From: Rhizobium sp. BT04
Lineage (GTDB): Bacteria; Pseudomonadota; Alphaproteobacteria; Rhizobiales; Rhizobiaceae
DNA length: 64,000 nt
Direction of reading: 5' to 3'
Assembly: GCF_030053135.1 (NCBI RefSeq)
Contig: NZ_CP125650.1
Location: 186,001-250,000 of the forward strand
Shown here one piece after another: positions 1 to 64,000 of this stretch; position 1 is the first letter of the stretch; each line of letters starts with the position of its first letter. Position numbers and translations under genes: made by a program. Under the pieces are notes generated by a model. That model made no database searches, had not been told where the DNA came from, and saw only the letters and a program-made list of their open reading frames with translations.

Positions 1-453
1 CCTGATGACATCAGATGCGAGGATCGTGTCGGAGTCGACGTTTAACACCATATCTCCAGCAGAGCGGCGTATCGCAGCGATCTGTGCCTTCCGTTTGCCG
101 ACATTCTGGGGAAGCAGGAGAATATTGAATCTGGGGTCTCGCGCGAAGGCCTCGTGCACAAGTCGCAAAGCCTCGCGATTTTCGGAACCGTCATCAACTA
201 GGTAAACCTGCAGCCTTCCCCCGTATTCCTGACCCGCAATAGAAGCCAGGCACTCCGAAAGCGTGCGGGGATCCTCGTTGAAGCTTGGCACGATGACATC
301 TACGCTGGGCAGCTCGTCAAAGCCGCCCAAGCCGTGGGACGCCAATGAAACATCGGTCGGCAGAGAATAAACGGCCTGCATGCTTTTATATGCAGTCGAG
401 AGAAGTGCATAAAGCGAGACGGCGACAGTGCTGGTTGTGTCAAGCATATCCAT
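1..453 (-). CDS. nodC: NodC, N-acetylglucosaminyltransferase (N-terminal 151 residues; runs off the window)
   Basis: NodC is the membrane glycosyltransferase (GT2, chitin-synthase type) that polymerises UDP-GlcNAc into the Nod factor backbone. Reverse-strand translation from the ATG at 453 starts MDMLDTTSTVAVSLYALLST, a hydrophobic N-terminal segment, followed by the GT2 signatures VIVPSFNEDP, YLVDDGSEN (nucleotide-binding Asp) and NVDSDT (DxD-type). It begins 7 bases after the nodB stop, so nodB and nodC form an operon. An in-frame ATG at 447 is possible, but the longer form matches the usual NodC N-terminus. The C-terminal two thirds lie outside the window. No frameshift is seen in the visible part. 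Confidence 0.95.
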   Translation of the reverse strand, partial: MDMLDTTSTVAVSLYALLSTAYKSMQAVYSLPTDVSLASHGLGGFDELPSVDVIVPSFNEDPRTLSECLASIAGQEYGGRLQVYLVDDGSENREALRLVHEAFARDPRFNILLLPQNVGKRKAQIAAIRRSAGDMVLNVDSDTILASDVIR

Positions 454-460
454 CGGATCT

Positions 461-1120
461 TCAGAACTCCCGAGGAAGCGAGCGAAATACAAAGCCGCGA
501 TCATGCAAAGCTGGAATTATGCTAGATAACGCCATGATAGTCTGGTGGCGCAGACTGTGGTCAGCTCCTTGCTGCATTTCACTGGAGGGACAACCGTCGT
601 GCAAGAGCACGATTGACCCCGGCCGGACAGACTGCAGCACATCATTAACAATGGCGTCGGCCCCGGGAAGAGACCAGTCTCGCGGATCTACCGACCAGTG
701 CACGGCAGTGAGTTCCGCATTCGCCGAAGCCTTGAGCACTTCTTCGGTCCAGATGCCGTAAGGAGCTCGGATGTGCCGCACCACCGCCTGAGGCGACGCC
801 ATTTTTATGGCTCTGTTTGTCTCGAGTATCTGACGTTGCACCTCGTCGGGTTCGCAGTCAGACAGGTCTGGATGCGTCATTGTGTGGTTGGCGACTTCAT
901 GCCCCTCTGCAATCATTCGCTGGATCAATTTCGATTGATCGGCCAGGAACTCGCCGATGACGAAGAATGTTGCCGGCACCCGGTGTTCAGCCAGAATATC
1001 GAGAATCTCCGGTGTACAAAATGGATGCGGACCGTCGTCGAACGTCAAATAAACGCTGTGACGACCAGTGCCGTCATCGCGCTCACCGTGCACTTCGCAC
1101 GAGCAATCGAGGTGCGTCAT
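461..1120 (-). CDS. nodB: NodB, chitooligosaccharide deacetylase
   Basis: NodB removes the N-acetyl group from the non-reducing end of the chitin oligomer so that NodA can acylate it. The 219-residue product carries the carbohydrate esterase 4 (polysaccharide deacetylase) motifs in order: YLTFDDGPHPF (catalytic and metal Asp), HTMTHPDL (metal His pair), RAPYGIW, DPRDW and VLLHDG. The ATG at 1120 (MTHLDCSCEV) fits the family start and length; the reading frame stays open upstream to 1177 but that extension is unlike NodB and falls in a dead nodA. It is followed 7 bases later by nodC. The nearest promoter element is the nod box at 1631-1677, more than 500 bases upstream, because the intervening nodA has decayed. 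Confidence 0.96.
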   Translation of the reverse strand: MTHLDCSCEVHGERDDGTGRHSVYLTFDDGPHPFCTPEILDILAEHRVPATFFVIGEFLADQSKLIQRMIAEGHEVANHTMTHPDLSDCEPDEVQRQILETNRAIKMASPQAVVRHIRAPYGIWTEEVLKASANAELTAVHWSVDPRDWSLPGADAIVNDVLQSVRPGSIVLLHDGCPSSEMQQGADHSLRHQTIMALSSIIPALHDRGFVFRSLPREF

Positions 1121-1560
1121 TGCTCTCGTCCTTTCCGGTAAATTATCCTGGTGGCCATTCGGAGACCGGCCGCCCAAAGGTAGGATGATGACGCCGCGCG
1201 TGGACGCAGGTCGAAACGCGCGTGTGGCAGCGTGTAGCGTACGCCGTTTCCCAAAATAGCGGTCACCAGACCGCCTCGTTTGAATCTGTCAATACGCGGC
1301 TCGTTGCGGACTGTACCGAGTGCGAATGTAAATTCCCTCGACATGGTCGGAGTTGCGATTCCTTTTCCGCAACGGTTCCCAACGCACGTAAATCGCATGC
1401 AAAGGCCTCATAATCTTTGCCGATTTGCCAAAACGATCGATCTTGCGATCAAAGTGACGATTGGTCGCGAACCCCGACCTATCGACGATTGCAAGATGAT
1501 GCAATGGGCTGATCGAACGCTTATGCTAGCATTACATTCCAAAGCCACACATTTGACCCC
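1117..1560 (-). pseudogene. nodA: Decayed nodA remnant in its ancestral place upstream of nodB
   Basis: Reverse-strand translation just upstream of nodB gives a degenerate match to the C-terminal half of NodA: FALGTVRNEPRIDRF and LVTAILGNGVRYTLPHARFD, against [17 protein letters not shown] and [20 protein letters not shown] of the intact NodA at 27786-28373. The last 50 or so bases, including the overlap of the nodA stop with the nodB start, also line up with the end of intact nodA. The frame is broken and part of the gene is deleted, so no acyltransferase can be made. The 5' edge is approximate. The bases between the scar and the nod box also resemble the nodA leader at 28374-28464. Confidence 0.72.
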
Positions 1561-1630
1561 TCTACACCACTGGCGCGCCATCGACGACTTGATTTCCGTC
1601 AAGATGCTCGTCTAATGGATCATGCCATTC

Positions 1631-1677
1631 AATTCGTAAAATCGATTGTTTGGATGATACCCATCCACGCCATAGAT
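1631..1677 (-). promoter_or_regulatory. nod box for the nodBC operon
   Basis: Read on the reverse strand, this 47-bp element contains the conserved nod box core ATCCAAACAATCGATTTTAC. NodD proteins bind such elements to activate transcription with plant flavonoids. It points toward nodB and nodC across the dead nodA. The intact nodA has an equivalent box at 28465-28511. Confidence 0.9.
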
Positions 1678-2288
1678 AAAATTCGAGCCACAGTTCCTGC
1701 TAACGGACCGAGCCTGTTGTCGTGGCTGACGCCGGATTTCCGTCGTCGCTCCCTTGACGAACTTATCATGGCTCGGCATTGGCGGCTTTCTAACCTACTC
1801 TGGGTAAAGCTCCGGAGCAGATTGAAACCTTCCGGAAGCCTGAAAGCGCCGGATAGAATTGATCGGCTATGGCTGTCAAACGACTCGAGGAACTAGTCCC
1901 ACTTGCCGAATTGAAGAACGGACCCCATCGGTTTGCGTTTCGTTAGATCCGAGCACTGGCCCCAATCTTCCGCAGACGGTCGGAGCGTCGCTTTTGGCTA
2001 AGCCGATAACTGTCGCCCGGATGGTGACCACCGTCGAGAGGTGAAAGCAGGCGGTCCAATAATGCTGTGACGACCACGCGACTATGGATCGAGCTGTTGT
2101 CGTAGCGCGGAACACATTTGGAAAACAAACGGGCGCGATGGGCCTCCAAGTGGAGGTAACCGAGCTCGTCTGAATCAACAACCTGGGCCGCGGCACGATC
2201 ATCGACTGCTTGTCCAGCGAGCCGCAGTTGTGAGACTCGCCAGCATCGCCGCCACGGTGGCAGCCGTGACGCAATGGTGGCCACACTT
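1678..2288 (-). pseudogene. Spacer between divergent nod boxes, with an IS21-type IstB fragment
   Basis: No intact gene lies between the divergent nod boxes. Reverse-strand translation of roughly 1950-2230 gives VDSDELGYLHLEAHRARLF, VVVTALLDRLL and GDSYRLSQKRRSDRL. These correspond to the Walker B region (DELGY) and C-terminal part of IstB, the ATPase helper of IS21-family transposases. The N-terminal Walker A part and the partner transposase IstA are missing, and the match is interrupted. The segment 1678-1940 shows nothing recognisable. Confidence 0.55.
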
Positions 2289-2335
2289 ATCCATCAAGCG
2301 GATGGAGATTATCCAAACAATCGATTTTACGGATT
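2289..2335 (+). promoter_or_regulatory. nod box upstream of nodZ
   Basis: The 47-bp element begins ATCCATC and carries the core ATCCAAACAATCGATTTTAC on the forward strand. It lies 412 bases before the nodZ start and points toward it. It is divergent from the nodBC box, so flavonoid-activated NodD should drive both operons. Confidence 0.9.
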
Positions 2336-2747
2336 CCCCAGGATGCTCCAGAAGACGCATGAAATAGAGATCAGGTAGCGGGAAAGGACGGGAATTGGCT
2401 AGATCGGCGCCACCCTCGATGAATCGGCGAAGCGCGCCAACATGAGCCGTACCGCAACGTAAGCTCCGGCCTCTCGCTCCGAGCCAAGTGCGATGCCGAT
2501 GGGTTGGATCGGGTGCGAGATAAACGACTGAACGATGACGGAGGGCTATGCGGCGGCTTCAATGCCCGGACTGAAAAGGCGTATGGCGCCGCAACTTCCA
2601 GTCTGGCGTAAAATGGTAAATCTGTGCGACGAAGGGTCATGCATAAAATTGGCGGGAATCACGAGCGTTGATGCAGGTCCGGGAATTGATATGCAAAATT
2701 TCAGCAGGATTTAAGCCGATGCGCTTTTCCAGAACAAGGCAACGAAC
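2336..2747 (+). other. Long leader between nod box and nodZ
   Basis: This 412-base stretch has only short overlapping reading frames of poor coding quality on both strands. I recognise no gene in it. It may be untranslated leader or the remains of a deleted gene. Confidence 0.4.
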
Positions 2748-3734
2748 ATGCTCGCTGGCGACCTGAAGAGGGATCGGTATGTTGTTTCTCGACGGCGGAC
2801 TGGTTTCGGTGATTGTCTCTGGTCGCTGGCGGCAGCTTGGCGCTATGCACAGCGAACGGGGCGGACGCTGGCCATCGATTGGCGTGGCTCCTGCTATCTC
2901 AATCAACCCTTCACGAACGCTTTTACGGTGTTCTTCGAGCCGATTCAAGATATTGCTGGCGTACGGGTTATTTGCGATGACCAGATCAACCAGTTCTCAT
3001 TTCCGGGACCGTTCTTCCCATCATGGTGGAACAAGCCCTCAATCGAGAGCGTTTACCGCCCCGATGAGCAAATTTTCCGGGAACGTGACGAACTGACCGA
3101 GCTTCTTCAAGCCCAGGACGATACTGATGCCAACACGGTAGTCTGTGATGCCTGTTTAATGTGGCGGTGCGACCAAGCTGCCGAACGCCAGATATTTCAG
3201 AGCCTCAACCTTAGACCTGAAATTCAGGCTCGTATTCACGCCATCTATCAGGAGCACTTCAAGGGGCGCAGTATCATCGGTGTGCACGTACGGCATGGCA
3301 ATGGCGAAGATATAATGGACCATACGCCCTACTGGGCCGATCCGGAGTTGGCCTTACGCCAGGTGTGCACTGCCATCGAGAAGGCCAAAGCGCTACCGCA
3401 TCGACGCCCTGTGATGGTTTTCTTGTGTACGGACAGCGCGCAGGTACGGGACCATTTACTCGGTGTGTTCCCCGATCTAATCACTATCCCGAAATGCTTC
3501 CAGGCGGCCCAGGCCGGGCCATTACACAGTGCATCGCTGGGAGTGGACGGTGGTATCTCTGCTCTTACAGAGATGTACCTTCTCGCCCGATGCGATACGG
3601 TAATTCGCTTTCCGCCGACCAGCGCCTTTACGCGCTATGCCCGTCTCTTCGTGCCACGTGTTATTGAGTTCGACTTGAAAAATCCGACTCGCTTGATCTT
3701 GACTGATGAATCGTCCGAGCATGAGCCGGCTTGA
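2748..3734 (+). CDS. nodZ: NodZ, alpha-1,6-fucosyltransferase
   Basis: NodZ transfers L-fucose from GDP-fucose to C6 of the reducing-end GlcNAc of the Nod factor. The 328-residue product matches the family along its length. It contains the N-terminal SRRRTGFGDCLWSLAAAWR region and the GDP-fucose-binding motif HVRHGNGEDIMDHTPYW with the essential arginine, then FPPTSAFTRYARL near the C-terminus. The ATG at 2748 gives a few extra residues (MLAGDLKR) before the family's usual start, and no strong ribosome site is seen. Expression is expected from the nod box at 2289-2335. The acetyl group on this fucose would be added by NolL (59440-60618). The plasmid's own GDP-fucose genes are scars (26985-27455), so donor sugar must come from elsewhere in the genome. 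Confidence 0.96.
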   Translation: MLAGDLKRDRYVVSRRRTGFGDCLWSLAAAWRYAQRTGRTLAIDWRGSCYLNQPFTNAFTVFFEPIQDIAGVRVICDDQINQFSFPGPFFPSWWNKPSIESVYRPDEQIFRERDELTELLQAQDDTDANTVVCDACLMWRCDQAAERQIFQSLNLRPEIQARIHAIYQEHFKGRSIIGVHVRHGNGEDIMDHTPYWADPELALRQVCTAIEKAKALPHRRPVMVFLCTDSAQVRDHLLGVFPDLITIPKCFQAAQAGPLHSASLGVDGGISALTEMYLLARCDTVIRFPPTSAFTRYARLFVPRVIEFDLKNPTRLILTDESSEHEPA

Positions 3735-3899
3735 TGAACCGGCACTCCGCTGAACAAATTCTCGGCGCCCTCGCAGGATTGAGGAGAGGTGTTCACTGGA
3801 TCGCGATGTGGGCGCAGCACCCGACGAGACAAGGCCGGGGCGCATCTTCTCCTAGCGTCTCGCGCGTCCAAAGGCTTGCCGGATCATTGTTGTGAAGGG

Positions 3900-4290
3900 T
3901 AGCTATTGGGCGCCTTCGGTGAATGGAAACGGCACCGTGCGCTCGACCCGCACCATTGGCATAGCAAGCTCGCACGTCGGCGATTCCGATGGGATGAGGA
4001 CGTTCGCGCGCCACAGCCTCGTCGGCGCCTTAGCCGACGCCCTGCCTGATGCGAGGGCGTTCGTCGGGCTTGGTCGACAGATCGCCATCAAGCTGATTTC
4101 GTGCTCTATGCGGTCGTGGGCGTGGCCGGTGCCGTTCTTTATTCCCGCATCCCGACACGTCTGGCAAACCGCGCGACCACAGAAGCCGCCGCCGCGCTAG
4201 GTCCTTAGCGCCCATCGTCCTTGCAACTCGCAACTCACTCAGCCTCGACGCATTCGCAGGCGTGATAACGCCGGCTGCGAAAGACAGAAG
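3900..4290 (+). pseudogene. Decayed MFS permease fragment
   Basis: Between nodZ and the next small gene there is no intact gene. One forward frame gives FVLYAVVGVAGAVLYSRIP followed by TEAAAALGP. After a stop and frame change comes LSLDAFAG. These resemble adjacent conserved stretches of a major facilitator permease. The match is short, stops and shifts interrupt it, and the family call is tentative. Bases 3735-3900 show nothing recognisable. Confidence 0.35.
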
Positions 4291-4422
4291 ATGCACTGTT
4301 GTAGTCTCCGGCTCCCGCCGCTGCTTGCATGACGGCTTGCGCCAGTCGTTGACAAAACTCAATTGGCCAGCCAGCATTTCCGTTGCCCGGCCATTTGTAA
4401 TGATTAAGTCTGAGGTGGTGCC

Positions 4423-4749
4423 ATGCCTCGCATGATCAGGTTCATACTCACGCGTTTGGCGACGGGGTTCGCAATTGGATCCGCCGTGGGCTTCTTCGTT
4501 TGGCAAAATGGATTTGCCGCGGCAGGCACGCTTGAGAATTATCTCGCGAAGGGCCTGTTCATCTACCTCTTCGCAAGCACCATCAGCATGGGTTATCTCG
4601 CGACGGCCCCTCGAAGAATAGCGCCGGACGCTCTCCGTCGCATGTTGGTGCTCGTTGCGCCCGTTCGTCTGCACTTCCCTATTAAGCCCGCCAGTCCGAC
4701 GGTATCCGCATGTGTCGTCAGCGCCACCGTTGATGCGGACAAGGCCTGA
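4423..4749 (+). CDS. Small hydrophobic membrane protein, C-terminus possibly altered
   Basis: The 108-residue product starts MPRMIRFILTRLATGFAIGS and has two likely membrane spans (about residues 5-27 and 40-62, the second around KGLFIYLFASTISMGYLATA). A ribosome site (gaggtgg) precedes the ATG. The C-terminal 45 residues are arginine-rich and unlike the first part, which suggests that a frameshift has replaced the original short tail. I do not recognise a function. The genes to its right run on the opposite strand, so it is a single-gene unit facing them. Confidence 0.5.
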   Translation: MPRMIRFILTRLATGFAIGSAVGFFVWQNGFAAAGTLENYLAKGLFIYLFASTISMGYLATAPRRIAPDALRRMLVLVAPVRLHFPIKPASPTVSACVVSATVDADKA

Positions 4750-4883
4750 AGCAAGCGATGAAGACAGTCGAGATCACAAAAACAATCCGTCCTGGTGCTT
4801 TTTTGCGCCTGGCCATAACGGAGCAAGCGATCGCCATATTGACGGTTGTCGAATTCCGGCGCGGTTATCGCCCTGCCCCGAGG

Positions 4884-5549
4884 TCAGCACGCCTTCCGCA
4901 GCAGATCGACGCTGTCAACCACGACGACCCTGCCTCTGACTTCGACCCCTGCAGGACCGAGGGCAGCGAAAGCCCGCGAAAGGGCTTCGGGCGCAACCCC
5001 GAGTTTGCCGGCCAGAATTCTTTTCCGGTAAGGCAGGCGAAAGGTGGCCTGCGATGCTGAGGCCGGGCAGCGGCTGACGAGGTAATTCGCAACACGCTGT
5101 GCAGCCGTGTGCAGCCGGTCTCCCGCTATGCAATCCATGGCACCGAGCAGATGCCGGGCCATGATGCGCATGACGTTGCGACGCATGACGGGGTCCCGGT
5201 CGGCAAGCGCCCGCAACTCCACAAGGTCGAACAACGCGACCTCTGCGCCGTCGGCGGACCATGCGCTGTAGGTGTAGGAGCCGCCTGCCGACAGGAGATA
5301 TTCACCGAACGTCTCACCCGGTTCGCAGATGCAGATATCTGCCTGGCGCCCCGCGGATTCCGACTTCGAAAGTCGCACGAAGCCGCGCATCACGCAATAG
5401 ACGAACGACGCCTGCTGGCCCTCGGCGATGATCCGCTCGTCCGGTGCGAAGATCTGGAACTGAGCCGTGTCGGCCAGTTCTTCTATCCTTGCTTTGTCCA
5501 GGCCGTGAAACAGGTCAGATCGCAAAAGTATGGGATGTCTCGATAGCAT
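4884..5549 (-). CDS. Crp/Fnr-family transcriptional regulator downstream of fixS
   Basis: The 221-residue protein has an N-terminal cyclic-nucleotide-binding-type beta barrel (about residues 15-130, with GEYLLSAGGSYTYSAWS) and a C-terminal winged helix whose recognition helix reads APEALSRAF. The ExxSR pattern is typical of FNR/FixK proteins that bind TTGAT-N4-ATCAA. It lacks the N-terminal cysteine cluster of oxygen-sensing FNR/FnrN, so direct [4Fe-4S] oxygen sensing is unlikely and it is more FixK-like. The start at 5549 (MLSRHPILL) is chosen because GAAAGGAAG lies just upstream; the frame stays open to 5639 but that part overlaps fixS. It lies 31 bases after fixS and may be co-transcribed with fixGHIS, which carry an FNR-type box. 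Confidence 0.8.
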   Translation of the reverse strand: MLSRHPILLRSDLFHGLDKARIEELADTAQFQIFAPDERIIAEGQQASFVYCVMRGFVRLSKSESAGRQADICICEPGETFGEYLLSAGGSYTYSAWSADGAEVALFDLVELRALADRDPVMRRNVMRIMARHLLGAMDCIAGDRLHTAAQRVANYLVSRCPASASQATFRLPYRKRILAGKLGVAPEALSRAFAALGPAGVEVRGRVVVVDSVDLLRKAC

Positions 5550-5580
5550 CGATCTTCCTTTCGTTTCGGCCGTGAGCGGT

Positions 5581-5739
5581 TCAAGGTCTTTTGCAATCGG
5601 TTTCGTCCTCGACGAGGATTCGCCAAGCTGCTCCTTCAAGGTCCTCGTACTGGCGGCTCGTCAGCGACCAGAGGAACGCCAGGAGACCCATTCCCCCCAT
5701 CAGCAGTGCGATCGGCATCAGATAGATCAGCATGTTCAT
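5581..5739 (-). CDS. fixS: FixS, cbb3 oxidase maturation protein
   Basis: This 52-residue protein has one membrane span (LIYLMPIALLMGGMGLLAFL) followed by WSLTSRQYEDLEGAAWRIL. That is the FixS/CcoS pattern of a hydrophobic N-terminus and a QYEDLEG-type stretch. CcoS/FixS proteins are needed for cofactor insertion into cbb3 oxidase. The start ATGA overlaps the fixI stop, indicating translational coupling; a second ATG at 5733 is possible. Confidence 0.92.
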   Translation of the reverse strand: MNMLIYLMPIALLMGGMGLLAFLWSLTSRQYEDLEGAAWRILVEDETDCKRP

Positions 5740-8006
5740 GCGGTTTCAACTTCCGCACGTCCGCCGGCAAGCGGCTCGCTCCGTAGGCCGAAGGCATTTA
5801 ATCGCAGCGCATTCGTCACGACGATGATCGACGAAGTCGACATGGCCACCGCCGCTATCAGCGGCGTTGCCAGGCCGGCGATTGCGATCGGTACCGCAAG
5901 CACGTTGTAACCGATGGCGAGAGCAAAGTTCTGGCGAATGAGGCTGGCGGATCTTCGTGCAACGGCGATTGCCTCAGGAACGGCATCGAGACGATCGTTG
6001 AAGAAGATAAGGTCGGCGGCTTGCCTGCCGACGTCGGATGCGGTTGCAGGCGCCATCGAGACCTGCGCGGCGGCCAGCGCCGGTGCGTCGTTGATCCCGT
6101 CGCCGACCATGAGCACGCGATAGCCCTCGGCGCCCAGCCTCTGGAGTTCCTCGACCTTCTGTTTCGGCCCCAGGTCGCCCAGAGCTTTGCCGATACCGAG
6201 AGCCCGCGCTGTGTTGTCGACGACGGCCTGCCTGTCGCCGGATACTATCAACGTTTCGATACCGGCTGCAGCGAGCTGGCGGAAAGTCTCCGCGGCGCCC
6301 GGACGAAGCGTGTCGTCAAACAGGAAACGGGCGAGATCGACGCCGTTTTTCGACAGGACCACCTCCGAAAACGGAGTATCGCCCGCGGGCGTGAGCCCGG
6401 TTCCGCAGGCAAAGGCCCGGTTGCCGAGCCGATAGAAGTCCGCTCCTTGCCAGGCTTCCAGCCCCCCGCCGGCGATTTCCGTGACCCTGTCGAAGGCGAA
6501 GGGGTAAGAGATGTCTATGTCCCGCACCAGACCCTGGGAAAGCGGATGCCGTGAATGCGCCGCCATTGCGCAAACGATGGCTCTATTGCCCGCGATCGAG
6601 TCGATTCGGACGAGGCGGGGCCGGCCCATCGTCAGGGTGCCGGTCTTGTCGAAGGCCACGATGTCCGCGTCGGCCAGTCTTTCGAGCGCCGAACCGTCCT
6701 TCACCACGATGCCCCTGCGGAAAAGTTCGCCGGCGGCGACCACCTGGACCACCGGTACAGCAAGGCCCAATGCGCAGGGGCATGTGATGATCAGCACCGC
6801 GACCGCGACCAGCATGGCCTGTTTCCAATCGCCCCCAAGCAAGCCCCAGGCGAGAAAGGAGGCCAGCGCCAACAGGTGCACGGCGGGAGAATAAAGTGCT
6901 GCGGCGCGATCGGCGACCCGGCGATAACGAGCCCTGCCGCCCTCGGCCGCTTCCATCAGGCCGATGATCTCGGAAAGAAGCGAATCCCTTGCCACTTTGG
7001 TCGCCCGCAGGACGAGCGAACCGGTCAGGTTCATCGCACCCGAATTCAGCGCGCTGCCTGCGGCGACGGCGACCGTGCTGCTTTCACCGGTGACGATGGA
7101 GAGGTCAACATCGCTCTCGCCGCTGACGATCATGCCATCGACGGGAATGCGTTGGCCGGCGGCAATCGCGATGTTATCCCCGACGGCGATCTCTTCGACC
7201 GGGATGTAGTGCCGCGACCCGTCCGGCATCATCAGCTGCGCCCCGCGCGGCGCCAGTCTGGCAAGCCCGTTGATCGCGGCGCGGGCTTTTTCCCGCATCA
7301 CATGATCGAGGGTTCTGCCGATCAGCAGGAAGAACAGCAGAGACACCGACGCGTCGAACCAGGCATGTTCGCCATGGTGCATGGTTTCCCATAGGGAGAC
7401 CGCATAGGACAGCGTCACTGCAAGCGAGATCGGAACATCCATGTTGGTGCGCCTACGCTTGAGCCCGCTCCAGGCCGATTTGAAGAAGAAGCGTCCACCA
7501 TAAACCAGCGCCGGCGCCGCGATCATCGCCGAGATCCAGTGAAACATGTCGCGCGTGGCCGCATCGGCGCCCGACCATACCGACACCGAGAGCATCATGA
7601 TGTTGGCGGCCGCAAAGCCGGAAACTCCAATCGCCAGCAGTAGCTGGTTCCGGATCCTGTCGGTTTCGGGTGCTGTCGACGTGATGAGATGGGCGCGGTA
7701 TCCGGCCAAGGTGATCGCGGCGAGGATTTCGGAGGGATCGGTCGCCTTCGCCTCGATCTCTTCCTGATAGACGCAGGTGACACGCCGGGCGGTGAGATTG
7801 ACCCGGGCTTTCCTGACGAACGCAAGCGCCGACAGCGCTTTTTCGAGGGTCAATATGCAGCCGCCACAGTGGACGTCGGGTACGCTGAGGTCGATCTGGC
7901 GTAACCCTGCCCCGAGCGGGTGGCTTGCAAGGCATACCTCCTCGGCGCTGGCGGATGTCGCGCTGAGGCCGAGAACGCTTTCCGCATCCATCGAGCAGCA
8001 GGTCAT
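5736..8006 (-). CDS. fixI: FixI, copper-transporting P1B-type ATPase for cbb3 oxidase assembly
   Basis: FixI (CcoI) is a membrane copper pump that supplies copper for the CuB centre of the cbb3 oxidase. The 756-residue product has an N-terminal heavy-metal domain with CGGC (about residues 47-50) and multiple membrane spans. It has the metal-translocation motif TCPCALGLA (CPC), the phosphorylation site DKTGTLTMG and the hinge motif GDGINDAPAL. Length and order fit the family. Its start overlaps the fixH stop and its stop overlaps the fixS start, so translation is coupled through fixGHIS. Confidence 0.96.
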   Translation of the reverse strand: MTCCSMDAESVLGLSATSASAEEVCLASHPLGAGLRQIDLSVPDVHCGGCILTLEKALSALAFVRKARVNLTARRVTCVYQEEIEAKATDPSEILAAITLAGYRAHLITSTAPETDRIRNQLLLAIGVSGFAAANIMMLSVSVWSGADAATRDMFHWISAMIAAPALVYGGRFFFKSAWSGLKRRRTNMDVPISLAVTLSYAVSLWETMHHGEHAWFDASVSLLFFLLIGRTLDHVMREKARAAINGLARLAPRGAQLMMPDGSRHYIPVEEIAVGDNIAIAAGQRIPVDGMIVSGESDVDLSIVTGESSTVAVAAGSALNSGAMNLTGSLVLRATKVARDSLLSEIIGLMEAAEGGRARYRRVADRAAALYSPAVHLLALASFLAWGLLGGDWKQAMLVAVAVLIITCPCALGLAVPVVQVVAAGELFRRGIVVKDGSALERLADADIVAFDKTGTLTMGRPRLVRIDSIAGNRAIVCAMAAHSRHPLSQGLVRDIDISYPFAFDRVTEIAGGGLEAWQGADFYRLGNRAFACGTGLTPAGDTPFSEVVLSKNGVDLARFLFDDTLRPGAAETFRQLAAAGIETLIVSGDRQAVVDNTARALGIGKALGDLGPKQKVEELQRLGAEGYRVLMVGDGINDAPALAAAQVSMAPATASDVGRQAADLIFFNDRLDAVPEAIAVARRSASLIRQNFALAIGYNVLAVPIAIAGLATPLIAAVAMSTSSIIVVTNALRLNAFGLRSEPLAGGRAEVETA

Positions 8007-8488
8007 TGGCGGAACTCCGCGGTGTCGAAGCGTTTGGCCTCATGCATGACGACCGCCCCGTTCATTCTCGATATGGCCTCGACGATCCAGTCGCCGGCGA
8101 CAACCTGGTGATCGGCTTCGAACCGCCCTTCGCCCGTCTTCCGGAGCGTCACGCGGAAATCCTCATGATCGCCGACGGGCCGTTTGAAGTTCAGCGTGAC
8201 ATCATCGATGATCGCAGGCGTGCCGGCCTTGTCGTGGATGTCGTAACGGATTTGGATGCCCTTAACGACGAGCGCGCCCTCGACGCCGGAGGCGGCCATT
8301 GCCTTCATCGCTGCCGCCCTGGTGTTGAATTCCTGGCTGGCCACATAGGTGTTTTCCACGACGATGCCACTCCAGCTGGACGCAGCATAGAAGGCCATGG
8401 TGGCGTTTACGGCGATCACTACGGCGAAGAATGCCGAGGTGGCAAGCAGCACGTGCAAGCCGGTAAAGCCCTGAGTAGAAGTCTTCAT
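8003..8488 (-). CDS. fixH: FixH, cbb3 oxidase assembly membrane protein
   Basis: The 161-residue protein begins with a cytoplasmic tail and one membrane span (GLHVLLATSAFFAVVIAVNA). A periplasmic domain follows, containing NTYVASQEFNTR and the C-terminal HEAKRFDTAEF. This is the FixH/CcoH pattern. FixH family proteins associate with the oxidase during assembly. The start overlaps the end of fixG and its stop overlaps fixI, consistent with one operon. Confidence 0.92.
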   Translation of the reverse strand: MKTSTQGFTGLHVLLATSAFFAVVIAVNATMAFYAASSWSGIVVENTYVASQEFNTRAAAMKAMAASGVEGALVVKGIQIRYDIHDKAGTPAIIDDVTLNFKRPVGDHEDFRVTLRKTGEGRFEADHQVVAGDWIVEAISRMNGAVVMHEAKRFDTAEFRQ

Positions 8489-10059
8489 TTCACGTCTCCC
8501 GGCGCGTTGAACGCGGCGCGATAGCTCGCCCGGTCGGCTTGACCTGCGTCTTGACCTATATCTTCGATGACGAAGAGGAATTCGTTGATCTCTGCCCCGT
8601 CTGGGGCGCGCGTGACGAAGACCTTGAGCGTCGTGGCCGCGTCGGGTTCGACGTGAGCGGTGAAGCTGCGGGCATCCTGCCTGCCGAACTCGGGAATGCG
8701 CATTGTGCCCCCCTCCAGCCCGACGAGGGTGATGGTCACGTCCCGCGGCTTCGGCACCATGTTGAGGACATGCAGCGTGTAGCCGTTTCGGATGGAGCCG
8801 TCGCTTTCCAGAACATATTGAGGGTTCCGGTCGTGGATAACGTTGAGCCTGAGCCGATCGCGTAAGGCGAGATGGACGACCATGGCGACGCCGATCGATG
8901 CCCAGACGACACCGTAGAAGACAATTCTTCGGCGGAAGATGATGCGCCAGTCGAAATTCCGGACAGCTGGCATGAAGCTTCCGTCGTCGTTTCGGACATT
9001 GGAGGGCTGGATGGCTGTCCGTCCTCCGTCAGTAGCAAGCGACATGTTGCTCGAATATTCCTTGAGCGTCGCATAGGCGATCAGGCCGTGTGGCTTCCCG
9101 AGCTTGTCCATGACGCCGCCACAGGCGTCGATGCAGAGGGCGCATGTGATGCATTCCATCTGCTGGCCGTCGCGGATGTCGATCCCCATCGGGCAGACGG
9201 CGACGCAGGCATTGCAGTCCACGCAATCGCCCACCGGCAGACCCTGAGCCTTCTTGCCATGGCGCGACCGCTGCTCGCCCCGCCAGTCGTTGTAGGTGAC
9301 AACAAGCGAATTCTCATCCAGCATCGCGCCCTGAATGCGCGGCCACGGACACATATAGGTGCATGTCTGTTCGCGCATGAGGCCGCCAAGCACATAGGTC
9401 GTCGCGGTCAGGGTGGCGATCGTGGCATACGCAGCGGCAGGAGCGCTGCCGTCAAACAGTGAAGCCGCCAGGCTCGGCGCGTCGGCAAAATAGAAGATCC
9501 ATGCTCCGCCCGTGGCGACGGCGATCAGCAACCAGATCGCGTGCTTGATCACCCGCTTCCTGAGCTTGTCGAAAGTGAAGGGGTCGGCATCGAGCTTCAT
9601 CCGAGCGTTTCGGTCGCCTTCGACGGCGCGTTCGACGACGATAAAGAGATCGACCCAGACGGTCTGCGGACAGGCATAGCCACACCAGGCGCGGCCGACA
9701 GCGGCGGTGAGGAGAAAGAGGCCGAAGCCCGCCATGACGAGCAGGCCCGCCACATAGTAGAATTCCTGCGGCCAGATCTCGATGAAGAAAAAGAAGAAGC
9801 GCCGCGAGGCGAGGTCGACGAGGATTGCCTGATTGGGCGCATAGGGACCGCGGTCCCAGCGAATCCACGGCGCGAGGTAATATGTGCCAAGCGTGAGCAG
9901 CATCAAGACCCATTTGAACCGGCGAAAGGGCCCTTCGGCTCGTTTCGGAAAGATCTTCTTGCGCGGCGCATAGAGAGACTGGCGGTTGCGCCGGGCGTTG
10001 ACGGGTTCGACGCGAACGTGGTCAATGTCATTTAGATTAGGGCGGGTATAGAGATTCAT
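8485..10059 (-). CDS. fixG: FixG, polyferredoxin-type membrane protein of cbb3 assembly
   Basis: FixG (CcoG) is a membrane iron-sulphur protein thought to act in copper reduction for cbb3 oxidase assembly. The 524-residue product has several membrane spans and the cysteine motifs CGYACPQTVW and CTYMCPWPRIQGAM. It also has two [4Fe-4S] ferredoxin motifs, CVDCNACVAVCPMG and CITCALCIDAC. The C-terminal domain is the immunoglobulin-like FixG domain. The ATG at 10059 (MNLYTRPNLNDID) is chosen because it matches the family start; the frame stays open to 10446 but that part contains the fixNOQP terminator. An FNR/FixK-type box lies 53 bases upstream. Confidence 0.95.
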   Translation of the reverse strand: MNLYTRPNLNDIDHVRVEPVNARRNRQSLYAPRKKIFPKRAEGPFRRFKWVLMLLTLGTYYLAPWIRWDRGPYAPNQAILVDLASRRFFFFFIEIWPQEFYYVAGLLVMAGFGLFLLTAAVGRAWCGYACPQTVWVDLFIVVERAVEGDRNARMKLDADPFTFDKLRKRVIKHAIWLLIAVATGGAWIFYFADAPSLAASLFDGSAPAAAYATIATLTATTYVLGGLMREQTCTYMCPWPRIQGAMLDENSLVVTYNDWRGEQRSRHGKKAQGLPVGDCVDCNACVAVCPMGIDIRDGQQMECITCALCIDACGGVMDKLGKPHGLIAYATLKEYSSNMSLATDGGRTAIQPSNVRNDDGSFMPAVRNFDWRIIFRRRIVFYGVVWASIGVAMVVHLALRDRLRLNVIHDRNPQYVLESDGSIRNGYTLHVLNMVPKPRDVTITLVGLEGGTMRIPEFGRQDARSFTAHVEPDAATTLKVFVTRAPDGAEINEFLFVIEDIGQDAGQADRASYRAAFNAPGDVK

Positions 10060-10111
10060 AGGACCTGTCCGATTTTCACCACTCTTTTCCCAGCCGTGGC
10101 GGATCCGTTCC

Positions 10112-10125
10112 TTGATGCAGATCAA
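10112..10125. promoter_or_regulatory. Anaerobox (FNR/FixK site) upstream of fixG
   Basis: The perfect palindrome TTGATGCAGATCAA fits the TTGAT-N4-ATCAA consensus for FNR/FixK activators. It lies 53 bases upstream of the fixG start, so fixGHIS should be induced at low oxygen independently of fixNOQP. Confidence 0.88.
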
Positions 10126-10142
10126 GAACGACCGTGCAGAAG

Positions 10143-10176
10143 CGAAAAGGCCACGCCCCAGAGTAAGGGCGTGGCC
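10143..10176 (-). terminator. Rho-independent terminator after fixNOQP
   Basis: On the reverse strand GGCCACGCCC and GGGCGTGGCC form a perfect 10-bp stem with an 8-base loop, followed by TTTTCGCTTC. It ends transcripts coming from fixP and lies just before the fixG promoter box. Confidence 0.8.
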
Positions 10177-10226
10177 GGAGGACAGCGGCGGAGAAACCGC
10201 TGGGACGTCCTCCACAGGAGCTGAAA

Positions 10227-10412
10227 CTATCGGCTCGTCTGCTTGTGGTCTTTGAGGCAGATCAAACTCACCATCGAATTGCCGATTTTTGCCGGGTCGT
10301 CCTGCTCCGAAGACGCAGGCATCTGTTGGGCGCGGGCTGAGACACGCGATCGGATAACAGTACGCGGCGCGCCGTAGAGAGGGAGGATCGGATTGCGGTC
10401 GTGGGCTGTCAT
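10227..10412 (-). CDS. Small ORF between fixP and the terminator
   Basis: A 61-codon frame (MTAHDRNPILPLYGAPRTVI...) starts 12 bases after the fixP stop. A good ribosome site (AAGGAGAAAAGAC) sits directly before the ATG, and the frame ends before the fixNOQP terminator. I recognise no family and see no membrane segment. Position and ribosome site favour a real gene; the lack of a recognised relative argues for caution. Confidence 0.4.
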   Translation of the reverse strand: MTAHDRNPILPLYGAPRTVIRSRVSARAQQMPASSEQDDPAKIGNSMVSLICLKDHKQTSR

Positions 10413-10423
10413 GTCTTTTCTCC

Positions 10424-11287
10424 TTACGTGCCGCCGCCGAGCGCATGAACGAAAATAGTAAGCTCGTTTACCGTTGTGTCCCCCAGGCGCGCTGCCCAGG
10501 CAGGCATTACGCCATGTTTGGGAGAGGCAACCTGACGAAGGATGGCGTCTTCACCCCGCGACTTCAGCCAGATTGCGTCGGCGAGATCCGGCGCACCCAT
10601 TTCCACCTTTCCTTTGGCGTCCTCGCCGTGACATGGGGCGCAATTGTCGAAGAAAACCTGTTTTCCGGCCGCCGCCAGACCGACATCCGAGGGCGTATTG
10701 GTCAGCCCCCAGACAAAGGCGGCGACCTGCTTCATCTGGATGGGCTCCAGAACACCGGCAAAGGGCGGCATTTCGGAGGAATGGCTATCCGTATCGCCGT
10801 CGAAGCGGATGCCATGAGAGATCGTGGCCTGGATGGCATTCAGATCCCCGCCCCACAGCCAGTCGTCGTCGTTGAGATTCGGAAACCCCGGACCGCCGCT
10901 CGCTCCCGATCCATGGCAGGGCGCGCAGTTCACCTTGAAAGCGGATGCGCCGCCAGCGATCGCGAATTTACGAAGAGCAGGATCCGCGTCGATCTCCTCC
11001 ACTGTCTTGGCAGCGATCAGGTCATGGAACTCCGTCTGCGATGACTTAGCGAGATTGAGGTCCTGCTGCAGCTCGGCGCGCGTTGAATAACCGAGATAGC
11101 CGTTAGTGGCGGAAGTGATCATCGGGATGGCCGGGTAAGCGATGGCGTAGCCGATCGCCCAGAGGATCGTCACGTAGAAGGTCCAGATCCACCAGCGCGG
11201 CATGGGATTGTTGAGCTCTTGGATGCCGTCCCATTCATGACCCGTCGTTTCGACGCCGCTCAGTTCATCGATATGCTTTTGCGACAT
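10424..11287 (-). CDS. fixP: FixP, dihaem cytochrome c subunit of cbb3 oxidase
   Basis: FixP (CcoP) carries electrons into the cbb3 oxidase. The 287-residue product has an N-terminal membrane anchor (WWIWTFYVTILWAIGYAIAY) and two c-type haem sites, CAPCHGSGASGG and CAPCHGEDAKG. Length is typical. It begins directly after fixQ, whose stop lies 2 bases upstream, in the order N-O-Q-P. Confidence 0.96.
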   Translation of the reverse strand: MSQKHIDELSGVETTGHEWDGIQELNNPMPRWWIWTFYVTILWAIGYAIAYPAIPMITSATNGYLGYSTRAELQQDLNLAKSSQTEFHDLIAAKTVEEIDADPALRKFAIAGGASAFKVNCAPCHGSGASGGPGFPNLNDDDWLWGGDLNAIQATISHGIRFDGDTDSHSSEMPPFAGVLEPIQMKQVAAFVWGLTNTPSDVGLAAAGKQVFFDNCAPCHGEDAKGKVEMGAPDLADAIWLKSRGEDAILRQVASPKHGVMPAWAARLGDTTVNELTIFVHALGGGT

Positions 11288-11288
11288 C

Positions 11289-11441
11289 TCAATCGTCCTT
11301 CAAGGGAATATCGGCGGCATCTTTGGCCGTCTGCTTGCTACCTGGGCGAAGGGTGAGCATGACCGCGCCGACGAAGAATGCGGCCATTGCCAGGAGGCCC
11401 CAGCTGTCGGAGAAGTGTCTCATTGCAGTGTAAGTTTCCAT
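11289..11441 (-). CDS. fixQ: FixQ, small cbb3 oxidase subunit
   Basis: This 50-residue protein, METYTAMRHFSDSWGLLAMA and onward, has one membrane span (GLLAMAAFFVGAVMLTL) and a charged C-terminal tail. This is the FixQ/CcoQ pattern. CcoQ stabilises the oxidase complex. It lies 8 bases after fixO and just before fixP. Confidence 0.92.
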   Translation of the reverse strand: METYTAMRHFSDSWGLLAMAAFFVGAVMLTLRPGSKQTAKDAADIPLKDD

Positions 11442-11449
11442 GGATCACC

Positions 11450-12184
11450 TCACCGGTAGCCGGTCGCGTCGTCATAGGTCGAGAAATTAACCAGCGTTCC
11501 GAGCATCTGCAGGTAGGACACCAGCGCGTCCATCTCGGTCAGCCGGGTTGGATCGCCGTCGAGATCGCCGACATTCGCATTTGGGTAGCGCTTGAGTAGA
11601 GCCGCCGTGTCCGCGTTCGGATCGGCCTGGGCTCTCATGTCGGCCTCGGCATTCGCCAGCATGTCGTCGCTGTAAGGCACGCCCACGTCCTCATTGGCCT
11701 TGAGGTCCTCTCCGATACTCCTGACCGTCACCTCCTTCTCTTCGAGGAAGGCGTAGCTCGGCATGATTGATTCCGGCACCACGGCCCGCGGATTTGCGAG
11801 ATGCTGGACGTGCCATTCGTTCGAGTAACGCCCCCCGACGCGGGCCAGATCGGGCCCTGTCCGCTTGGATCCCCATTGGAACGGGTGGTCGTACATCGAT
11901 TCCGCGGCGAGCGAATAATGGCCGTAACGTTCGACCTCATCACGGAACGGCCGGATCATCTGGCTGTGGCAGAGATAGCAGCCTTCACGGATGTAGATGT
12001 TCCGTCCGGCGAGCTCTAGCGGCGTGTAGGGCCGCATGCCTTCCACTTTTTCGATCGTGTTCTGCAGGTAGAACAGCGGTGCGATTTCAACGATGCCGCC
12101 AATGCTGACGACCAGCAGCGAGCCGACCAGAAGAAGCGTCGCGTTCTTCTCGAGGGTCTTATGTTTATCAAGTAACGATGCCAT
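11450..12184 (-). CDS. fixO: FixO, monohaem cytochrome c subunit of cbb3 oxidase
   Basis: FixO (CcoO) is the membrane-anchored monohaem cytochrome c of the cbb3 oxidase. The 244-residue product has an N-terminal anchor ([19 protein letters not shown]), the haem-binding site [15 protein letters not shown] and a likely axial methionine farther on. It starts 8 bases after the fixN stop, within the fixNOQP operon. Confidence 0.96.
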
Positions 12185-12192
12185 GTCTCACC

Positions 12193-13815
12193 TCACTCGG
12201 CAGGCTGTGCCTGGGGCACCAAACTGGTCGGGATTGGCGCTTCGTCGCGCAGGTGGCCGCGGATCGTCATGAACACGTTCCAGGCCATGACGAGGCCACC
12301 CGCTAGGTAGAGTGCTCCGCCGACGGCACGCAGCACGTAATAGGGGATCATCGCCGCGACCGTTTCAGCGAAGGAATAGACGAGGAAGCCCTGGGAATTG
12401 TATTCTCGCCACATCAGCCCCTGCTGGATGCCCGCGACCCAGAGCACCGCGGCGTAGATCACGATCCCGAGCGTCGCGAGCCAGAAGTGCCAGTTGACCA
12501 TCCGCAGGCTGTAGAGGCGCTCGCGCCCCCACAGTTTCGGCGTCAGGTAGTATATCGCCCCGAAGGTGATCATACCCACCCAGCCAAGTGCTCCGGAATG
12601 CACGTGACCGATCGTCCATTCGGTATAGTGGCTGAGCGAATTGACAGCCTTTATCGACATCATCGGGCCTTCGAAGGTCGACATCCCATAAAATGCGATG
12701 GCGACGATCATCATCCGGATGATCGGGTCGGTGCGAATTTTGTCCCAGGCGCCCGAAAGGGTCATCAAACCGTTGATCATGCCGCCCCAGGAGGGCATCC
12801 AGAGCATGACGGAGAAGACCATTCCGAGCGTCTGCGCCCAGTCAGGCAGCGCCGTGTAATGCAGATGATGCGGGCCGGCCCAGATATACATGAAGATCAG
12901 GGCCCAGAAGTGGATGATCGACAGCCGGTAGGAATAAACCGGCCGGTTGGCCTGCTTCGGCACAAAATAGTACATCATCCCCAGGAAGCCGGCGGTGAGG
13001 AAGAAGCCGACGGCGTTGTGGCCGTACCACCATTGGGTGAGTGCATCCTGGACGCCGGAGAAGAGAGAATAGCTCTTGGAGCCGAGGAACGACGCCGGAA
13101 CAGCGAGGTTGTTGACCACATGCAGCATCGCAATGGTGACTATGAAGCTGAGATAGAACCAGTTTGCCACGTAGATATGCGGCTCTTTGCGCTTCAGGAT
13201 CGTTCCGAGATAGACGGCCAGATAGGCGACCCAGACGATGGTAAGCCACAGGTCGACGTACCATTCGGGCTCGGCATATTCGCGCGACTGATTGATGCCG
13301 ATCACGTAGCCGGTCGCAGCCATCACGATGAACAGCTGGTAGCCCCAGAAGACGAACCAGGCGAGTGTTCCTCCGAAGAGACGCGCGCGACAGGTGCGTT
13401 GCACCACATAGAAGGATGTCATGATCAGCGCGTTGCCGCCGAAGGCGAAGATCACCGCCGATGTGTGAACCGGCCGCAATCTTCCGAAATTCCAATAGGG
13501 CGCGATGTTGAGGTCGGGAAAGGCGAGCTGCAGCGCGATGATCACGCCGACGAGGAAGCCGACGACGCCCCAGAACACCGTAGCGATCAGGCCGTAGCGG
13601 ATTACCTCGTCGCAATAGCCCGTAAGCTCTGTTTTGCGCTGTTGGCCCGTCGGCGAAAACTCTGCGTTTCTGACAAGCAGCAGCGTTCCCGCAACCAGGC
13701 AGAGGCAAAGTATACCCATATGGACTGCAAACAGATGATCGTGCGCGAATGCGGCCGCGAGCAGCGCCAGAAACGCTGCGACCGCGATCACCATCGTTTC
13801 TGTCGTGTAATTCAT
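12193..13815 (-). CDS. fixN: FixN, catalytic subunit of cbb3 cytochrome oxidase
   Basis: FixN (CcoN) is the haem-copper oxygen-reducing subunit that lets bacteroids respire at nanomolar oxygen. The 540-residue product is very hydrophobic, with about a dozen membrane helices. Conserved histidines occur in [14 protein letters not shown] (copper-site pair) and in [15 protein letters not shown] (haem ligands). Length matches the family. It is the first gene of fixNOQP and has a perfect anaerobox 89 bases upstream. Long open frames on the opposite strand are shadows of this gene. Confidence 0.97.
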
Positions 13816-13903
13816 GATGTCGTCTCCAGTGCGCAGACGACCGCCTCGCGGCCGGCTTTCTCGGATTTCGAGGCAGGACTGTCACGAAGACGGGAACGGC
13901 TCC

Positions 13904-13917
13904 TTGATCTACATCAA
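13904..13917. promoter_or_regulatory. Anaerobox (FNR/FixK site) upstream of fixN
   Basis: TTGATCTACATCAA fits TTGAT-N4-ATCAA except for the first base of the second half site (position 10). It lies 89 bases before the fixN start. It also lies upstream of the decayed fixK-like gene on the other strand and may have served both. Confidence 0.85.
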
Positions 13918-14039
13918 CAAGCGGACTGGAAGCGGTGGACGAACCGACGTTGTTACACTCTGTTGCAAACTTCCCCCTTTGGCACCGCCCGCTTACTCCC
14001 GTGTGACGCAGCTGCTTTCTACCGCACCCACTGCCACAA

Positions 14040-14745
14040 GGGGCGATGAAGATGCTGTGCAGAACAACCACGCGTTCGACAATGGCGCGAAGGGGCGCGA
14101 AGCCATACATGCCGGCCAATCCCTCTCTTCGCTGTTCGTAGGCTCGGCGGCCGAGGCCGTCGCAGCCGGTAAGGCGATTTGGTGGGAGGGTGATAAGCAA
14201 CCATCTTGTCCAGGTGGAAGAAGGTGTCGTGCGCCTGCTTCGTATCATCGGCGAAAGATCGTCGGGTGATAATCGCTCTTCAATTCGCCGGCGATCTCAA
14301 CGGCGCGTCGCTGCAAAACGATTTCCTATTTACGGCTGAGGCCGTCACGAAATGCAAGATCCGCCGGATATCGCACATGAGTTTCCACGGGGAAGTCGCT
14401 CGGTCTAATGCGCTCGCTCGACCTAGCTCTCGTTGCTCTGGCAGGAGGCGGCCGCTTCGCATGAACAGATGGTGCTGTTGCCGAAGAAGAACGCCGAGGA
14501 GCGCCCCTGCAGCTTCATCGTGAAGCTTGCATTCCGGCGCAACCCGCGTCCGCCAAGGTCCGTTGCGCGTTTCCATGAATCGTCAAGACATTGCGGATCA
14601 TCTCGGCCTGACCATTGAGACCCTGGCCCACACCGTTACGAAACTTGCGTCGCGCAACATCGTTATTCCCGAGGGCAGGCACGACCTGCGGAACGTCAAT
14701 CTTGCCCGCTGGTACGGTTATCGGGCGACACTGATGATTTTTCCG
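14040..14745 (+). pseudogene. Decayed FixK/FnrN-type regulator
   Basis: Pieces of a Crp/Fnr regulator appear in order but in different frames. SLSSLFVGSAAEAVAAGKAI then WWEGD comes from the N-terminal barrel. DLNGASLQNDFLFTAEAV follows, then LLPKKNAEERPCSFIVKLA from the dimerisation helix. Last is [20 protein letters not shown] followed by IPEGRHDLR, from the helix-turn-helix. Frame changes between the pieces mean no full protein is made. The recognition helix has IETLAHTV where active FixK/FNR proteins have an ExxSR pattern. Confidence 0.75.
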
Positions 14746-14994
14746 AGGATTTCTGTCAGAGGGTAAACCTCAACACACGCGACAAGCCGCGGGATCGACA
14801 TTCATGCCCTCCGCGAACTTCTCGACGCGATATGAGCTCAGTCACGGCAATCCTAAGCTGTTCAGCAGCGCCGACGTTCGCCGAGCGTGCTTGTCCTTCG
14901 GTGATTCCTACATCGCTTGCAGGCTGCCATGTCCCTCGCAAGGGCGCTGGGCAAGCAGGCAAAAATTGGGACCTTCTGCCTTTTTTCCCCGAAT

Positions 14995-15008
14995 TTGACG
15001 GGCGTCAA
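14995..15008. promoter_or_regulatory. FNR/NnrR-type palindrome upstream of the pseudoazurin gene
   Basis: TTGACGGGCGTCAA is a TTGAC-N4-GTCAA palindrome 72 bases upstream of the pseudoazurin start. TTG-N8-CAA sites of this kind bind FNR-superfamily regulators, including nitric-oxide-responsive NnrR types. Low-oxygen or nitrogen-oxide control is therefore likely. Confidence 0.7.
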
Positions 15009-15080
15009 AGAGCCCAATTCCGGCATCTGCTAAGACACATTCATGAGGCTGATTGGGTCTCGCAGAAAAGGAGCTTGCAA

Positions 15081-15524
15081 ATGCGGTTAAAATTCGGTCT
15101 GATCGCTGCAGCGGCAGCCTTGATTGTTTCGGCAGCGCCGTTGATGGCGGCCGACCACCAGGTTCGGATGCTCAACAAAGGCACGGAAGGCGCGATGGTG
15201 TTCGAGCCTGGCTTCCTGAAGATCGCCCCCGGCGACACCGTCACCTTCATCCCCACCGACAAGGGCCACAACGTCGAAACCTTCAAAGGCCTCATTCCGG
15301 ATGGCGTTGCCGACTTCAAGTCAAAGCCGAATGAGCTATATCGCGCGAAATTCGATGTTCCAGGCGTCTATGTCCTGAAATGCACCCCACATTCCGGCAT
15401 GGGCATGGTTGCCCTGATCCAGGTGGGTGACAGTCCGCCCAATCTCGAAGCGATCAAGACTGCAAAGGTGCCGAACATGGTGCGCAAGCGGCTCGATGCC
15501 GACCTCACAAACATCACCCAGTGA
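15081..15524 (+). CDS. Pseudoazurin, periplasmic blue copper electron carrier
   Basis: The 147-residue product has a signal peptide ([20 protein letters not shown], cleavage near LMAADH) and a cupredoxin domain. The type 1 copper ligands are visible: His in DKGHNVET, and Cys, His and Met in [15 protein letters not shown]. Pseudoazurins donate electrons to copper nitrite reductase and sometimes to terminal oxidases. AAAAGGAG lies before the ATG at 15081; a longer frame upstream lacks a signal peptide. No nitrite reductase gene is visible here, so its partner must lie elsewhere. Confidence 0.9.
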
Positions 15525-16489
15525 GACACAGCAGGTGCGGATGACCGCGCAGCCCATGACGATGGCTTTCGTGGCAGCTGTTTGCCTCGCCAGGAGCAGC
15601 TGATGCTCAGTGAGCATCGAGCAGAGCCAGGCGCTGTCAGGCAAGACGTCCAAGGCAGTGGTCGGACACGGTTGTCGGCAAAGCCGATGCCGAAACCTGG
15701 TGGGACCGTCGAGAAAGTGAATGTGGCCTGTGAAAAGAGCTATGATCTGCACGGCAGACCTGTGAAGGAACGCGTGGGCAAGATCACTAGCCCGGCGGCA
15801 ATCTCGCTGACGACGAATATAACGAGGTCGTTTTTTTGCGCGGCAGTCGCGAAGGAGATGCCAGCCAAAACCCGGGGTCTCGTTCTGGTTACCCAAGAAT
15901 TGCACGGAAGGCGCCGTCGAACGTTTGATCGAAATCCCCGCGGCAGGCAAGTCCTACAACTAGGAGACCCCTGCCTCGTCCTTCGACGTGCTCGAACAAC
16001 CGCGTTCGTGAGAGGGCGAGAGCCGTCGATCATGTGGCGCTCGGTAGCTCACCTCGCGAAAAGGCTCCTTCAGGCGCCTGCGCGGCCGCCATAATCGCGA
16101 TGGGCACAACTCTGCGGACCGGCGCTTGCCCACGCCACCTTAAAGGTTCGACGTCAGTCGCCAACGATACCCTGGGCCGGGGCCTGCCGAGATCGAGCTG
16201 TATTTGAATGAGCCGAAAAGCTCGACGATAACGACCTCGACGTCCAGGCGGTGATACGGGCGCCCATCTACTTGTGACAGGGCGGCCCGATGACCGTATT
16301 TGTGAGTGCGCCCGCCCTGCTTCACACGAACTTGCGACGTCGATCCTCCTCGACGTGCCGTTGTCGACGGGACTCCTGGGAAGATAACTGCAGGGTCCTC
16401 GATCGAGAAACGGGAACTCGATGTCTTCTCGCGCGGCCTTTGATGCGTTTCGTGTCGCCGGAACCGATGCACACTTCCGGCGACAAGTA
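15525..16489. other. No recognisable gene between pseudoazurin and hemN
   Basis: Nearly 1 kb holds only short overlapping frames on both strands. The sequence is GC-rich and looks like eroded coding sequence, but no product can be named. Confidence 0.5.
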
Positions 16490-17842
16490 CTAGGCTGCCT
16501 TGCTGTGCGTGTGCCCGTGCGAGCTAAAATAGGCGTCGAATGCCGCCGCGACTGCACGGACCATGAAGCGCGCCTCCTCGCATACGACAATCCGCTCACC
16601 GCTGATCGTCACGACGCCGTCGGCCATGAGCTCGCCGAGACGGTCGTTGCGCTCGACAAGGAAGCCGGTGTCGAAACCCGATCCGCTGCTCAACTGGCCG
16701 AGATCGGCTTCGAAATCGCACATCAGCCTCTCGATGACCCTCGCCCGAAGCTTGTCCTCCTCGCTGAGAAGATATCCCTTGGCGGTCGGCAGCACCCCGA
16801 AGGCAATTCGCTCGGCATAGAGGCCGAGAGGCACGTGGTTCTGCATATAGCCGGCCGGCAGCCGCCCGATCGCAGATGCGCCGAGGCCGATCAGGCTATC
16901 GCAATCATCCGTGGTATAGCCCTGGAAGTTTCTCCTCAGCGTTCTGTTGCGCGCGGCGAGCGCCAACTGATCGTTCGGCAGTGCAAAATGATCGAGCCCA
17001 ATGCGCAGATATCCGGCCTTCTGGAGCTCCTCGGCGATCACTTCCGCCTGCTCGTTCCGCTGTTTTGCGTCCGGCAGCGATGCTTCGTCGATCAGGCGCT
17101 GATGTTTCTTAAAAGCGGGTATGTGAGCGTAACCGAAAACGGCGAAACGTTCGGGACGCAGTTCTGCAGCCAGCCGGACCGTCTCGATGCAAGATTGGAC
17201 AGTCTGTTTCGGAAGGCCATAAATTAGGTCGAAGTTGATGCTGCTGACGCCTGCTGAGCGCAACCCGGCGACCGCCCTTTCCGTCTGCTCAAAGGATTGC
17301 AGCCGCTTGATACCGGCCTGCACGATCGGATCGTAGCTCTGGACGCCGAGGCTTGCGCGGTCGACGCCGTTTTCGGCGAGCGCATCGATCATGGGGGCGA
17401 CCAATGTGCGAGGGTCGATCTCGACTGCGACGCCGGCTTTCGCTTCAAACGTGAAGGCACTCCTGAGCTTTGCCATTAGAGCCGAAAATTCCTGCGGCTT
17501 CATGACCGACGGCGTGCCGCCGCCGAAATGCACGTACTTGACGGGCACGTCGTTTCCGGCCGCAAAAGAGACGAGCTCGATCTCTTCCTTCATCACGTCG
17601 AGATAGTCGGCGACCGGAGCGTCTTGCCGGGTGATGGTCGTGTGGCAGCCGCAGTACCAGCATATCGAACGGCAGAACGGGACGTGGAGATAAACCGAAA
17701 CCGGGCCAGCCGCGGCGATATGGGCGAGATTGCCGGCATATTCATCCGGCCCCACGGCTGCAGAAAAAGCCGCCGCCGTCGGGTAACTCGTATAACGCGG
17801 AACCCGCGCATCGCCGTATTTGGCGATCAGATCATCAGACAT
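16490..17842 (-). CDS. hemN: HemN, oxygen-independent coproporphyrinogen III oxidase
   Basis: HemN is a radical-SAM enzyme that decarboxylates coproporphyrinogen III to protoporphyrinogen IX without oxygen, supplying haem for the cbb3 oxidase at low oxygen. The 450-residue product has the iron-sulphur motif CRSICWYCGC (CxxxCxxC), then YVHFGGGTPSVM, SLGVQSYDPIVQ and FDLIYGLPKQT. RRNFQGYTTD is typical of true HemN. The ATG at 17842 (MSDDLIAKYG) has AAAGGGA just upstream. An FNR-like box lies 57 bases upstream. Confidence 0.95.
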   Translation of the reverse strand: MSDDLIAKYGDARVPRYTSYPTAAAFSAAVGPDEYAGNLAHIAAAGPVSVYLHVPFCRSICWYCGCHTTITRQDAPVADYLDVMKEEIELVSFAAGNDVPVKYVHFGGGTPSVMKPQEFSALMAKLRSAFTFEAKAGVAVEIDPRTLVAPMIDALAENGVDRASLGVQSYDPIVQAGIKRLQSFEQTERAVAGLRSAGVSSINFDLIYGLPKQTVQSCIETVRLAAELRPERFAVFGYAHIPAFKKHQRLIDEASLPDAKQRNEQAEVIAEELQKAGYLRIGLDHFALPNDQLALAARNRTLRRNFQGYTTDDCDSLIGLGASAIGRLPAGYMQNHVPLGLYAERIAFGVLPTAKGYLLSEEDKLRARVIERLMCDFEADLGQLSSGSGFDTGFLVERNDRLGELMADGVVTISGERIVVCEEARFMVRAVAAAFDAYFSSHGHTHSKAA

Positions 17843-17898
17843 TTTCGCATCCCTTTTCAAAACAGGATGCTTTATGACCTCCGGCCGCGCCGGCTTCC

Positions 17899-17912
17899 TT
17901 GTCCCAAATCAA
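17899..17912. promoter_or_regulatory. FNR/FixK-like site upstream of hemN
   Basis: TTGTCCCAAATCAA matches TTGAT-N4-ATCAA except in the first half site. It lies 57 bases before the hemN start, the same kind of position as the fixG box. Confidence 0.65.
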
Positions 17913-18084
17913 TGATGACGTCTCAGGCCAGAATCAGCCGGATCTTTGTCCGCTGTGAAAGTCAGCACTTTCGAACCCGCCTAACATCTCGTTCTGACAT
18001 GGGTCGAGCCGCGGTCCCGGCTGTTCGAAGAGACGTGCCACAAGGAAATGAGCAAGAATGACTGATACGCAAAACGGGTGAAAC

Positions 18085-18560
18085 AAATTGGTGTCCGCGT
18101 GCTGTCGCCGGTCGAGCCATCCCACGGTTTCGGCTCGCTCCATGCGCTGGCCCCCGGCGATAGTTTGTTGATCGCCAGTGGAACTGGTGCCGGCCTAACG
18201 GCGGGAATCTCGAGCGAAGCCTACCGAAACGCGGAAGTCGTGGTCGTTTTCCAATTCCACAGGCCCTCGCCGCGGCCGCCGACGTGATCGTCAAGGTGCG
18301 CCTCGATCAATGAGGTCGCCCTGCTGTCGCCTGAAAAGACGCTGATCGCTTTCTTCTATCCCGCAGCCAACAATGAGTTGCTCAAGCGGGCTCTGCATTC
18401 GGGCGCGAATATAAGCGCCATAGACATGGTCCCGCGCATCAGCCGTGCACAGAAGATGAATGGGAAAGATCGGGGTTACCGGGCGGTCATCGAAGCGAGT
18501 GCGAACTTCAGGTGTTTCTTCACCGGGCAGATCACCGCGCGGTATTTCTAGGGTCTCCTC
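18085..18560 (+). pseudogene. Decayed NAD(P) transhydrogenase alpha subunit (pntA) fragment
   Basis: Forward-strand pieces in changing frames resemble PntA: KQIGVRVLSPVEPSHG, then AADVIVKVR, NEVALLSPEKTLIAFFYPAA, GANISAIDMVPRISRAQKMN and YRAVIEAS. They are in the correct order for the N-terminal domain. Frame breaks occur and the NAD-binding remainder is missing. It ends next to the phasin repeat boundary at about 18562. Confidence 0.65.
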
Positions 18561-18564
18561 AGTT

Positions 18565-19020
18565 TTACGTCGCCTTGAGGTCCGTCAGCACCTTGTCAAA
18601 AGCATCCTTGACCGGCTTTGAGATTTCCTCCACCGCCCTGCTTGAGAGCACCCGGACTTCCTTGGCGTGCTGCAAACTTGTCTCAACGCGCTTGCGGAAA
18701 AAGGTCGACTGCTGTTCGAGGATCTGCGACGGCGAATTCGCGCCCAGCAAAGCTTGCAAATGTGAGAAGCTGGCCTCGGCGTCGGCCTGCAGTGCAGCGA
18801 TCGTCTTCCACCACAATTCGTTGCCGAATAGACTTGTCGTTTCGAGGATCGGAGGCAGCATTTTCTGTGTCGCTTCAGCGCCGGACGCAAGTTTCAAAAG
18901 AGCCTCTGTCACCTTCTTGTTCCCCTTTTCAACAGATGCGCCGAACTGATCTGGCACCTTGAGCGACGATGACCCCGGGTTTTCGATCGTTTCAAAGGAT
19001 CTTTCGGAAATCTTGGTCAT
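18565..19020 (-). CDS. phaP: Phasin, polyhydroxyalkanoate granule protein (copy 1)
   Basis: Phasins coat polyhydroxybutyrate granules and control their size. The 151-residue product contains the family pattern NPGSSSLKVPDQFGASVEKG followed by a helical region with NELWWKTIAALQADAEASF and ends with EISKPVKDAFDKVL. A near-identical copy lies at 63100-63555; the two differ at few positions (for example NKKVTEALLKLAS against NKQVTEALLKFAS). A sigma-54 promoter upstream suggests expression under the nif programme. Confidence 0.88.
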   Translation of the reverse strand: MTKISERSFETIENPGSSSLKVPDQFGASVEKGNKKVTEALLKLASGAEATQKMLPPILETTSLFGNELWWKTIAALQADAEASFSHLQALLGANSPSQILEQQSTFFRKRVETSLQHAKEVRVLSSRAVEEISKPVKDAFDKVLTDLKAT

Positions 19021-19203
19021 TGCATTTTCCTTCTCTTTGAGTTGGTTGCAAGCTGTGACATCGGGATTGACCCTTCCGCCGGCGGATGCATGGCCGCTTG
19101 GTAGAACGCGGATCCGATGACGAACGGTCAGGTGGCCTCCGTTCCGTTCGTTTCATGAACCGGCATCATGCAGACTGCTTTCTGCCGCTTGTAACCAGGG
19201 ATC

Positions 19204-19219
19204 AGCAAACACCATGCCA
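19204..19219 (-). promoter_or_regulatory. Sigma-54 promoter (-24/-12) of phasin copy 1
   Basis: On the reverse strand TGGCATGGTGTTTGCT has GG and GC elements with exact sigma-54 spacing, about 184 bases before the phasin start. No clear NifA site (TGT-N10-ACA) was found upstream, so the activator is uncertain. Confidence 0.75.
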
Positions 19220-19401
19220 ACTGCTCCGACGCGCCAAGAAGATGATTTTCTTTTATCAATGGGCGGGTTGAGGGCAGGTTGATGTGTATTTGACGGAGAG
19301 ACCGGCGAACAAAACGTTCCAATCACGACAAACCTGACAAAAGTGGCGGATGCCCGACATTTGCGAGAAATGTCGACGGTTGCGCTGGGGACAAGGGAAT
19401 T

Positions 19402-19894
19402 AGCATGTAATTCAACCGCGCTCAGGATCGTCCTGTGTCGGATCGTATTGAGCCTGCGGGGTGGAAAGTGGCTTTGCGGTCCTCGCCGCAAGTGCCTCCG
19501 TCAGCTGCGCACTGGTGCTTACCTTGACGGTCAGCTTGCGCGAGACATTGCGTGCAATTGCAGTGCCTTCTTTGCACCGGCCGCCATTGATTAGAACCGC
19601 CGCATCCGCGGATCAGGCATGGGACACGAACGGCACGATCTGTGGCGATCCAATCGCGGGGCATCTGCCTTGGCAACCGGATAAGTTCATCGCCGAGGGC
19701 GACGAGACAGCGATCGCCACTTCGCGCTTTTAAAAAAGTCCTATTGAAAGAAGCGACGAACTAGCCACCATCGCAGCGCTAACTTTGTGGATGGAATGCC
19801 ACACGAAGTAACTACGTTCGTTCGTTTGCGCAGACGACGAGCAGCAGGAGACAACAAACGATCTGAAGGTAACAGCGTTGACTTGTTCGCGAGA
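19402..19894. other. No recognisable gene between the phasin repeat and fdxB
   Basis: Only short frames occur. Bases near 19729-19741 form an A/T-rich stretch after the last frame. I recognise nothing here. Confidence 0.4.
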
Positions 19895-20212
19895 TCACGC
19901 AGTAACCTTGTCTGCCGCGACATGGGTCTGACAGTTCTTCGGGCAGACGCGCGCGCAGGCGCCGCAACCAATGCAGCGGCCGGCCTCATCGACAACCATG
20001 ATCATACGATTGAGCTCGCCATCGAAGTCTTCCTCCTCGTCGTCGCAGATGCCGAGGATTTCACCCGCTTCACCGACGCCATAGAGGTGCATGACTTCGC
20101 GAGAGCAGGCTTTGAAGCATCGGCCACAGCCGATGCAGGTTGTAGCATCGATGCAGGTCAGGTACTCCGGCACCCAGCTGGAGCCGTCGCGCGTGACGAA
20201 AGGGCCAGTCAT
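19895..20212 (-). CDS. fdxB: FdxB, nif-associated 2[4Fe-4S] ferredoxin III
   Basis: The 105-residue protein has two [4Fe-4S] motifs, CIGCGRCFKACSREV and CIGCGACARVCPKNC, separated by an insertion with acidic DDEEEDFDGE. That spacing is typical of the FdxB (ferredoxin III) proteins found with nif genes, which probably act in nitrogenase cofactor assembly or electron supply. Its start overlaps the stop of the preceding DUF683 gene, so it belongs to the nif operon. Confidence 0.92.
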   Translation of the reverse strand: MTGPFVTRDGSSWVPEYLTCIDATTCIGCGRCFKACSREVMHLYGVGEAGEILGICDDEEEDFDGELNRMIMVVDEAGRCIGCGACARVCPKNCQTHVAADKVTA

Positions 20213-20412
20213 CGTGAATTCTCCAATGCAGCGAGCTCTTCCTTCGCAGCGTTCAACTCGGCGAAGGCGTCGAACGTCTCTCCTGCAATGGTCTTGATTC
20301 TAGCCCAATTAATCGGAAGGTCCTCGGCAAGATCGTGCAACTCCATCTTCGCAGCGGCGGCGCGGGACTGCAGCTTGCGGACCTTCTTCAGCTGCTCCAC
20401 AATGTCTGACAT
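20209..20412 (-). CDS. Small nif-associated coiled-coil protein (DUF683 type)
   Basis: This 67-residue, mostly helical protein (MSDIVEQLKKVRKLQSRAAA and on, ending AKEELAALENSR) matches the small DUF683-type family that sits between the NifX-associated gene and fdxB in many nif operons. Its biochemical role is not established. It overlaps fdxB by 4 bases. Confidence 0.82.
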   Translation of the reverse strand: MSDIVEQLKKVRKLQSRAAAAKMELHDLAEDLPINWARIKTIAGETFDAFAELNAAKEELAALENSR

Positions 20413-20436
20413 GATCTCTTTCCTCGAAAATTGATT

Positions 20437-20925
20437 TCATGATGCCCGCGCCACGTCGGGATAGGTTTCGATAACTTCAATAGCGTCATCGACCATTTTC
20501 GTGCCGGTCTCGGCGAGCTTGCCTAGCGTCTCAAAGCCGAACCGGTGGACATCGCGCAGGGTCTTCGACAGAACGACCAACCGTCCAGTCGTGAAAAGCA
20601 AGCGGCCGAAGCCCTCATGGCCGATCGTCATGATCGGCGATGCCAACAGGCCTGTGCACTCTTCGATCACAAGCCCCACGCAACTGTAAAAATTCTGTAG
20701 CCTCCACAGCACATCAGGATCCGGATCGCCTATGATCGGGATCTTACGGCGCTGCTCCTTGGTGAGGATGAAGTCGGCCAGCAGGTCAGCGTCCGATTTG
20801 CCTTCCCACGCCCCATGGGCATCCTGAGCGCGGATGAGCCTTATCAGGCATCTGAGAAAAGGGGTGGCGAGATCCCCATCTTCGTTGACAGCAGGGCCAT
20901 TCGTACTTCCTGTCAATGTACCCAT
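20437..20925 (-). CDS. NifX-associated nitrogen fixation protein (DUF269), copy 1
   Basis: The 162-residue product has the conserved DUF269 features ATPFLRCLIRLIRAQDAHG, EGFGRLLFTTGRLVVLSKTL and RDVHRFGFETLGKLA. DUF269 proteins are found almost only in nif clusters after nifX; their function is unresolved. It lies 3 bases after the truncated nifE-nifX fusion. A divergent full-length paralogue is at 57276-57761. Confidence 0.9.
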   Translation of the reverse strand: MGTLTGSTNGPAVNEDGDLATPFLRCLIRLIRAQDAHGAWEGKSDADLLADFILTKEQRRKIPIIGDPDPDVLWRLQNFYSCVGLVIEECTGLLASPIMTIGHEGFGRLLFTTGRLVVLSKTLRDVHRFGFETLGKLAETGTKMVDDAIEVIETYPDVARAS

Positions 20926-20928
20926 TTC

Positions 20929-21273
20929 TTAGTCCTCCTCATCGAAAGGCTTCTTTTCAATGGCGCCTGCTTCGGTCAGCGCCGTGAAGCTCGTGCGCCA
21001 GAGCGTTGGACCTGAGGAAGCCGATCCGCGATTGTCCCAGGAATTGCCCTCACAGCCGAGAGGCCCATGGATCAGGTGCGCGACGTCGGTGATCGGCTGC
21101 AGCACGATCTTGGCGCCATCGAAAGCGCATCCGCCGGCTGCCGCCCCGGGGATCAGCGGCTTCGAACAGCCGTTTTTGCGCGCCTTGGAATCCTTGCTGC
21201 GGTTCTTCTCGCAGGCAGGCTCGTCGAAGACATCCTGGACTTTAGCATTGAGCAAGGGCATTGCGGTCTCCAA
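20929..21273 (-). pseudogene. nifE: Truncated nifE fused to the tail of nifX
   Basis: The first 100 or so codons encode the NifE N-terminus, with KNGCSKPLIPGAAAGGCAFD and HLIHGPLGCEGNSWDNRGSA (cluster-binding cysteines). The frame then changes to EAGAIEKKPFDEED, which resembles the acidic end of NifX. The simplest reading is one in-frame deletion that removed most of nifE, all of nifN and most of nifX, leaving a 114-residue fusion. It cannot act as the FeMo-cofactor scaffold, so intact nifE and nifN must exist elsewhere. Confidence 0.85.
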
Positions 21274-21284
21274 GTTCAGATGAA

Positions 21285-21312
21285 GGCGGCCGGCCTCACA
21301 AGGCCGACCGCC
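21285..21312 (-). other. Hairpin after nifK
   Basis: A 12-bp stem with one mismatch and a CACA loop (GGCGGCCGGCCT against AGGCCGACCGCC) lies 7 bases downstream of the nifK stop. No T-run follows, so it looks like an RNA-stabilising or processing hairpin rather than a terminator. Confidence 0.65.
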
Positions 21313-21319
21313 GCCGCTC

Positions 21320-22861
21320 CTAGCGGGTCAGGTCGTAAGAATAGTCCGTCACACCCGGCTCGCTCGTCTCGCGATCGAGCTTGTCGAAGATCTTGTCGAG
21401 GATCGTCGTCAGGACGCGCAGGCCGCCTTGGTAGCCCATGAGCGGGAAACGGTGGTGATGGTGCCGGTCGAATATCGGAAAGGTCAGCCGGATCAATGGG
21501 GTGCCGGTGTCGCGCTCGAGATACTTGCCATAGGAATTGCCGATCATAAGATCAACCGGCTCGGTAAAGAGCAGCGAGCGCAACGCCCACAGGTCCTTGC
21601 CCGCCCAGACCTGGGCATCCTTGCCGAAGGGCGAGGATGCGAGCAACGCCTTCATCTCGGCTTCCCAGGCCGACGTGCCGTTGGTAGCAAGGCAGTGGGT
21701 CGGCTCACCGCCGGTTTCCAAGACGAACCGGGCAACGGCGTAGACGAAGTCAGGATCGCCGTAGATCGCGTATTTCTTCCCGTGCAGCCAGGCTTGGCTA
21801 TCTGCCATAGCGTCGACGAGACGGCCGCGTTCCAGGCCGATTGCCGGAGGAATTTCCTTGCCGGTAATCTCCGAGACCTTCATCAGGAATTCGTCGGTCG
21901 CCTGAACACCCAGCGGATAATGGAACGAAGCCGTAACCTGACCGACCTCCTTGCAATATTCCAGCGTTTTGCGCGTGTTATAGTGCTGCAGCGACAGGGT
22001 CGCTTCGGCATTCAACGCCGTTTTCAAGTCCTCGATCTTCGTGCCGCCGTCATACATGCGGTACGTACCGTCAGACGGCGTGTCGAACTGGTCGGAGGCA
22101 TCCTGGATGAAGATGTAGGATACGCCCATCATGTCGAGCAGGCGCTTCAGTTCGCGGTTGTTGCCGACGCAGAAGCCGTCGAAGCCGGGAATGATGTTGA
22201 TGGCTTGAGCAACCTCCTTCCGCTCGTTGCCTTTCCAGAAGTTCTCCAGAATGCCCTTGATCATGCCGTCATAGCCATCGACGTGGCTGCCGACGAAGGC
22301 AGGCGTGTGGGCGAAAGGAACATCGAAGTCGTGCGGGACCGACCCTTCGTTCTTTGCGTTTTCGATGAAGCCGTGGAGGTCGTCTCCAATGACTTCGGCC
22401 ATGCAGGTGGTCGAGACGGCGATCATCTTCGGATCGTAGAGCTTGTATGTATTGGCGAGCCCGTCGACCATGTTCTTCAACCCGCCGAACACTGCCGCGT
22501 CCTCCGTCATCGAGGACGAGACCGCCGATGAAGGCTCCTTGAAGTGACGCGACAGATGCGAACGGTAATAAGCGACGCAGCCCTGGCTGCCATGGACGAA
22601 GGACATCGTTTGCTCAAAGCCTGCGGCTGCGAAGACGGCACCGAGCGGCTGGCAGGCTTTGGCCGGGTTCACGACCAGGGCTTCGCGGCCCAGGTTCTTT
22701 TCGCGATACTCCCAGGTCTTCGTGAAGTCGTTTTGATCGGCAACGACCTGATCCGGGTGGGGGCATTCGAAATTGGCTTTCTTCTCGGCGAGCATCTGCC
22801 TGTATTCCGGCTCGCGGAACAGGGGAGCATGGTCGAGAACTTTTTCCGCCGACTGCGGCAT
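21320..22861 (-). CDS. nifK: NifK, nitrogenase MoFe protein beta subunit
   Basis: NifK forms the alpha2-beta2 MoFe protein with NifD and shares the P-cluster. The 513-residue product has the P-cluster cysteine regions [39 protein letters not shown] and [12 protein letters not shown]. Length is typical. The start at 22861 ([15 protein letters not shown]) matches the family; the frame runs on upstream without support. It follows nifD across a 123-base gap containing a strong hairpin. Confidence 0.97.
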
Positions 22862-22947
22862 AGTAAGCACCTTTCTTTTCATCGCGCCGCACCGGTGGCG
22901 GCAATGGGATGTCATCTGTCACGAGTGCGGATCAAGTCCGATAGGAA

Positions 22948-22984
22948 GAGCCTGGCCTGCCCCTTCCCAAGACAGGCCAGGCTC
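22948..22984 (-). other. Hairpin immediately after nifD
   Basis: GAGCCTGGCCTG and CAGGCCAGGCTC form a perfect 12-bp stem with a 13-base loop, directly abutting the nifD stop codon. No T-run follows it on the transcribed strand. Confidence 0.7.
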
Positions 22985-24487
22985 TCATTCGGCCGCAACC
23001 GCCTCAGCTGGCGCGGCCTCTTTTTTCCAGGGGACGTCGTAGAGATCCCACACCGGATTATTGATGGCCAGATCCATGTCGCGGGCGAATATGGCGAAGC
23101 CGTCATAGCCGTGATACGGGCCGGAATAATCCCAGGAGTGCATCTGGCGGAAGGGGATGCCCATCTTCTGCACCGGATACTTCTCTTTAATGCCGGACCC
23201 AACAAGGTCGGGGCGGATGCCTTCGATGAACTTTTCCAGCTCGTAACCGGTCACGTCGTCATAGATCAGCGTACCCTTGTTCACATAATGGCCGGTGCGC
23301 TGATAGTCGTCGTTGTGGGCGAACTCGTAGCCGGTGCCGACGATCCGCATGCCGAGGTCCTCATAGGCCGTGATGACGTGGCGAGGACGCAGGCCGCCGA
23401 CATAGAGCATCACCGTCTTGCCTTCGAGGCGCGGCCGGTACTTGTCGACGACAGCATCGACCAGGGGCCGGTACTTGGTGATGACAGCCTCGGTCTTGTC
23501 GACGATTTCCGGACCGAAGTGCTTGGCTATTTCGCGCAGGGAGGTTTCGATCTGGGACGGACCAAAGAAATTGTATTCCATCCACGGGATGCCGTATTTT
23601 TCCTCCATGTGCCGACAGATGTAGTTCATCGAGCGGTAGCAGTGGATGAGGTTCAGCTTGGCCTTTGGCGCGCGCTCGACCTCAGCGAGCGTGGCATCAC
23701 CCGACCAGTTGCCGACCACGCGCAGCCCCACCTCCTCCAATAGAATGCGCGTAGCCCACGCGTCGCCACCGATATTGTAGTCGCCGACGACGTTGACATC
23801 GTAAGGGCCGGTCTCAAACTCGACTTCGTTCTTGTCGAAAACCCAGTCACGGATGGCGTCGTTGGCGATGTGGTGGCCGAGCGATTGCGAGACGCCGCGG
23901 AAGCCCTCGCAGCGTACCGGCACGATCGTCTTTTCGTGCTCCTTGGCCTTCTTGCGCGACACCGCCTCAATGTCGTCGCCAATCAGCCCGATCGGGCATT
24001 CCGACTGCACGCTGATGCCGTTGTTGAGGGGGAAAAGCTCCTCGATCTCGTCGATGACCTGTTCAAGCTTCTTGTCGCCGCCGAACACGATGTCCTTTTC
24101 CTGGAAGTCTGAGGTGAACTGCAGCGTCACGAACGTGTCGATGCCCGTCAGGCCGACGTAGTAGTTGCGGCGTTGCGACCAGGAATAATGACCGCAACCG
24201 ACCGGCCCGTGCGAGATGTGGACCATGTCCTTGACCGGCCCCCATACCACGCCTTTGGAACCGGCATAGGCGCAGCCGCGGATCGTCATCACGCCCGGAA
24301 TGGACTTGATGTTCGATTTGACGTCGCATTCGGAAAGGGCCTTCGGCTCATCGCCAGGCTCGTCGCCGCTCGTTGCGACGCTGAGGTGCTTCTTGCGGCG
24401 CTTCGCCGCCTTGTCTGGATATTGCGCTAATACTTCCGCAATGAGCTGTTCATGCAAAACGCTGTCATTCTCGTAATCAAGGCTCAT
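22985..24487 (-). CDS. nifD: NifD, nitrogenase MoFe protein alpha subunit
   Basis: NifD carries the FeMo-cofactor and half of the P-cluster ligands. The 500-residue product shows P-cluster cysteines in [25 protein letters not shown] and [12 protein letters not shown]. The cofactor His lies in [18 protein letters not shown]. The ATG at 24487 ([10 protein letters not shown]) follows the ribosome site GAAAGGGGG. It is second in nifHDK. Confidence 0.97.
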
Positions 24488-24548
24488 GGGCCCCTGCCCC
24501 CTTTCAAGGTTCGGGTTAGGTCGTCGTCGCCGAAGCGGCTTTCTTGGA

Positions 24549-24580
24549 AGGACGCGCTGGCGCAAGGGCCAGCGCGTCCT
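24549..24580 (-). other. Hairpin after nifH
   Basis: AGGACGCGCTGG and CCAGCGCGTCCT form a perfect 12-bp stem with an 8-base loop, 14 bases downstream of the nifH stop. There is no T-run, which suggests 3' protection of a nifH transcript rather than full termination. Confidence 0.7.
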
Positions 24581-24594
24581 GTCGACAGCGGCAG

Positions 24595-25710
<1,116 letters not shown>

Positions 25711-25739
25711 TCACTTGCAACTGGGCTAGAAGCAAATCC

Positions 25740-26740
25740 TGCTCAATCTGGGTCATATCCAGCGGCCTTAAGGTAGTTTGCGCATTCTGCCGCAGTGAAG
25801 CGAGGTATCAAGGCCCCGACCGCATCCCATAGAGCATCGATCTTTCGCTCGGCTCGGCCTCGCAACATGGCTTTCAGCTTCGAGAATGCGTTCTCGATTG
25901 GATTGAAGTCCGGACTATAGGGCGGCAGGAACATGAGCTTGGCGCCGGCACGTTCGATGGCATCGCGGACACCGGCTATCTTGTGTGCAGGCAGGTTATC
26001 CATAATGACGACGTCGCCGATCTCCAGGGGCGGCACCAGCACCTGTTCGACATACGCAAGGAAGACGTTGCCGTTCATCGCGCCATCGTAGACGAATGGG
26101 GCGGTCATTCCGCTGAGGCGCAACGCACCGGTGAAAGTCGTTGTTTTCCAATGGCCGTGCGGCACGCCGGCACGGCAAACGCTCACCTCGCAATGGACGT
26201 CCGCGCAGACGTGACATCTTGGTCGAGAGGCCGGTTTCGTCGATGAAGATCAGTTTCTCCGGATCGAGGTCCAATTGACCATCGAACCAGGCGCGCCGGC
26301 GCTTCAGGACGTCCGGTCGGTCCTGCTCCAGTGCGTGTGCGGTCTTTTTTTAAAGGTCCACCCACGGCCTCGAAGCCAGGCGCCAAGTGCGCTGCGGCTG
26401 ATCTTCACCTGCCGCTCGACGGACAAGCGCTCAACCATCTCATCGAGCGTCACATCCCTACGCTCGTTGATCAACGCGACAACGAATTCCTCGTGTGCAT
26501 CCACTGCCGAAGGTCGTCTCCAGCTCTGTGGCAGAGCAGTTAACTCACCCTCTTTCGCTCTTCAATCCAGCGGATCGCCGTCGAAATCCCAACTCCGAAA
26601 CGAGCCGCAGCCTGTCGAGCCGACATGCCCGCCGCAGACGCTTTCAAAACCCGTATTAGGAGATCATCGCTCAGGGCCTGTCCCATCATCCACCTCTCCG
26701 CTGTGGATGTTGAATCAGCTTCGGTCGCTCTCGTCACCTC
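25740..26740 (-). mobile_element. IS630-family insertion sequence, frameshifted transposase
   Basis: Three reverse-strand frames together make one IS630 transposase. An N-terminal helix-turn-helix piece (LSDDLLIRVLKASAAGMSAR) comes first, then EMVERLSVERQVKISRSALG. The DDE core follows, with [24 protein letters not shown] and [12 protein letters not shown]. Frame breaks near 26190-26300 and 26510-26560 mean it is probably inactive unless frameshifting joins the parts. The ends are approximate. It sits upstream of the nifH regulatory region, beginning about 60 bases from the NifA site. Confidence 0.8.
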
Positions 26741-26984
26741 ACAATCGATTCATCAATCGCAGGACATGTCTAGGTCGACCGCGCGCCAGCGCGACCGCGA
26801 CCATCAGCAGGACAAAGAGCTTTGAAAACAGGAGACAATCGCACATCCCTGTAGCCAAGAGAGAAATGGCGTATCGCACGGGAGACGCTGCGAGCGCCCA
26901 GTGATAGAGCTTCGCCTTGTGGCTGAACAAGCCAACTTCGATCGCGCAGGCCCGCCGCGCCCGACAGCTGGCCAAAAACAGCGC

Positions 26985-27375
26985 CAGGAGCTACGACTGG
27001 GGCCACGCACGTGAGTATGTCGAGGGCATGTCGCGCATGCTGCAGCAGGACAAACCGGATGGCCACGTCTTGGCGACCGGCGAGACGACGAGTGTCGGCC
27101 AATTTCTCGAGCGGGCTTTTGCCGACTTGAACATTACTTTGGAATGGAAGGCGTCCGGCGTCGACTGGCTACGACTCCGCGTCCGGTGCCTGCCTTGTTG
27201 AAGTCGATCCTCGATACCTCCGCCCGACGGAAGTTGATCTTCTGCCGGTGATCCGACCAAGGCCCGCCAGAAGCTGGGCTGGCAACACAAGGCCCCGGTT
27301 CAGGAGCTCGTCGCCGAGATGGTGCGCGAGGATGTCAAGCACTGGAAGGCCCTGAACAGCCGGGAAGAGCTCTGA
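26985..27375 (+). pseudogene. noeL: Scar of GDP-mannose 4,6-dehydratase (noeL/gmd), C-terminal part
   Basis: Forward-strand pieces match the C-terminal third of GDP-mannose dehydratase. They are YDWGHAREYVEGMSRMLQQD, HVLATGETTSVGQFLERAFA and LEWKASGVD, then in other frames VEVDPRYLRPTEVDLLPV, DPTKARQKLGWQHKA and ELVAEMVREDVKHW. At least two frame changes and the missing N-terminus make it dead. The last frame ends SREEL then TGA at 27373-27375, immediately followed by a nolK-like start. The enzyme would make the GDP-fucose precursor used by NodZ. Confidence 0.75.
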
Positions 27376-27455
27376 GTGTACGACTTGTCCAACAAGAAGA
27401 TCTGGGTTGTCGGCCATCGCAGTATGGTCGGCAGTGCGCTTGTGCGCAGGCTCCG
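27376..27455 (+). pseudogene. nolK: Scar of GDP-fucose synthase (nolK) start
   Basis: From a GTG at 27376 the frame reads VYDLSNKKIWVVGHRSMVGS then ALVRRL, the Rossmann start of NolK/GDP-4-keto-6-deoxymannose epimerase-reductase. The similarity stops after about 26 codons. It directly follows the noeL scar, so an old noeL-nolK operon stood here. Confidence 0.7.
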
Positions 27456-27539
27456 ATGCCGTGCTCTGCGGCAGTGGCGTCAGTTAGCGGGTCGAACGAG
27501 GAGCGCGGATCGTGAACCCGCGAGCGCGCAAAAATACGG

Positions 27540-27789
27540 CATTAGCCGATGATGTTCATACTTCCACCAGGTGCCCGGATTGCGGTACCGAGGCTTCGGG
27601 GCATATGTTCCTGATGGTCCTGCTTGTCTCGAATATCTCACGCTTGACGTCTAAGCGTTCGCAGATCGAAAGGTGCGGGATGTGTCATCGTGTGGGTCGG
27701 TCCGTCATCGAGGGTTAAATAGACGCACCGATCACTGGGCCGCCACCGTCTCTTCGGATAACTTCAGCTATGGGACCATGCTCTTTCAT
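27540..27789 (-). pseudogene. nodB: Decayed nodB remnant directly after nodA
   Basis: The nodA stop overlaps an ATG as in a normal nodA-nodB junction (ATGA). The sequence after it matches nodB in pieces: VYLTLDDGP then, after an internal deletion, HTMTHP, and then nucleotide-level similarity through the region encoding QILETNRAIKMASPQAV in the intact nodB. Stops and frame changes are present. This is the mirror image of the nodA scar upstream of the intact nodB. Confidence 0.75.
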
Positions 27790-28373
27790 AGCTCAGGGCC
27801 ATTCCGCTCGATCAAGGTCCCCGATGGCCAATCACTCATTGAGCATCCTATTGGGAATACTACCAAAATTACGTTTTCACAGCGCGTCGGCGGGAGGTTG
27901 AGATAAACATCGGCAAGGGTGGATCGCACGCGTACCCCTTCCAAAACCGTCGCAAGACCATTTCGGCAGAGCCTGAGAACAAGGTTGCGCAACGCCTGCC
28001 GAACACCGCCGAACGCAAACCGAACGCCAAGTTGCTGCAGCACTGGGTAAACAATGCGCATCGAATTAATGCCGTACCCCTCAAGATCTGGACGCACGCC
28101 CCACAATCCAAGCTCGCATACGAGTAGATCGACCTCGCCAACCCGAACGAAACGACGCAACAACCCCATGTGAGCGGCCACACCGTGCGCATCATAGCCT
28201 ATTACGCGAAGCTCGGGCCTAGCTCCTGACCAACTACGAGCACCTTCGAATGGAAGGGCGTTGTAAGCTCCAGTTGGCCCATAGGTCTTCCGAAAGAAAT
28301 CTGCGAGCTCCGTGTGGTCAGAGAGCTCCAACTCGTTTTCCCAGCACACTTTCCACCGCACCTGAGGGCTCAT
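27786..28373 (-). CDS. nodA: NodA, Nod factor N-acyltransferase
   Basis: NodA transfers a fatty acid from acyl carrier protein to the free amine made by NodB, and its specificity helps determine host range. The 195-residue product has the family's [50 protein letters not shown] and the C-terminal [14 protein letters not shown]. The start at 28373 ([14 protein letters not shown]) fits the family; the frame runs on to 28418 without support. It lies 91 bases from its own nod box and about 27 kb from nodBC. Confidence 0.96.
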
Positions 28374-28464
28374 ACCTAAACCTCCACTTAATACTCTGTC
28401 CAGGCGTCGACAGAGCAACTACTTGATACGCACTCGTTGGGGCGCTTCTAATGGCACTGGTATA

Positions 28465-28511
28465 AGCTGGTGAAATCATTTGTTTGGATGGAACTCATCC
28501 GTCCAATGGAT
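28465..28511 (-). promoter_or_regulatory. nod box for nodA
   Basis: Reverse strand begins ATCCATTGGACGGATG and contains ATCCAAACAAATGATTTCAC, a slightly diverged nod box core. It ends 91 bases before the nodA start and points toward it. Confidence 0.85.
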
Positions 28512-29310
28512 GCGTTCCAATCAATCGGCCTGCCATCGGCTGCCGACGCCAGATGAAGCGGCCGGGCTCCAACTTCTTCGTGAACATGCCGCCTTGTCCA
28601 TCATGCTGGATCATCTTGATCAGGCATCCAGGACATTGAACTGAAAAGTTGACCATGACTGAGAGGCTCGCTACTCAGGCAGAAGCAAGCCAAAGACGTT
28701 TTCGGCGATAATCAGGCAAATTGTCGAGATCACATTAGAACCCTCGGCGGAACCGGGCTGGTCTATCCCGGCGTCGAAAGTCGTCGAACGACCCGACCTG
28801 GCGGAGGGGTTTTTTCGGAATGTTCGGTTTGCGACAGTCTGATTCCACACAAAATGGGACGCGGCGATAGGCAGCAGCATTCTCCTGTTGAATCTGAAAG
28901 GGGTTCCCCTCGCAAAACGCCCTGGTTCGCTTTGGCTATCGCAGCCCATGGACCGGCACGCTGGGTATCGGCGAAGATTGCCAGAGGACATACTTGCCTG
29001 GCGATCCCGACCTCGGGAGAAGATGATGGGTACAGGAATGGATTCGCAGATCAGTGCGTTTCCGGTGCAAGCTTTTAGGACCCCGGACACAGCAAACGCC
29101 TCCCAGGACTGGCGAGGCGGCCGCGAGATCGCAATTTTCTCCTAGATAACGGTATGAGGTGATCGTCATACCCTGGTCACCGGATGCCGATCGTCACGCA
29201 CATGGTCTGGTACAGAGCCGGCGGCGCCGATGAGCCCCCGAGGAAATACTTAGTGACTGGCACGGTTGTTGCGTCGTCTCACGAAAGACAGCCGTTAACG
29301 AGAGGTCACG
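28512..29310. other. No recognisable gene between the nodA nod box and the metallopeptidase gene
   Basis: Several overlapping frames of 70-140 codons occur on both strands (for example reverse 28671-29090), but none shows a motif I recognise. Confidence 0.4.
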
Positions 29311-30225
29311 ATGATGGATGTATGCTCGATGGGGATGGTGTTGTGCGGTGGGTACCTTCTTGCTGCATCCGCAGGCAGACTCGGCGGCGCTGAGAATGTC
29401 TTATCTGACTCGCCTTTGTCCGCGGCTGATGTATCGAGTTTCGAGACTTTCATAGTTCGCAGCCCACCGACATCACTCAATCTGGATCCATTTTATGCCA
29501 AATATGCTGACGCAGCGGGCATACCTATTATTTCGTCAAACAAGGTTCCAGACACGGCACTATTGATCTCACGTGACATTGTCCTCTACATGTTGTCAGA
29601 ACGCCGTGATGTCCGCGATGCTTTAATCCAGGCTGGAGCGCGGGTGGGCGTCATGGCAATTGACGAGACGACGACTGATATTCCCGAGCAGCGGGATTGG
29701 AAGAAGCCTCTTCCCGATGATCCACGTCTCACCCCTGACGAGCGGCGGGATTACGCCAACACGATCGGCAAGATGACTGCCCGAGACTACTGGGCACAAA
29801 GGGCGCGCGGCATGGGCGGGCTCTACACGACGGGAGCTGTGGAGAATTTGATGGGCGTGCCGGGCACGCGGTATTACGGCGGGAACATTCTTGTTCACGA
29901 ATTCTCACATAATATTTTCAACGCGCTGCGCACGGTAGATCCTGATCTCGTTGCACGAGTTGAACGTGCCTATTCGCACGCCTACGAGAAAGGCCTCTGG
30001 GCGTGTTCCTATATGGAGAACAACGTCGATGAGTATTGGGCCGAGGGCACGCGATTTTGGTTCAATACGAACTTGGCTTACAGCCGAGGCAATCTCACCA
30101 TTGCCACATCAGAAGATTTCGAGGCTCACGATCCAAGCCTCTATAATATCATGGCCGAAGTCTACCGCCATGACCACCACATTCTGGCGGATGTCTATTA
30201 CCGGCATTCGGCGAAGTCGCAGTAA
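29311..30225 (+). CDS. Predicted secreted or membrane-anchored zinc metallopeptidase-like protein
   Basis: The 304-residue product begins with a hydrophobic stretch (CSMGMVLCGGYLLAASAG) that could be a signal peptide or anchor. The body carries NILVHEFSHNIFNAL, an HExxH zinc-binding and catalytic motif. About 50 residues later comes NNVDEYWAEGTRFWFN, with glutamates that could be the third ligand (ExxA/E type). I do not recognise the exact family and no substrate can be named. It stands alone, with GAGAGG before the ATG, between the nodA region and an IS3 element. A role on host or bacterial surface proteins or glycans is possible but only a guess. Confidence 0.6.
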   Translation: MMDVCSMGMVLCGGYLLAASAGRLGGAENVLSDSPLSAADVSSFETFIVRSPPTSLNLDPFYAKYADAAGIPIISSNKVPDTALLISRDIVLYMLSERRDVRDALIQAGARVGVMAIDETTTDIPEQRDWKKPLPDDPRLTPDERRDYANTIGKMTARDYWAQRARGMGGLYTTGAVENLMGVPGTRYYGGNILVHEFSHNIFNALRTVDPDLVARVERAYSHAYEKGLWACSYMENNVDEYWAEGTRFWFNTNLAYSRGNLTIATSEDFEAHDPSLYNIMAEVYRHDHHILADVYYRHSAKSQ

Positions 30226-30525
30226 TGTCCTTTGGTATTGACTGCCGGCCTCATGCTGCAATCCCGCTGGAGACCCGAACTATCGCTGATCGTCCGTAAT
30301 TTGTCAGAGCCAGCCATAAATTTGAGTTTCCGTTCAATTGAAGCGCCCATGTTGTTCCCACGGGTGCATACCAAGTACTTCGTGGCCGCTGGAATTGGCT
30401 CCTTGTGCAACATCGAGACCAAATGACCTGCCACTGAATTTTCATCCGGCGGCGATTAGAGCCTCGGCGGTCTTGAAACGCTCCCAAACGTTGGACCACC
30501 GGATGCTAGAGTTTTCCGGCTTCAT

Positions 30526-31341
30526 TCAGGGAGGCGGGCTGGTTGCGCCTCCCGAATTCACCAACGAGATCGGCACCTTGTTGCCGATCGCACCATGAGG
30601 TCTTTCCTCATTGTAGTATCTACGCCAATCCTCCATCTTTTCGCGGGCATCCGCAAGGGTCAGGAACCAATGCTGGTTCAGGCATTCTGCACGGAAGCGG
30701 CCATTGAACGCTTCGATGAAAGCATTATCAGTCGGCTTGCCGGGGCGTGAGAAGTCCAACGTCACGCCCTTGGAATAGGCCCACAGGTCCAAGTCGCGCG
30801 ACACGAACTCGGTCCCTTGGTCGACACGGATCGTTTTCGGATAGCCGGCTTTTTGGCACACCCGTTCAAGGGTTTGCACGATGTCTTCGCCTCTATAGCT
30901 ATGACGTGGATCAAGCACCGGCACGTAGCGCGAGAAGGTGTCGACCACCGTCAGCACGCGCAGTTTCTTACCCGTTGCGAGTTGGTCGTGAACGAAGTCC
31001 ATCGCCCAGACGTCGTTGGGTCCGACGGCCATGTGCCGATCCTCGCGAAGCTTGGCTTTTACCCCCCGCTTCGGTGTCTTGTTCCGCAACTGTAGCCCCA
31101 AGTCCCTGTAAATGCGGTAGGTTCGCTTGATGTTGGTGCCCCAACCCTCGCGTTCCAACAGCACATGCACGCGGCGATAGCCGTACCGCACACGGATCTC
31201 GCAGATCTCGCGAATACGACGTTCCAGACCGGCCTGATCAGCACGGCGAGAGGTATAGTGGTGAGTTGATCGATCGAAGTTCAACGCTCCACAAGCACGT
31301 CGGATCGAGATCGCCCAATCGCAGCACATGCCTTTCACCAT
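30526..31341 (-). CDS. IS3-family transposase OrfB (copy 1)
   Basis: The 271-residue catalytic part has an HTH_21-like N-terminus (RYGYRRVHVLLEREGWG) and an rve integrase core. The DDE residues sit in NDVWAMDFVHDQLATGK, TIRVDQGTEFVSRDLDLW and DNAFIEAFNGRFRAECLN. It is normally made as an OrfAB fusion by -1 frameshifting from orfA. Confidence 0.92.
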   Translation of the reverse strand: MVKGMCCDWAISIRRACGALNFDRSTHHYTSRRADQAGLERRIREICEIRVRYGYRRVHVLLEREGWGTNIKRTYRIYRDLGLQLRNKTPKRGVKAKLREDRHMAVGPNDVWAMDFVHDQLATGKKLRVLTVVDTFSRYVPVLDPRHSYRGEDIVQTLERVCQKAGYPKTIRVDQGTEFVSRDLDLWAYSKGVTLDFSRPGKPTDNAFIEAFNGRFRAECLNQHWFLTLADAREKMEDWRRYYNEERPHGAIGNKVPISLVNSGGATSPPP

Positions 31342-31361
31342 CTCCCGCTTCCGAGCAGGCC

Positions 31362-31664
31362 TTAGAGCTTTCGGCGGATGACATCCTGCAACATCTCGCG
31401 GTCCAGCGTCAGATCCGCGACGATCTTCTTCAGGCGCGAATTCTCGTCCTCGAGCTGTTTCAGCCTCTTCATCTCCGGTGGCAGCATGCCCGCGTATTTT
31501 TTCTTCCAGTTGAAATAAGTCGCCTGGCTGATCCCCGCCTTCCTGCAGATTTCAGCAACCGACACGCCTTCATCACCTTGCTTCAGAATGAACGCCTTCT
31601 GAGCGTCCGAAAACTGCGACGCTTTCATCGTCTTCTGGTCCCTTTCCCAGCCAGGAAAATGCAC
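31362..31664 (-). CDS. IS3-family transposase OrfA (copy 1)
   Basis: The 100-residue protein has a helix-turn-helix (VSVAEICRKAGISQATYFNW) and a leucine-zipper-like C-terminus (LKQLEDENSRLKKIVADLTL). It is identical in translation to the orfA at 48377-48679. Confidence 0.9.
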   Translation of the reverse strand: MHFPGWERDQKTMKASQFSDAQKAFILKQGDEGVSVAEICRKAGISQATYFNWKKKYAGMLPPEMKRLKQLEDENSRLKKIVADLTLDREMLQDVIRRKL

Positions 31665-31734
31665 CGGAAAACTCTAACCAAAATTGGTCCAGTTTGAAGG
31701 GTTCAGATCAGCATCAGCCGCAACTTTCTACCAG

Positions 31735-32320
31735 CGCCGTCGCTTATCCGATCCGACGACCATGTCTATTTTGTGGGGGAGAACGGTGTTGCCGGTGGTC
31801 ATGTTGGCGATCGGTGCTTGTACGTTCGCAGGCCTGTCCACGTTTTAAAGCATATATGCCGAAACGCGCGGACTCTCACCGAATGTCTTCTTTCTGACAT
31901 TCACCGTCACGACTGTCACATTGCGATTCTCCGTCGCGGGTATGATCGGTAAGTTGCCGCTTGGGCGCCTAGCACTCACCCTCTTCGTGACGACACTGAT
32001 TGGGATCGGACTTTTGGTTTTGAACCCGGGAAGCGAGCTGCTGTACGTCGTCGCCACCGTTCTCTTTGCGATAGGCTACGGTCTCACTTATTCGACCTTG
32101 AATGCGATGGTGGTGAACCTCGCTGGCGAACGTGGTCTGTCAATCTCAACGGCCTCCCAAGTCTTTACACTCGCTTATTTTCGTGGGTTCGTTCGAATTC
32201 CCGTATCTCGGTGGCACATTAATTGCTGTTTATGGCATCGACGTTGCCATGCTCGTGATGGCGGGTCTGGTCGCTCTCAACATCGCAATCGCCAGTCAGA
32301 CATTGTGGAGGGCGGTGTAG
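31735..32320 (+). pseudogene. C-terminal half of an MFS exporter, truncated by IS3
   Basis: Forward-strand pieces in two or more frames resemble the C-terminal half of a major facilitator transporter: MIGKLPLGRLALTLFVTTLI, VVATVLFAIGYGLTYSTLNA, GERGLSISTASQVFTLAY, then after a frame change EFPYLGGTLIAVYGIDVAML and ALNIAIASQTLWRAV. The N-terminal half is missing where IS3 copy 1 begins. It ends 72 bases before the N-hydroxylase gene and has the same direction, so it was probably the exporter of the product made by that cluster. Confidence 0.75.
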
Positions 32321-32391
32321 GAGACAGACGTCCTTCATAATGATTTCCGTATCGCTGCCCACGTGCCCGCCCAACCAAAGGAAGTGTGTTT

Positions 32392-33678
32392 ATGCAAGTG
32401 CTGGATCTCATCGGTATAGGCATCGGACCCTTTAATCTTAGTCTTGCAGCACTCGCGTGTCCGACGCCGCTGCGCACTGCCTTTTTCGAAAAGGAAAGCG
32501 GCTTCGATTGGCATCCTGGGCTGCTGCTGCCCAACAGTCGCCTGCAGGTATCTCCGCTGAAGGACTGTGTGACACTTGCAGATCCGACCAGTCCGTTTTC
32601 GTTTCTCAACTACCTCGCGGTGCATGGACGGCTGTACAGCTTCGTAAACCGGTGCGACGCGACCACGTCGCGAAGAGAGTTCACACAGTATTTCCAATGG
32701 GTTGCGCATCAGTTGCCACAACTCCGGTTTGGGGAGGAGGTTACCGACGTAACCAGATTAGACGAGGGTTACCGCGTGACGACGACTCGAGATCACTACC
32801 ATGCACGCTCAGTTGCGATTGGCGTCGGTGTCGTTGCAACAATTCCCGAATGCGCCAAACCTTGGCTGGGCGAGAAGGTCTACCATGTGGCGAGCTATCT
32901 GGATCGGCCACAAATCGACATCGGTGAACGCGTATTAGTCGTTGGTGGGGGGCAGAGCGGTGCGGAGGTTGTTGAACACCTATTGGGCAGTCCGGGTATC
33001 GGTAAAATTACATGGGTGACGTCACGCGGGAACCTGTTCACGAGGGATGACAGCTCTTTTATCAACGTGTCATACACGCCGTCTTACAGCCAGCGCTTTC
33101 ATTCGCTGCCACTTAAAAAACGTCGCACTATTGTCGACGACGAAAAACTCACCAGTGACGGCATTTCAGCAGAATTGAGCAACCGCATTTACGAAACTAT
33201 CTATCACCGCAGCGCGACTGGCAATATTGACGATGTCATTCAACTGCTACCCGCAGTCGTCATGAAGGAGTTGTCTCCTCATGCGGACGGTTGGCACGCG
33301 CTGTTGGCTTCGCACGGCACCTGTCAGCGACCGACTGTAGTGGCTGATCGGGTCGTACTCGCCACCGGTTTCGAGCCTCGCCCGCTAGCGTTTATCGATC
33401 GCCTATTGGCTTCCGCTTCTATGGAAGGCGGTCTGCCGGTCGTGAAGGACGATTACTCCGTTCAATTCGAGGACAACGCCCCCGGCCAGGTATATCTGCA
33501 AAACCGATCCCCAGTCCAAAGTGGCTTGCAGAGTGTGAATCTATCGCTCGTCGCCTACCGAAACGGTCGCATCATCAATAGCCTGCTTCGGCGTGAATAC
33601 TATCTGAACGTCCCAGATCGGCCGATCCTTGGGTGCCTAGGTTTACTTCCCGCTCAAGAGACACAAAACGCAAGATAA
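32392..33678 (+). CDS. L-lysine N6- / L-ornithine N5-monooxygenase (N-hydroxylase)
   Basis: This flavin enzyme family uses NADPH and O2 to hydroxylate the side-chain amine of lysine or ornithine. The 428-residue product has the FAD motif GIGIGPFNLSLAAL, the substrate/flavin region SPLKDCVTLADPTSPFSFLN and the NADPH motif VVGGGQSGAEVVEHLL. It also has DDSSFINVSYTPSYSQRFH, ATGFEPRP and the C-terminal SGLQSVNLSLVAYRNGRI. The ATG at 32392 has AAAGGAAG upstream. In siderophore loci the neighbours would be acyltransferases and synthetases. Here they are PhyH, cupin and MetRS-like genes, which points instead to hydrazine formation. Lysine is the likely substrate by analogy; sequence alone cannot settle lysine or ornithine. 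Confidence 0.9.
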   Translation: MQVLDLIGIGIGPFNLSLAALACPTPLRTAFFEKESGFDWHPGLLLPNSRLQVSPLKDCVTLADPTSPFSFLNYLAVHGRLYSFVNRCDATTSRREFTQYFQWVAHQLPQLRFGEEVTDVTRLDEGYRVTTTRDHYHARSVAIGVGVVATIPECAKPWLGEKVYHVASYLDRPQIDIGERVLVVGGGQSGAEVVEHLLGSPGIGKITWVTSRGNLFTRDDSSFINVSYTPSYSQRFHSLPLKKRRTIVDDEKLTSDGISAELSNRIYETIYHRSATGNIDDVIQLLPAVVMKELSPHADGWHALLASHGTCQRPTVVADRVVLATGFEPRPLAFIDRLLASASMEGGLPVVKDDYSVQFEDNAPGQVYLQNRSPVQSGLQSVNLSLVAYRNGRIINSLLRREYYLNVPDRPILGCLGLLPAQETQNAR

Positions 33679-33759
33679 CACTCCAGTGCAGTGCAGCTCG
33701 GGGCGCCTGCTCACGACGCAGCTTTACCAGGCGGCTTTAAATCTAAAAAGGAGTTACAC

Positions 33760-34539
33760 ATGTTAACCAAAGAACAAAAATCAACATGGGATGACGTTGG
33801 ATACATTAGGATTGAGTCATTTCTCGATCTAGAAAGCCGAGATAAACTTTCAGCTCTTGTGGCTGATGTTTCGTGCTGGGAGACAAGTGAAGACAAATGG
33901 CTGATATGGTTCGAAAAAACAACTGTCGGTAGGAGGATCATTTCGAAGGTCGAGAACTTCCTCGAATTTAACGCCCCCGTGCGTGATTTACTGCTGGCTG
34001 ACCACCGTATCGAGTCGATCGTCGAAGAGTTACTGGGGGAAGATGCCCGCATGCTCAAAGAGTTGCTGATCTTTAAGTACTCCGACAGCGGCGGCTATCG
34101 CCCGCATCAGGACATCTACCATATCCCACATAAGCTACCAGACCGGATGGTGCACGCGATTGTTGCAATAGGCATCGACGATTCCGGCCCAGACAACGGA
34201 GGGCTTTTCTTCAGCCCCGGGAACCACAAAAAGGGCGTGTTCCCAATGGACGCCGGCGGCGTAATGTACCCCGAGGTCGCGGACAGGCTGGCTTGGGAGC
34301 CCGTAACGTGGAAGGCCGGTGACATTTTCATCTTTGACGACTATGCCCCACATTACTCAAAGCCCAACAAAAGTGAAAATTCTCGAAGGGTGATTTATCT
34401 CGTGTTCCAGCGTGCCTCAACTGGTGGGCCAACGAGGGCCGAATACAACAAACTGAAACGCGCCTACAACCCTCCCGAGGGCAAGGTCTCCAACATCGAC
34501 GAGCTCAAGCCGCCGAACGGCATTTTCTATCGCGATTGA
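33760..34539 (+). CDS. Phytanoyl-CoA dioxygenase (PhyH)-family Fe(II)/2-oxoglutarate oxygenase
   Basis: The 259-residue product has the PhyH fold. The iron ligands appear as HQDIYH (HxD) and the distal His in DDYAPHYSKPNKSENSRRVI, whose Arg would hold 2-oxoglutarate. The loop GPDNGGLFFSPGNHKKG is typical. Such enzymes often hydroxylate amino acids or small products in biosynthetic clusters. The ATG at 33760 follows AAAAGGAG; the frame stays open to 33691 without support. It lies 81 bases after the N-hydroxylase and 21 bases before the cupin gene. Confidence 0.88.
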   Translation: MLTKEQKSTWDDVGYIRIESFLDLESRDKLSALVADVSCWETSEDKWLIWFEKTTVGRRIISKVENFLEFNAPVRDLLLADHRIESIVEELLGEDARMLKELLIFKYSDSGGYRPHQDIYHIPHKLPDRMVHAIVAIGIDDSGPDNGGLFFSPGNHKKGVFPMDAGGVMYPEVADRLAWEPVTWKAGDIFIFDDYAPHYSKPNKSENSRRVIYLVFQRASTGGPTRAEYNKLKRAYNPPEGKVSNIDELKPPNGIFYRD

Positions 34540-34560
34540 AGGCAGAGGACAGAGGCAAAC

Positions 34561-34890
34561 ATGTATACGAAACAGATCGACCGCTCAATCATGCGCCAGG
34601 AGTATGGCGTTCTGGTGTGCCGGTTACTTGAGCATCTACCGCAGGCAGTCGCAACGGCTTTCGGCACATCGATTGTGGAGGTGGTACCTGGCGATGCGGT
34701 CGATCTTCATTCGCACCCAGAGCACGAACTCTGGGTATTGATCTCGGGCAGCGGCGTGTTTCAATCCGATGGAGAAACCTCCGCAGTCAGTGGGGACACG
34801 ATGGTCTATATAGCGCCGCACCAAAAACACGCGATCAAAAATAGCAGCCCTCAAACCAGCTTAAAGTTCCTTTCGATATGGTGGGATTGA
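34561..34890 (+). CDS. Single-domain cupin, probable partner of the MetRS-like protein
   Basis: This 109-residue protein is one cupin barrel. Motif 1 is DLHSHPEHELWVLISGSG (HxH and Glu metal ligands) and motif 2 includes YIAPHQKHAIKN (His). In the known hydrazine synthetases a small cupin is fused to a MetRS-like domain and makes the N-N bond. Here the cupin ends one base before the MetRS-like start, so the two are probably made together. Ribosome site: AGAGG before the ATG. Confidence 0.87.
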   Translation: MYTKQIDRSIMRQEYGVLVCRLLEHLPQAVATAFGTSIVEVVPGDAVDLHSHPEHELWVLISGSGVFQSDGETSAVSGDTMVYIAPHQKHAIKNSSPQTSLKFLSIWWD

Positions 34891-34891
34891 A

Positions 34892-36481
34892 TTGAGAGCA
34901 AACCAACATACTTTTTTTGCCTGCTCGGCGCCGCCGTGCCCGAACGGCAAGCTGCATCTTGGGCATATAGGTGGCGTGTACCTTCTCGCCGACGTGTTCG
35001 TACGCTACCACCGCATGGTAGGCAACGCGGCCTATCACGTGACAGGTGCGGACGAACATGGCACTTACACGCTGGTGAAAGCCCGAAAGCTTGGCAGGCC
35101 GGTTGATGACGTCGCACACATGCACATTGAAGAAATTCTGCAGTGTCTGCGGTCAGTTGATATTGAACCGGACGTATTTGTAAGGACTTCAAGCGAAGAC
35201 CACAAAGACCGCAGCTTGGCGATCTACGACCAACTAAGAGCGTCCGGCTACGTTGAGCTGCGCGACGGAGAGCAACTGTATTGCGGGACGTGCGAAGAGT
35301 TCGCCGCAGACTCACTCGCGGTCGGAGAGTGTCCAGCTTGTAACGCGCCAACAGATAGTAACCTTTGCGAAGATTGCGGCTCGGCGCTGCAACACAATCT
35401 ACTACGCAACCCGATTCACACGACATGCGGCCAGAGCCTTATCTTGCGCCCGATTCGACAGGTTCATTTTGAGCTTGAAAAATTTGCTCCGGGGCTCGAT
35501 CACGCCATTGAGGCGAGCGGATGGCCGGAATCCATAAAGCGCAAAGAACTTGACTGGCTACGGTCAAAACTGATGGCATTGCCGATGTCGCGGCATTTCG
35601 ACCGTGGTGTGACTTTGAACTCCCCGGTGGAGGTGGCAGGCCAAACTTTAATGACTTGGTTTGAAGGATTGTGGTGCTATGAGACAGGAATCGAACGCCT
35701 CTGCAAGCAAAATGGCGCAGATCTCGATGACACTATGCGCAACGCGAGCACGAGACTCGTATTCTTCATGGGTCAGGATAACCGGTTTTATTACACGATC
35801 GGCGTTACTGCTAGTTTGTTCTCGCGCGGTTATGCGATTCCATACAACCATGCAATTCAGGACTTTTATAAGCTCGAAGGCGCGAAATTTTCTACTAGCC
35901 GTGACCACGCTGTGTGGGCTGACGAGGTGGCAGCAGATATCGACACGAACGTGCTGCGCTACTATTTGGCTAGCATCGCCAAGCCATTTGGCGCAAACGA
36001 CAACGATTTTCTGATCGAGGGGCTGCTTCAGACCGCGGCTAGAATTCGTGCTTTCGAAACGGCTTTGCGCAAGTACGCCGGATGTAACGAGACGCTGACG
36101 GCCGACAAGCTGACAGTCGAGCAGAACCACAATGTTAAACGATATTCCGAAGCGGTGCAGGACTTGCGCGTCTGGGATGCCATGGACGCCATAGACGCCT
36201 TTTTCGACGTTGCGTCTTTTTCAAGGGCAGATACCTCAGTCAGCGCAGCGGAAGTTTCCGTATTTCTAAGCCTTCTTAATCCTGTGACCCCGATGCTTGC
36301 GGCGCGGTATGGTGCTTTCTTTTTCGGAGCCGGATGGCGGCCGGGGCTCGATGGCGGCACTATCCGGCCAAGCACCGGCTTACGCAAACCGGTTGATTTC
36401 CCATTGTTTAGCGACCCGATTCCGGAAGCCTTCATAGAGGCTTATGAAAGACGATTTAGGCAAGTCCGGCCGAATTCTTAG
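34892..36481 (+). CDS. Methionyl-tRNA synthetase-like protein (putative hydrazine synthetase subunit)
   Basis: The 529-residue product is a class I synthetase of MetRS type. The HIGH-type motif is NGKLHLGHIGG and zinc-knuckle cysteines are in YCGTCEEF and GECPACNAP with CEDCG. The MetRS insertion is followed by GQDNRFYYTIG and a diverged KMSKS loop, KFSTSRDHAVW. The C-terminal helical part (about 390-529) is a degenerate anticodon-binding domain. It starts at a TTG one base after the cupin stop, with GGTGGGA upstream, implying coupling. It is unlikely to be the housekeeping MetRS because it sits in an accessory cluster. The neighbours match cupin-MetRS hydrazine synthetases, which activate an amino acid and join it to an N-hydroxylated one. 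A resistance MetRS is the main alternative. Confidence 0.82.
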   Translation: MRANQHTFFACSAPPCPNGKLHLGHIGGVYLLADVFVRYHRMVGNAAYHVTGADEHGTYTLVKARKLGRPVDDVAHMHIEEILQCLRSVDIEPDVFVRTSSEDHKDRSLAIYDQLRASGYVELRDGEQLYCGTCEEFAADSLAVGECPACNAPTDSNLCEDCGSALQHNLLRNPIHTTCGQSLILRPIRQVHFELEKFAPGLDHAIEASGWPESIKRKELDWLRSKLMALPMSRHFDRGVTLNSPVEVAGQTLMTWFEGLWCYETGIERLCKQNGADLDDTMRNASTRLVFFMGQDNRFYYTIGVTASLFSRGYAIPYNHAIQDFYKLEGAKFSTSRDHAVWADEVAADIDTNVLRYYLASIAKPFGANDNDFLIEGLLQTAARIRAFETALRKYAGCNETLTADKLTVEQNHNVKRYSEAVQDLRVWDAMDAIDAFFDVASFSRADTSVSAAEVSVFLSLLNPVTPMLAARYGAFFFGAGWRPGLDGGTIRPSTGLRKPVDFPLFSDPIPEAFIEAYERRFRQVRPNS

Positions 36482-36600
36482 CTTTTAATGACGGCAACCG
36501 CTTTGACGATCCCGAGGCGAGTAACGCGGACGCCGACCGGATGACGGCATCTCGATAGCGGAGAACGCAAGGCGGCAGTCGGGCGACCTACTTCGTTCCG

Positions 36601-36667
36601 AAAGGCCCACGACGGCTTTCTGGCGTGCGACGGCGTCGCGCTTGGCGGCGGGCCTTTCTATTTTTTA
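36601..36667 (+). terminator. Probable terminator after the MetRS-like gene
   Basis: AAAGGCCC at 36601-36608 pairs with GGGCCTTT at 36650-36657, with further pairing possible inside, and is followed by CTATTTTTT. It lies 120 bases after the last gene of the cluster. Confidence 0.6.
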
Positions 36668-36770
36668 AGGAGCTCGGGAAGTGGGGCCGTATCCAGGATC
36701 TGCTCGGCGAGCAGTCTCTTCAGTGTGGCGTTCTCTTCCTCAAGCGCCTTCAGGCGCGTTGATCTTTTCA
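36668..36770 (-). mobile_element. Fragment of an IS3-type OrfA
   Basis: Reverse-strand translation gives RLKALEEENATLKRLLAEQI, the zipper-like end of an IS3-family OrfA different from the other copies here. Only about 100 bases remain. The bases from 36771 to the nod box at 37090 show nothing recognisable. Confidence 0.5.
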
Positions 36771-37089
36771 TCACAAATTACTGGCACGCCACCAATATCT
36801 TGAACATGCTTCCAAACAGAAGGAGCCCGCCAGTCGATAGCCAGCGTACGGCAAAGCCTCTCCGGTATCGCGATATGATGAACCTACTTCCGCCCATCCG
36901 TTCACTAGCATTTCATGTCGCTCGGTGACGCCGCTCCACATCGCCTATTGCTAAGGTGCCATTCGATATTTAAAGTGGATTATCTGCAACTATAACGTCT
37001 ATCGTAACTATGCGGCCTACTTAATTGATCACCAAACTAACCTAAGCCTTTTTGACGAACCTTCATTGGATCTATGCTGGAAGGTTCTG

Positions 37090-37136
37090 TACTGGAAAAA
37101 TCGATTGTTTGGATATAAAATATCCGTTGTTTGGAT
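37090..37136 (-). promoter_or_regulatory. Orphan nod box divergent from nodD
   Basis: Reverse strand carries ATCCAAACAATCGATTTTTC within a nod box-like frame. It lies 10 bases before the nodD start and faces away from it. Downstream of it on the reverse strand only an IS fragment and non-coding sequence occur, so its target operon has been lost. It may still serve NodD autoregulation. Confidence 0.75.
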
Positions 37137-37146
37137 GTGACTAAAG

Positions 37147-38103
37147 ATGCGTTTCAAGGGCCTTGATCTAAACCTGCTCGTTGCATTGGATGCGCTCACG
37201 ACCGAGCGCAACCTAACGGCTGCCGCACGTAGTATCAATCTAAGTCAACCAGCAATGAGTGCCGCCATTGGTAGGCTTCGGGACTATTTCCGCGACGAAT
37301 TGTTTACAATGAATGGTCGAGAACTTCGGCTGACGCCCCGTGCCGAAGGACTTGCCTCGGCAGTGCGTGAAACTCTCTTGCAGGTACAATGCTCAATCAT
37401 CTCTTGGGAGCCGTTTAACCCGTCGAAGTCTGACAGATGCTTTAGAATAGTTCTGTCCGATTTCATGATGCTGATATACTTCAATAAAATCATTGAGCGA
37501 GTTGCTCGAGAAGCGCCCGCAGTCAGCTTTGAGTTGCTGCCTTTGGATAGTGATCCGTACGAGATGCTTAGCCGCGGTGACGTCGACTTCCTCATCGTGC
37601 CTGAATTTTTTCTCTCGGGCGCACACCCGAGTGCAAAACTGTTCACAGAGAAGTTTGTATGTGTAGCCTGTTCGACAAATGTGGACCTACCTTCAGCGCT
37701 GACGATCGAGCAATATGTCTCCACGGGACACGTCGCTGCCGCGTTTGGGCGCTTTTTGAAGCCATCGGTCGAGGGCTGGTTCTTGCTCGAGAATGGTATT
37801 CAGAGGCGGGTGGAGGTCGTCGTGCAAGGGTTTAGCTTAATACCACCAGTCCTGCGTGGCACGAACCGCATAGCTAACCTACCGCTTCGCTTAGTCGAGC
37901 ATTACGAAAGTACTTTCCCTTTGCGGATCATCAACCTTCCGTTACCGCTCCCCGTCTTCACAGAAGCTGTTCAATGGCCAGCGCTCCATAATGCCGATCC
38001 AGGGAGCATCTGGTTCAGGGAGATATTGGTTGAGGAAGCTTCCCGTATGATGTCCTCCAACGCACCTAAAATACATGGGTTGCTACAACAATCCGGTTCC
38101 TGA
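37147..38103 (+). CDS. nodD: NodD, LysR-type flavonoid-responsive regulator (copy 1)
   Basis: NodD proteins bind nod boxes and activate nodulation genes with plant flavonoids. The 318-residue product starts [20 protein letters not shown]. It has the LysR helix-turn-helix [20 protein letters not shown] and the NodD-typical effector domain with [20 protein letters not shown] and [20 protein letters not shown]. Length is normal. A divergent nod box lies directly upstream. It differs clearly from the second nodD at 38512-39420. Confidence 0.93.
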
Positions 38104-38511
38104 CCAAGGTTCCTGCTTGAGTAAGATCCGCCCGAGCCCGAATAAGTTCAACAGCCACCAAAGAGGCTTTTCAAAGGTATCCATCCGGGGAAGGCCGCTG
38201 ACCTTGCCCCCAAGTTTTATCCAGTTTTGAGTTCGCTCCGACGGTTTTGGGTTGCTGTATTTGCGGCGGTAGCGGCGGGTTGCGGTGCGGAGCAATTGTG
38301 GTCCCCCAGCACCCTTCGATTTGCCGCCGAAGGTGCTAGACAGCACGTCGCGCAATCGTCCGAAGGGCGGCCGATCGGCGACGGGCGTAGCGCTCAGCTT
38401 CGTCGATAAAATGGCCTGCGGGTCACTCACAGGTGGTGCCGTCTTCAGCTAATCGGCCGCGTCGCGGGTCGTCGCTCCCAATGCAGCCCAGCTTCCTAGG
38501 TTTCAGGATGG
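38104..38511. other. No recognisable gene between the two nodD genes
   Basis: About 400 bases between convergent nodD genes. A 115-codon reverse frame (38083-38430) is basic and low in hydrophobic residues; it does not resemble a known family and may be an eroded insertion element. Confidence 0.35.
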
Positions 38512-39420
38512 TCACGGCAATCGCGCTGCCTCCTGAACCATTATATCTCGCATCCAGATATTTGCCGGATCTTTGTCGTGAAGTACCGGCCATTGGACTG
38601 CCTCGGTGAATGTCGGCAGCGCTATCGGGGGCGCAGTCATCCGCAATGGTATCGTGTCCTCAAAAAGCCCAACTAGTCGTAACGGAACGGTTGCGATGCG
38701 ATCGGTGCCCATTAGGGCGGCGGGGATCATGCTAAAGCTTGAAACAACGACTTCGACCCGCCTCTTGAGGCCATGCTCCTGCAAGAAGCAATCTTCTATG
38801 GTAGGCTGCTGCGTCCGACCGAACCTAACTACCGCGTGCCCCATTGAAGAATACTCCTCGGCAGTAAGGGCTTCCTCAAGTTGTTTGTTATTACTGCAGC
38901 CGACGCAAGTCAGTCGTTCCTGAAATAGATCTATCTTAGGGTGCGCGCTCGACATGAATAGCGGTGGGCTAATAAGGAAGTCTACGTCGCCGCGTCGCAA
39001 AAGCTCGTCTGGATTGTCAGTAAGAGGCAGCAAGTCAAAACTAATGCCGGGTGCTTCCCGCGCAAGACGCTCCAGTATCTTCTGAAAAAGAACAACTGTA
39101 ACGAAATCGCATAAGCTTACTCGGAAATGACGATCTGATTGATCAGGAGTAAATTTATCCCAGGGTATGATATTGAGCCGAATATGCTGTAAAGCCTCAC
39201 GAATCGCAGGCGCGAGGTCTTCCGCACGCGGAGTTGGAACGAACTCACGACCACGCATCGTAAATAGTTCATCGCGGAAATAGGAGCGGAGCCGGCGGAC
39301 AGCTGCACTCATTGCGGGCTGGCTCAGATTAATGCTACGTGCCGCCGCAGTAAGGTTGCGCTCAATCATTAGTGCATCGAGCGCGACAAGGAGATTTAGA
39401 TCGAGGCCCTTAAATCGCAT
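38512..39420 (-). CDS. nodD: NodD, LysR-type flavonoid-responsive regulator (copy 2)
   Basis: The 302-residue product shares the NodD start [20 protein letters not shown] and the helix-turn-helix [20 protein letters not shown]. It then has [20 protein letters not shown] and [20 protein letters not shown]. It is convergent with copy 1. No nod box was seen upstream. Paralogous NodDs in one rhizobium usually differ in the inducers they accept. Confidence 0.93.
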
Positions 39421-39571
39421 ATCTTTTAACTATCCAATAGTGCAGCCCATTCCACAATGGCTGTTCCTACGGCGATGGCTGAATTCGCCTTGACGCTCCT
39501 CAATCGATTTGAGGGCGCGGCCACAGAGACTTAATCTCTGTGATCGGAAAGCAACCTGAGGCCAGTCCAGA

Positions 39572-40597
39572 TTAAGCCATAACTCCAGAGTGAACGCTCG
39601 TTGCAGTGTAATAGGAAGCCTCCAATGGCAAATCACCAAACGCCAGCTGGCAAAGAAGATAATTAGCACCTGCTTCCTCGACATGATCGAGAAGATCTTG
39701 CCTAACTGAAGCAGCAGTACCAACTACGCACAACTGACAGTCTACTGCTGCATCAAAATCCGGCGGGAGGTTCTGAGGAGTCTGTATCCCGTTAATCTCG
39801 TACAGAAACCTAAAGCTCCGAAGCCACCGTTGATAAGCCGGGGCCGCGAGCGAAATGGCATGCTTCGTCGTGCTGCCGGCCACCACCATTCGGACCAACC
39901 CAAGGAACGGCGCCCGTTTCCTGCCCCCGGCGGTACGTCTCTCGTGTGCTCGGTAGGCATCAGTGATCTGGCGAACAGCAGAAGCAGGGCCCCCGCAGGC
40001 AAGATTTGTATCGTTCTCAGCCGCCCAGCGCGCAACCTCAGGACGACTGGTTGTAATCCATCTCGGAGGCTGAGGACGTTGGTGTGGCCGCAACATCAAC
40101 GGGACTTTGTCTAGTTCAAAGTGGTCGCCTTTGTAGGAAAGAGCCTGAGCTCCTTCCTTCATCGCTTGGATGACGATCTCGCTGGCTTCGAGATAGCGCG
40201 ATGTCGCCACCTCCTCATCAATACCGAAAAAGCTCCATTCGATTGGTAAGGAGCCGCGCCCCATGCCCAACTCGAGCCTGCCACCGCTCAGATGATCCAG
40301 CATGCAAATTTCTTCAAACGCACGTAACGGATGATAAAGATTCAACAGCATAACCAAAGGACCGAGACGAAGATGCTGCGTGCGCTGAGCTACGCTTGCT
40401 AGAAATAGATTCGGCGAAGGTCCTCTGCCGTGGGGAGTACAGTGGTGCTCTGCGACGTGATATCCATAAAAGCCAAGGCGATCGCAGACCTCTGCCAACT
40501 TCATCCGATCTTCATACTGGCGCCCAATCTCCCTTCCGTCTTCGTCCAAATGGTCGAAGATACCAACCATCAGCTTTGCGGGAAGAGAGTTTGTCAT
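39572..40597 (-). CDS. Luciferase-like flavin monooxygenase, probable nod regulon member
   Basis: The 341-residue product is a bacterial luciferase-type (LLM) flavoprotein: GFYGYHVAEHHCTPHGRGPS, LGPLVMLLNLYHPLRAFEEI, HLSGGRLELGMGRGSLPIEW and PQPPRWITTSRPEVARWAAE. Such enzymes use reduced FMN (or F420) for oxidation of small molecules. Its substrate cannot be told from sequence. TTGGAGA lies before the ATG. A nod box about 525 bases upstream points to it, so flavonoid induction is likely. A function in Nod factor or signal modification is possible but not shown. Confidence 0.85.
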   Translation of the reverse strand: MTNSLPAKLMVGIFDHLDEDGREIGRQYEDRMKLAEVCDRLGFYGYHVAEHHCTPHGRGPSPNLFLASVAQRTQHLRLGPLVMLLNLYHPLRAFEEICMLDHLSGGRLELGMGRGSLPIEWSFFGIDEEVATSRYLEASEIVIQAMKEGAQALSYKGDHFELDKVPLMLRPHQRPQPPRWITTSRPEVARWAAENDTNLACGGPASAVRQITDAYRAHERRTAGGRKRAPFLGLVRMVVAGSTTKHAISLAAPAYQRWLRSFRFLYEINGIQTPQNLPPDFDAAVDCQLCVVGTAASVRQDLLDHVEEAGANYLLCQLAFGDLPLEASYYTATSVHSGVMA

Positions 40598-41121
40598 TTA
40601 AATGTCTCCAAGTTTGGCGGCGAATTTTCGGTGACCAAGACCGGAGGGTGGCCCCGATGTCTTTCGCCAGGAATCATCGAAAAGCTGCTGGTTCTAAAAA
40701 ACGATGCTGACGCCGATGAGCTAATCATAATGCTCACGTTGAAATGACATTGAATCATTCGTATTCATGTATGACTTCGCGGTGGGTAACACCCCATCTC
40801 GCATACCCACAGCTCCGTTCACTTTTGAGAAGCCAAGGATTGGCAAGATCGGATAGTGGTTGTTCAGCTTTTGTGGCGACCCAAATGTGTTAAAGCTGGT
40901 ATTCGGTTTAATGCGACGAGGCTCCTGCAGTAGGCGAAGAAAGGACCCAGAGCTATGTCTCGGCGCTTGATTGGCAGACGAGAGCGCCTTCTGCAGTTCC
41001 ACGTTGGCCATGTTCGTCTCCATTTACCGGCCAGGTCTGTGACCTTGCCCTCGGCTGCTCTCGGTGGAGCAACATCATGGGGTCCCCAATTCATAATCGA
41101 GGTGTTTAATAACATCCCATG
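40598..41121. other. Leader between nod box and monooxygenase gene
   Basis: A reverse frame at 40721-41023 (METNMANVELQKALSSANQA...) might encode a small protein of about 100 residues under the nod box, but I recognise no family. Nothing else is seen. Confidence 0.35.
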
Positions 41122-41168
41122 GCTTCGTAAAATTGATTGTTTGTATGGCATTGATCCACCAGGTGAAT
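41122..41168 (-). promoter_or_regulatory. nod box upstream of the luciferase-like monooxygenase gene
   Basis: Reverse strand begins ATTCACCTGGTGGATC and contains ATACAAACAATCAATTTTAC, close to the nod box core. It points toward 40597. The bases 41169-41420 to its right show no gene. Confidence 0.8.
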
Positions 41169-41420
41169 AACCAGGAATCTTCACCGTCAAAGGGTTGCTG
41201 ATCGAACTAGCATACGGTCGACCCAGGCGAGATCACGGCCCCTTCCGAAGGTGGAAGGATCAGGAGCCAGTGCGGTTTTGGCCGCAGCGCAACAGCGCCG
41301 ATACCAGAAATAGATGTGACGCAGTTGGCTTCCGCGTCTTTCGTGCACGCTGTTATATGTCCTTAACATTCCCCATCTTAACTTCATAGGATCACAGGTT
41401 TTACGATAGGGAAATTGCTC

Positions 41421-42245
41421 TCAACCCTTCAAACTGGACCAATTTTGGTTAGAGTTTTCCGGTGCATTTTCCTGGCTGGGAAAAGGAACGGAACACGATG
41501 AAGGCATCGCAGTTTTCGGACGCTCAGAAGGCGTTCATTTTGAAGCAGGGTGATGAGGGCGTCTCGATCGCGGAGATTTGTCGCAAGGCGGGGATCAGTC
41601 AGACGACTTACTTCAACTGGAAGAAAAAGTACGCCGGCATGTTGCCGCCAGAGATGAAGAGGCGCAAGCAGCTTGAGGACGGGAATTCGCGATTGAAGAA
41701 GATCGTCGCGGATCTGACGTTGGACCGTGAGATGCTGCAGGACGCCATCCGCCGAAAGCTCTAAGGCCTGAGGGGTAGCGGGAGGTGGTGTCATGTGCCG
41801 CGATTGGGCGATCTCGATCCGGCGTGCCTGTGGCGCGTTGAACTTCGATCGGTCGACCGATCACTACATCTCTCGCCGCGCCGAGGCCGGTCTAGACCTG
41901 TAAGCGCGGGTGCGCTACGGCTATCGTCGCGTGCATGTGCTTTTGGAACGCGAGGGTTGGGGCACCAACATCAAGCGAACCTATCGCATTTACAGGGACT
42001 TGGGACTGCAGCTGCGGAATAAGACTCGGAAGCGCCGTGTTAAGGCGAAACTTCGCGAGGATCGGCAAATGGCTGTCGGACCAAATGACGTGTGGGCGAT
42101 GGACTTCGTGCACGACCAGCTCGCAACCGGAAAGAAACTGCGGGTCCTGACGGTGGTCGCCACCTTCTCACGCTATGTTCCCGCGCTTGATCCGCCTCAC
42201 AGCTATCGAGGTGAAGATGTCGTGCAGACGTTGGGACGGGTGTGA
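41421..42245 (+). mobile_element. Divergent, truncated IS3-family element (copy 4)
   Basis: The left end (CAACCCTTCAAACTGGACC) and an intact OrfA (41462-41764; 100 residues with VSIAEICRKAGISQTTYFNW) match the other IS3 copies but with many changes. OrfB begins at about 41795 with a stop in the early part (near 41902), continues from RYGYRRVHVLLEREGWG and breaks off after HSYRGEDVVQTLGRV at 42245. It is inactive and older than the other copies. A perfect 14-bp palindrome, ATAGTGCGCACTAT, follows at 42257-42270. Confidence 0.8.
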
Positions 42246-42397
42246 CGATTTTCGTTATAGTGCGCACTATGAGTCCGATTACGCAACATACGTATTGAAC
42301 CCTCATTCTCTAATCGAGGCGCCGTTACGTGGAACCGCATTTCCTTTCCCGAAGAAATAACCTACCTCACGGCATCTCTATGAAAGGTGACGAGGCG

Positions 42398-42919
42398 TTA
42401 GGTTTGACTGGCCCGTCCACGCGTCTGTAACGGCTGCCCGATCTTCCAAAGCATGCTTGTGTCGATCTCAAGCTCGACTCCAACCTTGCCCGCACCTGTG
42501 ACTACGGTAGGATAAGAAAAAAGGGCGGTGTCGATCAGTACAGCGATCTTCTGGAGACCGAATGGTGATACGCTTCCTGACGGGTAGCCGAAGAGATCGA
42601 GTACCTGTTCTTTCTGAGCAAGCTCGGCTCGTTTCCATCCATACGTGCCAGCAACCGCTTTCATGTCAATCTTTGAAGGTGATGGCAGCAAAACGGCACA
42701 AAGGTGGCGCGCAGGATGAGACCGGCGCATCACATCGTTCGCTTTCTGCTCGGCAATAATCATCGTCTTTGCAACGCGCCCCACGGGAACGCCGATAGCA
42801 GAGGCTAAATCGGAAGGAGATGTAATAGGGGTGGCGAACTCACTATAGCGCCACAATCGTACCGTCGACGCTCCGATCTGGTGCAGTTCAGCAAGTACGT
42901 TCGGATGAACGTCCAACAT
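42398..42919 (-). CDS. YbaK/EbsC-type aminoacyl-tRNA deacylase family protein
   Basis: The 173-residue product has the YbaK/ProRS-editing fold pattern: ASAIGVPVGRVAKTMIIAEQ, then LLPSPSKIDMKAVAGTYGWK, VLDLFGYPSGSVSPFGL and KIAVLIDTALFSYPTVVTGA. Family members hydrolyse misacylated tRNAs; free-standing ones in biosynthetic or resistance settings can have changed roles. The ATG at 42919 follows GGAAGGAAACGACT. It lies 85 bases after the DUF6875-like gene on the same strand, so the two probably form an operon. Confidence 0.82.
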   Translation of the reverse strand: MLDVHPNVLAELHQIGASTVRLWRYSEFATPITSPSDLASAIGVPVGRVAKTMIIAEQKANDVMRRSHPARHLCAVLLPSPSKIDMKAVAGTYGWKRAELAQKEQVLDLFGYPSGSVSPFGLQKIAVLIDTALFSYPTVVTGAGKVGVELEIDTSMLWKIGQPLQTRGRASQT

Positions 42920-43004
42920 AGTCGTTTCCTTCCGGTTCACCTGGTAGGACGATCGAGGATAGCTGTTTCAGCGACTGCGAGTACAGCCCTCTTGCGAGTA
43001 AGTT

Positions 43005-43700
43005 TCAGGCGGTTCGCTCCAAAAGCTGCCTAATGCGGCGGCGACCCTCGTTCCCAAAAATACTGAAGTAAGCCTCCAGGCACTTATCGCTATCGAGCAT
43101 GAAAGGAGCATCATATTTGGTGATATGCCGAATAGCCAAGGCTGGAACCGTTGTGTCGAGCGGTCGAAACATCCTGTTGTGCAAACCGGGCTCCGGGCAA
43201 CCTGGATAAAATTCACCGATCATGAAACCTTCCTGAATGAAGTCGGGCTTCAGCCGTTTTTGCAGTTGACCAATCCTGATGATCTCTCCTTCATCCTGTA
43301 TTCCAGGAAGGGCAATGATAATGGCCTTATAGATCCAGTCGCCCGTTCGATCGTTGAAGGACTTTACGGGTTTCATCTGGCTGAAGACGGCGAGCATACG
43401 CGCCAAATCGTTTTCGATTTCGTCAACTGCAACAGCTTGCGACGCGGCAACCCGTAAAAGCCCCTTCGTCAGAGCCTCGGGAACGAAAGGGCAAACGCTC
43501 CCGTCCCGACCTAAATGAGGATGTGGATTGGAGAGGAATTCTGAGGCATACCGAGCAAATTTCTGAAGAGCTGCGTTTGCATACTCATCATAGGCGTTGT
43601 ATCCCGCATCAATATTCTTTTCCAGAATTTCGCCCACTGTCATCAATGGACCAATCGTCCCGAAAGGTTGGCTGTAATCTTTCCAAATCTCTTTATTCAT
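43005..43700 (-). CDS. DUF6875-like protein of unknown function
   Basis: The 231-residue product has HPHLGRDGSVCPFVPEALTK, FYPGCPEPGLHNRMFRPLDT and VPALAIRHITKYDAPFMLDS. I associate this pattern with DUF6875-type proteins seen mostly in actinobacterial secondary-metabolite regions; that link is from memory and not checked. No catalytic residues can be assigned. The start at 43700 (MNKEIWKDYSQPF) is preceded by a weak site; the frame stays open to 43844. It leads a two-gene operon with the YbaK-type gene. Confidence 0.6.
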   Translation of the reverse strand: MNKEIWKDYSQPFGTIGPLMTVGEILEKNIDAGYNAYDEYANAALQKFARYASEFLSNPHPHLGRDGSVCPFVPEALTKGLLRVAASQAVAVDEIENDLARMLAVFSQMKPVKSFNDRTGDWIYKAIIIALPGIQDEGEIIRIGQLQKRLKPDFIQEGFMIGEFYPGCPEPGLHNRMFRPLDTTVPALAIRHITKYDAPFMLDSDKCLEAYFSIFGNEGRRRIRQLLERTA

Positions 43701-44036
43701 TTCGGATCCCTGGTTCGAAAAGCCACGTGCAAAACGGAAGGTCGGGCTCTTGCATGCCAGCTCGGGCGGCGGGCGAGCTGGTCGGGGGCCAATCAAGAGA
43801 CCGACCTTCCATCGGAAGCGAAGCTCCCGAATTTTTGATAGCACTCGTAGTTACACTTGTGTAACTGTTTTTTTAAATGGATGTGAAAACAAGAGCGGGG
43901 GCTCGTGCACGATGAAGGTTAGTCTCACGACCGCCCGCAAATTCTTATATTCGTCGTAGTTATGAAGACATACATATGATAAATGTCGCCGCGATGGGAT
44001 CCGGTAACAGGCTTTGGGTGAAAACAGAACGACCCA
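43701..44036. other. Divergent promoter region
   Basis: 336 bases between the DUF6875-like gene and the forward winged-helix gene. No gene seen. It should hold both promoters, and A/T-rich stretches occur at 43860-43990. Confidence 0.4.
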
Positions 44037-44597
44037 TTGCGCAGAGGCGTGGCCGTGACGAAGACAACACGAAGAAAAATATATACGCCAGAACAGATCG
44101 ACGTCGGCGTAAAGCATAAGCTTGAGAAAATTGACTCGTTTTTGTCAGATCTCTTTAGCGAAAATTCCGAAGAAAAACTATTCCTGAGGAATATTCTTGG
44201 ATTGATGCTTAAAGTATATCATATGGACGCCAATAACAAACCCATGACGAAGATGCAGGCGTGTCGCTATCTGCCTTTCAAAAACCAGACTGTTTGCCAA
44301 AAGTATGTCGAGGCAGCGCATTTGCGTGGGTTCATCGACATCACTCGGGATAAAACGGACAAACGGCGTCTGATTGTTGTTCCAAAGGAGCCGTTGGTTG
44401 TCTATGTCAATGAATATATAGCTGACTTCCTTGATGACTGCCGTAGAGCGATTGACAGTGCCGCTCAAGTAGCTACGCTTCCTGAGGAAGGGATGGCAAC
44501 GGCAAGTTCTTCATCTATTGATAAATCGCCAGCGTCTTCTGGGGCACCTGTGGGTTCCTCTCAAAAGAGAGTCGATCGAAAAGCCAGGAAATTTTAG
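44037..44597 (+). CDS. Winged-helix DNA-binding regulator (tentative)
   Basis: The 186-residue product contains KMQACRYLPFKNQTVCQKYV, HLRGFIDITRDKTDKRRLIV and VPKEPLVVYVNEYIADFLDD. This has the shape of a MarR-like winged helix (recognition helix, then a beta-hairpin wing with DKRRL) and a dimerisation helix. The C-terminal 40 residues are serine- and alanine-rich and probably disordered. The start may instead be the GTG five codons on (VTKTTRRK). It is divergent from the DUF6875-YbaK operon and may control it. I do not recognise a named family. Confidence 0.55.
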   Translation: MRRGVAVTKTTRRKIYTPEQIDVGVKHKLEKIDSFLSDLFSENSEEKLFLRNILGLMLKVYHMDANNKPMTKMQACRYLPFKNQTVCQKYVEAAHLRGFIDITRDKTDKRRLIVVPKEPLVVYVNEYIADFLDDCRRAIDSAAQVATLPEEGMATASSSSIDKSPASSGAPVGSSQKRVDRKARKF

Positions 44598-44942
44598 CGA
44601 GTTTTATTGTGGGAAAGCAAAAGTAAGAAGCCGGTCTCGCGCGCGTTTATCCTTTCATCAATCAAATGTTTCCTCCGTAAACAAGCTTCATCGAGGTAAC
44701 CCGCTTCGCTTAACCGGCCTGACGGCCGGTGCAGGCGCTGCTAGGGGGAGCGGCTGTATCGTCGTTTCGGCCAAGAAACTGCGCGGGAAGTTCGGCGGCA
44801 TCCTCAGCCTTATCACCTTGGCATTTACGCTATCTTTTTAGGCGAGGCGGAAACCGCTGACGCGGTCCTCCATCTCTTGGTCGAGACAGTGTGACCTGCC
44901 ACTGAATTTTCATCCGGCGTCTGACCTGCCACTGAGAATTTC
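44598..44942. other. Spacer before IS3 copy 2, with a repeated tag
   Basis: A hairpin (CCGGCCTGACGGCCGG near 44717) follows the regulator gene. At 44892-44919 the tag TGACCTGCCACTGAATTTTC occurs. It is also present beside IS3 copies 1 (30424) and 3 (about 56980), and a partial repeat occurs at 44923. No gene is seen. Confidence 0.5.
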
Positions 44943-45733
44943 TGAACCGCTCCCAAACGTTGGACCACCGGATGCTAGAGTTTTCCGGCTTCATTCAGGG
45001 AGGCGGGCTGGTTGCGCCTCCCGAATTCACCAACGAGATCGGCACCTTGTTGCCGATCGCACCATGAGGTCTTTCCTCATTGTAGTATCTACGCCAATCC
45101 TCCATCTTTTCGCGGGCATCCGCAAGGGTCAGGAACCAATGCTGGTTCAGGCATTCTGCACGGAAGCGGCCATTGAACGCTTCGATGAAAGCATTATCAG
45201 TCGGCTTGCCGGGGCGTGAGAAGTCCAACGTCACACCCTTGGAATAGGCCCACAGGTCCAAGTCGCGCGACACGAACTCGGTCCCTTGGTCGACACGGAT
45301 CGTTTTCGGATAGCCGGCTTTTTGGCACACCCGTTCAAGGGTTTGCACAACGTCTTCGCCTCTATAGCTATGACGTGGATCAAGCACCGGCACGTAGCGC
45401 GAGAAGGTGTCGACCACCGTCAGCACGCGCAGTTTCTTACCCGTTGCGAGTTGGTCGTGAACGAAGTCCATCGCCCAGACGTCGTTGGGTCCGACGGCCA
45501 TGTGCCGATCCTCGCGAAGCTTGGCTTTTACCCCCCGCTTCGGTGTCTTGTTCCGCAACTGTAGCCCCAAGTCCCTGTAAATGCGGTAGGTTCGCTTGAT
45601 GTTGGTGCCCCAACCCTCGCGTTCCAACAGCACATGCACGCGGCGATAGCCGTACGTAAGCGCCCGGTGAGGGCCGTCTTGCGAGGTTGAGACGAACATC
45701 GGAAGTCCTAGTGCAAACACTAGGAGTAGTCCT

Positions 45734-46144
45734 ATGACGAAGCATCCGATTGAAGTGATCACGTCTGTCGAGCGCCGACGGCGCTGGTCTCGGGAAGACA
45801 AAGAGCGGCTTGTTGCGGCCTGCTTTGAGCCAGATGCGGTGCTTTCCGAGATTGCCCGTGCGGCCGGTATCCATGTCAGCCAGCTTTTCCGTTGGCGCAA
45901 GGAGCTTTGCCAAATCGAGGAGCCGAAGACGGAAACGGCGAGCACGTTGGTGCCGGTGATCCTATCCGAGGCCGCGCCTCCAGCCACGCCCATTCCCTCG
46001 GGGCCGCCTGCCCCATCGCAGTCCCGCCGGAAGCGTAGCGATGTGACGATTGAGCTGGGTCGGGGCCGTCGTATTCGCGTGGACAGCGACATCGATACCG
46101 AGGCGCTGGGCCGTATTCTCGATGTCGTGCTGGAACGGAGATGA
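45734..46144 (+). CDS. tnpA: IS66 accessory protein TnpA
   Basis: The 136-residue product has an N-terminal helix-turn-helix (RWSREDKERLVAACFEPDAV and VSQLFRWRKELC) and a proline-rich middle, as in IS66 OrfA proteins. Its stop overlaps the tnpB start. Confidence 0.85.
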   Translation: MTKHPIEVITSVERRRRWSREDKERLVAACFEPDAVLSEIARAAGIHVSQLFRWRKELCQIEEPKTETASTLVPVILSEAAPPATPIPSGPPAPSQSRRKRSDVTIELGRGRRIRVDSDIDTEALGRILDVVLERR

Positions 46145-46488
46145 TCCCGGTTCCGAGTGGTGTGAAGGTCTGGCTGGCGACAGGCCATACGGACATGCGC
46201 AAAGGCTTCCCCGGCCTATCGCTGATGGTGCAGGAGACGCTGAAGCGCGATCCGATGTGCGGACACCTGTTCGTGTTCCGCGGTCGCGGTGGTGGCCTGA
46301 TCAAGGTCATCTGGCATGACGGCCAGGGAGCCTGCCTGTTTACGAAGAAGCTTGAACGCGGACGCTTCGTCTGGCCGTCGGCGGCAGATGGATCGGTGGT
46401 GATCACACCGGCGCAGCTCGGTTATCTGCTGGAAGGTATAGACTGGCGGATGCCGCAAAAAACCTGGCGACCGACGTCGGCAGGATGA
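46141..46488 (+). CDS. tnpB: IS66 accessory protein TnpB
   Basis: The 115-residue product has the IS66 Orf2 signature WLATGHTDMRKGFPGLSLMV and HLFVFRGRGGGLIKVIWHDG. It is complete and sits between tnpA and tnpC. Confidence 0.92.
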   Translation: MIPVPSGVKVWLATGHTDMRKGFPGLSLMVQETLKRDPMCGHLFVFRGRGGGLIKVIWHDGQGACLFTKKLERGRFVWPSAADGSVVITPAQLGYLLEGIDWRMPQKTWRPTSAG

Positions 46489-46533
46489 GCAAAAGCACTG
46501 GAATGGCTGGGTCGAATATGATTCCATCCTACC

Positions 46534-48168
46534 ATGAACGATGCGGCCGAACAGCTTCCTGACGATCTTGCCAGTGCGCTTGCACTGCTGGCGCAAGAGC
46601 GTGCCTGGCGTATGAAAGCCGAGGCGGAAGCCGCCAGTGCCAAGGCGCTCGTGTCACATTCAGAAGCGCTGATCGCGCGGTTGAAGCTGGAGATCGAGAA
46701 GGTTCGCCGTGAACTTTACGGCAGCCGGTCCGAGCGCAAGGCGCGACTTCTCGAGCAGATGGAGCTGCAACTCGAGGAACTCGAAGCCGACGCTGGTGAA
46801 GACGAACTGGCGGCGGAGATTGCTGCCAAGGCTTCTACAGTCCGGGCGTTCGAGCGAAAGCGTCCATCACGGAAGCCGTTTCCCGAACACCTGCCGCGCG
46901 AGCGCGTCGTCATCGCCGCCCCGACGAGTTGCCGCTGCTGCGGTTCCGCCAGGCTGTCGAAGCTCGGCGAGGACATCACCGAGACGCTGGAGGTGATCCC
47001 GCGCCAGTGGAAAGTCATCCAGACTGTGCGGGAGAAGTTCTCCTGCCGCGAATGCGAGAAGATCACTCAGCCGCCCGCACCTTTCCATGTGACGCCGCGC
47101 GGTTTTGCCGGGCCGAACCTGCTGGCGATGATCCTGTTTGAGAAGTTCGCCCAGCATCAACCGCTGAACCGCCAGAGCGAGCGCTATGGCCGAGAGGGGA
47201 TCGACCTCAGCTTATCGACACTGGCCGACCAGGTCGGTGCTTGCGCGGCGGCGCTGAAGCCCATTCATTCGTTGATCGAGGCGCATGTTCTGGCCGCCGA
47301 GCGGCTGCATGGCGACGACACCACCGTGCCGATCCTGGCGAAAGGCAAAACCGATACGGGGCGCATCTGGACATATGTCCGGGATGACCGACCGTTCAGC
47401 GGGCAGTCACCACCGGCAGCTCTTTACTATGCGTCGCGGGACCGGCGGCAGGAGCATCCCGAGCGCCACCTGAAGACCTTTACCGGCATTCTGCAAGCGG
47501 ATGCTTATGGCGGCTACAATCCCCTGTTCAAGGTTGACCGCGATCCCGATCCGCTGACGCAGGCACTGTGCTGGGCGCACTCACGCCGCAAGTTCTTTGT
47601 GCTCGCTGACATTGCCACGAATGCCAAACGCGGCAGCCGTGCCATGCCGATCTCGCCGCTGGCGCTGGAGGCTGTCAAACGGATCGATGCCCTGTTCGAC
47701 ATCGAGCGGGAGATCAACGGGCTTGCCGCCGACGAACGCCTGCAGCGCCGTCGCATCGACAGCCTCTCACTCGTCAAAGAACTCGAGGACTGGATGCGGA
47801 CCGAGCGGGCAAAGCTGTCGCGCAGTTCTCCTGTCGCCGAGGCTATCGATTACATGCTGAAGCGTTGGGACGGCTTCACGTCATTCCTGGAAGATGGGAG
47901 AATTTGCCTGACGAACAATGCAGCCGAGCGGGCGCTGCGAGGCTTTGCTCTCGGAAGGAAGTCATGGCTCTTCGCCGGATCGGATCGTGGTGCTGATCGC
48001 GCAGCCTTCATGGCGACGCTGATCATGAGCGCAAAGCTCAACGACATCGATCCGCAAGCCTGGCTTGCTGATGTCCTCGCCAACATCGCTGACACGCCGA
48101 CGAGCAAACTGGAACAATTGCTTCCGTGGAACTGGACGCCGACGGCGCTGGATGCTCAAGCGGCCTGA
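46534..48168 (+). CDS. tnpC: IS66 transposase TnpC
   Basis: The 544-residue product has an N-terminal coiled coil, zinc-binding cysteines (SCRCCGSARLS, SCRECEKITQPP) and the DDE core with RLHGDDTTVPIL, LQADAYGGYN and RICLTNNAAERALRG. It is complete. Confidence 0.95.
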   Translation: MNDAAEQLPDDLASALALLAQERAWRMKAEAEAASAKALVSHSEALIARLKLEIEKVRRELYGSRSERKARLLEQMELQLEELEADAGEDELAAEIAAKASTVRAFERKRPSRKPFPEHLPRERVVIAAPTSCRCCGSARLSKLGEDITETLEVIPRQWKVIQTVREKFSCRECEKITQPPAPFHVTPRGFAGPNLLAMILFEKFAQHQPLNRQSERYGREGIDLSLSTLADQVGACAAALKPIHSLIEAHVLAAERLHGDDTTVPILAKGKTDTGRIWTYVRDDRPFSGQSPPAALYYASRDRRQEHPERHLKTFTGILQADAYGGYNPLFKVDRDPDPLTQALCWAHSRRKFFVLADIATNAKRGSRAMPISPLALEAVKRIDALFDIEREINGLAADERLQRRRIDSLSLVKELEDWMRTERAKLSRSSPVAEAIDYMLKRWDGFTSFLEDGRICLTNNAAERALRGFALGRKSWLFAGSDRGADRAAFMATLIMSAKLNDIDPQAWLADVLANIADTPTSKLEQLLPWNWTPTALDAQAA

Positions 48169-48720
48169 CCTGCGTCCTTCACCGGATGCTTACAGCCGTA
48201 CCGCACACGGATCTCGCAGATCTCGCGAATACGACGTTCCAGACCGGCCTGATCAGCACGGCGAGAGGTATAGTGGTGAGTTGATCGATCGAAGTTCAAC
48301 GCTCCACAAGCACGTCGGATCGAGATCGCCCAATCGCAGCACATGCCTTTCACCATCTCCCGCTTCCGAGCAGGCCTTAGAGCTTTCGGCGGATGACATC
48401 CTGCAACATCTCGCGGTCCAGCGTCAGATCCGCGACGATCTTCTTCAGGCGCGAATTCTCGTCCTCGAGCTGTTTCAGCCTCTTCATCTCCGGTGGCAGC
48501 ATGCCCGCGTATTTTTTCTTCCAGTTGAAATAAGTCGCCTGGCTGATCCCCGCCTTCCTGCAGATTTCAGCAACCGACACGCCTTCATCACCTTGCTTCA
48601 GAATGAACGCCTTCTGAGCGTCCGAAAACTGCGACGCTTTCATCGTCTTCTGGTCCCTTTCCCAGCCAGGAAAATGCACCGGAAAACTCTAACCAAAACT
48701 GGTCCAGTTTGAAGGGTTCA

Positions 48721-50193
48721 GATCAAAGTGCACAAGATGGTGGCGAATGGGAACGTAGGGTCGTCGCCTCGATCGCCAAGAAATTGAAAAGGGGCCAGCG
48801 AGGAGCGCCTTTTGGCTCGCATCGCCGGGTCCGCGATCAAGGCCCTCGACGGAGCGGTGCCGAAATTGCCGAACAGGCGATACTTTCGGCTCTGGTCCGC
48901 AAATACAAGACTGGCGGTTCCTAAGCAGCGAGCCCAGGCGGTGCCACGTTCCTCCTACGGCATTTCATTATCCACGCATGTTGCCGAGGCTGCTGAGCCT
49001 GCTCGAATTCCGGAACAATGCAGCACATCGGGTCCGCCATCGCGGCGCTGGAATGGCTCAAGCGTCTGATCGACGAGGACGACAGACGGATCGACCCGTA
49101 TCGATCCGAGACCTGGCTGTAGGCCTGAAGGCCTAGCATCCTGCCGTATTTCACGTTTACCAGGGCGTGGCCTTGTCCCTATTGGCAGATGCTATGGCCG
49201 GATGTGTCAAGTAAAAGATCCACCGGATGCGAAAAGAAACACGAGACCTATTGGGCAATGCTTGGGCGGGTCCCGACGCTATGGCGATCTCAGACCTGCA
49301 CTTGTTCCGGCCCAGGCTGTGGCCGACAGCGATCGTCTCGCGGGGCCGTTGCGACAGGAGGATAGCTGGCAAATCTCAAGCTCACCTCGACATCCGGTTA
49401 CGCGAGCTTGGCCGCGCCAGCTCGGGCTGTTACGATTCCGGGCGGCTCGATTGCGAAGGCGACGTCCAGACGTGGATGCTGCGACTGGCTTCTGCGAAGC
49501 ATTCAGTCATCTGCGTACAGGAGCGCCCTGCGATGAACGTCATCCTCGCAGAAGAGACTAGCTTTGGCCTGCGCATGATGGCCGATGCCACAGACACCCA
49601 CACCTTGTGGGTGTTAATCCGTGTTCGACAGTGGCATGTCGAGAGCGAAGCCTACGACCGGGCGCTAGCCAGGGTGGTCGAGGCGCAGGCGGGGTTACCG
49701 ATCCATGGGCACTCCGGCTTCGAGCGACGGCCTATTATTTGCCGCCACAGCGCAAGGCGACGGCCCGCGGCACCAAGCGGCGCATCCGCGCCCACTATCG
49801 TGCGGAGGGCCACCAACAATTCACCAGGTTTCAGAGTGAATCAGCAGCAACAAAAATCGACGGCAAACTCGATGGGGGCTACGCGGATGGGGGCGCGCTT
49901 ACTGAGCGCCGAGTCTCAACTGTACCGTCGCCACCGAACTTTGGAGCTGTCGATCCTGTTCAGGACGTTCATTCAGAACCCTACTCGGTTTGTCGTGCTT
50001 GCGACAGCGTGATGTGCGGTTTGGCACGTCTCGGCGCTCTAGGGCAGCCATTGAATAACATACAGAACAGTTTTCTGATGCTTTTCGCTCCTTCTGCATT
50101 GGCACGAATCTTGAACCTTTTTGTTGCGCGCCGCTAGGAGCTCCCAACGGGGACCTTGGCATCTTCTCAATCCAGCTCTGAACGGAGACACCA
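48721..50193. other. Long stretch with no recognisable gene before the peptide gene
   Basis: About 1.5 kb with several overlapping frames, the longest 261 codons (49227-50012). Its product is rich in Arg, Ser and His with no motif and no clear ribosome site, and competing frames overlap it. It may be eroded sequence. The last 50 bases should hold the promoter of the peptide-export operon. Confidence 0.4.
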
Positions 50194-50319
50194 ATGATGA
50201 ACAACATGGCAGCCTATCGTGTAACCGAATTAACCCCTCAAGAAGCAGCTGAAACCTCCGGAGGTTGGTATTTTTGGGTTTACTTGTTTTTGCGACGTTA
50301 CGGACACTTGTTTGGTTGA
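50194..50319 (+). CDS. Small double-glycine-leader peptide precursor (bacteriocin/signal type)
   Basis: A 41-codon gene with ribosome site ACGGAGACA just before the ATG. The leader (residues 1-24) ends TELTPQEAAETSGG, a GG-type processing site with Leu at -12. The predicted mature peptide is WYFWVYLFLRRYGHLFG: 17 residues, very aromatic, with two central arginines and no cysteine. The next gene, 18 bases on, is an HlyD-type adaptor, followed by an ABC exporter with a C39 peptidase domain of the kind that cuts after GG. A second ATG directly follows the first. I know no named relative. It could be a microcin-like toxin or a secreted signal; no immunity gene is obvious. Confidence 0.8.
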   Translation: MMNNMAAYRVTELTPQEAAETSGGWYFWVYLFLRRYGHLFG

Positions 50320-50337
50320 TAAGCGAGCTGGCTCTCG

Positions 50338-51519
50338 ATGGCTCCTAGTGACTACAGACTAGCAGTTCCCCTTTCTGCTGAAACGGCCAGCTGCACCGCA
50401 GAAAGCATACTGGCGCGACGATCAGGACGATCCTTGAGCATTTATAGGGCGATCTTGCTCTTCGTCGCCGCGGCATTTGGCTCACTGCCACTCGTTACCA
50501 TCCCGGTCTCCATGCAGAGTGTCGGTACTATTCGCCCGATCGTGGAGAAGACGCCCCTGATAGCGCCCGTCTCCGGACGCATCTCCCGTGTCCTTGCCTT
50601 TGAGAACGATGTCGTTGCTAAGGGGAAGGAAATAATCGCCTTTGACGATCATGTAATCGAGGAAAAGCTCAGCGGGGTTTTAGCCGACATTCATGCCAAG
50701 AGCGATCTTGCCCATGACTTCCAAACGCTGATTTCTTCCGGCGCAAGGCTCAGCGTCTCGCCCCCCCTCCAAACCGAATCCGCGACGGCTGAAAGGGTGC
50801 ATTTTCTCAACTTGCTGCGCGAGAACCAAAATGCGCGCAGTAACGCCGCGGCGGAACTCGACCGCGCAAAGCGACTTGTCTCGGCTGCTGCGGCGCCCGC
50901 GAAGACCGTTGACGAGAAGGCTTTCGCTCTCCAAAATATCGAGGTCCAAGGCGAGATCCTCGTGCGACGCAAAACCGCTGATTGGAACCAGAAGCTCCTT
51001 GATGCTAACCTGCGCTTAAAGGAACTCACGGCCACCTTGCATCAGCTCGAGCACGAACGGGACCTGCACCGCATCCGCGCCCCAGTATCGGGTGCTCTCG
51101 AGCAGTTCTCCGGCCTCGCGCACGGAAGCTACGTGCAGAGCGGGCAAACCGTTGGTTGGATCTCGCCGAACGACGATCTGGTGGCGGAAATCTACGTCTC
51201 CCCCAACGACATTGGCTTTGTGCAGCCTGGTCAGCCGGTGCGGCTCCAAGTGGATGCCTTTAACTACAACCAATGGGGTGTCATCAAAGCAAGGGTGGTC
51301 GAGGTGGCGCAGGACTTCACTCTGCATGACGGGAACCCGGTCTTCAAGGTCCAGTGCGCGCTCTCTCGCAGCGAACTCGCGCTGAAAAGCGGGGCCATCG
51401 GCCACCTGAAGAAAGGCATGACCGTGCGGGCTCGCTTTCTGTTGGCCAATCGCACTCTCCTGCAACTGCTCTACGACGAGGCAGACGATTGGCTCAACCC
51501 GATGCTGGCGGGGCGCTAA
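50338..51519 (+). CDS. HlyD-family membrane fusion protein of the peptide exporter
   Basis: The 393-residue product has one N-terminal membrane span (YRAILLFVAAAFGSLPLVTI). A lipoyl/barrel-sandwich segment (EKTPLIAPVSGRISRVLAFE) and a long coiled-coil hairpin (about residues 110-230) follow, then RIRAPVSGALEQFSGLAHGS, the second half of the sandwich. It bridges the inner-membrane ABC protein to the outer membrane in type I export. It lies between the peptide gene and the ABC gene. A TolC-type outer membrane protein is not encoded here. Confidence 0.9.
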   Translation: MAPSDYRLAVPLSAETASCTAESILARRSGRSLSIYRAILLFVAAAFGSLPLVTIPVSMQSVGTIRPIVEKTPLIAPVSGRISRVLAFENDVVAKGKEIIAFDDHVIEEKLSGVLADIHAKSDLAHDFQTLISSGARLSVSPPLQTESATAERVHFLNLLRENQNARSNAAAELDRAKRLVSAAAAPAKTVDEKAFALQNIEVQGEILVRRKTADWNQKLLDANLRLKELTATLHQLEHERDLHRIRAPVSGALEQFSGLAHGSYVQSGQTVGWISPNDDLVAEIYVSPNDIGFVQPGQPVRLQVDAFNYNQWGVIKARVVEVAQDFTLHDGNPVFKVQCALSRSELALKSGAIGHLKKGMTVRARFLLANRTLLQLLYDEADDWLNPMLAGR

Positions 51520-51546
51520 TATTGTCCCAACAGCCAGCGAGCCTCC

Positions 51547-53694
51547 ATGTCGAGTAAGGCCATTAAGTTCAAACAGCGTGACATCACGGATTGCGGCGCC
51601 GCCAGCCTCGCATCTGTCGCAGCCTTCTATGGCTACAAGTTGCCATTGGCGCGCATCCGCCAGTATGCGTCGACCGACCGCTCCGGTACGAGTGTGCTGG
51701 GGCTCACGGAAGCGGCGCAGAAGCTGGGCTTCATCGCGAAAGGCGTCAAAGGTGGCTTCGACAGCCTGTACAAGATCCCCAAGCCCGCTATCGCGCACGT
51801 CGTCAAGGAGGACCTGCACCATTTCGTAGTGGTCCATGCGATCGACGCCAAGTGGGTCATCGTCATGGACCCGGCCTTGGGCGAAATCTGCAAAGTGCCG
51901 CATCAGGAATTCATGGAGCAATGGACCGGCGTTCTGGTTTTGCTGGTTCCGGCAGACACATTCAATCGTCGAGACGAGACCACGTCGCCCCTCGCCCGAT
52001 TCGCCCGCCTACTCGCGCCACACCGCACGGTGATGGCGCAGGCTCTCGTCGGCGCTCTTGTGACGACCGTCCTCAGTCTCTCGACGGCGATCTACGTTCA
52101 GAAGATCGTTGATCACGTGATCCCAGCGGGAAACCGCAACCTGCTCAACTTGATGAGCATCGCAATGCTGCTGATCCTAGCGATACAGATCCTGATCAAC
52201 CTCCTAAGAGGCCGACTCGTCCTGCAGACGGGGCAGAAGATCGACGTATGCTTGATCCTCGGCTATTACAATCACATCCTGGCCCTGCCCCAGAAGTTCT
52301 TCGATAGCATGCGCATGGGAGAAATCGTGTCGCGCATGAACGACGCTGTGAAAATCAGGAGCTTCCTGAACGACGTTTCGATAAACATGTTTGTTGACAT
52401 TTTAATGATACTGTTCTCGTTCGGAATGATGTTCATCTATTCCTGGAATATTGCTTTGATCGTGGCGCTCGCCATTCCAATGTACATCCTGGTATATTGG
52501 GCCATCAATCGGATGAATCGAAATCTCCAACGAGTCATCATGGAAAATGACGCCAAACTCGAGGCGCAACTGGTAGAATCACTCGGAGCTGTCTCCACCA
52601 TTAAGACTTCCGGCGTCGAGAGCTTCGCAAACTTCAAAATGGAGACCCGCTTCGTAAAGATGCTGCATTCCGTCTACAGCTCCGGGCTGATCTCAATCTG
52701 CGGCGACAACGCCTCGACGTTGCTGTCGGTCCTGTTCACCATCGTGCTGATGTGGTTTGGAACCACGCTTGCGCTCGAACAGGCCGTCACGCCCGGCGAA
52801 TTGCTGTCCTGCTATACGTTGCTTGGCTATATCACCCGGCCGGTCGCCCGCCTGATCCAGACCAACCGGATCGTTCAAGACGCGTTTATCGCGGCGGATA
52901 GACTTTTCGAGATCTTTGAACTGGAGTCGGCAAGCAGCAGCGGCATCGATGCTACGAAGACCGATCTCGGAGATATTCGCCTGGAGAACGTCACATTCCG
53001 CTATGGCGCGCAGGCGGAGGTTTTCAGCGATCTAAGCGTCTCCTTTCGCCAAGGAGAGTTGACGGCCGTCGTGGGTGAGAGCGGCTCGGGCAAAAGCACC
53101 CTTGCGGCTCTGCTGCAGAATGTCTACCAGCTTGAGGATGGATGCATTCGGATCGGCCAATATGCCCTCCAGGATTTCTCGAGCGCATCACTGCACAAGG
53201 TCATGGCTGCAGTACCGCAATCGATAGACGTCTTCTCCGGTTCCGTGATCGAGAACATCGCCCTGGGCGAGTTCGAACCGGAGTTCGATAAGATCGTACG
53301 CATCTGTGATCGAATAGGACTGCGGGAGTGCATCGAGCGCTGGCCCGGGCGGTTCCAGGCCCATCTGGGCGAGAACGGGGTTCGCCTCTCCGGAGGTGAG
53401 AAGCAGCGCCTCGCATTGGCTCGGGCCCTGTACCGGGATCCCGACGTTCTAATCCTTGACGAAGCGACCTCCTCTCTGGACTCGGCAGCCGAAGAATTTG
53501 TGCTGCGGGTTGTTGAGGATCTGTCTCGCGCTGGGAAGACCATCATAGTCATCACTCATCGGTTGAGCACCGTTCGTGGGGCGGACAATATTGTGGTCCT
53601 GGACAAGGGGCGGGTCATTGAGGAGGGAAAGCACGCTGACCTAGTGAGAACTGATGGCCCTTACGCTCGATTATGGCGGGCGCCAAGGTCGTGA
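51547..53694 (+). CDS. Peptidase-containing ABC exporter (C39 domain, PCAT type)
   Basis: The 715-residue product has three parts. An N-terminal C39 peptidase domain (about 1-135) carries the catalytic Cys in QRDITDCGAASLASVAAFYG and the His and Asp in HHFVVVHAIDAKWVIVMDPA. A six-helix membrane domain spans about 155-440. The ATPase domain has Walker A VGESGSGKST, signature RLSGGEKQRLALARAL, Walker B VLILDEATSSLD and switch ITHRLSTVRG. All catalytic residues are present, so it should both cut the GG leader and export the peptide. It is the last gene of the operon; a truncated IS3 element starts about 110 bases after it. Confidence 0.95.
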   Translation: MSSKAIKFKQRDITDCGAASLASVAAFYGYKLPLARIRQYASTDRSGTSVLGLTEAAQKLGFIAKGVKGGFDSLYKIPKPAIAHVVKEDLHHFVVVHAIDAKWVIVMDPALGEICKVPHQEFMEQWTGVLVLLVPADTFNRRDETTSPLARFARLLAPHRTVMAQALVGALVTTVLSLSTAIYVQKIVDHVIPAGNRNLLNLMSIAMLLILAIQILINLLRGRLVLQTGQKIDVCLILGYYNHILALPQKFFDSMRMGEIVSRMNDAVKIRSFLNDVSINMFVDILMILFSFGMMFIYSWNIALIVALAIPMYILVYWAINRMNRNLQRVIMENDAKLEAQLVESLGAVSTIKTSGVESFANFKMETRFVKMLHSVYSSGLISICGDNASTLLSVLFTIVLMWFGTTLALEQAVTPGELLSCYTLLGYITRPVARLIQTNRIVQDAFIAADRLFEIFELESASSSGIDATKTDLGDIRLENVTFRYGAQAEVFSDLSVSFRQGELTAVVGESGSGKSTLAALLQNVYQLEDGCIRIGQYALQDFSSASLHKVMAAVPQSIDVFSGSVIENIALGEFEPEFDKIVRICDRIGLRECIERWPGRFQAHLGENGVRLSGGEKQRLALARALYRDPDVLILDEATSSLDSAAEEFVLRVVEDLSRAGKTIIVITHRLSTVRGADNIVVLDKGRVIEEGKHADLVRTDGPYARLWRAPRS

Positions 53695-54224
53695 TCCGTG
53701 TAGGCCCTGTCGGCTCGAGGATTGAAAACGGTTGTGAACGTCACGGTTAAGCAGCATGGCAACATTGTCGGCTGTGAACTTGAAGCGGCGGTGATCGGAA
53801 CGTGGGCGATGGACTTCGTTCACGACCAACTCGCAACGGGTAAGAAACTGCGCGTGCTGACGGTGGTCGACACCTTCTCGCGCTACGTGCCGGTGCTTGA
53901 TCCACGTCATAGCTATAGAGGCGAAGACGTTGTGCAAACCCTTGAACGGGTGTGCCAAAAAGCCGGCTATCCGAAAACGATCCGTGTCGACCAAGGGACC
54001 GAGTTCGTGTCGCGCGACTTGGACCTGCGGGCCTATTCCAAGGGTGTGACGTTGGACTTCTCACGCCCCGGCAAGCCGACTGATAATGCTTTCATCGAAG
54101 CGTTCAATGGCCGCTTCCGTGCAGAATGCCTGAACCAGCATTGGTTCCTGACCCTTGCGGATGCCCGCGAAAAGATGGAGGATTGGCGTAGATACTACAA
54201 TCCTGTTTCATAACTCCCATCTTC

Positions 54225-56288
54225 CTATGTCATCGAAAGGAATAGATTTTCCTGATCTGGAGGCGATCCCGCGGGGTGGCGAGGGTTCTTCCGTACACGA
54301 TCGAGAATCTGACGTGCTTGCGGGGTCGCGAGTTTGGAACGGCTGAAGATCCATGGGCCATCGGGTAGCGGATGAGCCCCCTTAATATCGCCAGCCTCGG
54401 CCGCCAGACGCAGCGTCTTTGGCGATATCCCGAGTAACTTCGCCGCACCGCCCAGATTAAGCCATGGCTCAACCCCGTCGATCTGCGGACGGAAGACCGG
54501 AATCTTGCGATATGACCTCAGCGCGGTGACCCGCTCCCGTGTCCAGCGATTGCCATTGCCGGTCGTCAGTCCGTTGCGATTGAGGACACCGGCAATCACA
54601 TCATCATTGGCGATCAAGACGAGCTGTTTCACAGCGTCGACAATGTCGTCAGGGGTCGCATTTCTTTGGCCACGGTGTCGCTTCGGCAGGCGCAGTTCGG
54701 TGTGGACGCCTCCAACCCAATGAATGACGAGGACGATCTCAGAGGTTCCATCATCGAGATCGGCGACCACTTCATTGATGAGCGTGCGCACGATGCGCTT
54801 CTTCAGCCTTGCATCGGTTGTCGGCGCCGTCCAGACGGCGCGAAGGTTTCCCGCAAGTGCGGTTACCTGTGATGCGGACATGGGGAACGGATGCGGCGTA
54901 ACTGTCCGATGTTTGGCAATCTTGGCCTCGATCTCACCGACGCCAGTCAGCGCCTTGTTCCAGCGTGCTTCCAGCTCCGACGTCACCAGCCTATTCTCCG
55001 GATCAGCCGCGTCATATTGCCGGAATGCCCGGTCGGCTACATAGCGTGCTGCCTCGAGGTCGCGCATCAGGGCATCCTGAACCTGATCGCGTTGGTTGGC
55101 CATATTGCGTTCCGCCTCGACGGCGGCGGCAATGGCTCCTGGCTCGACCACGCCGAGAAGTGCCTCTTCGATCGCGTCATCGACCCGCAGACCGCCGAAG
55201 GCGATGCAACGTGGTTCGCCGTTGTCGAGCAACCCTCGCCAACAGGAATAGCGCGGGATGTTATGGTTGGCTCCTGTGTAACGAACCGTCAGCTTCCGGC
55301 CGCACCTTTTGCAGCGGAACAGGCCGGCAAGCAGAGCGCCGCCATGCTTCGGCGCTCCATGATGGCGACTGGCCGGTACATTGTCGCTGACCATCTTGCG
55401 GATCTCCTCCGCCCGTTCCCAACTGATGTAACCTTCGTGCGCATCCGGGATCAGCGCCAGCCATTCATCACGCGCCTTGCGGCGAATTCCAGATCGGCCA
55501 TCGTATCCTGGTACGGAACGACTCTTACCATAAGCATAAGCGCCGCCGTAGATCGGGTTCGCAATCATCCGGTGGATGGTGGCATAATTTGGCCTGCGCC
55601 AGATGACGTCACCGTTGGCGCACCTGACGGGCAGGTCCAATCCCTGCTCAAGGAACCATAGCAAGGCCTGCCGGGCACTCCCGAGTTCGGTGACCTTGTC
55701 GAAGACGAGTGCGATGGCTTCCTGGATGCGCCGATTGGGATCCTTCTCGATCCTGTCACCGGCCTTTACGAAGCCGGCCGGAACAGTGACGACGAGTTCA
55801 CCGCGGCGAGCCTTCTCATAGCGGGCGGAAAGGGAACGCTGACGCAAGAGATCGAGTTCATACTCGTTGAGGCTGCCCTTCAAACCCAAGAGCAGGCGGT
55901 CGTTGCCCTGGCGGGGCGCATAAACTGCTTCCTGGTCGACCAGGACGGTATCAACAACGCGGCACATCTCGATGAGTTGCTGCCAATCGCGGCTGTTCCG
56001 GGCGAAGCGCGATACCTCACGCGCGGCCACGGCGCCTACCTTGCCAAGGCAGACTTCCGCCACCATCCGATCAAATCCAGCGCGGGTCACGCCGCCGGCG
56101 GCCGAACGACCAAGGTCGTCATCCACCGTCTCTATATGTGACCATCCAAGCGCTGCCAGACGGTCGCGCATGGCGTACTGGAGGGCGCTGCTCTCTCGAT
56201 TGTGCAGAACCTGGTGAGCCGAGGACTGCCGAACATAGAGGATGGCCTTCCGCTCCAGATGATGCGGCGCGATCTTCTCATGCATCAT
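54225..56288 (-). CDS. Large serine recombinase
   Basis: The 687-residue product has an N-terminal resolvase catalytic domain with the nucleophile Ser in ILYVRQSSAHQV, then GRSAAGGVTRAGFDRMVAEV and REVSRFARNSRDWQQLI. A recombinase domain (NPIYGGAYAYGKSRS) and a zinc ribbon (LFRCKRCGRKLTVRYTG with YSCWRG) follow. The C-terminal part includes a helix-turn-helix-like stretch (LGGAAKLLGISPKTLRLAAE). The start at 56288 has AGGAGG upstream and overlaps the small gene before it. Confidence 0.92.
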   Translation of the reverse strand: MMHEKIAPHHLERKAILYVRQSSAHQVLHNRESSALQYAMRDRLAALGWSHIETVDDDLGRSAAGGVTRAGFDRMVAEVCLGKVGAVAAREVSRFARNSRDWQQLIEMCRVVDTVLVDQEAVYAPRQGNDRLLLGLKGSLNEYELDLLRQRSLSARYEKARRGELVVTVPAGFVKAGDRIEKDPNRRIQEAIALVFDKVTELGSARQALLWFLEQGLDLPVRCANGDVIWRRPNYATIHRMIANPIYGGAYAYGKSRSVPGYDGRSGIRRKARDEWLALIPDAHEGYISWERAEEIRKMVSDNVPASRHHGAPKHGGALLAGLFRCKRCGRKLTVRYTGANHNIPRYSCWRGLLDNGEPRCIAFGGLRVDDAIEEALLGVVEPGAIAAAVEAERNMANQRDQVQDALMRDLEAARYVADRAFRQYDAADPENRLVTSELEARWNKALTGVGEIEAKIAKHRTVTPHPFPMSASQVTALAGNLRAVWTAPTTDARLKKRIVRTLINEVVADLDDGTSEIVLVIHWVGGVHTELRLPKRHRGQRNATPDDIVDAVKQLVLIANDDVIAGVLNRNGLTTGNGNRWTRERVTALRSYRKIPVFRPQIDGVEPWLNLGGAAKLLGISPKTLRLAAEAGDIKGAHPLPDGPWIFSRSKLATPQARQILDRVRKNPRHPAGSPPDQENLFLSMT

Positions 56289-56481
56289 GACCGGCCTCCT
56301 TCTGTTGGCAGGCATGTCCGCACTTTGCGTGATCGACGAACAGCCGCACGATGAGCACCGTCAACGCTTGGCGGGTCTCCTCCGGCAACTCCGACCATTG
56401 CGGCGTCCCTGCCGTCTTCCCCCGCTGCGGGGCCGAGAACAGATCGAACTGGCATGTCATGGGCTGGCGAGGCATGAACAT
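56278..56481 (-). CDS. Small protein upstream of and overlapping the serine recombinase gene
   Basis: The 67-residue product includes TPQWSELPEETRQALTVLIV and RLFVDHAKCGHACQQKEAG. Its stop overlaps the recombinase start (ATGATGCATGA arrangement), so they are translated together. Function unknown; it may be an accessory or directionality factor. Confidence 0.6.
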   Translation of the reverse strand: MFMPRQPMTCQFDLFSAPQRGKTAGTPQWSELPEETRQALTVLIVRLFVDHAKCGHACQQKEAGHDA

Positions 56482-57171
56482 CTCTCCGACTCGTTTCGTG
56501 AGAGACCAATGCTGCGCCCATTACCGAAGATTGCGATGAGGCATCAGCGTCCTTCAGCAATCTTGCCAAAGAATGCAGGCTTGCGAGATCGACGTGCGGG
56601 ACCGCCAGGCTGCGCCAACAACCACTCACTGATCGGTCGAACATCCACGACGGGACCTCAAGAAGTCGACCAGAAGAAGAACCAGAAAGGCTGCAGCGGA
56701 AAATATGCGTCCCTTTAGACACCGCCTCATGCACGTGAACAAGCCGTCCGGACCAGGGATGCCACGGATACAGAAGCTCGCGAACCTCGGTCCCGTGGGT
56801 GTTCTGTCGTCGTGTTGTACAATGAGGAAAGACCTCATGGTGCGATCGGCAACAAGGTGCCGATCTCGTTGGTGAATTCGGGAGGCGCAACCAGCCCGCC
56901 TCCCTGAATGAAGCCGGAAAACTCTAGCATCCGGTGGTCCAACGTTTGGGAGCGTTTCAAGACCGCCGAGGCTCTAATCGCCGCCGGATGAAAATTCAGT
57001 GACAGGTCATTTGAAGGCCAACCACCTACCTTCCTGCCGAACACTGGCAGACCAGAAAACAAGGGGCGCAGCCAATACACGTCGCTTGATCAGTGCTTGT
57101 GAGATACGCCGGAGCCAAAGAGGAGCCGTAGTGAGTAGTGAACGCACTGTCATGCAGGTTCCTCCATGTCG

Positions 57172-57183
57172 CCCCCCCCCCCC
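57172..57183. repeat. Run of 12 cytosines
   Basis: Twelve C in a row lie in otherwise non-coding DNA between the IS3 copy 3 flank and the second DUF269 gene. The surrounding 57000-57275 has no gene. The exact length may be a sequencing artefact or vary by slippage. Confidence 0.7.
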
Positions 57184-57275
57184 GCGCCAAGAACGCTAGG
57201 GCACACCCCCGGATTGCTTGATTGCTGGGCAGATTAGCGAAGAATTCCGCCCTATATGAGCCGTTTCAACCGCAC

Positions 57276-57761
57276 TTAAACGCGCGCTACATCTGAATAG
57301 GTCTTAATTGTTGTTAAGCCATTATCGACCAGGCCAGTTCCCGCCTCGGCGAGCTTTTGGAGGTTGTCGAAGCCAAATCGATGTACGTCGCGGAGCGTCT
57401 TCGAGAGTACTACGAGCCGCCCCGCCGTGAGTAATATCCGACCGAATCCCTCATGGTTCACAGTCAACACCGGTGACGCCATCAGTCCGGACTGCTCCTC
57501 TATAGCAAGTGCTACGGCGGCATAGAAGATCTCAAGCCGCCACTGCACCTCTAGGTCAGGTCCCCCGATGAGAGGAATCGCCCTACGCTGCTGCCTCGTC
57601 ACGATGAAATCACAGAGCAAATCGGTGTCCGATTTCTCTTGCCACAATTCAAAGGTGTCTTGAGCACGCATCAGACGCAAGAGGCACTTAATGAAAGGCG
57701 TGGCGAGAGCATCTTTCTCATCTAATCGAGCATTGTTGGGGACAGGGGTGACGTTTGACAT
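57276..57761 (-). CDS. NifX-associated nitrogen fixation protein (DUF269), copy 2
   Basis: The 161-residue product keeps the family motifs ATPFIKCLLRLMRAQ, EGFGRILLTAGRLVVLSKTL and RDVHRFGFDNLQKLAEAG. It differs from copy 1 at many positions, so it is an old paralogue. AGGAGG precedes the start at 57761. Upstream on the same strand are a nifH scar and a sigma-54/NifA promoter, from which it could still be expressed in nodules. Confidence 0.88.
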   Translation of the reverse strand: MSNVTPVPNNARLDEKDALATPFIKCLLRLMRAQDTFELWQEKSDTDLLCDFIVTRQQRRAIPLIGGPDLEVQWRLEIFYAAVALAIEEQSGLMASPVLTVNHEGFGRILLTAGRLVVLSKTLRDVHRFGFDNLQKLAEAGTGLVDNGLTTIKTYSDVARV

Positions 57762-57999
57762 CAGTTAAAATCCTCCTGAGTGTTGGATGCGGTTTGACTA
57801 AGGGCCACACCCGCTTCCGGTAACACCATCCCTTAAAATGGTGCGGCAGATGGGACCTGTGGCGACGCAACTTGGCCCGGACGAATGACATGGCCCCTCG
57901 AAACGGGGCGGCCGCAACAACAACGGCAAGCGGCGGGCAACGCTGGCGGGCTTGACGAAAAGCGCTTCACAAGCGAGATTCCCGTCGCGATAGTCCAGT

Positions 58000-58201
58000 G
58001 GCGGTAGGTTTCGCCGCGAACTCCACCCTCAACCAACCTATTCGCCGCCAGGTGTAAAACCGTGTCTCGGGCTTTCGAATTGAGGATCAGGCGGGGGGTG
58101 GAATCAGCTTTTCGAGGTCGACAAGGACAGTGAGAGTATCTTGAGAGGCCGTGTACTTGCCGATCCCCCCTTTTCCGTGCGAACTGATGCAGACCTGCCA
58201 T
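58000..58201 (-). pseudogene. nifH: Scar of a second nifH (N-terminal part)
   Basis: Reverse-strand pieces in three frames match the first 65 or so codons of NifH: MAGLHQFA, then GGIGKYTASQDTLTVLVDL (Walker A, with the second Ser/Thr region changed), then ADSTPRLILNSKARDTVLHL. Single-base indels break the frame and the rest of the gene is gone. The bases 57770-58000 show nothing else. Confidence 0.82.
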
Positions 58202-58285
58202 GTATTTTCCCTTCAAGGTTCAAATCGACTTCGACCGGACGCCACACGTTCCACCAGGCGATTGCCCGCCGCGTAGTTCTGGGAG

Positions 58286-58301
58286 TTCAAGACTCATGCC
58301 A
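58286..58301 (-). promoter_or_regulatory. Sigma-54 promoter of the nifH scar / DUF269 copy 2
   Basis: Reverse strand TGGCATGAGTCTTGAA has the same layout and the same unusual TTGAA -12 element as the nifHDK promoter, 85 bases before the scar's ATG. Confidence 0.65.
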
Positions 58302-58387
58302 GTCTCCTCCGCTGAGGTTCGGAACACGGCATCTGTATTGTTTCCAGCTTCTTAGCTAGCCCATGAAGAATTGATCGAGGACAACGT

Positions 58388-58403
58388 TGTCGTGAACCGG
58401 ACA
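58388..58403. promoter_or_regulatory. NifA activator site of the second nif promoter
   Basis: TGTCGTGAACCGGACA fits TGT-N10-ACA. It lies 87 bases upstream of the -24 element, nearly the same distance as at nifHDK (91 bases). Confidence 0.7.
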
Positions 58404-59439
58404 AGACGCGGTGGGGATCGAAGAAATGGCATCCCGGTGCAGCGGCGGAAGCCTATTCTCCGGCCACGTCAGCAACAAATGACACCCGCCGAAGCCGCTC
58501 CGCTCTCAATTCGCGGATTGGGCGCAATGTCCGGCCGCTTGCCGAGGTGCAGCCGGTCGATCTTCTTTGCTTGGCGATCACAGCGCCTCCCAGTGATGGA
58601 CTCCGAGACCCGCATGCATCACTGGCTGGAGCTCCCTTCCTCGACAGTTAGCGCCGTCATTTGGGGGAATGCCGCGGGCAAATGGAAAGCGGCATAGGCC
58701 CCCGCGACGCCGGCGACAGCTCAACAACGCTCTGAATTTCCACAGTGAACGGCTGTTAGACGTAGCCGGCAAAGGGGAAGCTCACGAAGATCAGATGGCC
58801 CTTCAGGGCCGGGTCCTGGTCCGATGCCCACCGGATCGACCGGCCGCAAGGTTTTAGGACCGTTTCAACAACCAGCCCCTGGGCGCCTCGGCGGCGTGTA
58901 TCTTAAGTTGCCGGCGTGCGTCGGCCGCGTTCACTCTCTATCCGCACCAGAACACGGCACCCGGGGGATCATGCTGCCGGCACGACCTAGCTGGCCGGTA
59001 CCGTCGGCGCCGGCAAGAGGATGACTGTGGCAGCGGCCGTCATGGAGCAGTGCTGCCTCGGTGTGACCGCTGAGGCGATACTCGCTGTTTCCGGTCATTG
59101 CTTAGCACAGGCCGGAAAAGCGTTTCTGGTACCTTAGCGAACGCTCGCGATTTTAGCAGGGACAACGGGACCTGGCGGCAAGCGGACCCCAAACAAGTGC
59201 GAAGCAAACCGAATCTTTGGCAACCTCAAAGAGGGTGGAGTCGATACCCTGGGGGTCAAGCGCCCGCGTCGTCGCGGAGCATTGGGCGCGAGGGGTTTGC
59301 GGATTCTCGATACGTGATTGGCACATCAGTCGGACCTCAGCCGATCTTCGTGCAAAAGGATCCTTTAAAAATGGGCCCCTTAACGCGTGCCTTGGCATGC
59401 TTGCTTGCTGACGAAGTTTAGGTTGAGAATTGAACACCG
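58404..59439. other. No recognisable gene between the second nif promoter and nolL
   Basis: Short frames on both strands only (60-110 codons), none with a motif I can name. Confidence 0.4.
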
Positions 59440-60618
59440 CTAGTTATTCGCAGGATTGCTCGGCAAACGAACGAGGCGGGGTGGCGTTCCAAGCATGAGC
59501 TGGGACAGATAGGGAATGTCGCGCACGCTCCAGCGAACTGCTAGTGCTACGGCAATGATCATCGTCCCGAGAATTCCCGCCGCGCCAGACCTCATTGTGG
59601 GAGCCCATTGTTCTCCGTATTGTATCAAATCCATGAGACGGAATACCGTAGCCTGCACCAGGTACAACACGAGCGTGCTCTGCCCCACTTCCACGGCGAT
59701 AAAGCGAACCACCCGGTTCGAGCGTCCAATTTTCCAGGATTGAAGCAGAATCTCGATCATCACTGCAGAGGCCACTGTCGAGCCAAAAAACATCAGAAGG
59801 ATATCTTTTGCCGACTGCAGATCCTGGATTAAGGCGAGATTGTTGTAGACATAGGTGTCCTCGCGCCACGCCATGAAGCACAAGCTAGCCGCGATAGAGG
59901 CGGACATCATCAGGAGTGGCTTATGATACCGCATTATGCTCGTCCACCAATCTCTCGACTGCGCAAATGAAAATCCCATGCAGAAAAAGGGATAGGTGTA
60001 CTTTATGAGAGGGAATATAGAAAACGTCACGGGGGCAACTGCGACCAGTATGGATGAGACAAGCAAAGAGCGTGCCGACCCGGAGTTGAAGATCGAAATA
60101 AGTTTGACCAAAAGAAAAGAAGCAAACGCAGCCCAGATGAACCAGTATGTGCCGACGAAATCGTGCATGAATTGCAACAGGTTGCCAGGTGCGTCCGGCG
60201 GCCGGGGAAACATGAGCAATTTGACTGCCTCCAAAAGGGTGCACCAGAACAGCGTCGGCACCAGGAGCTGCAGCGCGCGATCACCGATGGCTTGCCTGAA
60301 CGATTTGCCTAGTAGCCCTGATCTAGAGAGATATCCGCTTATCGCCATAAAGAGAGGCATGTGAAACATGTAGATCGATTTGAAGCATGCCGAATCCCAG
60401 AAGCCATCACCCTCGTAAAAGATATATTGTATCAGGTGACCGAAAATCACCAAGACAATGAGTATTCCTTTGGCGAAGTCTAAAGCTAGATCGCGATCGT
60501 CGGCCTCTGGCGCCTCAGGCACTGTCTTTCCACCTACAATTCTTGCTCGCATTCTCAACATCTCACGATGCCTACGGGAGCCTTTGAAAGCGGCATTTTC
60601 CAACCTCTCGTTCATCAT
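59440..60618 (-). CDS. nolL: NolL, Nod factor fucose O-acetyltransferase
   Basis: NolL acetylates the fucose that NodZ attaches to the Nod factor. The 392-residue product is an integral membrane acyltransferase-3 protein with about ten spans. The N-terminal signature is LDFAKGILIVLVIFGHLIQY (catalytic-type His), and FKSIYMFHMPLFMAISGYLS and YWFIWAAFASFLLVKLISIF follow. C-terminal LGTPPRLVRLPSNP is soluble. Family length is normal. The call to NolL rather than another acyltransferase rests on similarity and on nodZ being in the same window. No nod box was found directly upstream. Confidence 0.82.
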   Translation of the reverse strand: MMNERLENAAFKGSRRHREMLRMRARIVGGKTVPEAPEADDRDLALDFAKGILIVLVIFGHLIQYIFYEGDGFWDSACFKSIYMFHMPLFMAISGYLSRSGLLGKSFRQAIGDRALQLLVPTLFWCTLLEAVKLLMFPRPPDAPGNLLQFMHDFVGTYWFIWAAFASFLLVKLISIFNSGSARSLLVSSILVAVAPVTFSIFPLIKYTYPFFCMGFSFAQSRDWWTSIMRYHKPLLMMSASIAASLCFMAWREDTYVYNNLALIQDLQSAKDILLMFFGSTVASAVMIEILLQSWKIGRSNRVVRFIAVEVGQSTLVLYLVQATVFRLMDLIQYGEQWAPTMRSGAAGILGTMIIAVALAVRWSVRDIPYLSQLMLGTPPRLVRLPSNPANN

Positions 60619-61425
60619 GCAGGCTAATCCAGCTTCCGATCAGCGCTCCGACTTCGGCATGCTGAACGACGGCCAACGGTCATACAATTTGCCTGGGTTC
60701 CAAGTTCACAGGGCGACCGTGGCGACTTAGGCCCAGTAGCCGTTTTCGGCGTGTCCATTGGCTGTTTTTCGCCGCAACGTACGCCCCGCCTAAACTCGCT
60801 GCCGCGCAACTGCTTGGGCTGCCACGTCGTCGAAATCTTCTAACGGACATTTGCGCGTATGCAAGTAGCGCTGCTTGACTCTGCACTCGGCTATTGTTGC
60901 GATTGCATATGATTCTCCATGCCAAACTTGCGCGACACCGTATCAAAAGAACATATTGCCGATTCAATGGCTCCTAGCCGCTGTGGGTATCGTCTATCAC
61001 CTACCGGCGCTTGGGTGTGGATCGGCACCCCAGCGCAACCCCCCAGACGCTGGAGATTTGCTCCATTAGATCCGCCGCCCAACGTGTCCTATATGGCAGC
61101 CTCACCATTGTAAAATTCATGCTCCTAATGACACGCATCTGCGGTATGGATGAGTATCGCGGACCCTTGACAACCTTGAGCGGAAGGTCGGTGAGTATCG
61201 CGATACACGAGGCTTTGGCCGCGATCGCCGCCGTTTTGGATCGCCGCCAATGATAGCTGGACGTTGGGCTGCCATTGTCGATCCGTATGCGACGTTTGTC
61301 GATACGTCAGAGACGACCGTGGTCCCAATCCGTAGGAAGATCGCAGTAAGCGTCAAGATATGCGGGATGCAACGGCCAGTGTCTGGGGATGCGCTCCCCT
61401 GTCAAGGTCGAGACCCCCTCCTCGA
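60619..61425. other. No recognisable gene between nolL and the aquaporin gene
   Basis: Short frames of 60-95 codons on both strands, arginine- and serine-rich, with no motif. Probably eroded sequence. Confidence 0.4.
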
Positions 61426-62199
61426 TCAGTGGCTTTCCCTTTTTGGGATACCTCTCCTTCGGTGGCGAAAGAATGAAACCGGGCTGGATATGTCGCTGGT
61501 CATTTCGCGCGATTCAAATTGGCGCAGACTTTGCGGCTCGCTTGACGCGACGATCCCCCTGAGCTGAAGAAGGCCGGCCGCAATAGCGCCGAGCATTGGC
61601 GCACATATATAAAGCCAGAGTTGAGAGAGTGCCGCCCCTCCTGCGAAAAGTGCTGGGCCGATCGATCGTGCTGGATTCACAGAAGAACCCGAAACGGTGA
61701 TACCGCCAAGGTGGATCGCAACTAAGGCAAGTCCAATCGCCAATCGTGCAACAGCGCCGCGTCCAGCCGTGCATTTGAGGAATACAGTTACGAACAGGAA
61801 CGTGGCGATAAACTCGAATAGGAACGCAGCTCTCCATCCGTAGACTACCCAGCCGGTTTGGGCGAAACCTTCTAGGGTGATATCGTAACCGCCGACCTTG
61901 TTCATAGCGATAAGGTAGAGCGTGCCTGCCGCCGCGATAGCTCCTGCACATTGGGCGGAGACATACGCGAGAAAGTCCCACACTCTCAATCGGCGCGACA
62001 CGAGGAAACCCAGGCTGACCGCCGGATTGAGATGCGCGCCCGAGACTGGGCCAATCGTGTAGGCCATTGCAACCACGGTCGTCCCGAAGGCTAAAGCGAC
62101 ACCCAACAGGCCCACCTCTTGACGCATATAAAGCAATGTGCCGCAGCCGAGGAAGACAAGTGTGAAGGTCCCGAAGAATTCGCAAACATACTTTTTCAT
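61426..62199 (-). CDS. Aquaporin / MIP-family channel
   Basis: The 257-residue product has six membrane spans and both NPA boxes, GAHLNPAVSLGF and SSVNPARSIGPALF. The N-terminal KKYVCEFFGTFTLVFLGCGT is typical of the AqpZ group. The second box has NPAR, where glycerol facilitators have NPARD, so a water channel is favoured. The C-terminal 30 residues (SDISSPVSFFRHRRRG) extend beyond the usual length. It stands alone between eroded regions. Confidence 0.9.
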   Translation of the reverse strand: MKKYVCEFFGTFTLVFLGCGTLLYMRQEVGLLGVALAFGTTVVAMAYTIGPVSGAHLNPAVSLGFLVSRRLRVWDFLAYVSAQCAGAIAAAGTLYLIAMNKVGGYDITLEGFAQTGWVVYGWRAAFLFEFIATFLFVTVFLKCTAGRGAVARLAIGLALVAIHLGGITVSGSSVNPARSIGPALFAGGAALSQLWLYICAPMLGAIAAGLLQLRGIVASSEPQSLRQFESREMTSDISSPVSFFRHRRRGIPKRESH

Positions 62200-62712
62200 T
62201 TTTCACTCCATTGATTTGACCCCACGTACTTTTCGGTGTCATCCTCGTGCCGCCAAGCGTTCCGCATGCACCGAACCAATCATCGTGTCAGGTCCCGAAA
62301 ACCTCCGTAGTTGACTTCAATTGCGTCCTTGTCCGACGAGATCGGCATCAGAGCCTATGGTCAACCAGCGTCACCGATCACCAGCAAACGTCGTACCAAA
62401 TGAAATATGTTGCGCATCACAGCGATCGCTCTGATGACGTTCGGTCTTAGGTTCGAAAGTGCCGTGAACAGGATAGGCAGGCGAACCGTACCGAGACGTA
62501 TGGACCCGAGCTGGGCTACGAACAAATCGCCAAGCAGCCCATCCTCAAATTATCGAAACAACGACCCTCTTCATGGCTCCAAGCGGAAGGTGGTGCAAAG
62601 CAGGAACCAGGACAAGGGTTGATAAGACCGCCAGGGACGTTCACGAGAAGTCGAGTAACGCCCCTTAGCCACGAACAGGCACATGATCCTTGGCGCGATT
62701 TGAAGTCCGCGT
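62200..62712. other. No recognisable gene upstream of the aquaporin gene
   Basis: About 500 bases up to the phasin repeat arm with only short frames. It should contain the aquaporin promoter, but no motif stands out. Confidence 0.4.
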
Positions 62713-62895
62713 GAATTCCCTTGTCCCCAGCGCAACCGTCGACATTTTTCGCAAATGTCGGGCATTCGCCACTTTTGTCAGATTTGTCGTGACTGGAACG
62801 TTTTGTTCGCCGGTCTCTCCGCCAAATACACATCAACCTGCCCTCAACCCGCCCATCGATAAACGAAAATCATCTTCTTGGCGCGTCGGAGCAGT

Positions 62896-62911
62896 TGGCA
62901 TGGTGTTTGCT
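62896..62911 (+). promoter_or_regulatory. Sigma-54 promoter of phasin copy 2
   Basis: TGGCATGGTGTTTGCT, identical to the copy 1 promoter, lies about 188 bases before the phasin start. Confidence 0.75.
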
Positions 62912-63099
62912 GATCCCTGGTTACAAGCGGCAGAAAGCAGTCTGCATGATGCCGGTTCATGAAACGAACGGAACGGAGGCCACCTGACCGTTCGTCATCG
63001 GATCCGCGTTCTACCAAAGCGGCCATGCATAGTCCGCCGGCGGAAGGGGTCAATCCCGATGTCACAGCTTGCAACCAACTCAAAGAGAAGGAAAATGCA

Positions 63100-63555
63100 A
63101 TGACCAAGATTTCCGAAAGATCCTTTGAAACGATCGAAAACCCGGGGTCATCGTCGCTCAAGGTGCCAGATCAGTTCGGCGCATCCGTTGAAAAGGGGAA
63201 CAAGCAGGTGACAGAGGCTCTTTTGAAATTTGCGTCCGGCGCTGAAGCGACACAGAAAATGCTGCCTCCGATCCTCGAAACGACAAGTCTATTCGGCAAC
63301 GAATTGTGGTGGAAGACGATCGCTGCACTGCAAGCCGACGCCGAGGCCGGCTTCTCACATTTGCAAGCTTTGCTGGGCGCGAATTCGCCGTCGCAGATCC
63401 TCGAACAGCAGTCGACCTTTTTCCGCAAGCGCGTTGAGACAAGTTTGCAGCACGCCAAGGAAGTCCGGGAGCTCTCAAGCAGGGCGGTGGAGGAAATCTC
63501 AAAGCCGGTCAAGGATGCTTTTGACAAGGTCCTGACGAACCCCAAAGCGACGTAA
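63100..63555 (+). CDS. phaP: Phasin, polyhydroxyalkanoate granule protein (copy 2)
   Basis: The 151-residue product is nearly identical to copy 1 (18565-19020); differences include KFASGAEATQ for KLASGAEATQ, EAGFSH for EASFSH, VRELSS for VRVLSS and a changed end, NPKAT for DLKAT. The start at 63100 follows AGAGAAGGAAA; the frame runs on upstream to 62959 without support. Same sigma-54 promoter as copy 1. Confidence 0.88.
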   Translation: MTKISERSFETIENPGSSSLKVPDQFGASVEKGNKQVTEALLKFASGAEATQKMLPPILETTSLFGNELWWKTIAALQADAEAGFSHLQALLGANSPSQILEQQSTFFRKRVETSLQHAKEVRELSSRAVEEISKPVKDAFDKVLTNPKAT

Positions 63556-63594
63556 AGTTGACTCGGCACTAAGATCAGGGCTGGACGAATCATG

Positions 63595-63820
63595 ATCGGA
63601 GCCGCTTTCGAGGAGACAACATTATGCGGCCGACTGATGTTTCATCTGTTCGCGGCGCTGGCGAATTCCGGCGTGATCTGGTCAGAGAGCGGACCCGTGC
63701 CGGCCCGGAGGAACGTGGTAGGCGCGGCGGCGGCCGCCGCAGATAAGCTTGCCAGGGCCTCATCTGGTGGCTGGCCACAAAGTGCGCGAGGCCATCGCAC
63801 CTTACGAGGCTCTTAGATGG
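63595..63820 (+). pseudogene. Decayed small serine resolvase/invertase
   Basis: One frame reads AAFEETTLCGRLMFHLFAAL, typical of the helix-E region of Hin/Tn3-type resolvases. After a frame change, EFRRDLVRERTRAG and RRGGGRR continue in the right order. Both ends of the gene are missing. It lies immediately after the phasin repeat arm. Confidence 0.6.
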
Positions 63821-63841
63821 TTACATGTGGGGGATAGTAAA

Positions 63842-64000
63842 ATGATTGTAGCTGTTCCAAATAGCGGGGCGTCACGGATTAACCAATCCGGTGTAGAAGC
63901 ATTACGAGAATTTCCTAACTTTCCGATAGGCGGGATCTTGTTCAAGGATATAGCGCCTATGCTGGCTGGTAGAGGTGCATTGGGCGAAGTCGTTTCTACC
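63842..64000 (+). CDS. Adenine phosphoribosyltransferase-like protein (start only; runs off the window)
   Basis: From the ATG at 63842, preceded by GGGGGA, 53 codons are visible: MIVAVPNSGASRINQSGVEA, then LREFPNFPIGGILFKDIAPM and LAGRGALGEVVST. The REFPNFP-GILFKDI pattern is the N-terminal signature of adenine phosphoribosyltransferases, which make AMP from adenine and PRPP. The PRPP loop lies outside the window. Confidence 0.7.
   Translation, partial: MIVAVPNSGASRINQSGVEALREFPNFPIGGILFKDIAPMLAGRGALGEVVST

Follow-up and report, generated by a model that had tools for sequence, protein, structure and literature searches.

An operon of four intact genes on a symbiotic plasmid

The window (the whole 64,000-nucleotide stretch of DNA analyzed) comes from the symbiotic plasmid of a bean Rhizobium. 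Among 46 matching plasmid records, 35 have an identity of at least 99%, and the annotation around orthologous loci includes nif, nodA, and nodD2. The initial annotation described four forward genes in tight order, and all four were found to be present and intact, with gaps of 81, 21, and 1 bases between the NMO, PhyH, cupin, and MetRS-like genes. The features at the locus are as follows.

30526..31664, − strand: insertion-sequence transposase open reading frames (ORFs; 30526-31341 and 31362-31664) adjoining the truncated MFS gene
31744..32311, + strand: dead MFS exporter gene of which residues about 229-417 remain, split over two frames (tblastn, CB3090 MFS query)
32212..32227, + strand: candidate sigma-54 (−24/−12) site TGGCACATTAATTGCT, an exact match to TGGCACRNNNNTTGCW
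32392..33678, + strand: NMO, an N-hydroxylating flavoprotein monooxygenase, 428 aa (PF13434, 339.7 bits)
33760..34539, + strand: PhyH-family Fe(II)/2-oxoglutarate oxygenase, 259 aa (PF05721, 112.5 bits)
34561..34890, + strand: stand-alone cupin, 109 aa, proposed N-N bond-forming half (PF07883, 45.5 bits)
34892..36481, + strand: MetRS-like ligase, 529 aa, TTG start, proposed amino-acid adenylation/esterification half (PF09334, 240.5 bits)

CB3090, CCGE531, and M. amorphae have the four genes in the same order, and their dN/dS ratios against CB3090 and CCGE531 are 0.09 to 0.22, which implies that they are selected coding sequence. The PhyH ORF may open at a GTG at 33691; the start in its relatives corresponds to the ATG at 33760. 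The two frames of the dead MFS gene are 82% and 80% identical to the CB3090 MFS protein (tblastn). By eye, the transposase ORFs read like an IS3-type orfA/orfB pair, and exact-word matching at 14 bases or more revealed no terminal repeats for this element. An Rfam search of 28000-42000 gave no match.

Proposed hydrazine-forming enzymes

On the basis of gene content, catalytic residues, fold match, operon history, and promoter motifs, we read the four genes as the core of a hydrazine-forming biosynthetic operon, with a probability of roughly 0.8 for the whole explanation, including its steps; the substrates, the reaction, the end product, and activity in this strain are what we infer from that evidence. 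In the proposed pathway, the NMO would hydroxylate an amino acid, most likely lysine, on its side-chain nitrogen, and the MetRS-like protein would adenylate a second amino acid with ATP and pass it, without tRNA, to the N-OH oxygen, giving an unstable ester. The zinc cupin would then convert this ester by rearrangement into a hydrazino diamino acid that has an N-N bond, and PhyH would hydroxylate a C-H bond, either in a building block or in the product. In a fuller form of the operon, an MFS protein would export the product and a pyridoxal phosphate (PLP) aminotransferase would finish it; the bean plasmids appear to have no working copy of either.

We consider the N-N bond chemistry of the operon highly probable. 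In the cupin, H50, H52, E56, and H90 are the same as in PyrN and match columns D63, H65, E69, and H103 of RHS1, so the protein retains all four metal/catalytic positions, comprising the zinc ligands and the indispensable Glu; the C-terminal SIWW is also as in RHS1. When solved structures were searched by sequence with the cupin, the best matches were other cupins, and 5UQP (RHS1) came seventh of 20 matches at an E value of 8.9e-8. The retention of the four positions, Glu included, argues against a peptide or hydroxamate ligase that makes no N-N bond, in which the MetRS-like protein would form an ester or amide and the cupin would have another role, yielding a modified peptide and possibly a siderophore. 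Peptide ligation was predicted in the passages available of a 2010 paper (PMC2922099), and PyrN without a working cupin gives an N-hydroxy amide (PMC8664883), but in the same operon a fused synthetase of the kind listed for Mesorhizobium R7A can replace the split pair, and we regard such a ligase as improbable.

The MetRS-like protein carries HIGH- and KMSKS-type motifs (H22-L-G-H25 and K332-F-S-T-S) that are invariant or nearly so among 25 clade members, and H22, G24, H25, S334, and T335 are invariant across 34 mixed sequences. It belongs to PF09334 and is matched by NCBIfam methionine--tRNA ligase profiles, as would suit a tRNA-charging MetRS, either spare or conferring resistance, encoded beside unrelated oxygenases, but its best score against the curated profiles, 253 bits, lies far under the cut-off of 587. 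In the tree, its clade has a branch of its own (SH-aLRT 99), outside the 34 canonical MetRSs on the other branch (SH-aLRT 100), and joins at a node between these and the clade of the RHA1 (a very long branch), Cellulomonas, and fused enzymes; sisterhood with the known synthetases is root-dependent, requiring a root inside canonical MetRS, and midpoint rooting groups the clade with canonical MetRS. The nearest solved structure by VIA-align was PyrN, and the Foldseek E-value order placed six MetRSs above PyrN. Identity to proven or listed synthetases is about 24 to 29% (PyrN, 24%; RHA1, 27%; Cellulomonas P0068, 29%). Furthermore, the gene is found beside PhyH and the cupin, and mostly the NMO too, in two classes of Proteobacteria, which also speaks against a spare MetRS. 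Taken together, the profile scores, the tree, and the VIA-align structure comparison led us to set aside a tRNA-charging or resistance MetRS as very improbable, and the hydrazine synthetase assignment made in the initial annotation was supported, having been tested for grouping with tRNA-charging MetRSs and not refuted. Other MetRS-like matches in the genome lie at two places on C6.

In the NMO, K57 and N225 occupy the alignment positions of the Lys and Asn that bind the substrate in amino-acid NMOs, and they are kept as in MbtG and PvdA. In SidA, according to the passages available of PMC7347517, Lys107 contacts the substrate carboxylate and a change of Asn293 weakens binding. The SDGIS motif is common to the NMO of the Rhodococcus RHA1 hydrazine pathway, which used N6-hydroxylysine (PMC8664883). 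K57, N225, and SDGIS favor an amino-acid substrate for the window NMO. The alternative that it takes a diamine or another amino acid (ornithine or diaminobutyrate), giving an N-N product that is not lysine-based, draws on its nearest solved relatives by score, among which amine-type NMOs score higher; these include 6xbb and 5o8p, which we take to be histamine and cadaverine enzymes, and 7us3, deposited as a putrescine hydroxylase. Likewise, its nearest NCBIfam profile is histamine N-monooxygenase (254.2 bits, far below the cut-off of 700), and in the part available, a 2024 review (PMC11705231) gives some members substrates of the diaminobutyrate and putrescine types. K57 and N225 are, however, absent from those three amine-side enzymes, and this, with the motif common to RHA1, speaks against a substrate other than lysine, which we hold to be the less likely case. 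A siderophore-type amine NMO, weighed on the nearest structures against K57 and N225, was kept only as a rival over the substrate. The 20 full six-gene operons likewise include an NMO gene.

PhyH, which the initial annotation counted in the set, was borne out as a dedicated partner of the operon. Its H116-x-D118, H198, and R209 are invariant among 21 aligned sequences, and its structure model (pLDDT 85.8) has proline hydroxylase H11, EctD, AviO1, and GriE as best folds. In the comparison with operons of the R7A msi280 kind, it is 74% identical to PhyH of G064/L060 and 78% identical to that of G147/L061; in a sample of 201 relatives of G064, PhyH occurred in 2, the genus being represented by one genome, too few for an estimate of prevalence.

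Relatives and promoter motifs in other nodule bacteria

The initial annotation tied the gene combination to actinomycete enzymes, which is incomplete, since the family extends beyond actinomycetes. Operons of paralogous MetRS, cupin, and lysine monooxygenase were predicted across bacteria in 2010, some with phytanoyl-hydroxylase-family dioxygenases (passages of PMC2922099), and a listing in the 2024 review (PMC11705231) includes a hydrazine synthetase from Mesorhizobium R7A, so rhizobial hydrazine synthetases are not new. The 2010 operons have the same three-part core and the dioxygenases among their accessories, but the passages available mention neither N-N chemistry nor a link to nitrogen fixation, and the word Rhizobium is absent from the paper's text.

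The window operon resembles the PyrN, Spb40, Tri28, and RHS1 systems in its NMO, MetRS-like protein, and zinc cupin. Rhodococcus RHA1 has a synthetase that is split, as in the window (PMC8664883), and the part available of the review (PMC11705231) lists another for Cellulomonas. Unlike those systems, the window type forms a deep-branching clade and is tied to a dedicated PhyH, its full operons add an MFS gene and a PLP aminotransferase gene, and no flavin oxidase or dehydrogenase was seen in it. The usual flavin oxidase had been noted as absent, and indeed no Spb39-type FAD oxidase (s56-p1/triacsin type) was seen by eye among the ORFs of at least 90 aa at 31000-38500, six of which were searched. 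The S. meliloti SM11 pSmeSM11b cluster (L010) is likewise on a rhizobial plasmid and has an SDGIS-motif NMO and a fused cupin-MetRS, but it carries FAD oxidoreductase and NRPS genes and has no PhyH annotated in the 21 kb covered.

The R7A msi280 operon shares the NMO-PhyH-synthetase core, located in a symbiosis region, and differs in its fused cupin-MetRS (~50% identical to Streptomyces enzymes), foreign NMO, and NifA promoter. Lotus-type operons retain tail remnants of a window-type NMO as a scar and therefore share ancestry with the window operon; MFS and aminotransferase genes were not seen in those of Mesorhizobium. Because the −24/−12 sequence of L009 equals that printed for msi280, Q8KGM6, the listed R7A synthetase, is probably the one encoded in the msi280 operon. 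The NMO gene msi280 was published as NifA2-dependent and strongly expressed in bacteroids; the msi280 mutant is Fix+, and the same paper assigns the operon no role. In the same R7A table, expression in the nifA2 mutant was also lower for many genes that have no NifA promoter.

The window sigma-54 site TGGCACATTAATTGCT lies 164 bp before the NMO start, inside the dead MFS coding sequence. The pattern TGGCACRNNNNTTGCW has this single exact match in the window (shuffles average 0.01) and 12 exact matches in the 7.0-Mb genome, the window site included, against 2 for the reversed-pattern control. The site is present in 8 of 13 sister bean loci and missing from 5. No NifA site was found at the usual distance (about 100 bp) upstream of it; the closest TGT-N10-ACA lies at 31884 and is common to the intact MFS genes of CB3090 and CCGE531. 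In Bradyrhizobium, a perfect sigma-54 site lies upstream in 8 of 15 loci, 5 of these 8 with a NifA upstream activator sequence (UAS) 100 bp upstream; an exact site is absent from the remaining 7 and from all 11 other loci checked. Relatives of the operon in some other nodule bacteria seem to be turned on along with nitrogen fixation. The operon would have come under NifA/sigma-54 control in several rhizobial lineages, and its product would therefore be made in nitrogen-fixing bacteroids. This link of rhizobial hydrazine synthetase operons to nitrogen fixation is apparently new: among the papers listed from openly licensed literature, none by title or abstract start joined rhizobia or bacteroids to hydrazine synthetases, the nearest being the R7A regulon paper, and the parts available of PMC5011921, PMC7643969, PMC3973600, and PMC4072884 had nothing on the window operon.

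A nod box as driver of the operon was rejected; matches lie at 1631-1677 (−), 2289-2335 (+), 28478-28511 (−), 37090-37136 (−), and 41122-41168 (−), and the only one on the + strand is 30 kb from the NMO gene.

Lesions and possible decay of the operon in bean plasmids

That the pathway operates in this strain, as the initial annotation had supposed, was not supported. The exporter gene is dead, and searches of the rest of the genome turned up neither the aminotransferase (best of 15 matches, 30% identity) nor the MocR-type regulator (best of 11 matches, 30%). Lesions of at least four kinds affect 7 of the 13 sister bean loci, that of R. etli CFN 42 (L007) among them: a stop in the NMO gene (L005), an inversion of it (L017), a deletion of NMO, PhyH, and half of the cupin gene (L007, L018, and L020), and a frameshift in the MetRS-like gene (L041 and L042). 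We regard function of the operon in this strain as rather doubtful. The same observations suit an ancestral hydrazine operon that is decaying in bean symbiotic plasmids, its four genes by chance intact here and unused. Against this, the other 6 of the 13 sister loci retain four intact genes, the dN/dS ratios are low as given above, the window operon has its perfect sigma-54 site, and msi280 is expressed in R7A bacteroids although Lotus-type Mesorhizobium operons also have no MFS or aminotransferase gene; we give such a relic even odds.

Nitrogen fixation, rather than the making of N-N bonded natural products, is what rhizobial bacteroids are known for. Returning to a hydrazine-forming operon, we tentatively propose, at somewhat less than even odds, that nitrogen-fixing bacteroids in several lineages of rhizobia produce a specialized metabolite with an N-N bond, a hydroxylated hydrazino amino acid, and that the operon for it is turned on along with nitrogenase. 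The pathway would have moved between symbiosis plasmids and islands, with the N-hydroxylase and N-N enzymes replaced by distant counterparts while PhyH stayed constant, and the bean copy would have been reduced and have gained its own sigma-54 promoter in the dead exporter gene. If made, the product could act as a signal in the nodule, harm competitors, or serve as a private nutrient in the manner of a rhizopine. If the link holds, the msi280 operon of the nif regulon gains a concrete chemical prediction, testable with existing mutants, and the split, deep-branching synthetases and their dedicated PhyH enzymes would be new biocatalysts, probably yielding a hydrazine product of a new class. How pathway parts of the same function came to be exchanged is suggested by the mosaic operons (L021, L009, and L060).

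The operon and its enzymes

The initial annotation had claimed four forward genes, and all proved to be intact at 32392-36481:

32392-33678, + strand, N-hydroxylase (NMO) of the SidA/IucD/PvdA kind
33760-34539, + strand, PhyH oxygenase
34561-34890, + strand, one-domain cupin
34892-36481, + strand, MetRS-like protein

We put the probability that this operon carries out hydrazine synthetase chemistry at about 0.85. By score, the solved structures nearest to the window NMO are 6xbb and 5o8p, which we take to be histamine and cadaverine enzymes, and 7us3, deposited as a putrescine hydroxylase. Residues K57 and N225 of the NMO align with a Lys and an Asn of MbtG and PvdA (presumably K69 and N254 in PvdA), and all three structures carry other residues there. 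Our reading of these positions is based on the role of SidA Lys107 and Asn293, as given in PMC7347517. The motif SDGIS occurs in 24 of 25 aligned hydrazine-linked NMOs (SDGVS in the remaining one, L030) and also in the NMO of Rhodococcus RHA1, which is 39% identical to the window NMO and whose hydrazine pathway uses N6-hydroxylysine (PMC8664883). Because K57/N225 match MbtG and PvdA and SDGIS is common to the RHA1 enzyme, lysine would be the somewhat favored substrate, judging from these sequence matches.

The PhyH protein belongs to a narrow subfamily (in a large protein search, 28 of 29 proteins at least 56% identical and one 31%), with H116, D118, H198 and R209 invariant across 21 sequences. 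Folds similar to its model (pLDDT 85.8) include proline hydroxylase H11, ectoine hydroxylase and GriE. PhyH of this kind is rare: counting its own genome, 5 of 394 genomes sampled from the family have it, as do 3 of 397 sampled from the order.

PDB chains 9l8v and 9vq4 (same aligned stretch) were deposited as methionine-tRNA ligase, yet the 9l8v title names a PyrN domain; molecule names thus hide solved synthetases. On S. meliloti SM11 pSmeSM11b, a rhizobial NMO, an FAD oxidoreductase and a fused cupin-MetRS lie amid NRPS genes (L010, 7267-11953), and plasmids of S. medicae and further S. meliloti bear similar MetRS-like genes.

Apparently replaced parts in Lotus-type Mesorhizobium

The operon of Lotus-type Mesorhizobium (L009, L060) consists of NMO, PhyH and a fused cupin/MetRS. 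Between NMO and PhyH of these loci and of L021 (M. albiziae) lie broken window-type NMO tails, which look like the scar of gene replacement:

L009, 8226-8452, in two frames
L060 (reverse complement), 7217-7420, with a stop
L021, 2791-2901, 70% identical

L021 is a hybrid, carrying the new NMO alongside a window-type cupin and MetRS. From the scars and this hybrid, Lotus-type operons therefore seem to have descended from a window-type operon in steps, the NMO being replaced first and the synthetase second. The replacing fused synthetase is ~50% identical to Streptomyces fused enzymes. Q8KGM6, from M. japonicum R7A, is among the synthetases listed in a review (PMC11705231). The paper that the review cites reports homologues that use glycine, serine, alanine and tyrosine; its main text does not name Q8KGM6. 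We infer that Q8KGM6 belongs to the Lotus-type operon. A fused synthetase of the listed type seems to have taken the place of the cupin and MetRS-like pair in a related operon, and this is the strongest indirect evidence that the pair in the window has the same function.

Layouts among relatives

In GTDB species genomes, 38 loci of the MetRS-like clade were found: 11 Rhizobium, 3 Mesorhizobium, 16 Bradyrhizobium, 4 Paraburkholderia, 2 Ralstonia/Burkholderiaceae and 2 Pseudomonas fuscovaginae.

Operon layouts outside Rhizobium and in two relatives with the window gene order
NMO-MFS-PhyH-cupin-MetRS-aminotransferase: 20 of 27 non-Rhizobium loci (aminotransferase partial or in pieces in L036, L043)
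MocR-MFS-NMO-PhyH-cupin-MetRS-aminotransferase: two M. amorphae-like loci
Remaining non-Rhizobium loci: contig ends (L027, L044), degenerate (L032, L049), hybrid (L021)
MocR-MFS-NMO-PhyH-cupin-MetRS, without aminotransferase: CB3090, CCGE531

The aminotransferase (PF00155) is similar to MppQ and to alpha-aminoadipate aminotransferases. One Bradyrhizobium subgroup (L029, L031, L032, L035), which lacks the sigma-54 site, has biotin-synthase-like, GntR and anthranilate/aminodeoxychorismate-synthase-like genes ahead of NMO; these were assigned by eye, in each case from the beginning of a single translation. P0027, a MetRS-like protein of Leptospira borgpetersenii (36% identical over 67%), forms a long branch next to the window clade.

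Promoters and the state of the bean copy

An exact sigma-54 site lies 173-380 bp before NMO in 8 of 15 Bradyrhizobium loci (L034, L036, L037, L039, L043, L044, L045, L048), and in five of these a NifA-type TGT-N10-ACA lies exactly 100 bp farther upstream. Exact sites number 8 in 7,500 upstream bases versus 1 in 463,780 scanned bases elsewhere in the same loci. The eight loci are mutually related and so do not represent eight independent events; the exact site is absent from the other 7 Bradyrhizobium loci and from each of the 11 further loci that were checked. Sites with one mismatch, accompanied by a UAS, occur in L009 and L021, the L009 site being identical to the promoter printed for the R7A NMO gene msi280 in PMC3538637. 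In that paper, bacteroid expression of msi280::lacZ measured 371.6 Miller units, against 268.9 in the absence of nifA1 and 7.3 in the absence of nifA2, and a mutant in msi280 was Fix+. Many genes lacking NifA promoters dropped likewise in the same table, so that promoter evidence is needed to call NifA control of msi280 direct. A nif-controlled product in some rhizobia is a tentative reading, at slightly less than even odds.

The window matches symbiotic plasmids of bean-nodulating Rhizobium, 31900-36600 being matched by 46 plasmid records (35 at ≥99%). Its only exact sigma-54 match lies 164 bp before NMO, within a dead MFS gene; genome-wide (7.0 Mb) there are 12 exact matches versus 2 for the reversed control. 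CB3090 reads CGGCATATTAATTGCA at this position. Eight of the 13 sister bean loci keep the site; deletions have removed it from L007, L013, L014, L018 and L020. No NifA site lies at the usual distance from it. All four genes are intact in 6 of the 13; the others carry lesions, so bean strains without the operon exist:

L005, NMO stop
L017, NMO inversion
L007, L018, L020, deletion
L041, L042, MetRS frameshift

Long-term dN/dS of the operon genes is 0.09-0.22 (versus CB3090 and CCGE531), and the operon has therefore been under selection in its history. A working pathway in this very strain is rather doubtful.

The surroundings include the following:

31744-32311, truncated, frameshifted MFS gene directly upstream, adjoining insertion-sequence ORFs (named by eye)
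37090-37136, - strand, nod-box match pointing left
50338-53691, HlyD-type and peptidase-domain ABC exporter genes

Downstream of the operon lies nodD2. At an orthologous locus nolP sits between the two, its end abutting the MetRS-like gene, and the nod-box match is upstream of the corresponding position. In Mesorhizobium YC-39 (L022), relatives of the exporter genes (73% and 83%) lie directly 3' of the aminotransferase; M. amorphae (L008) has genes annotated as such exporters in the same position.
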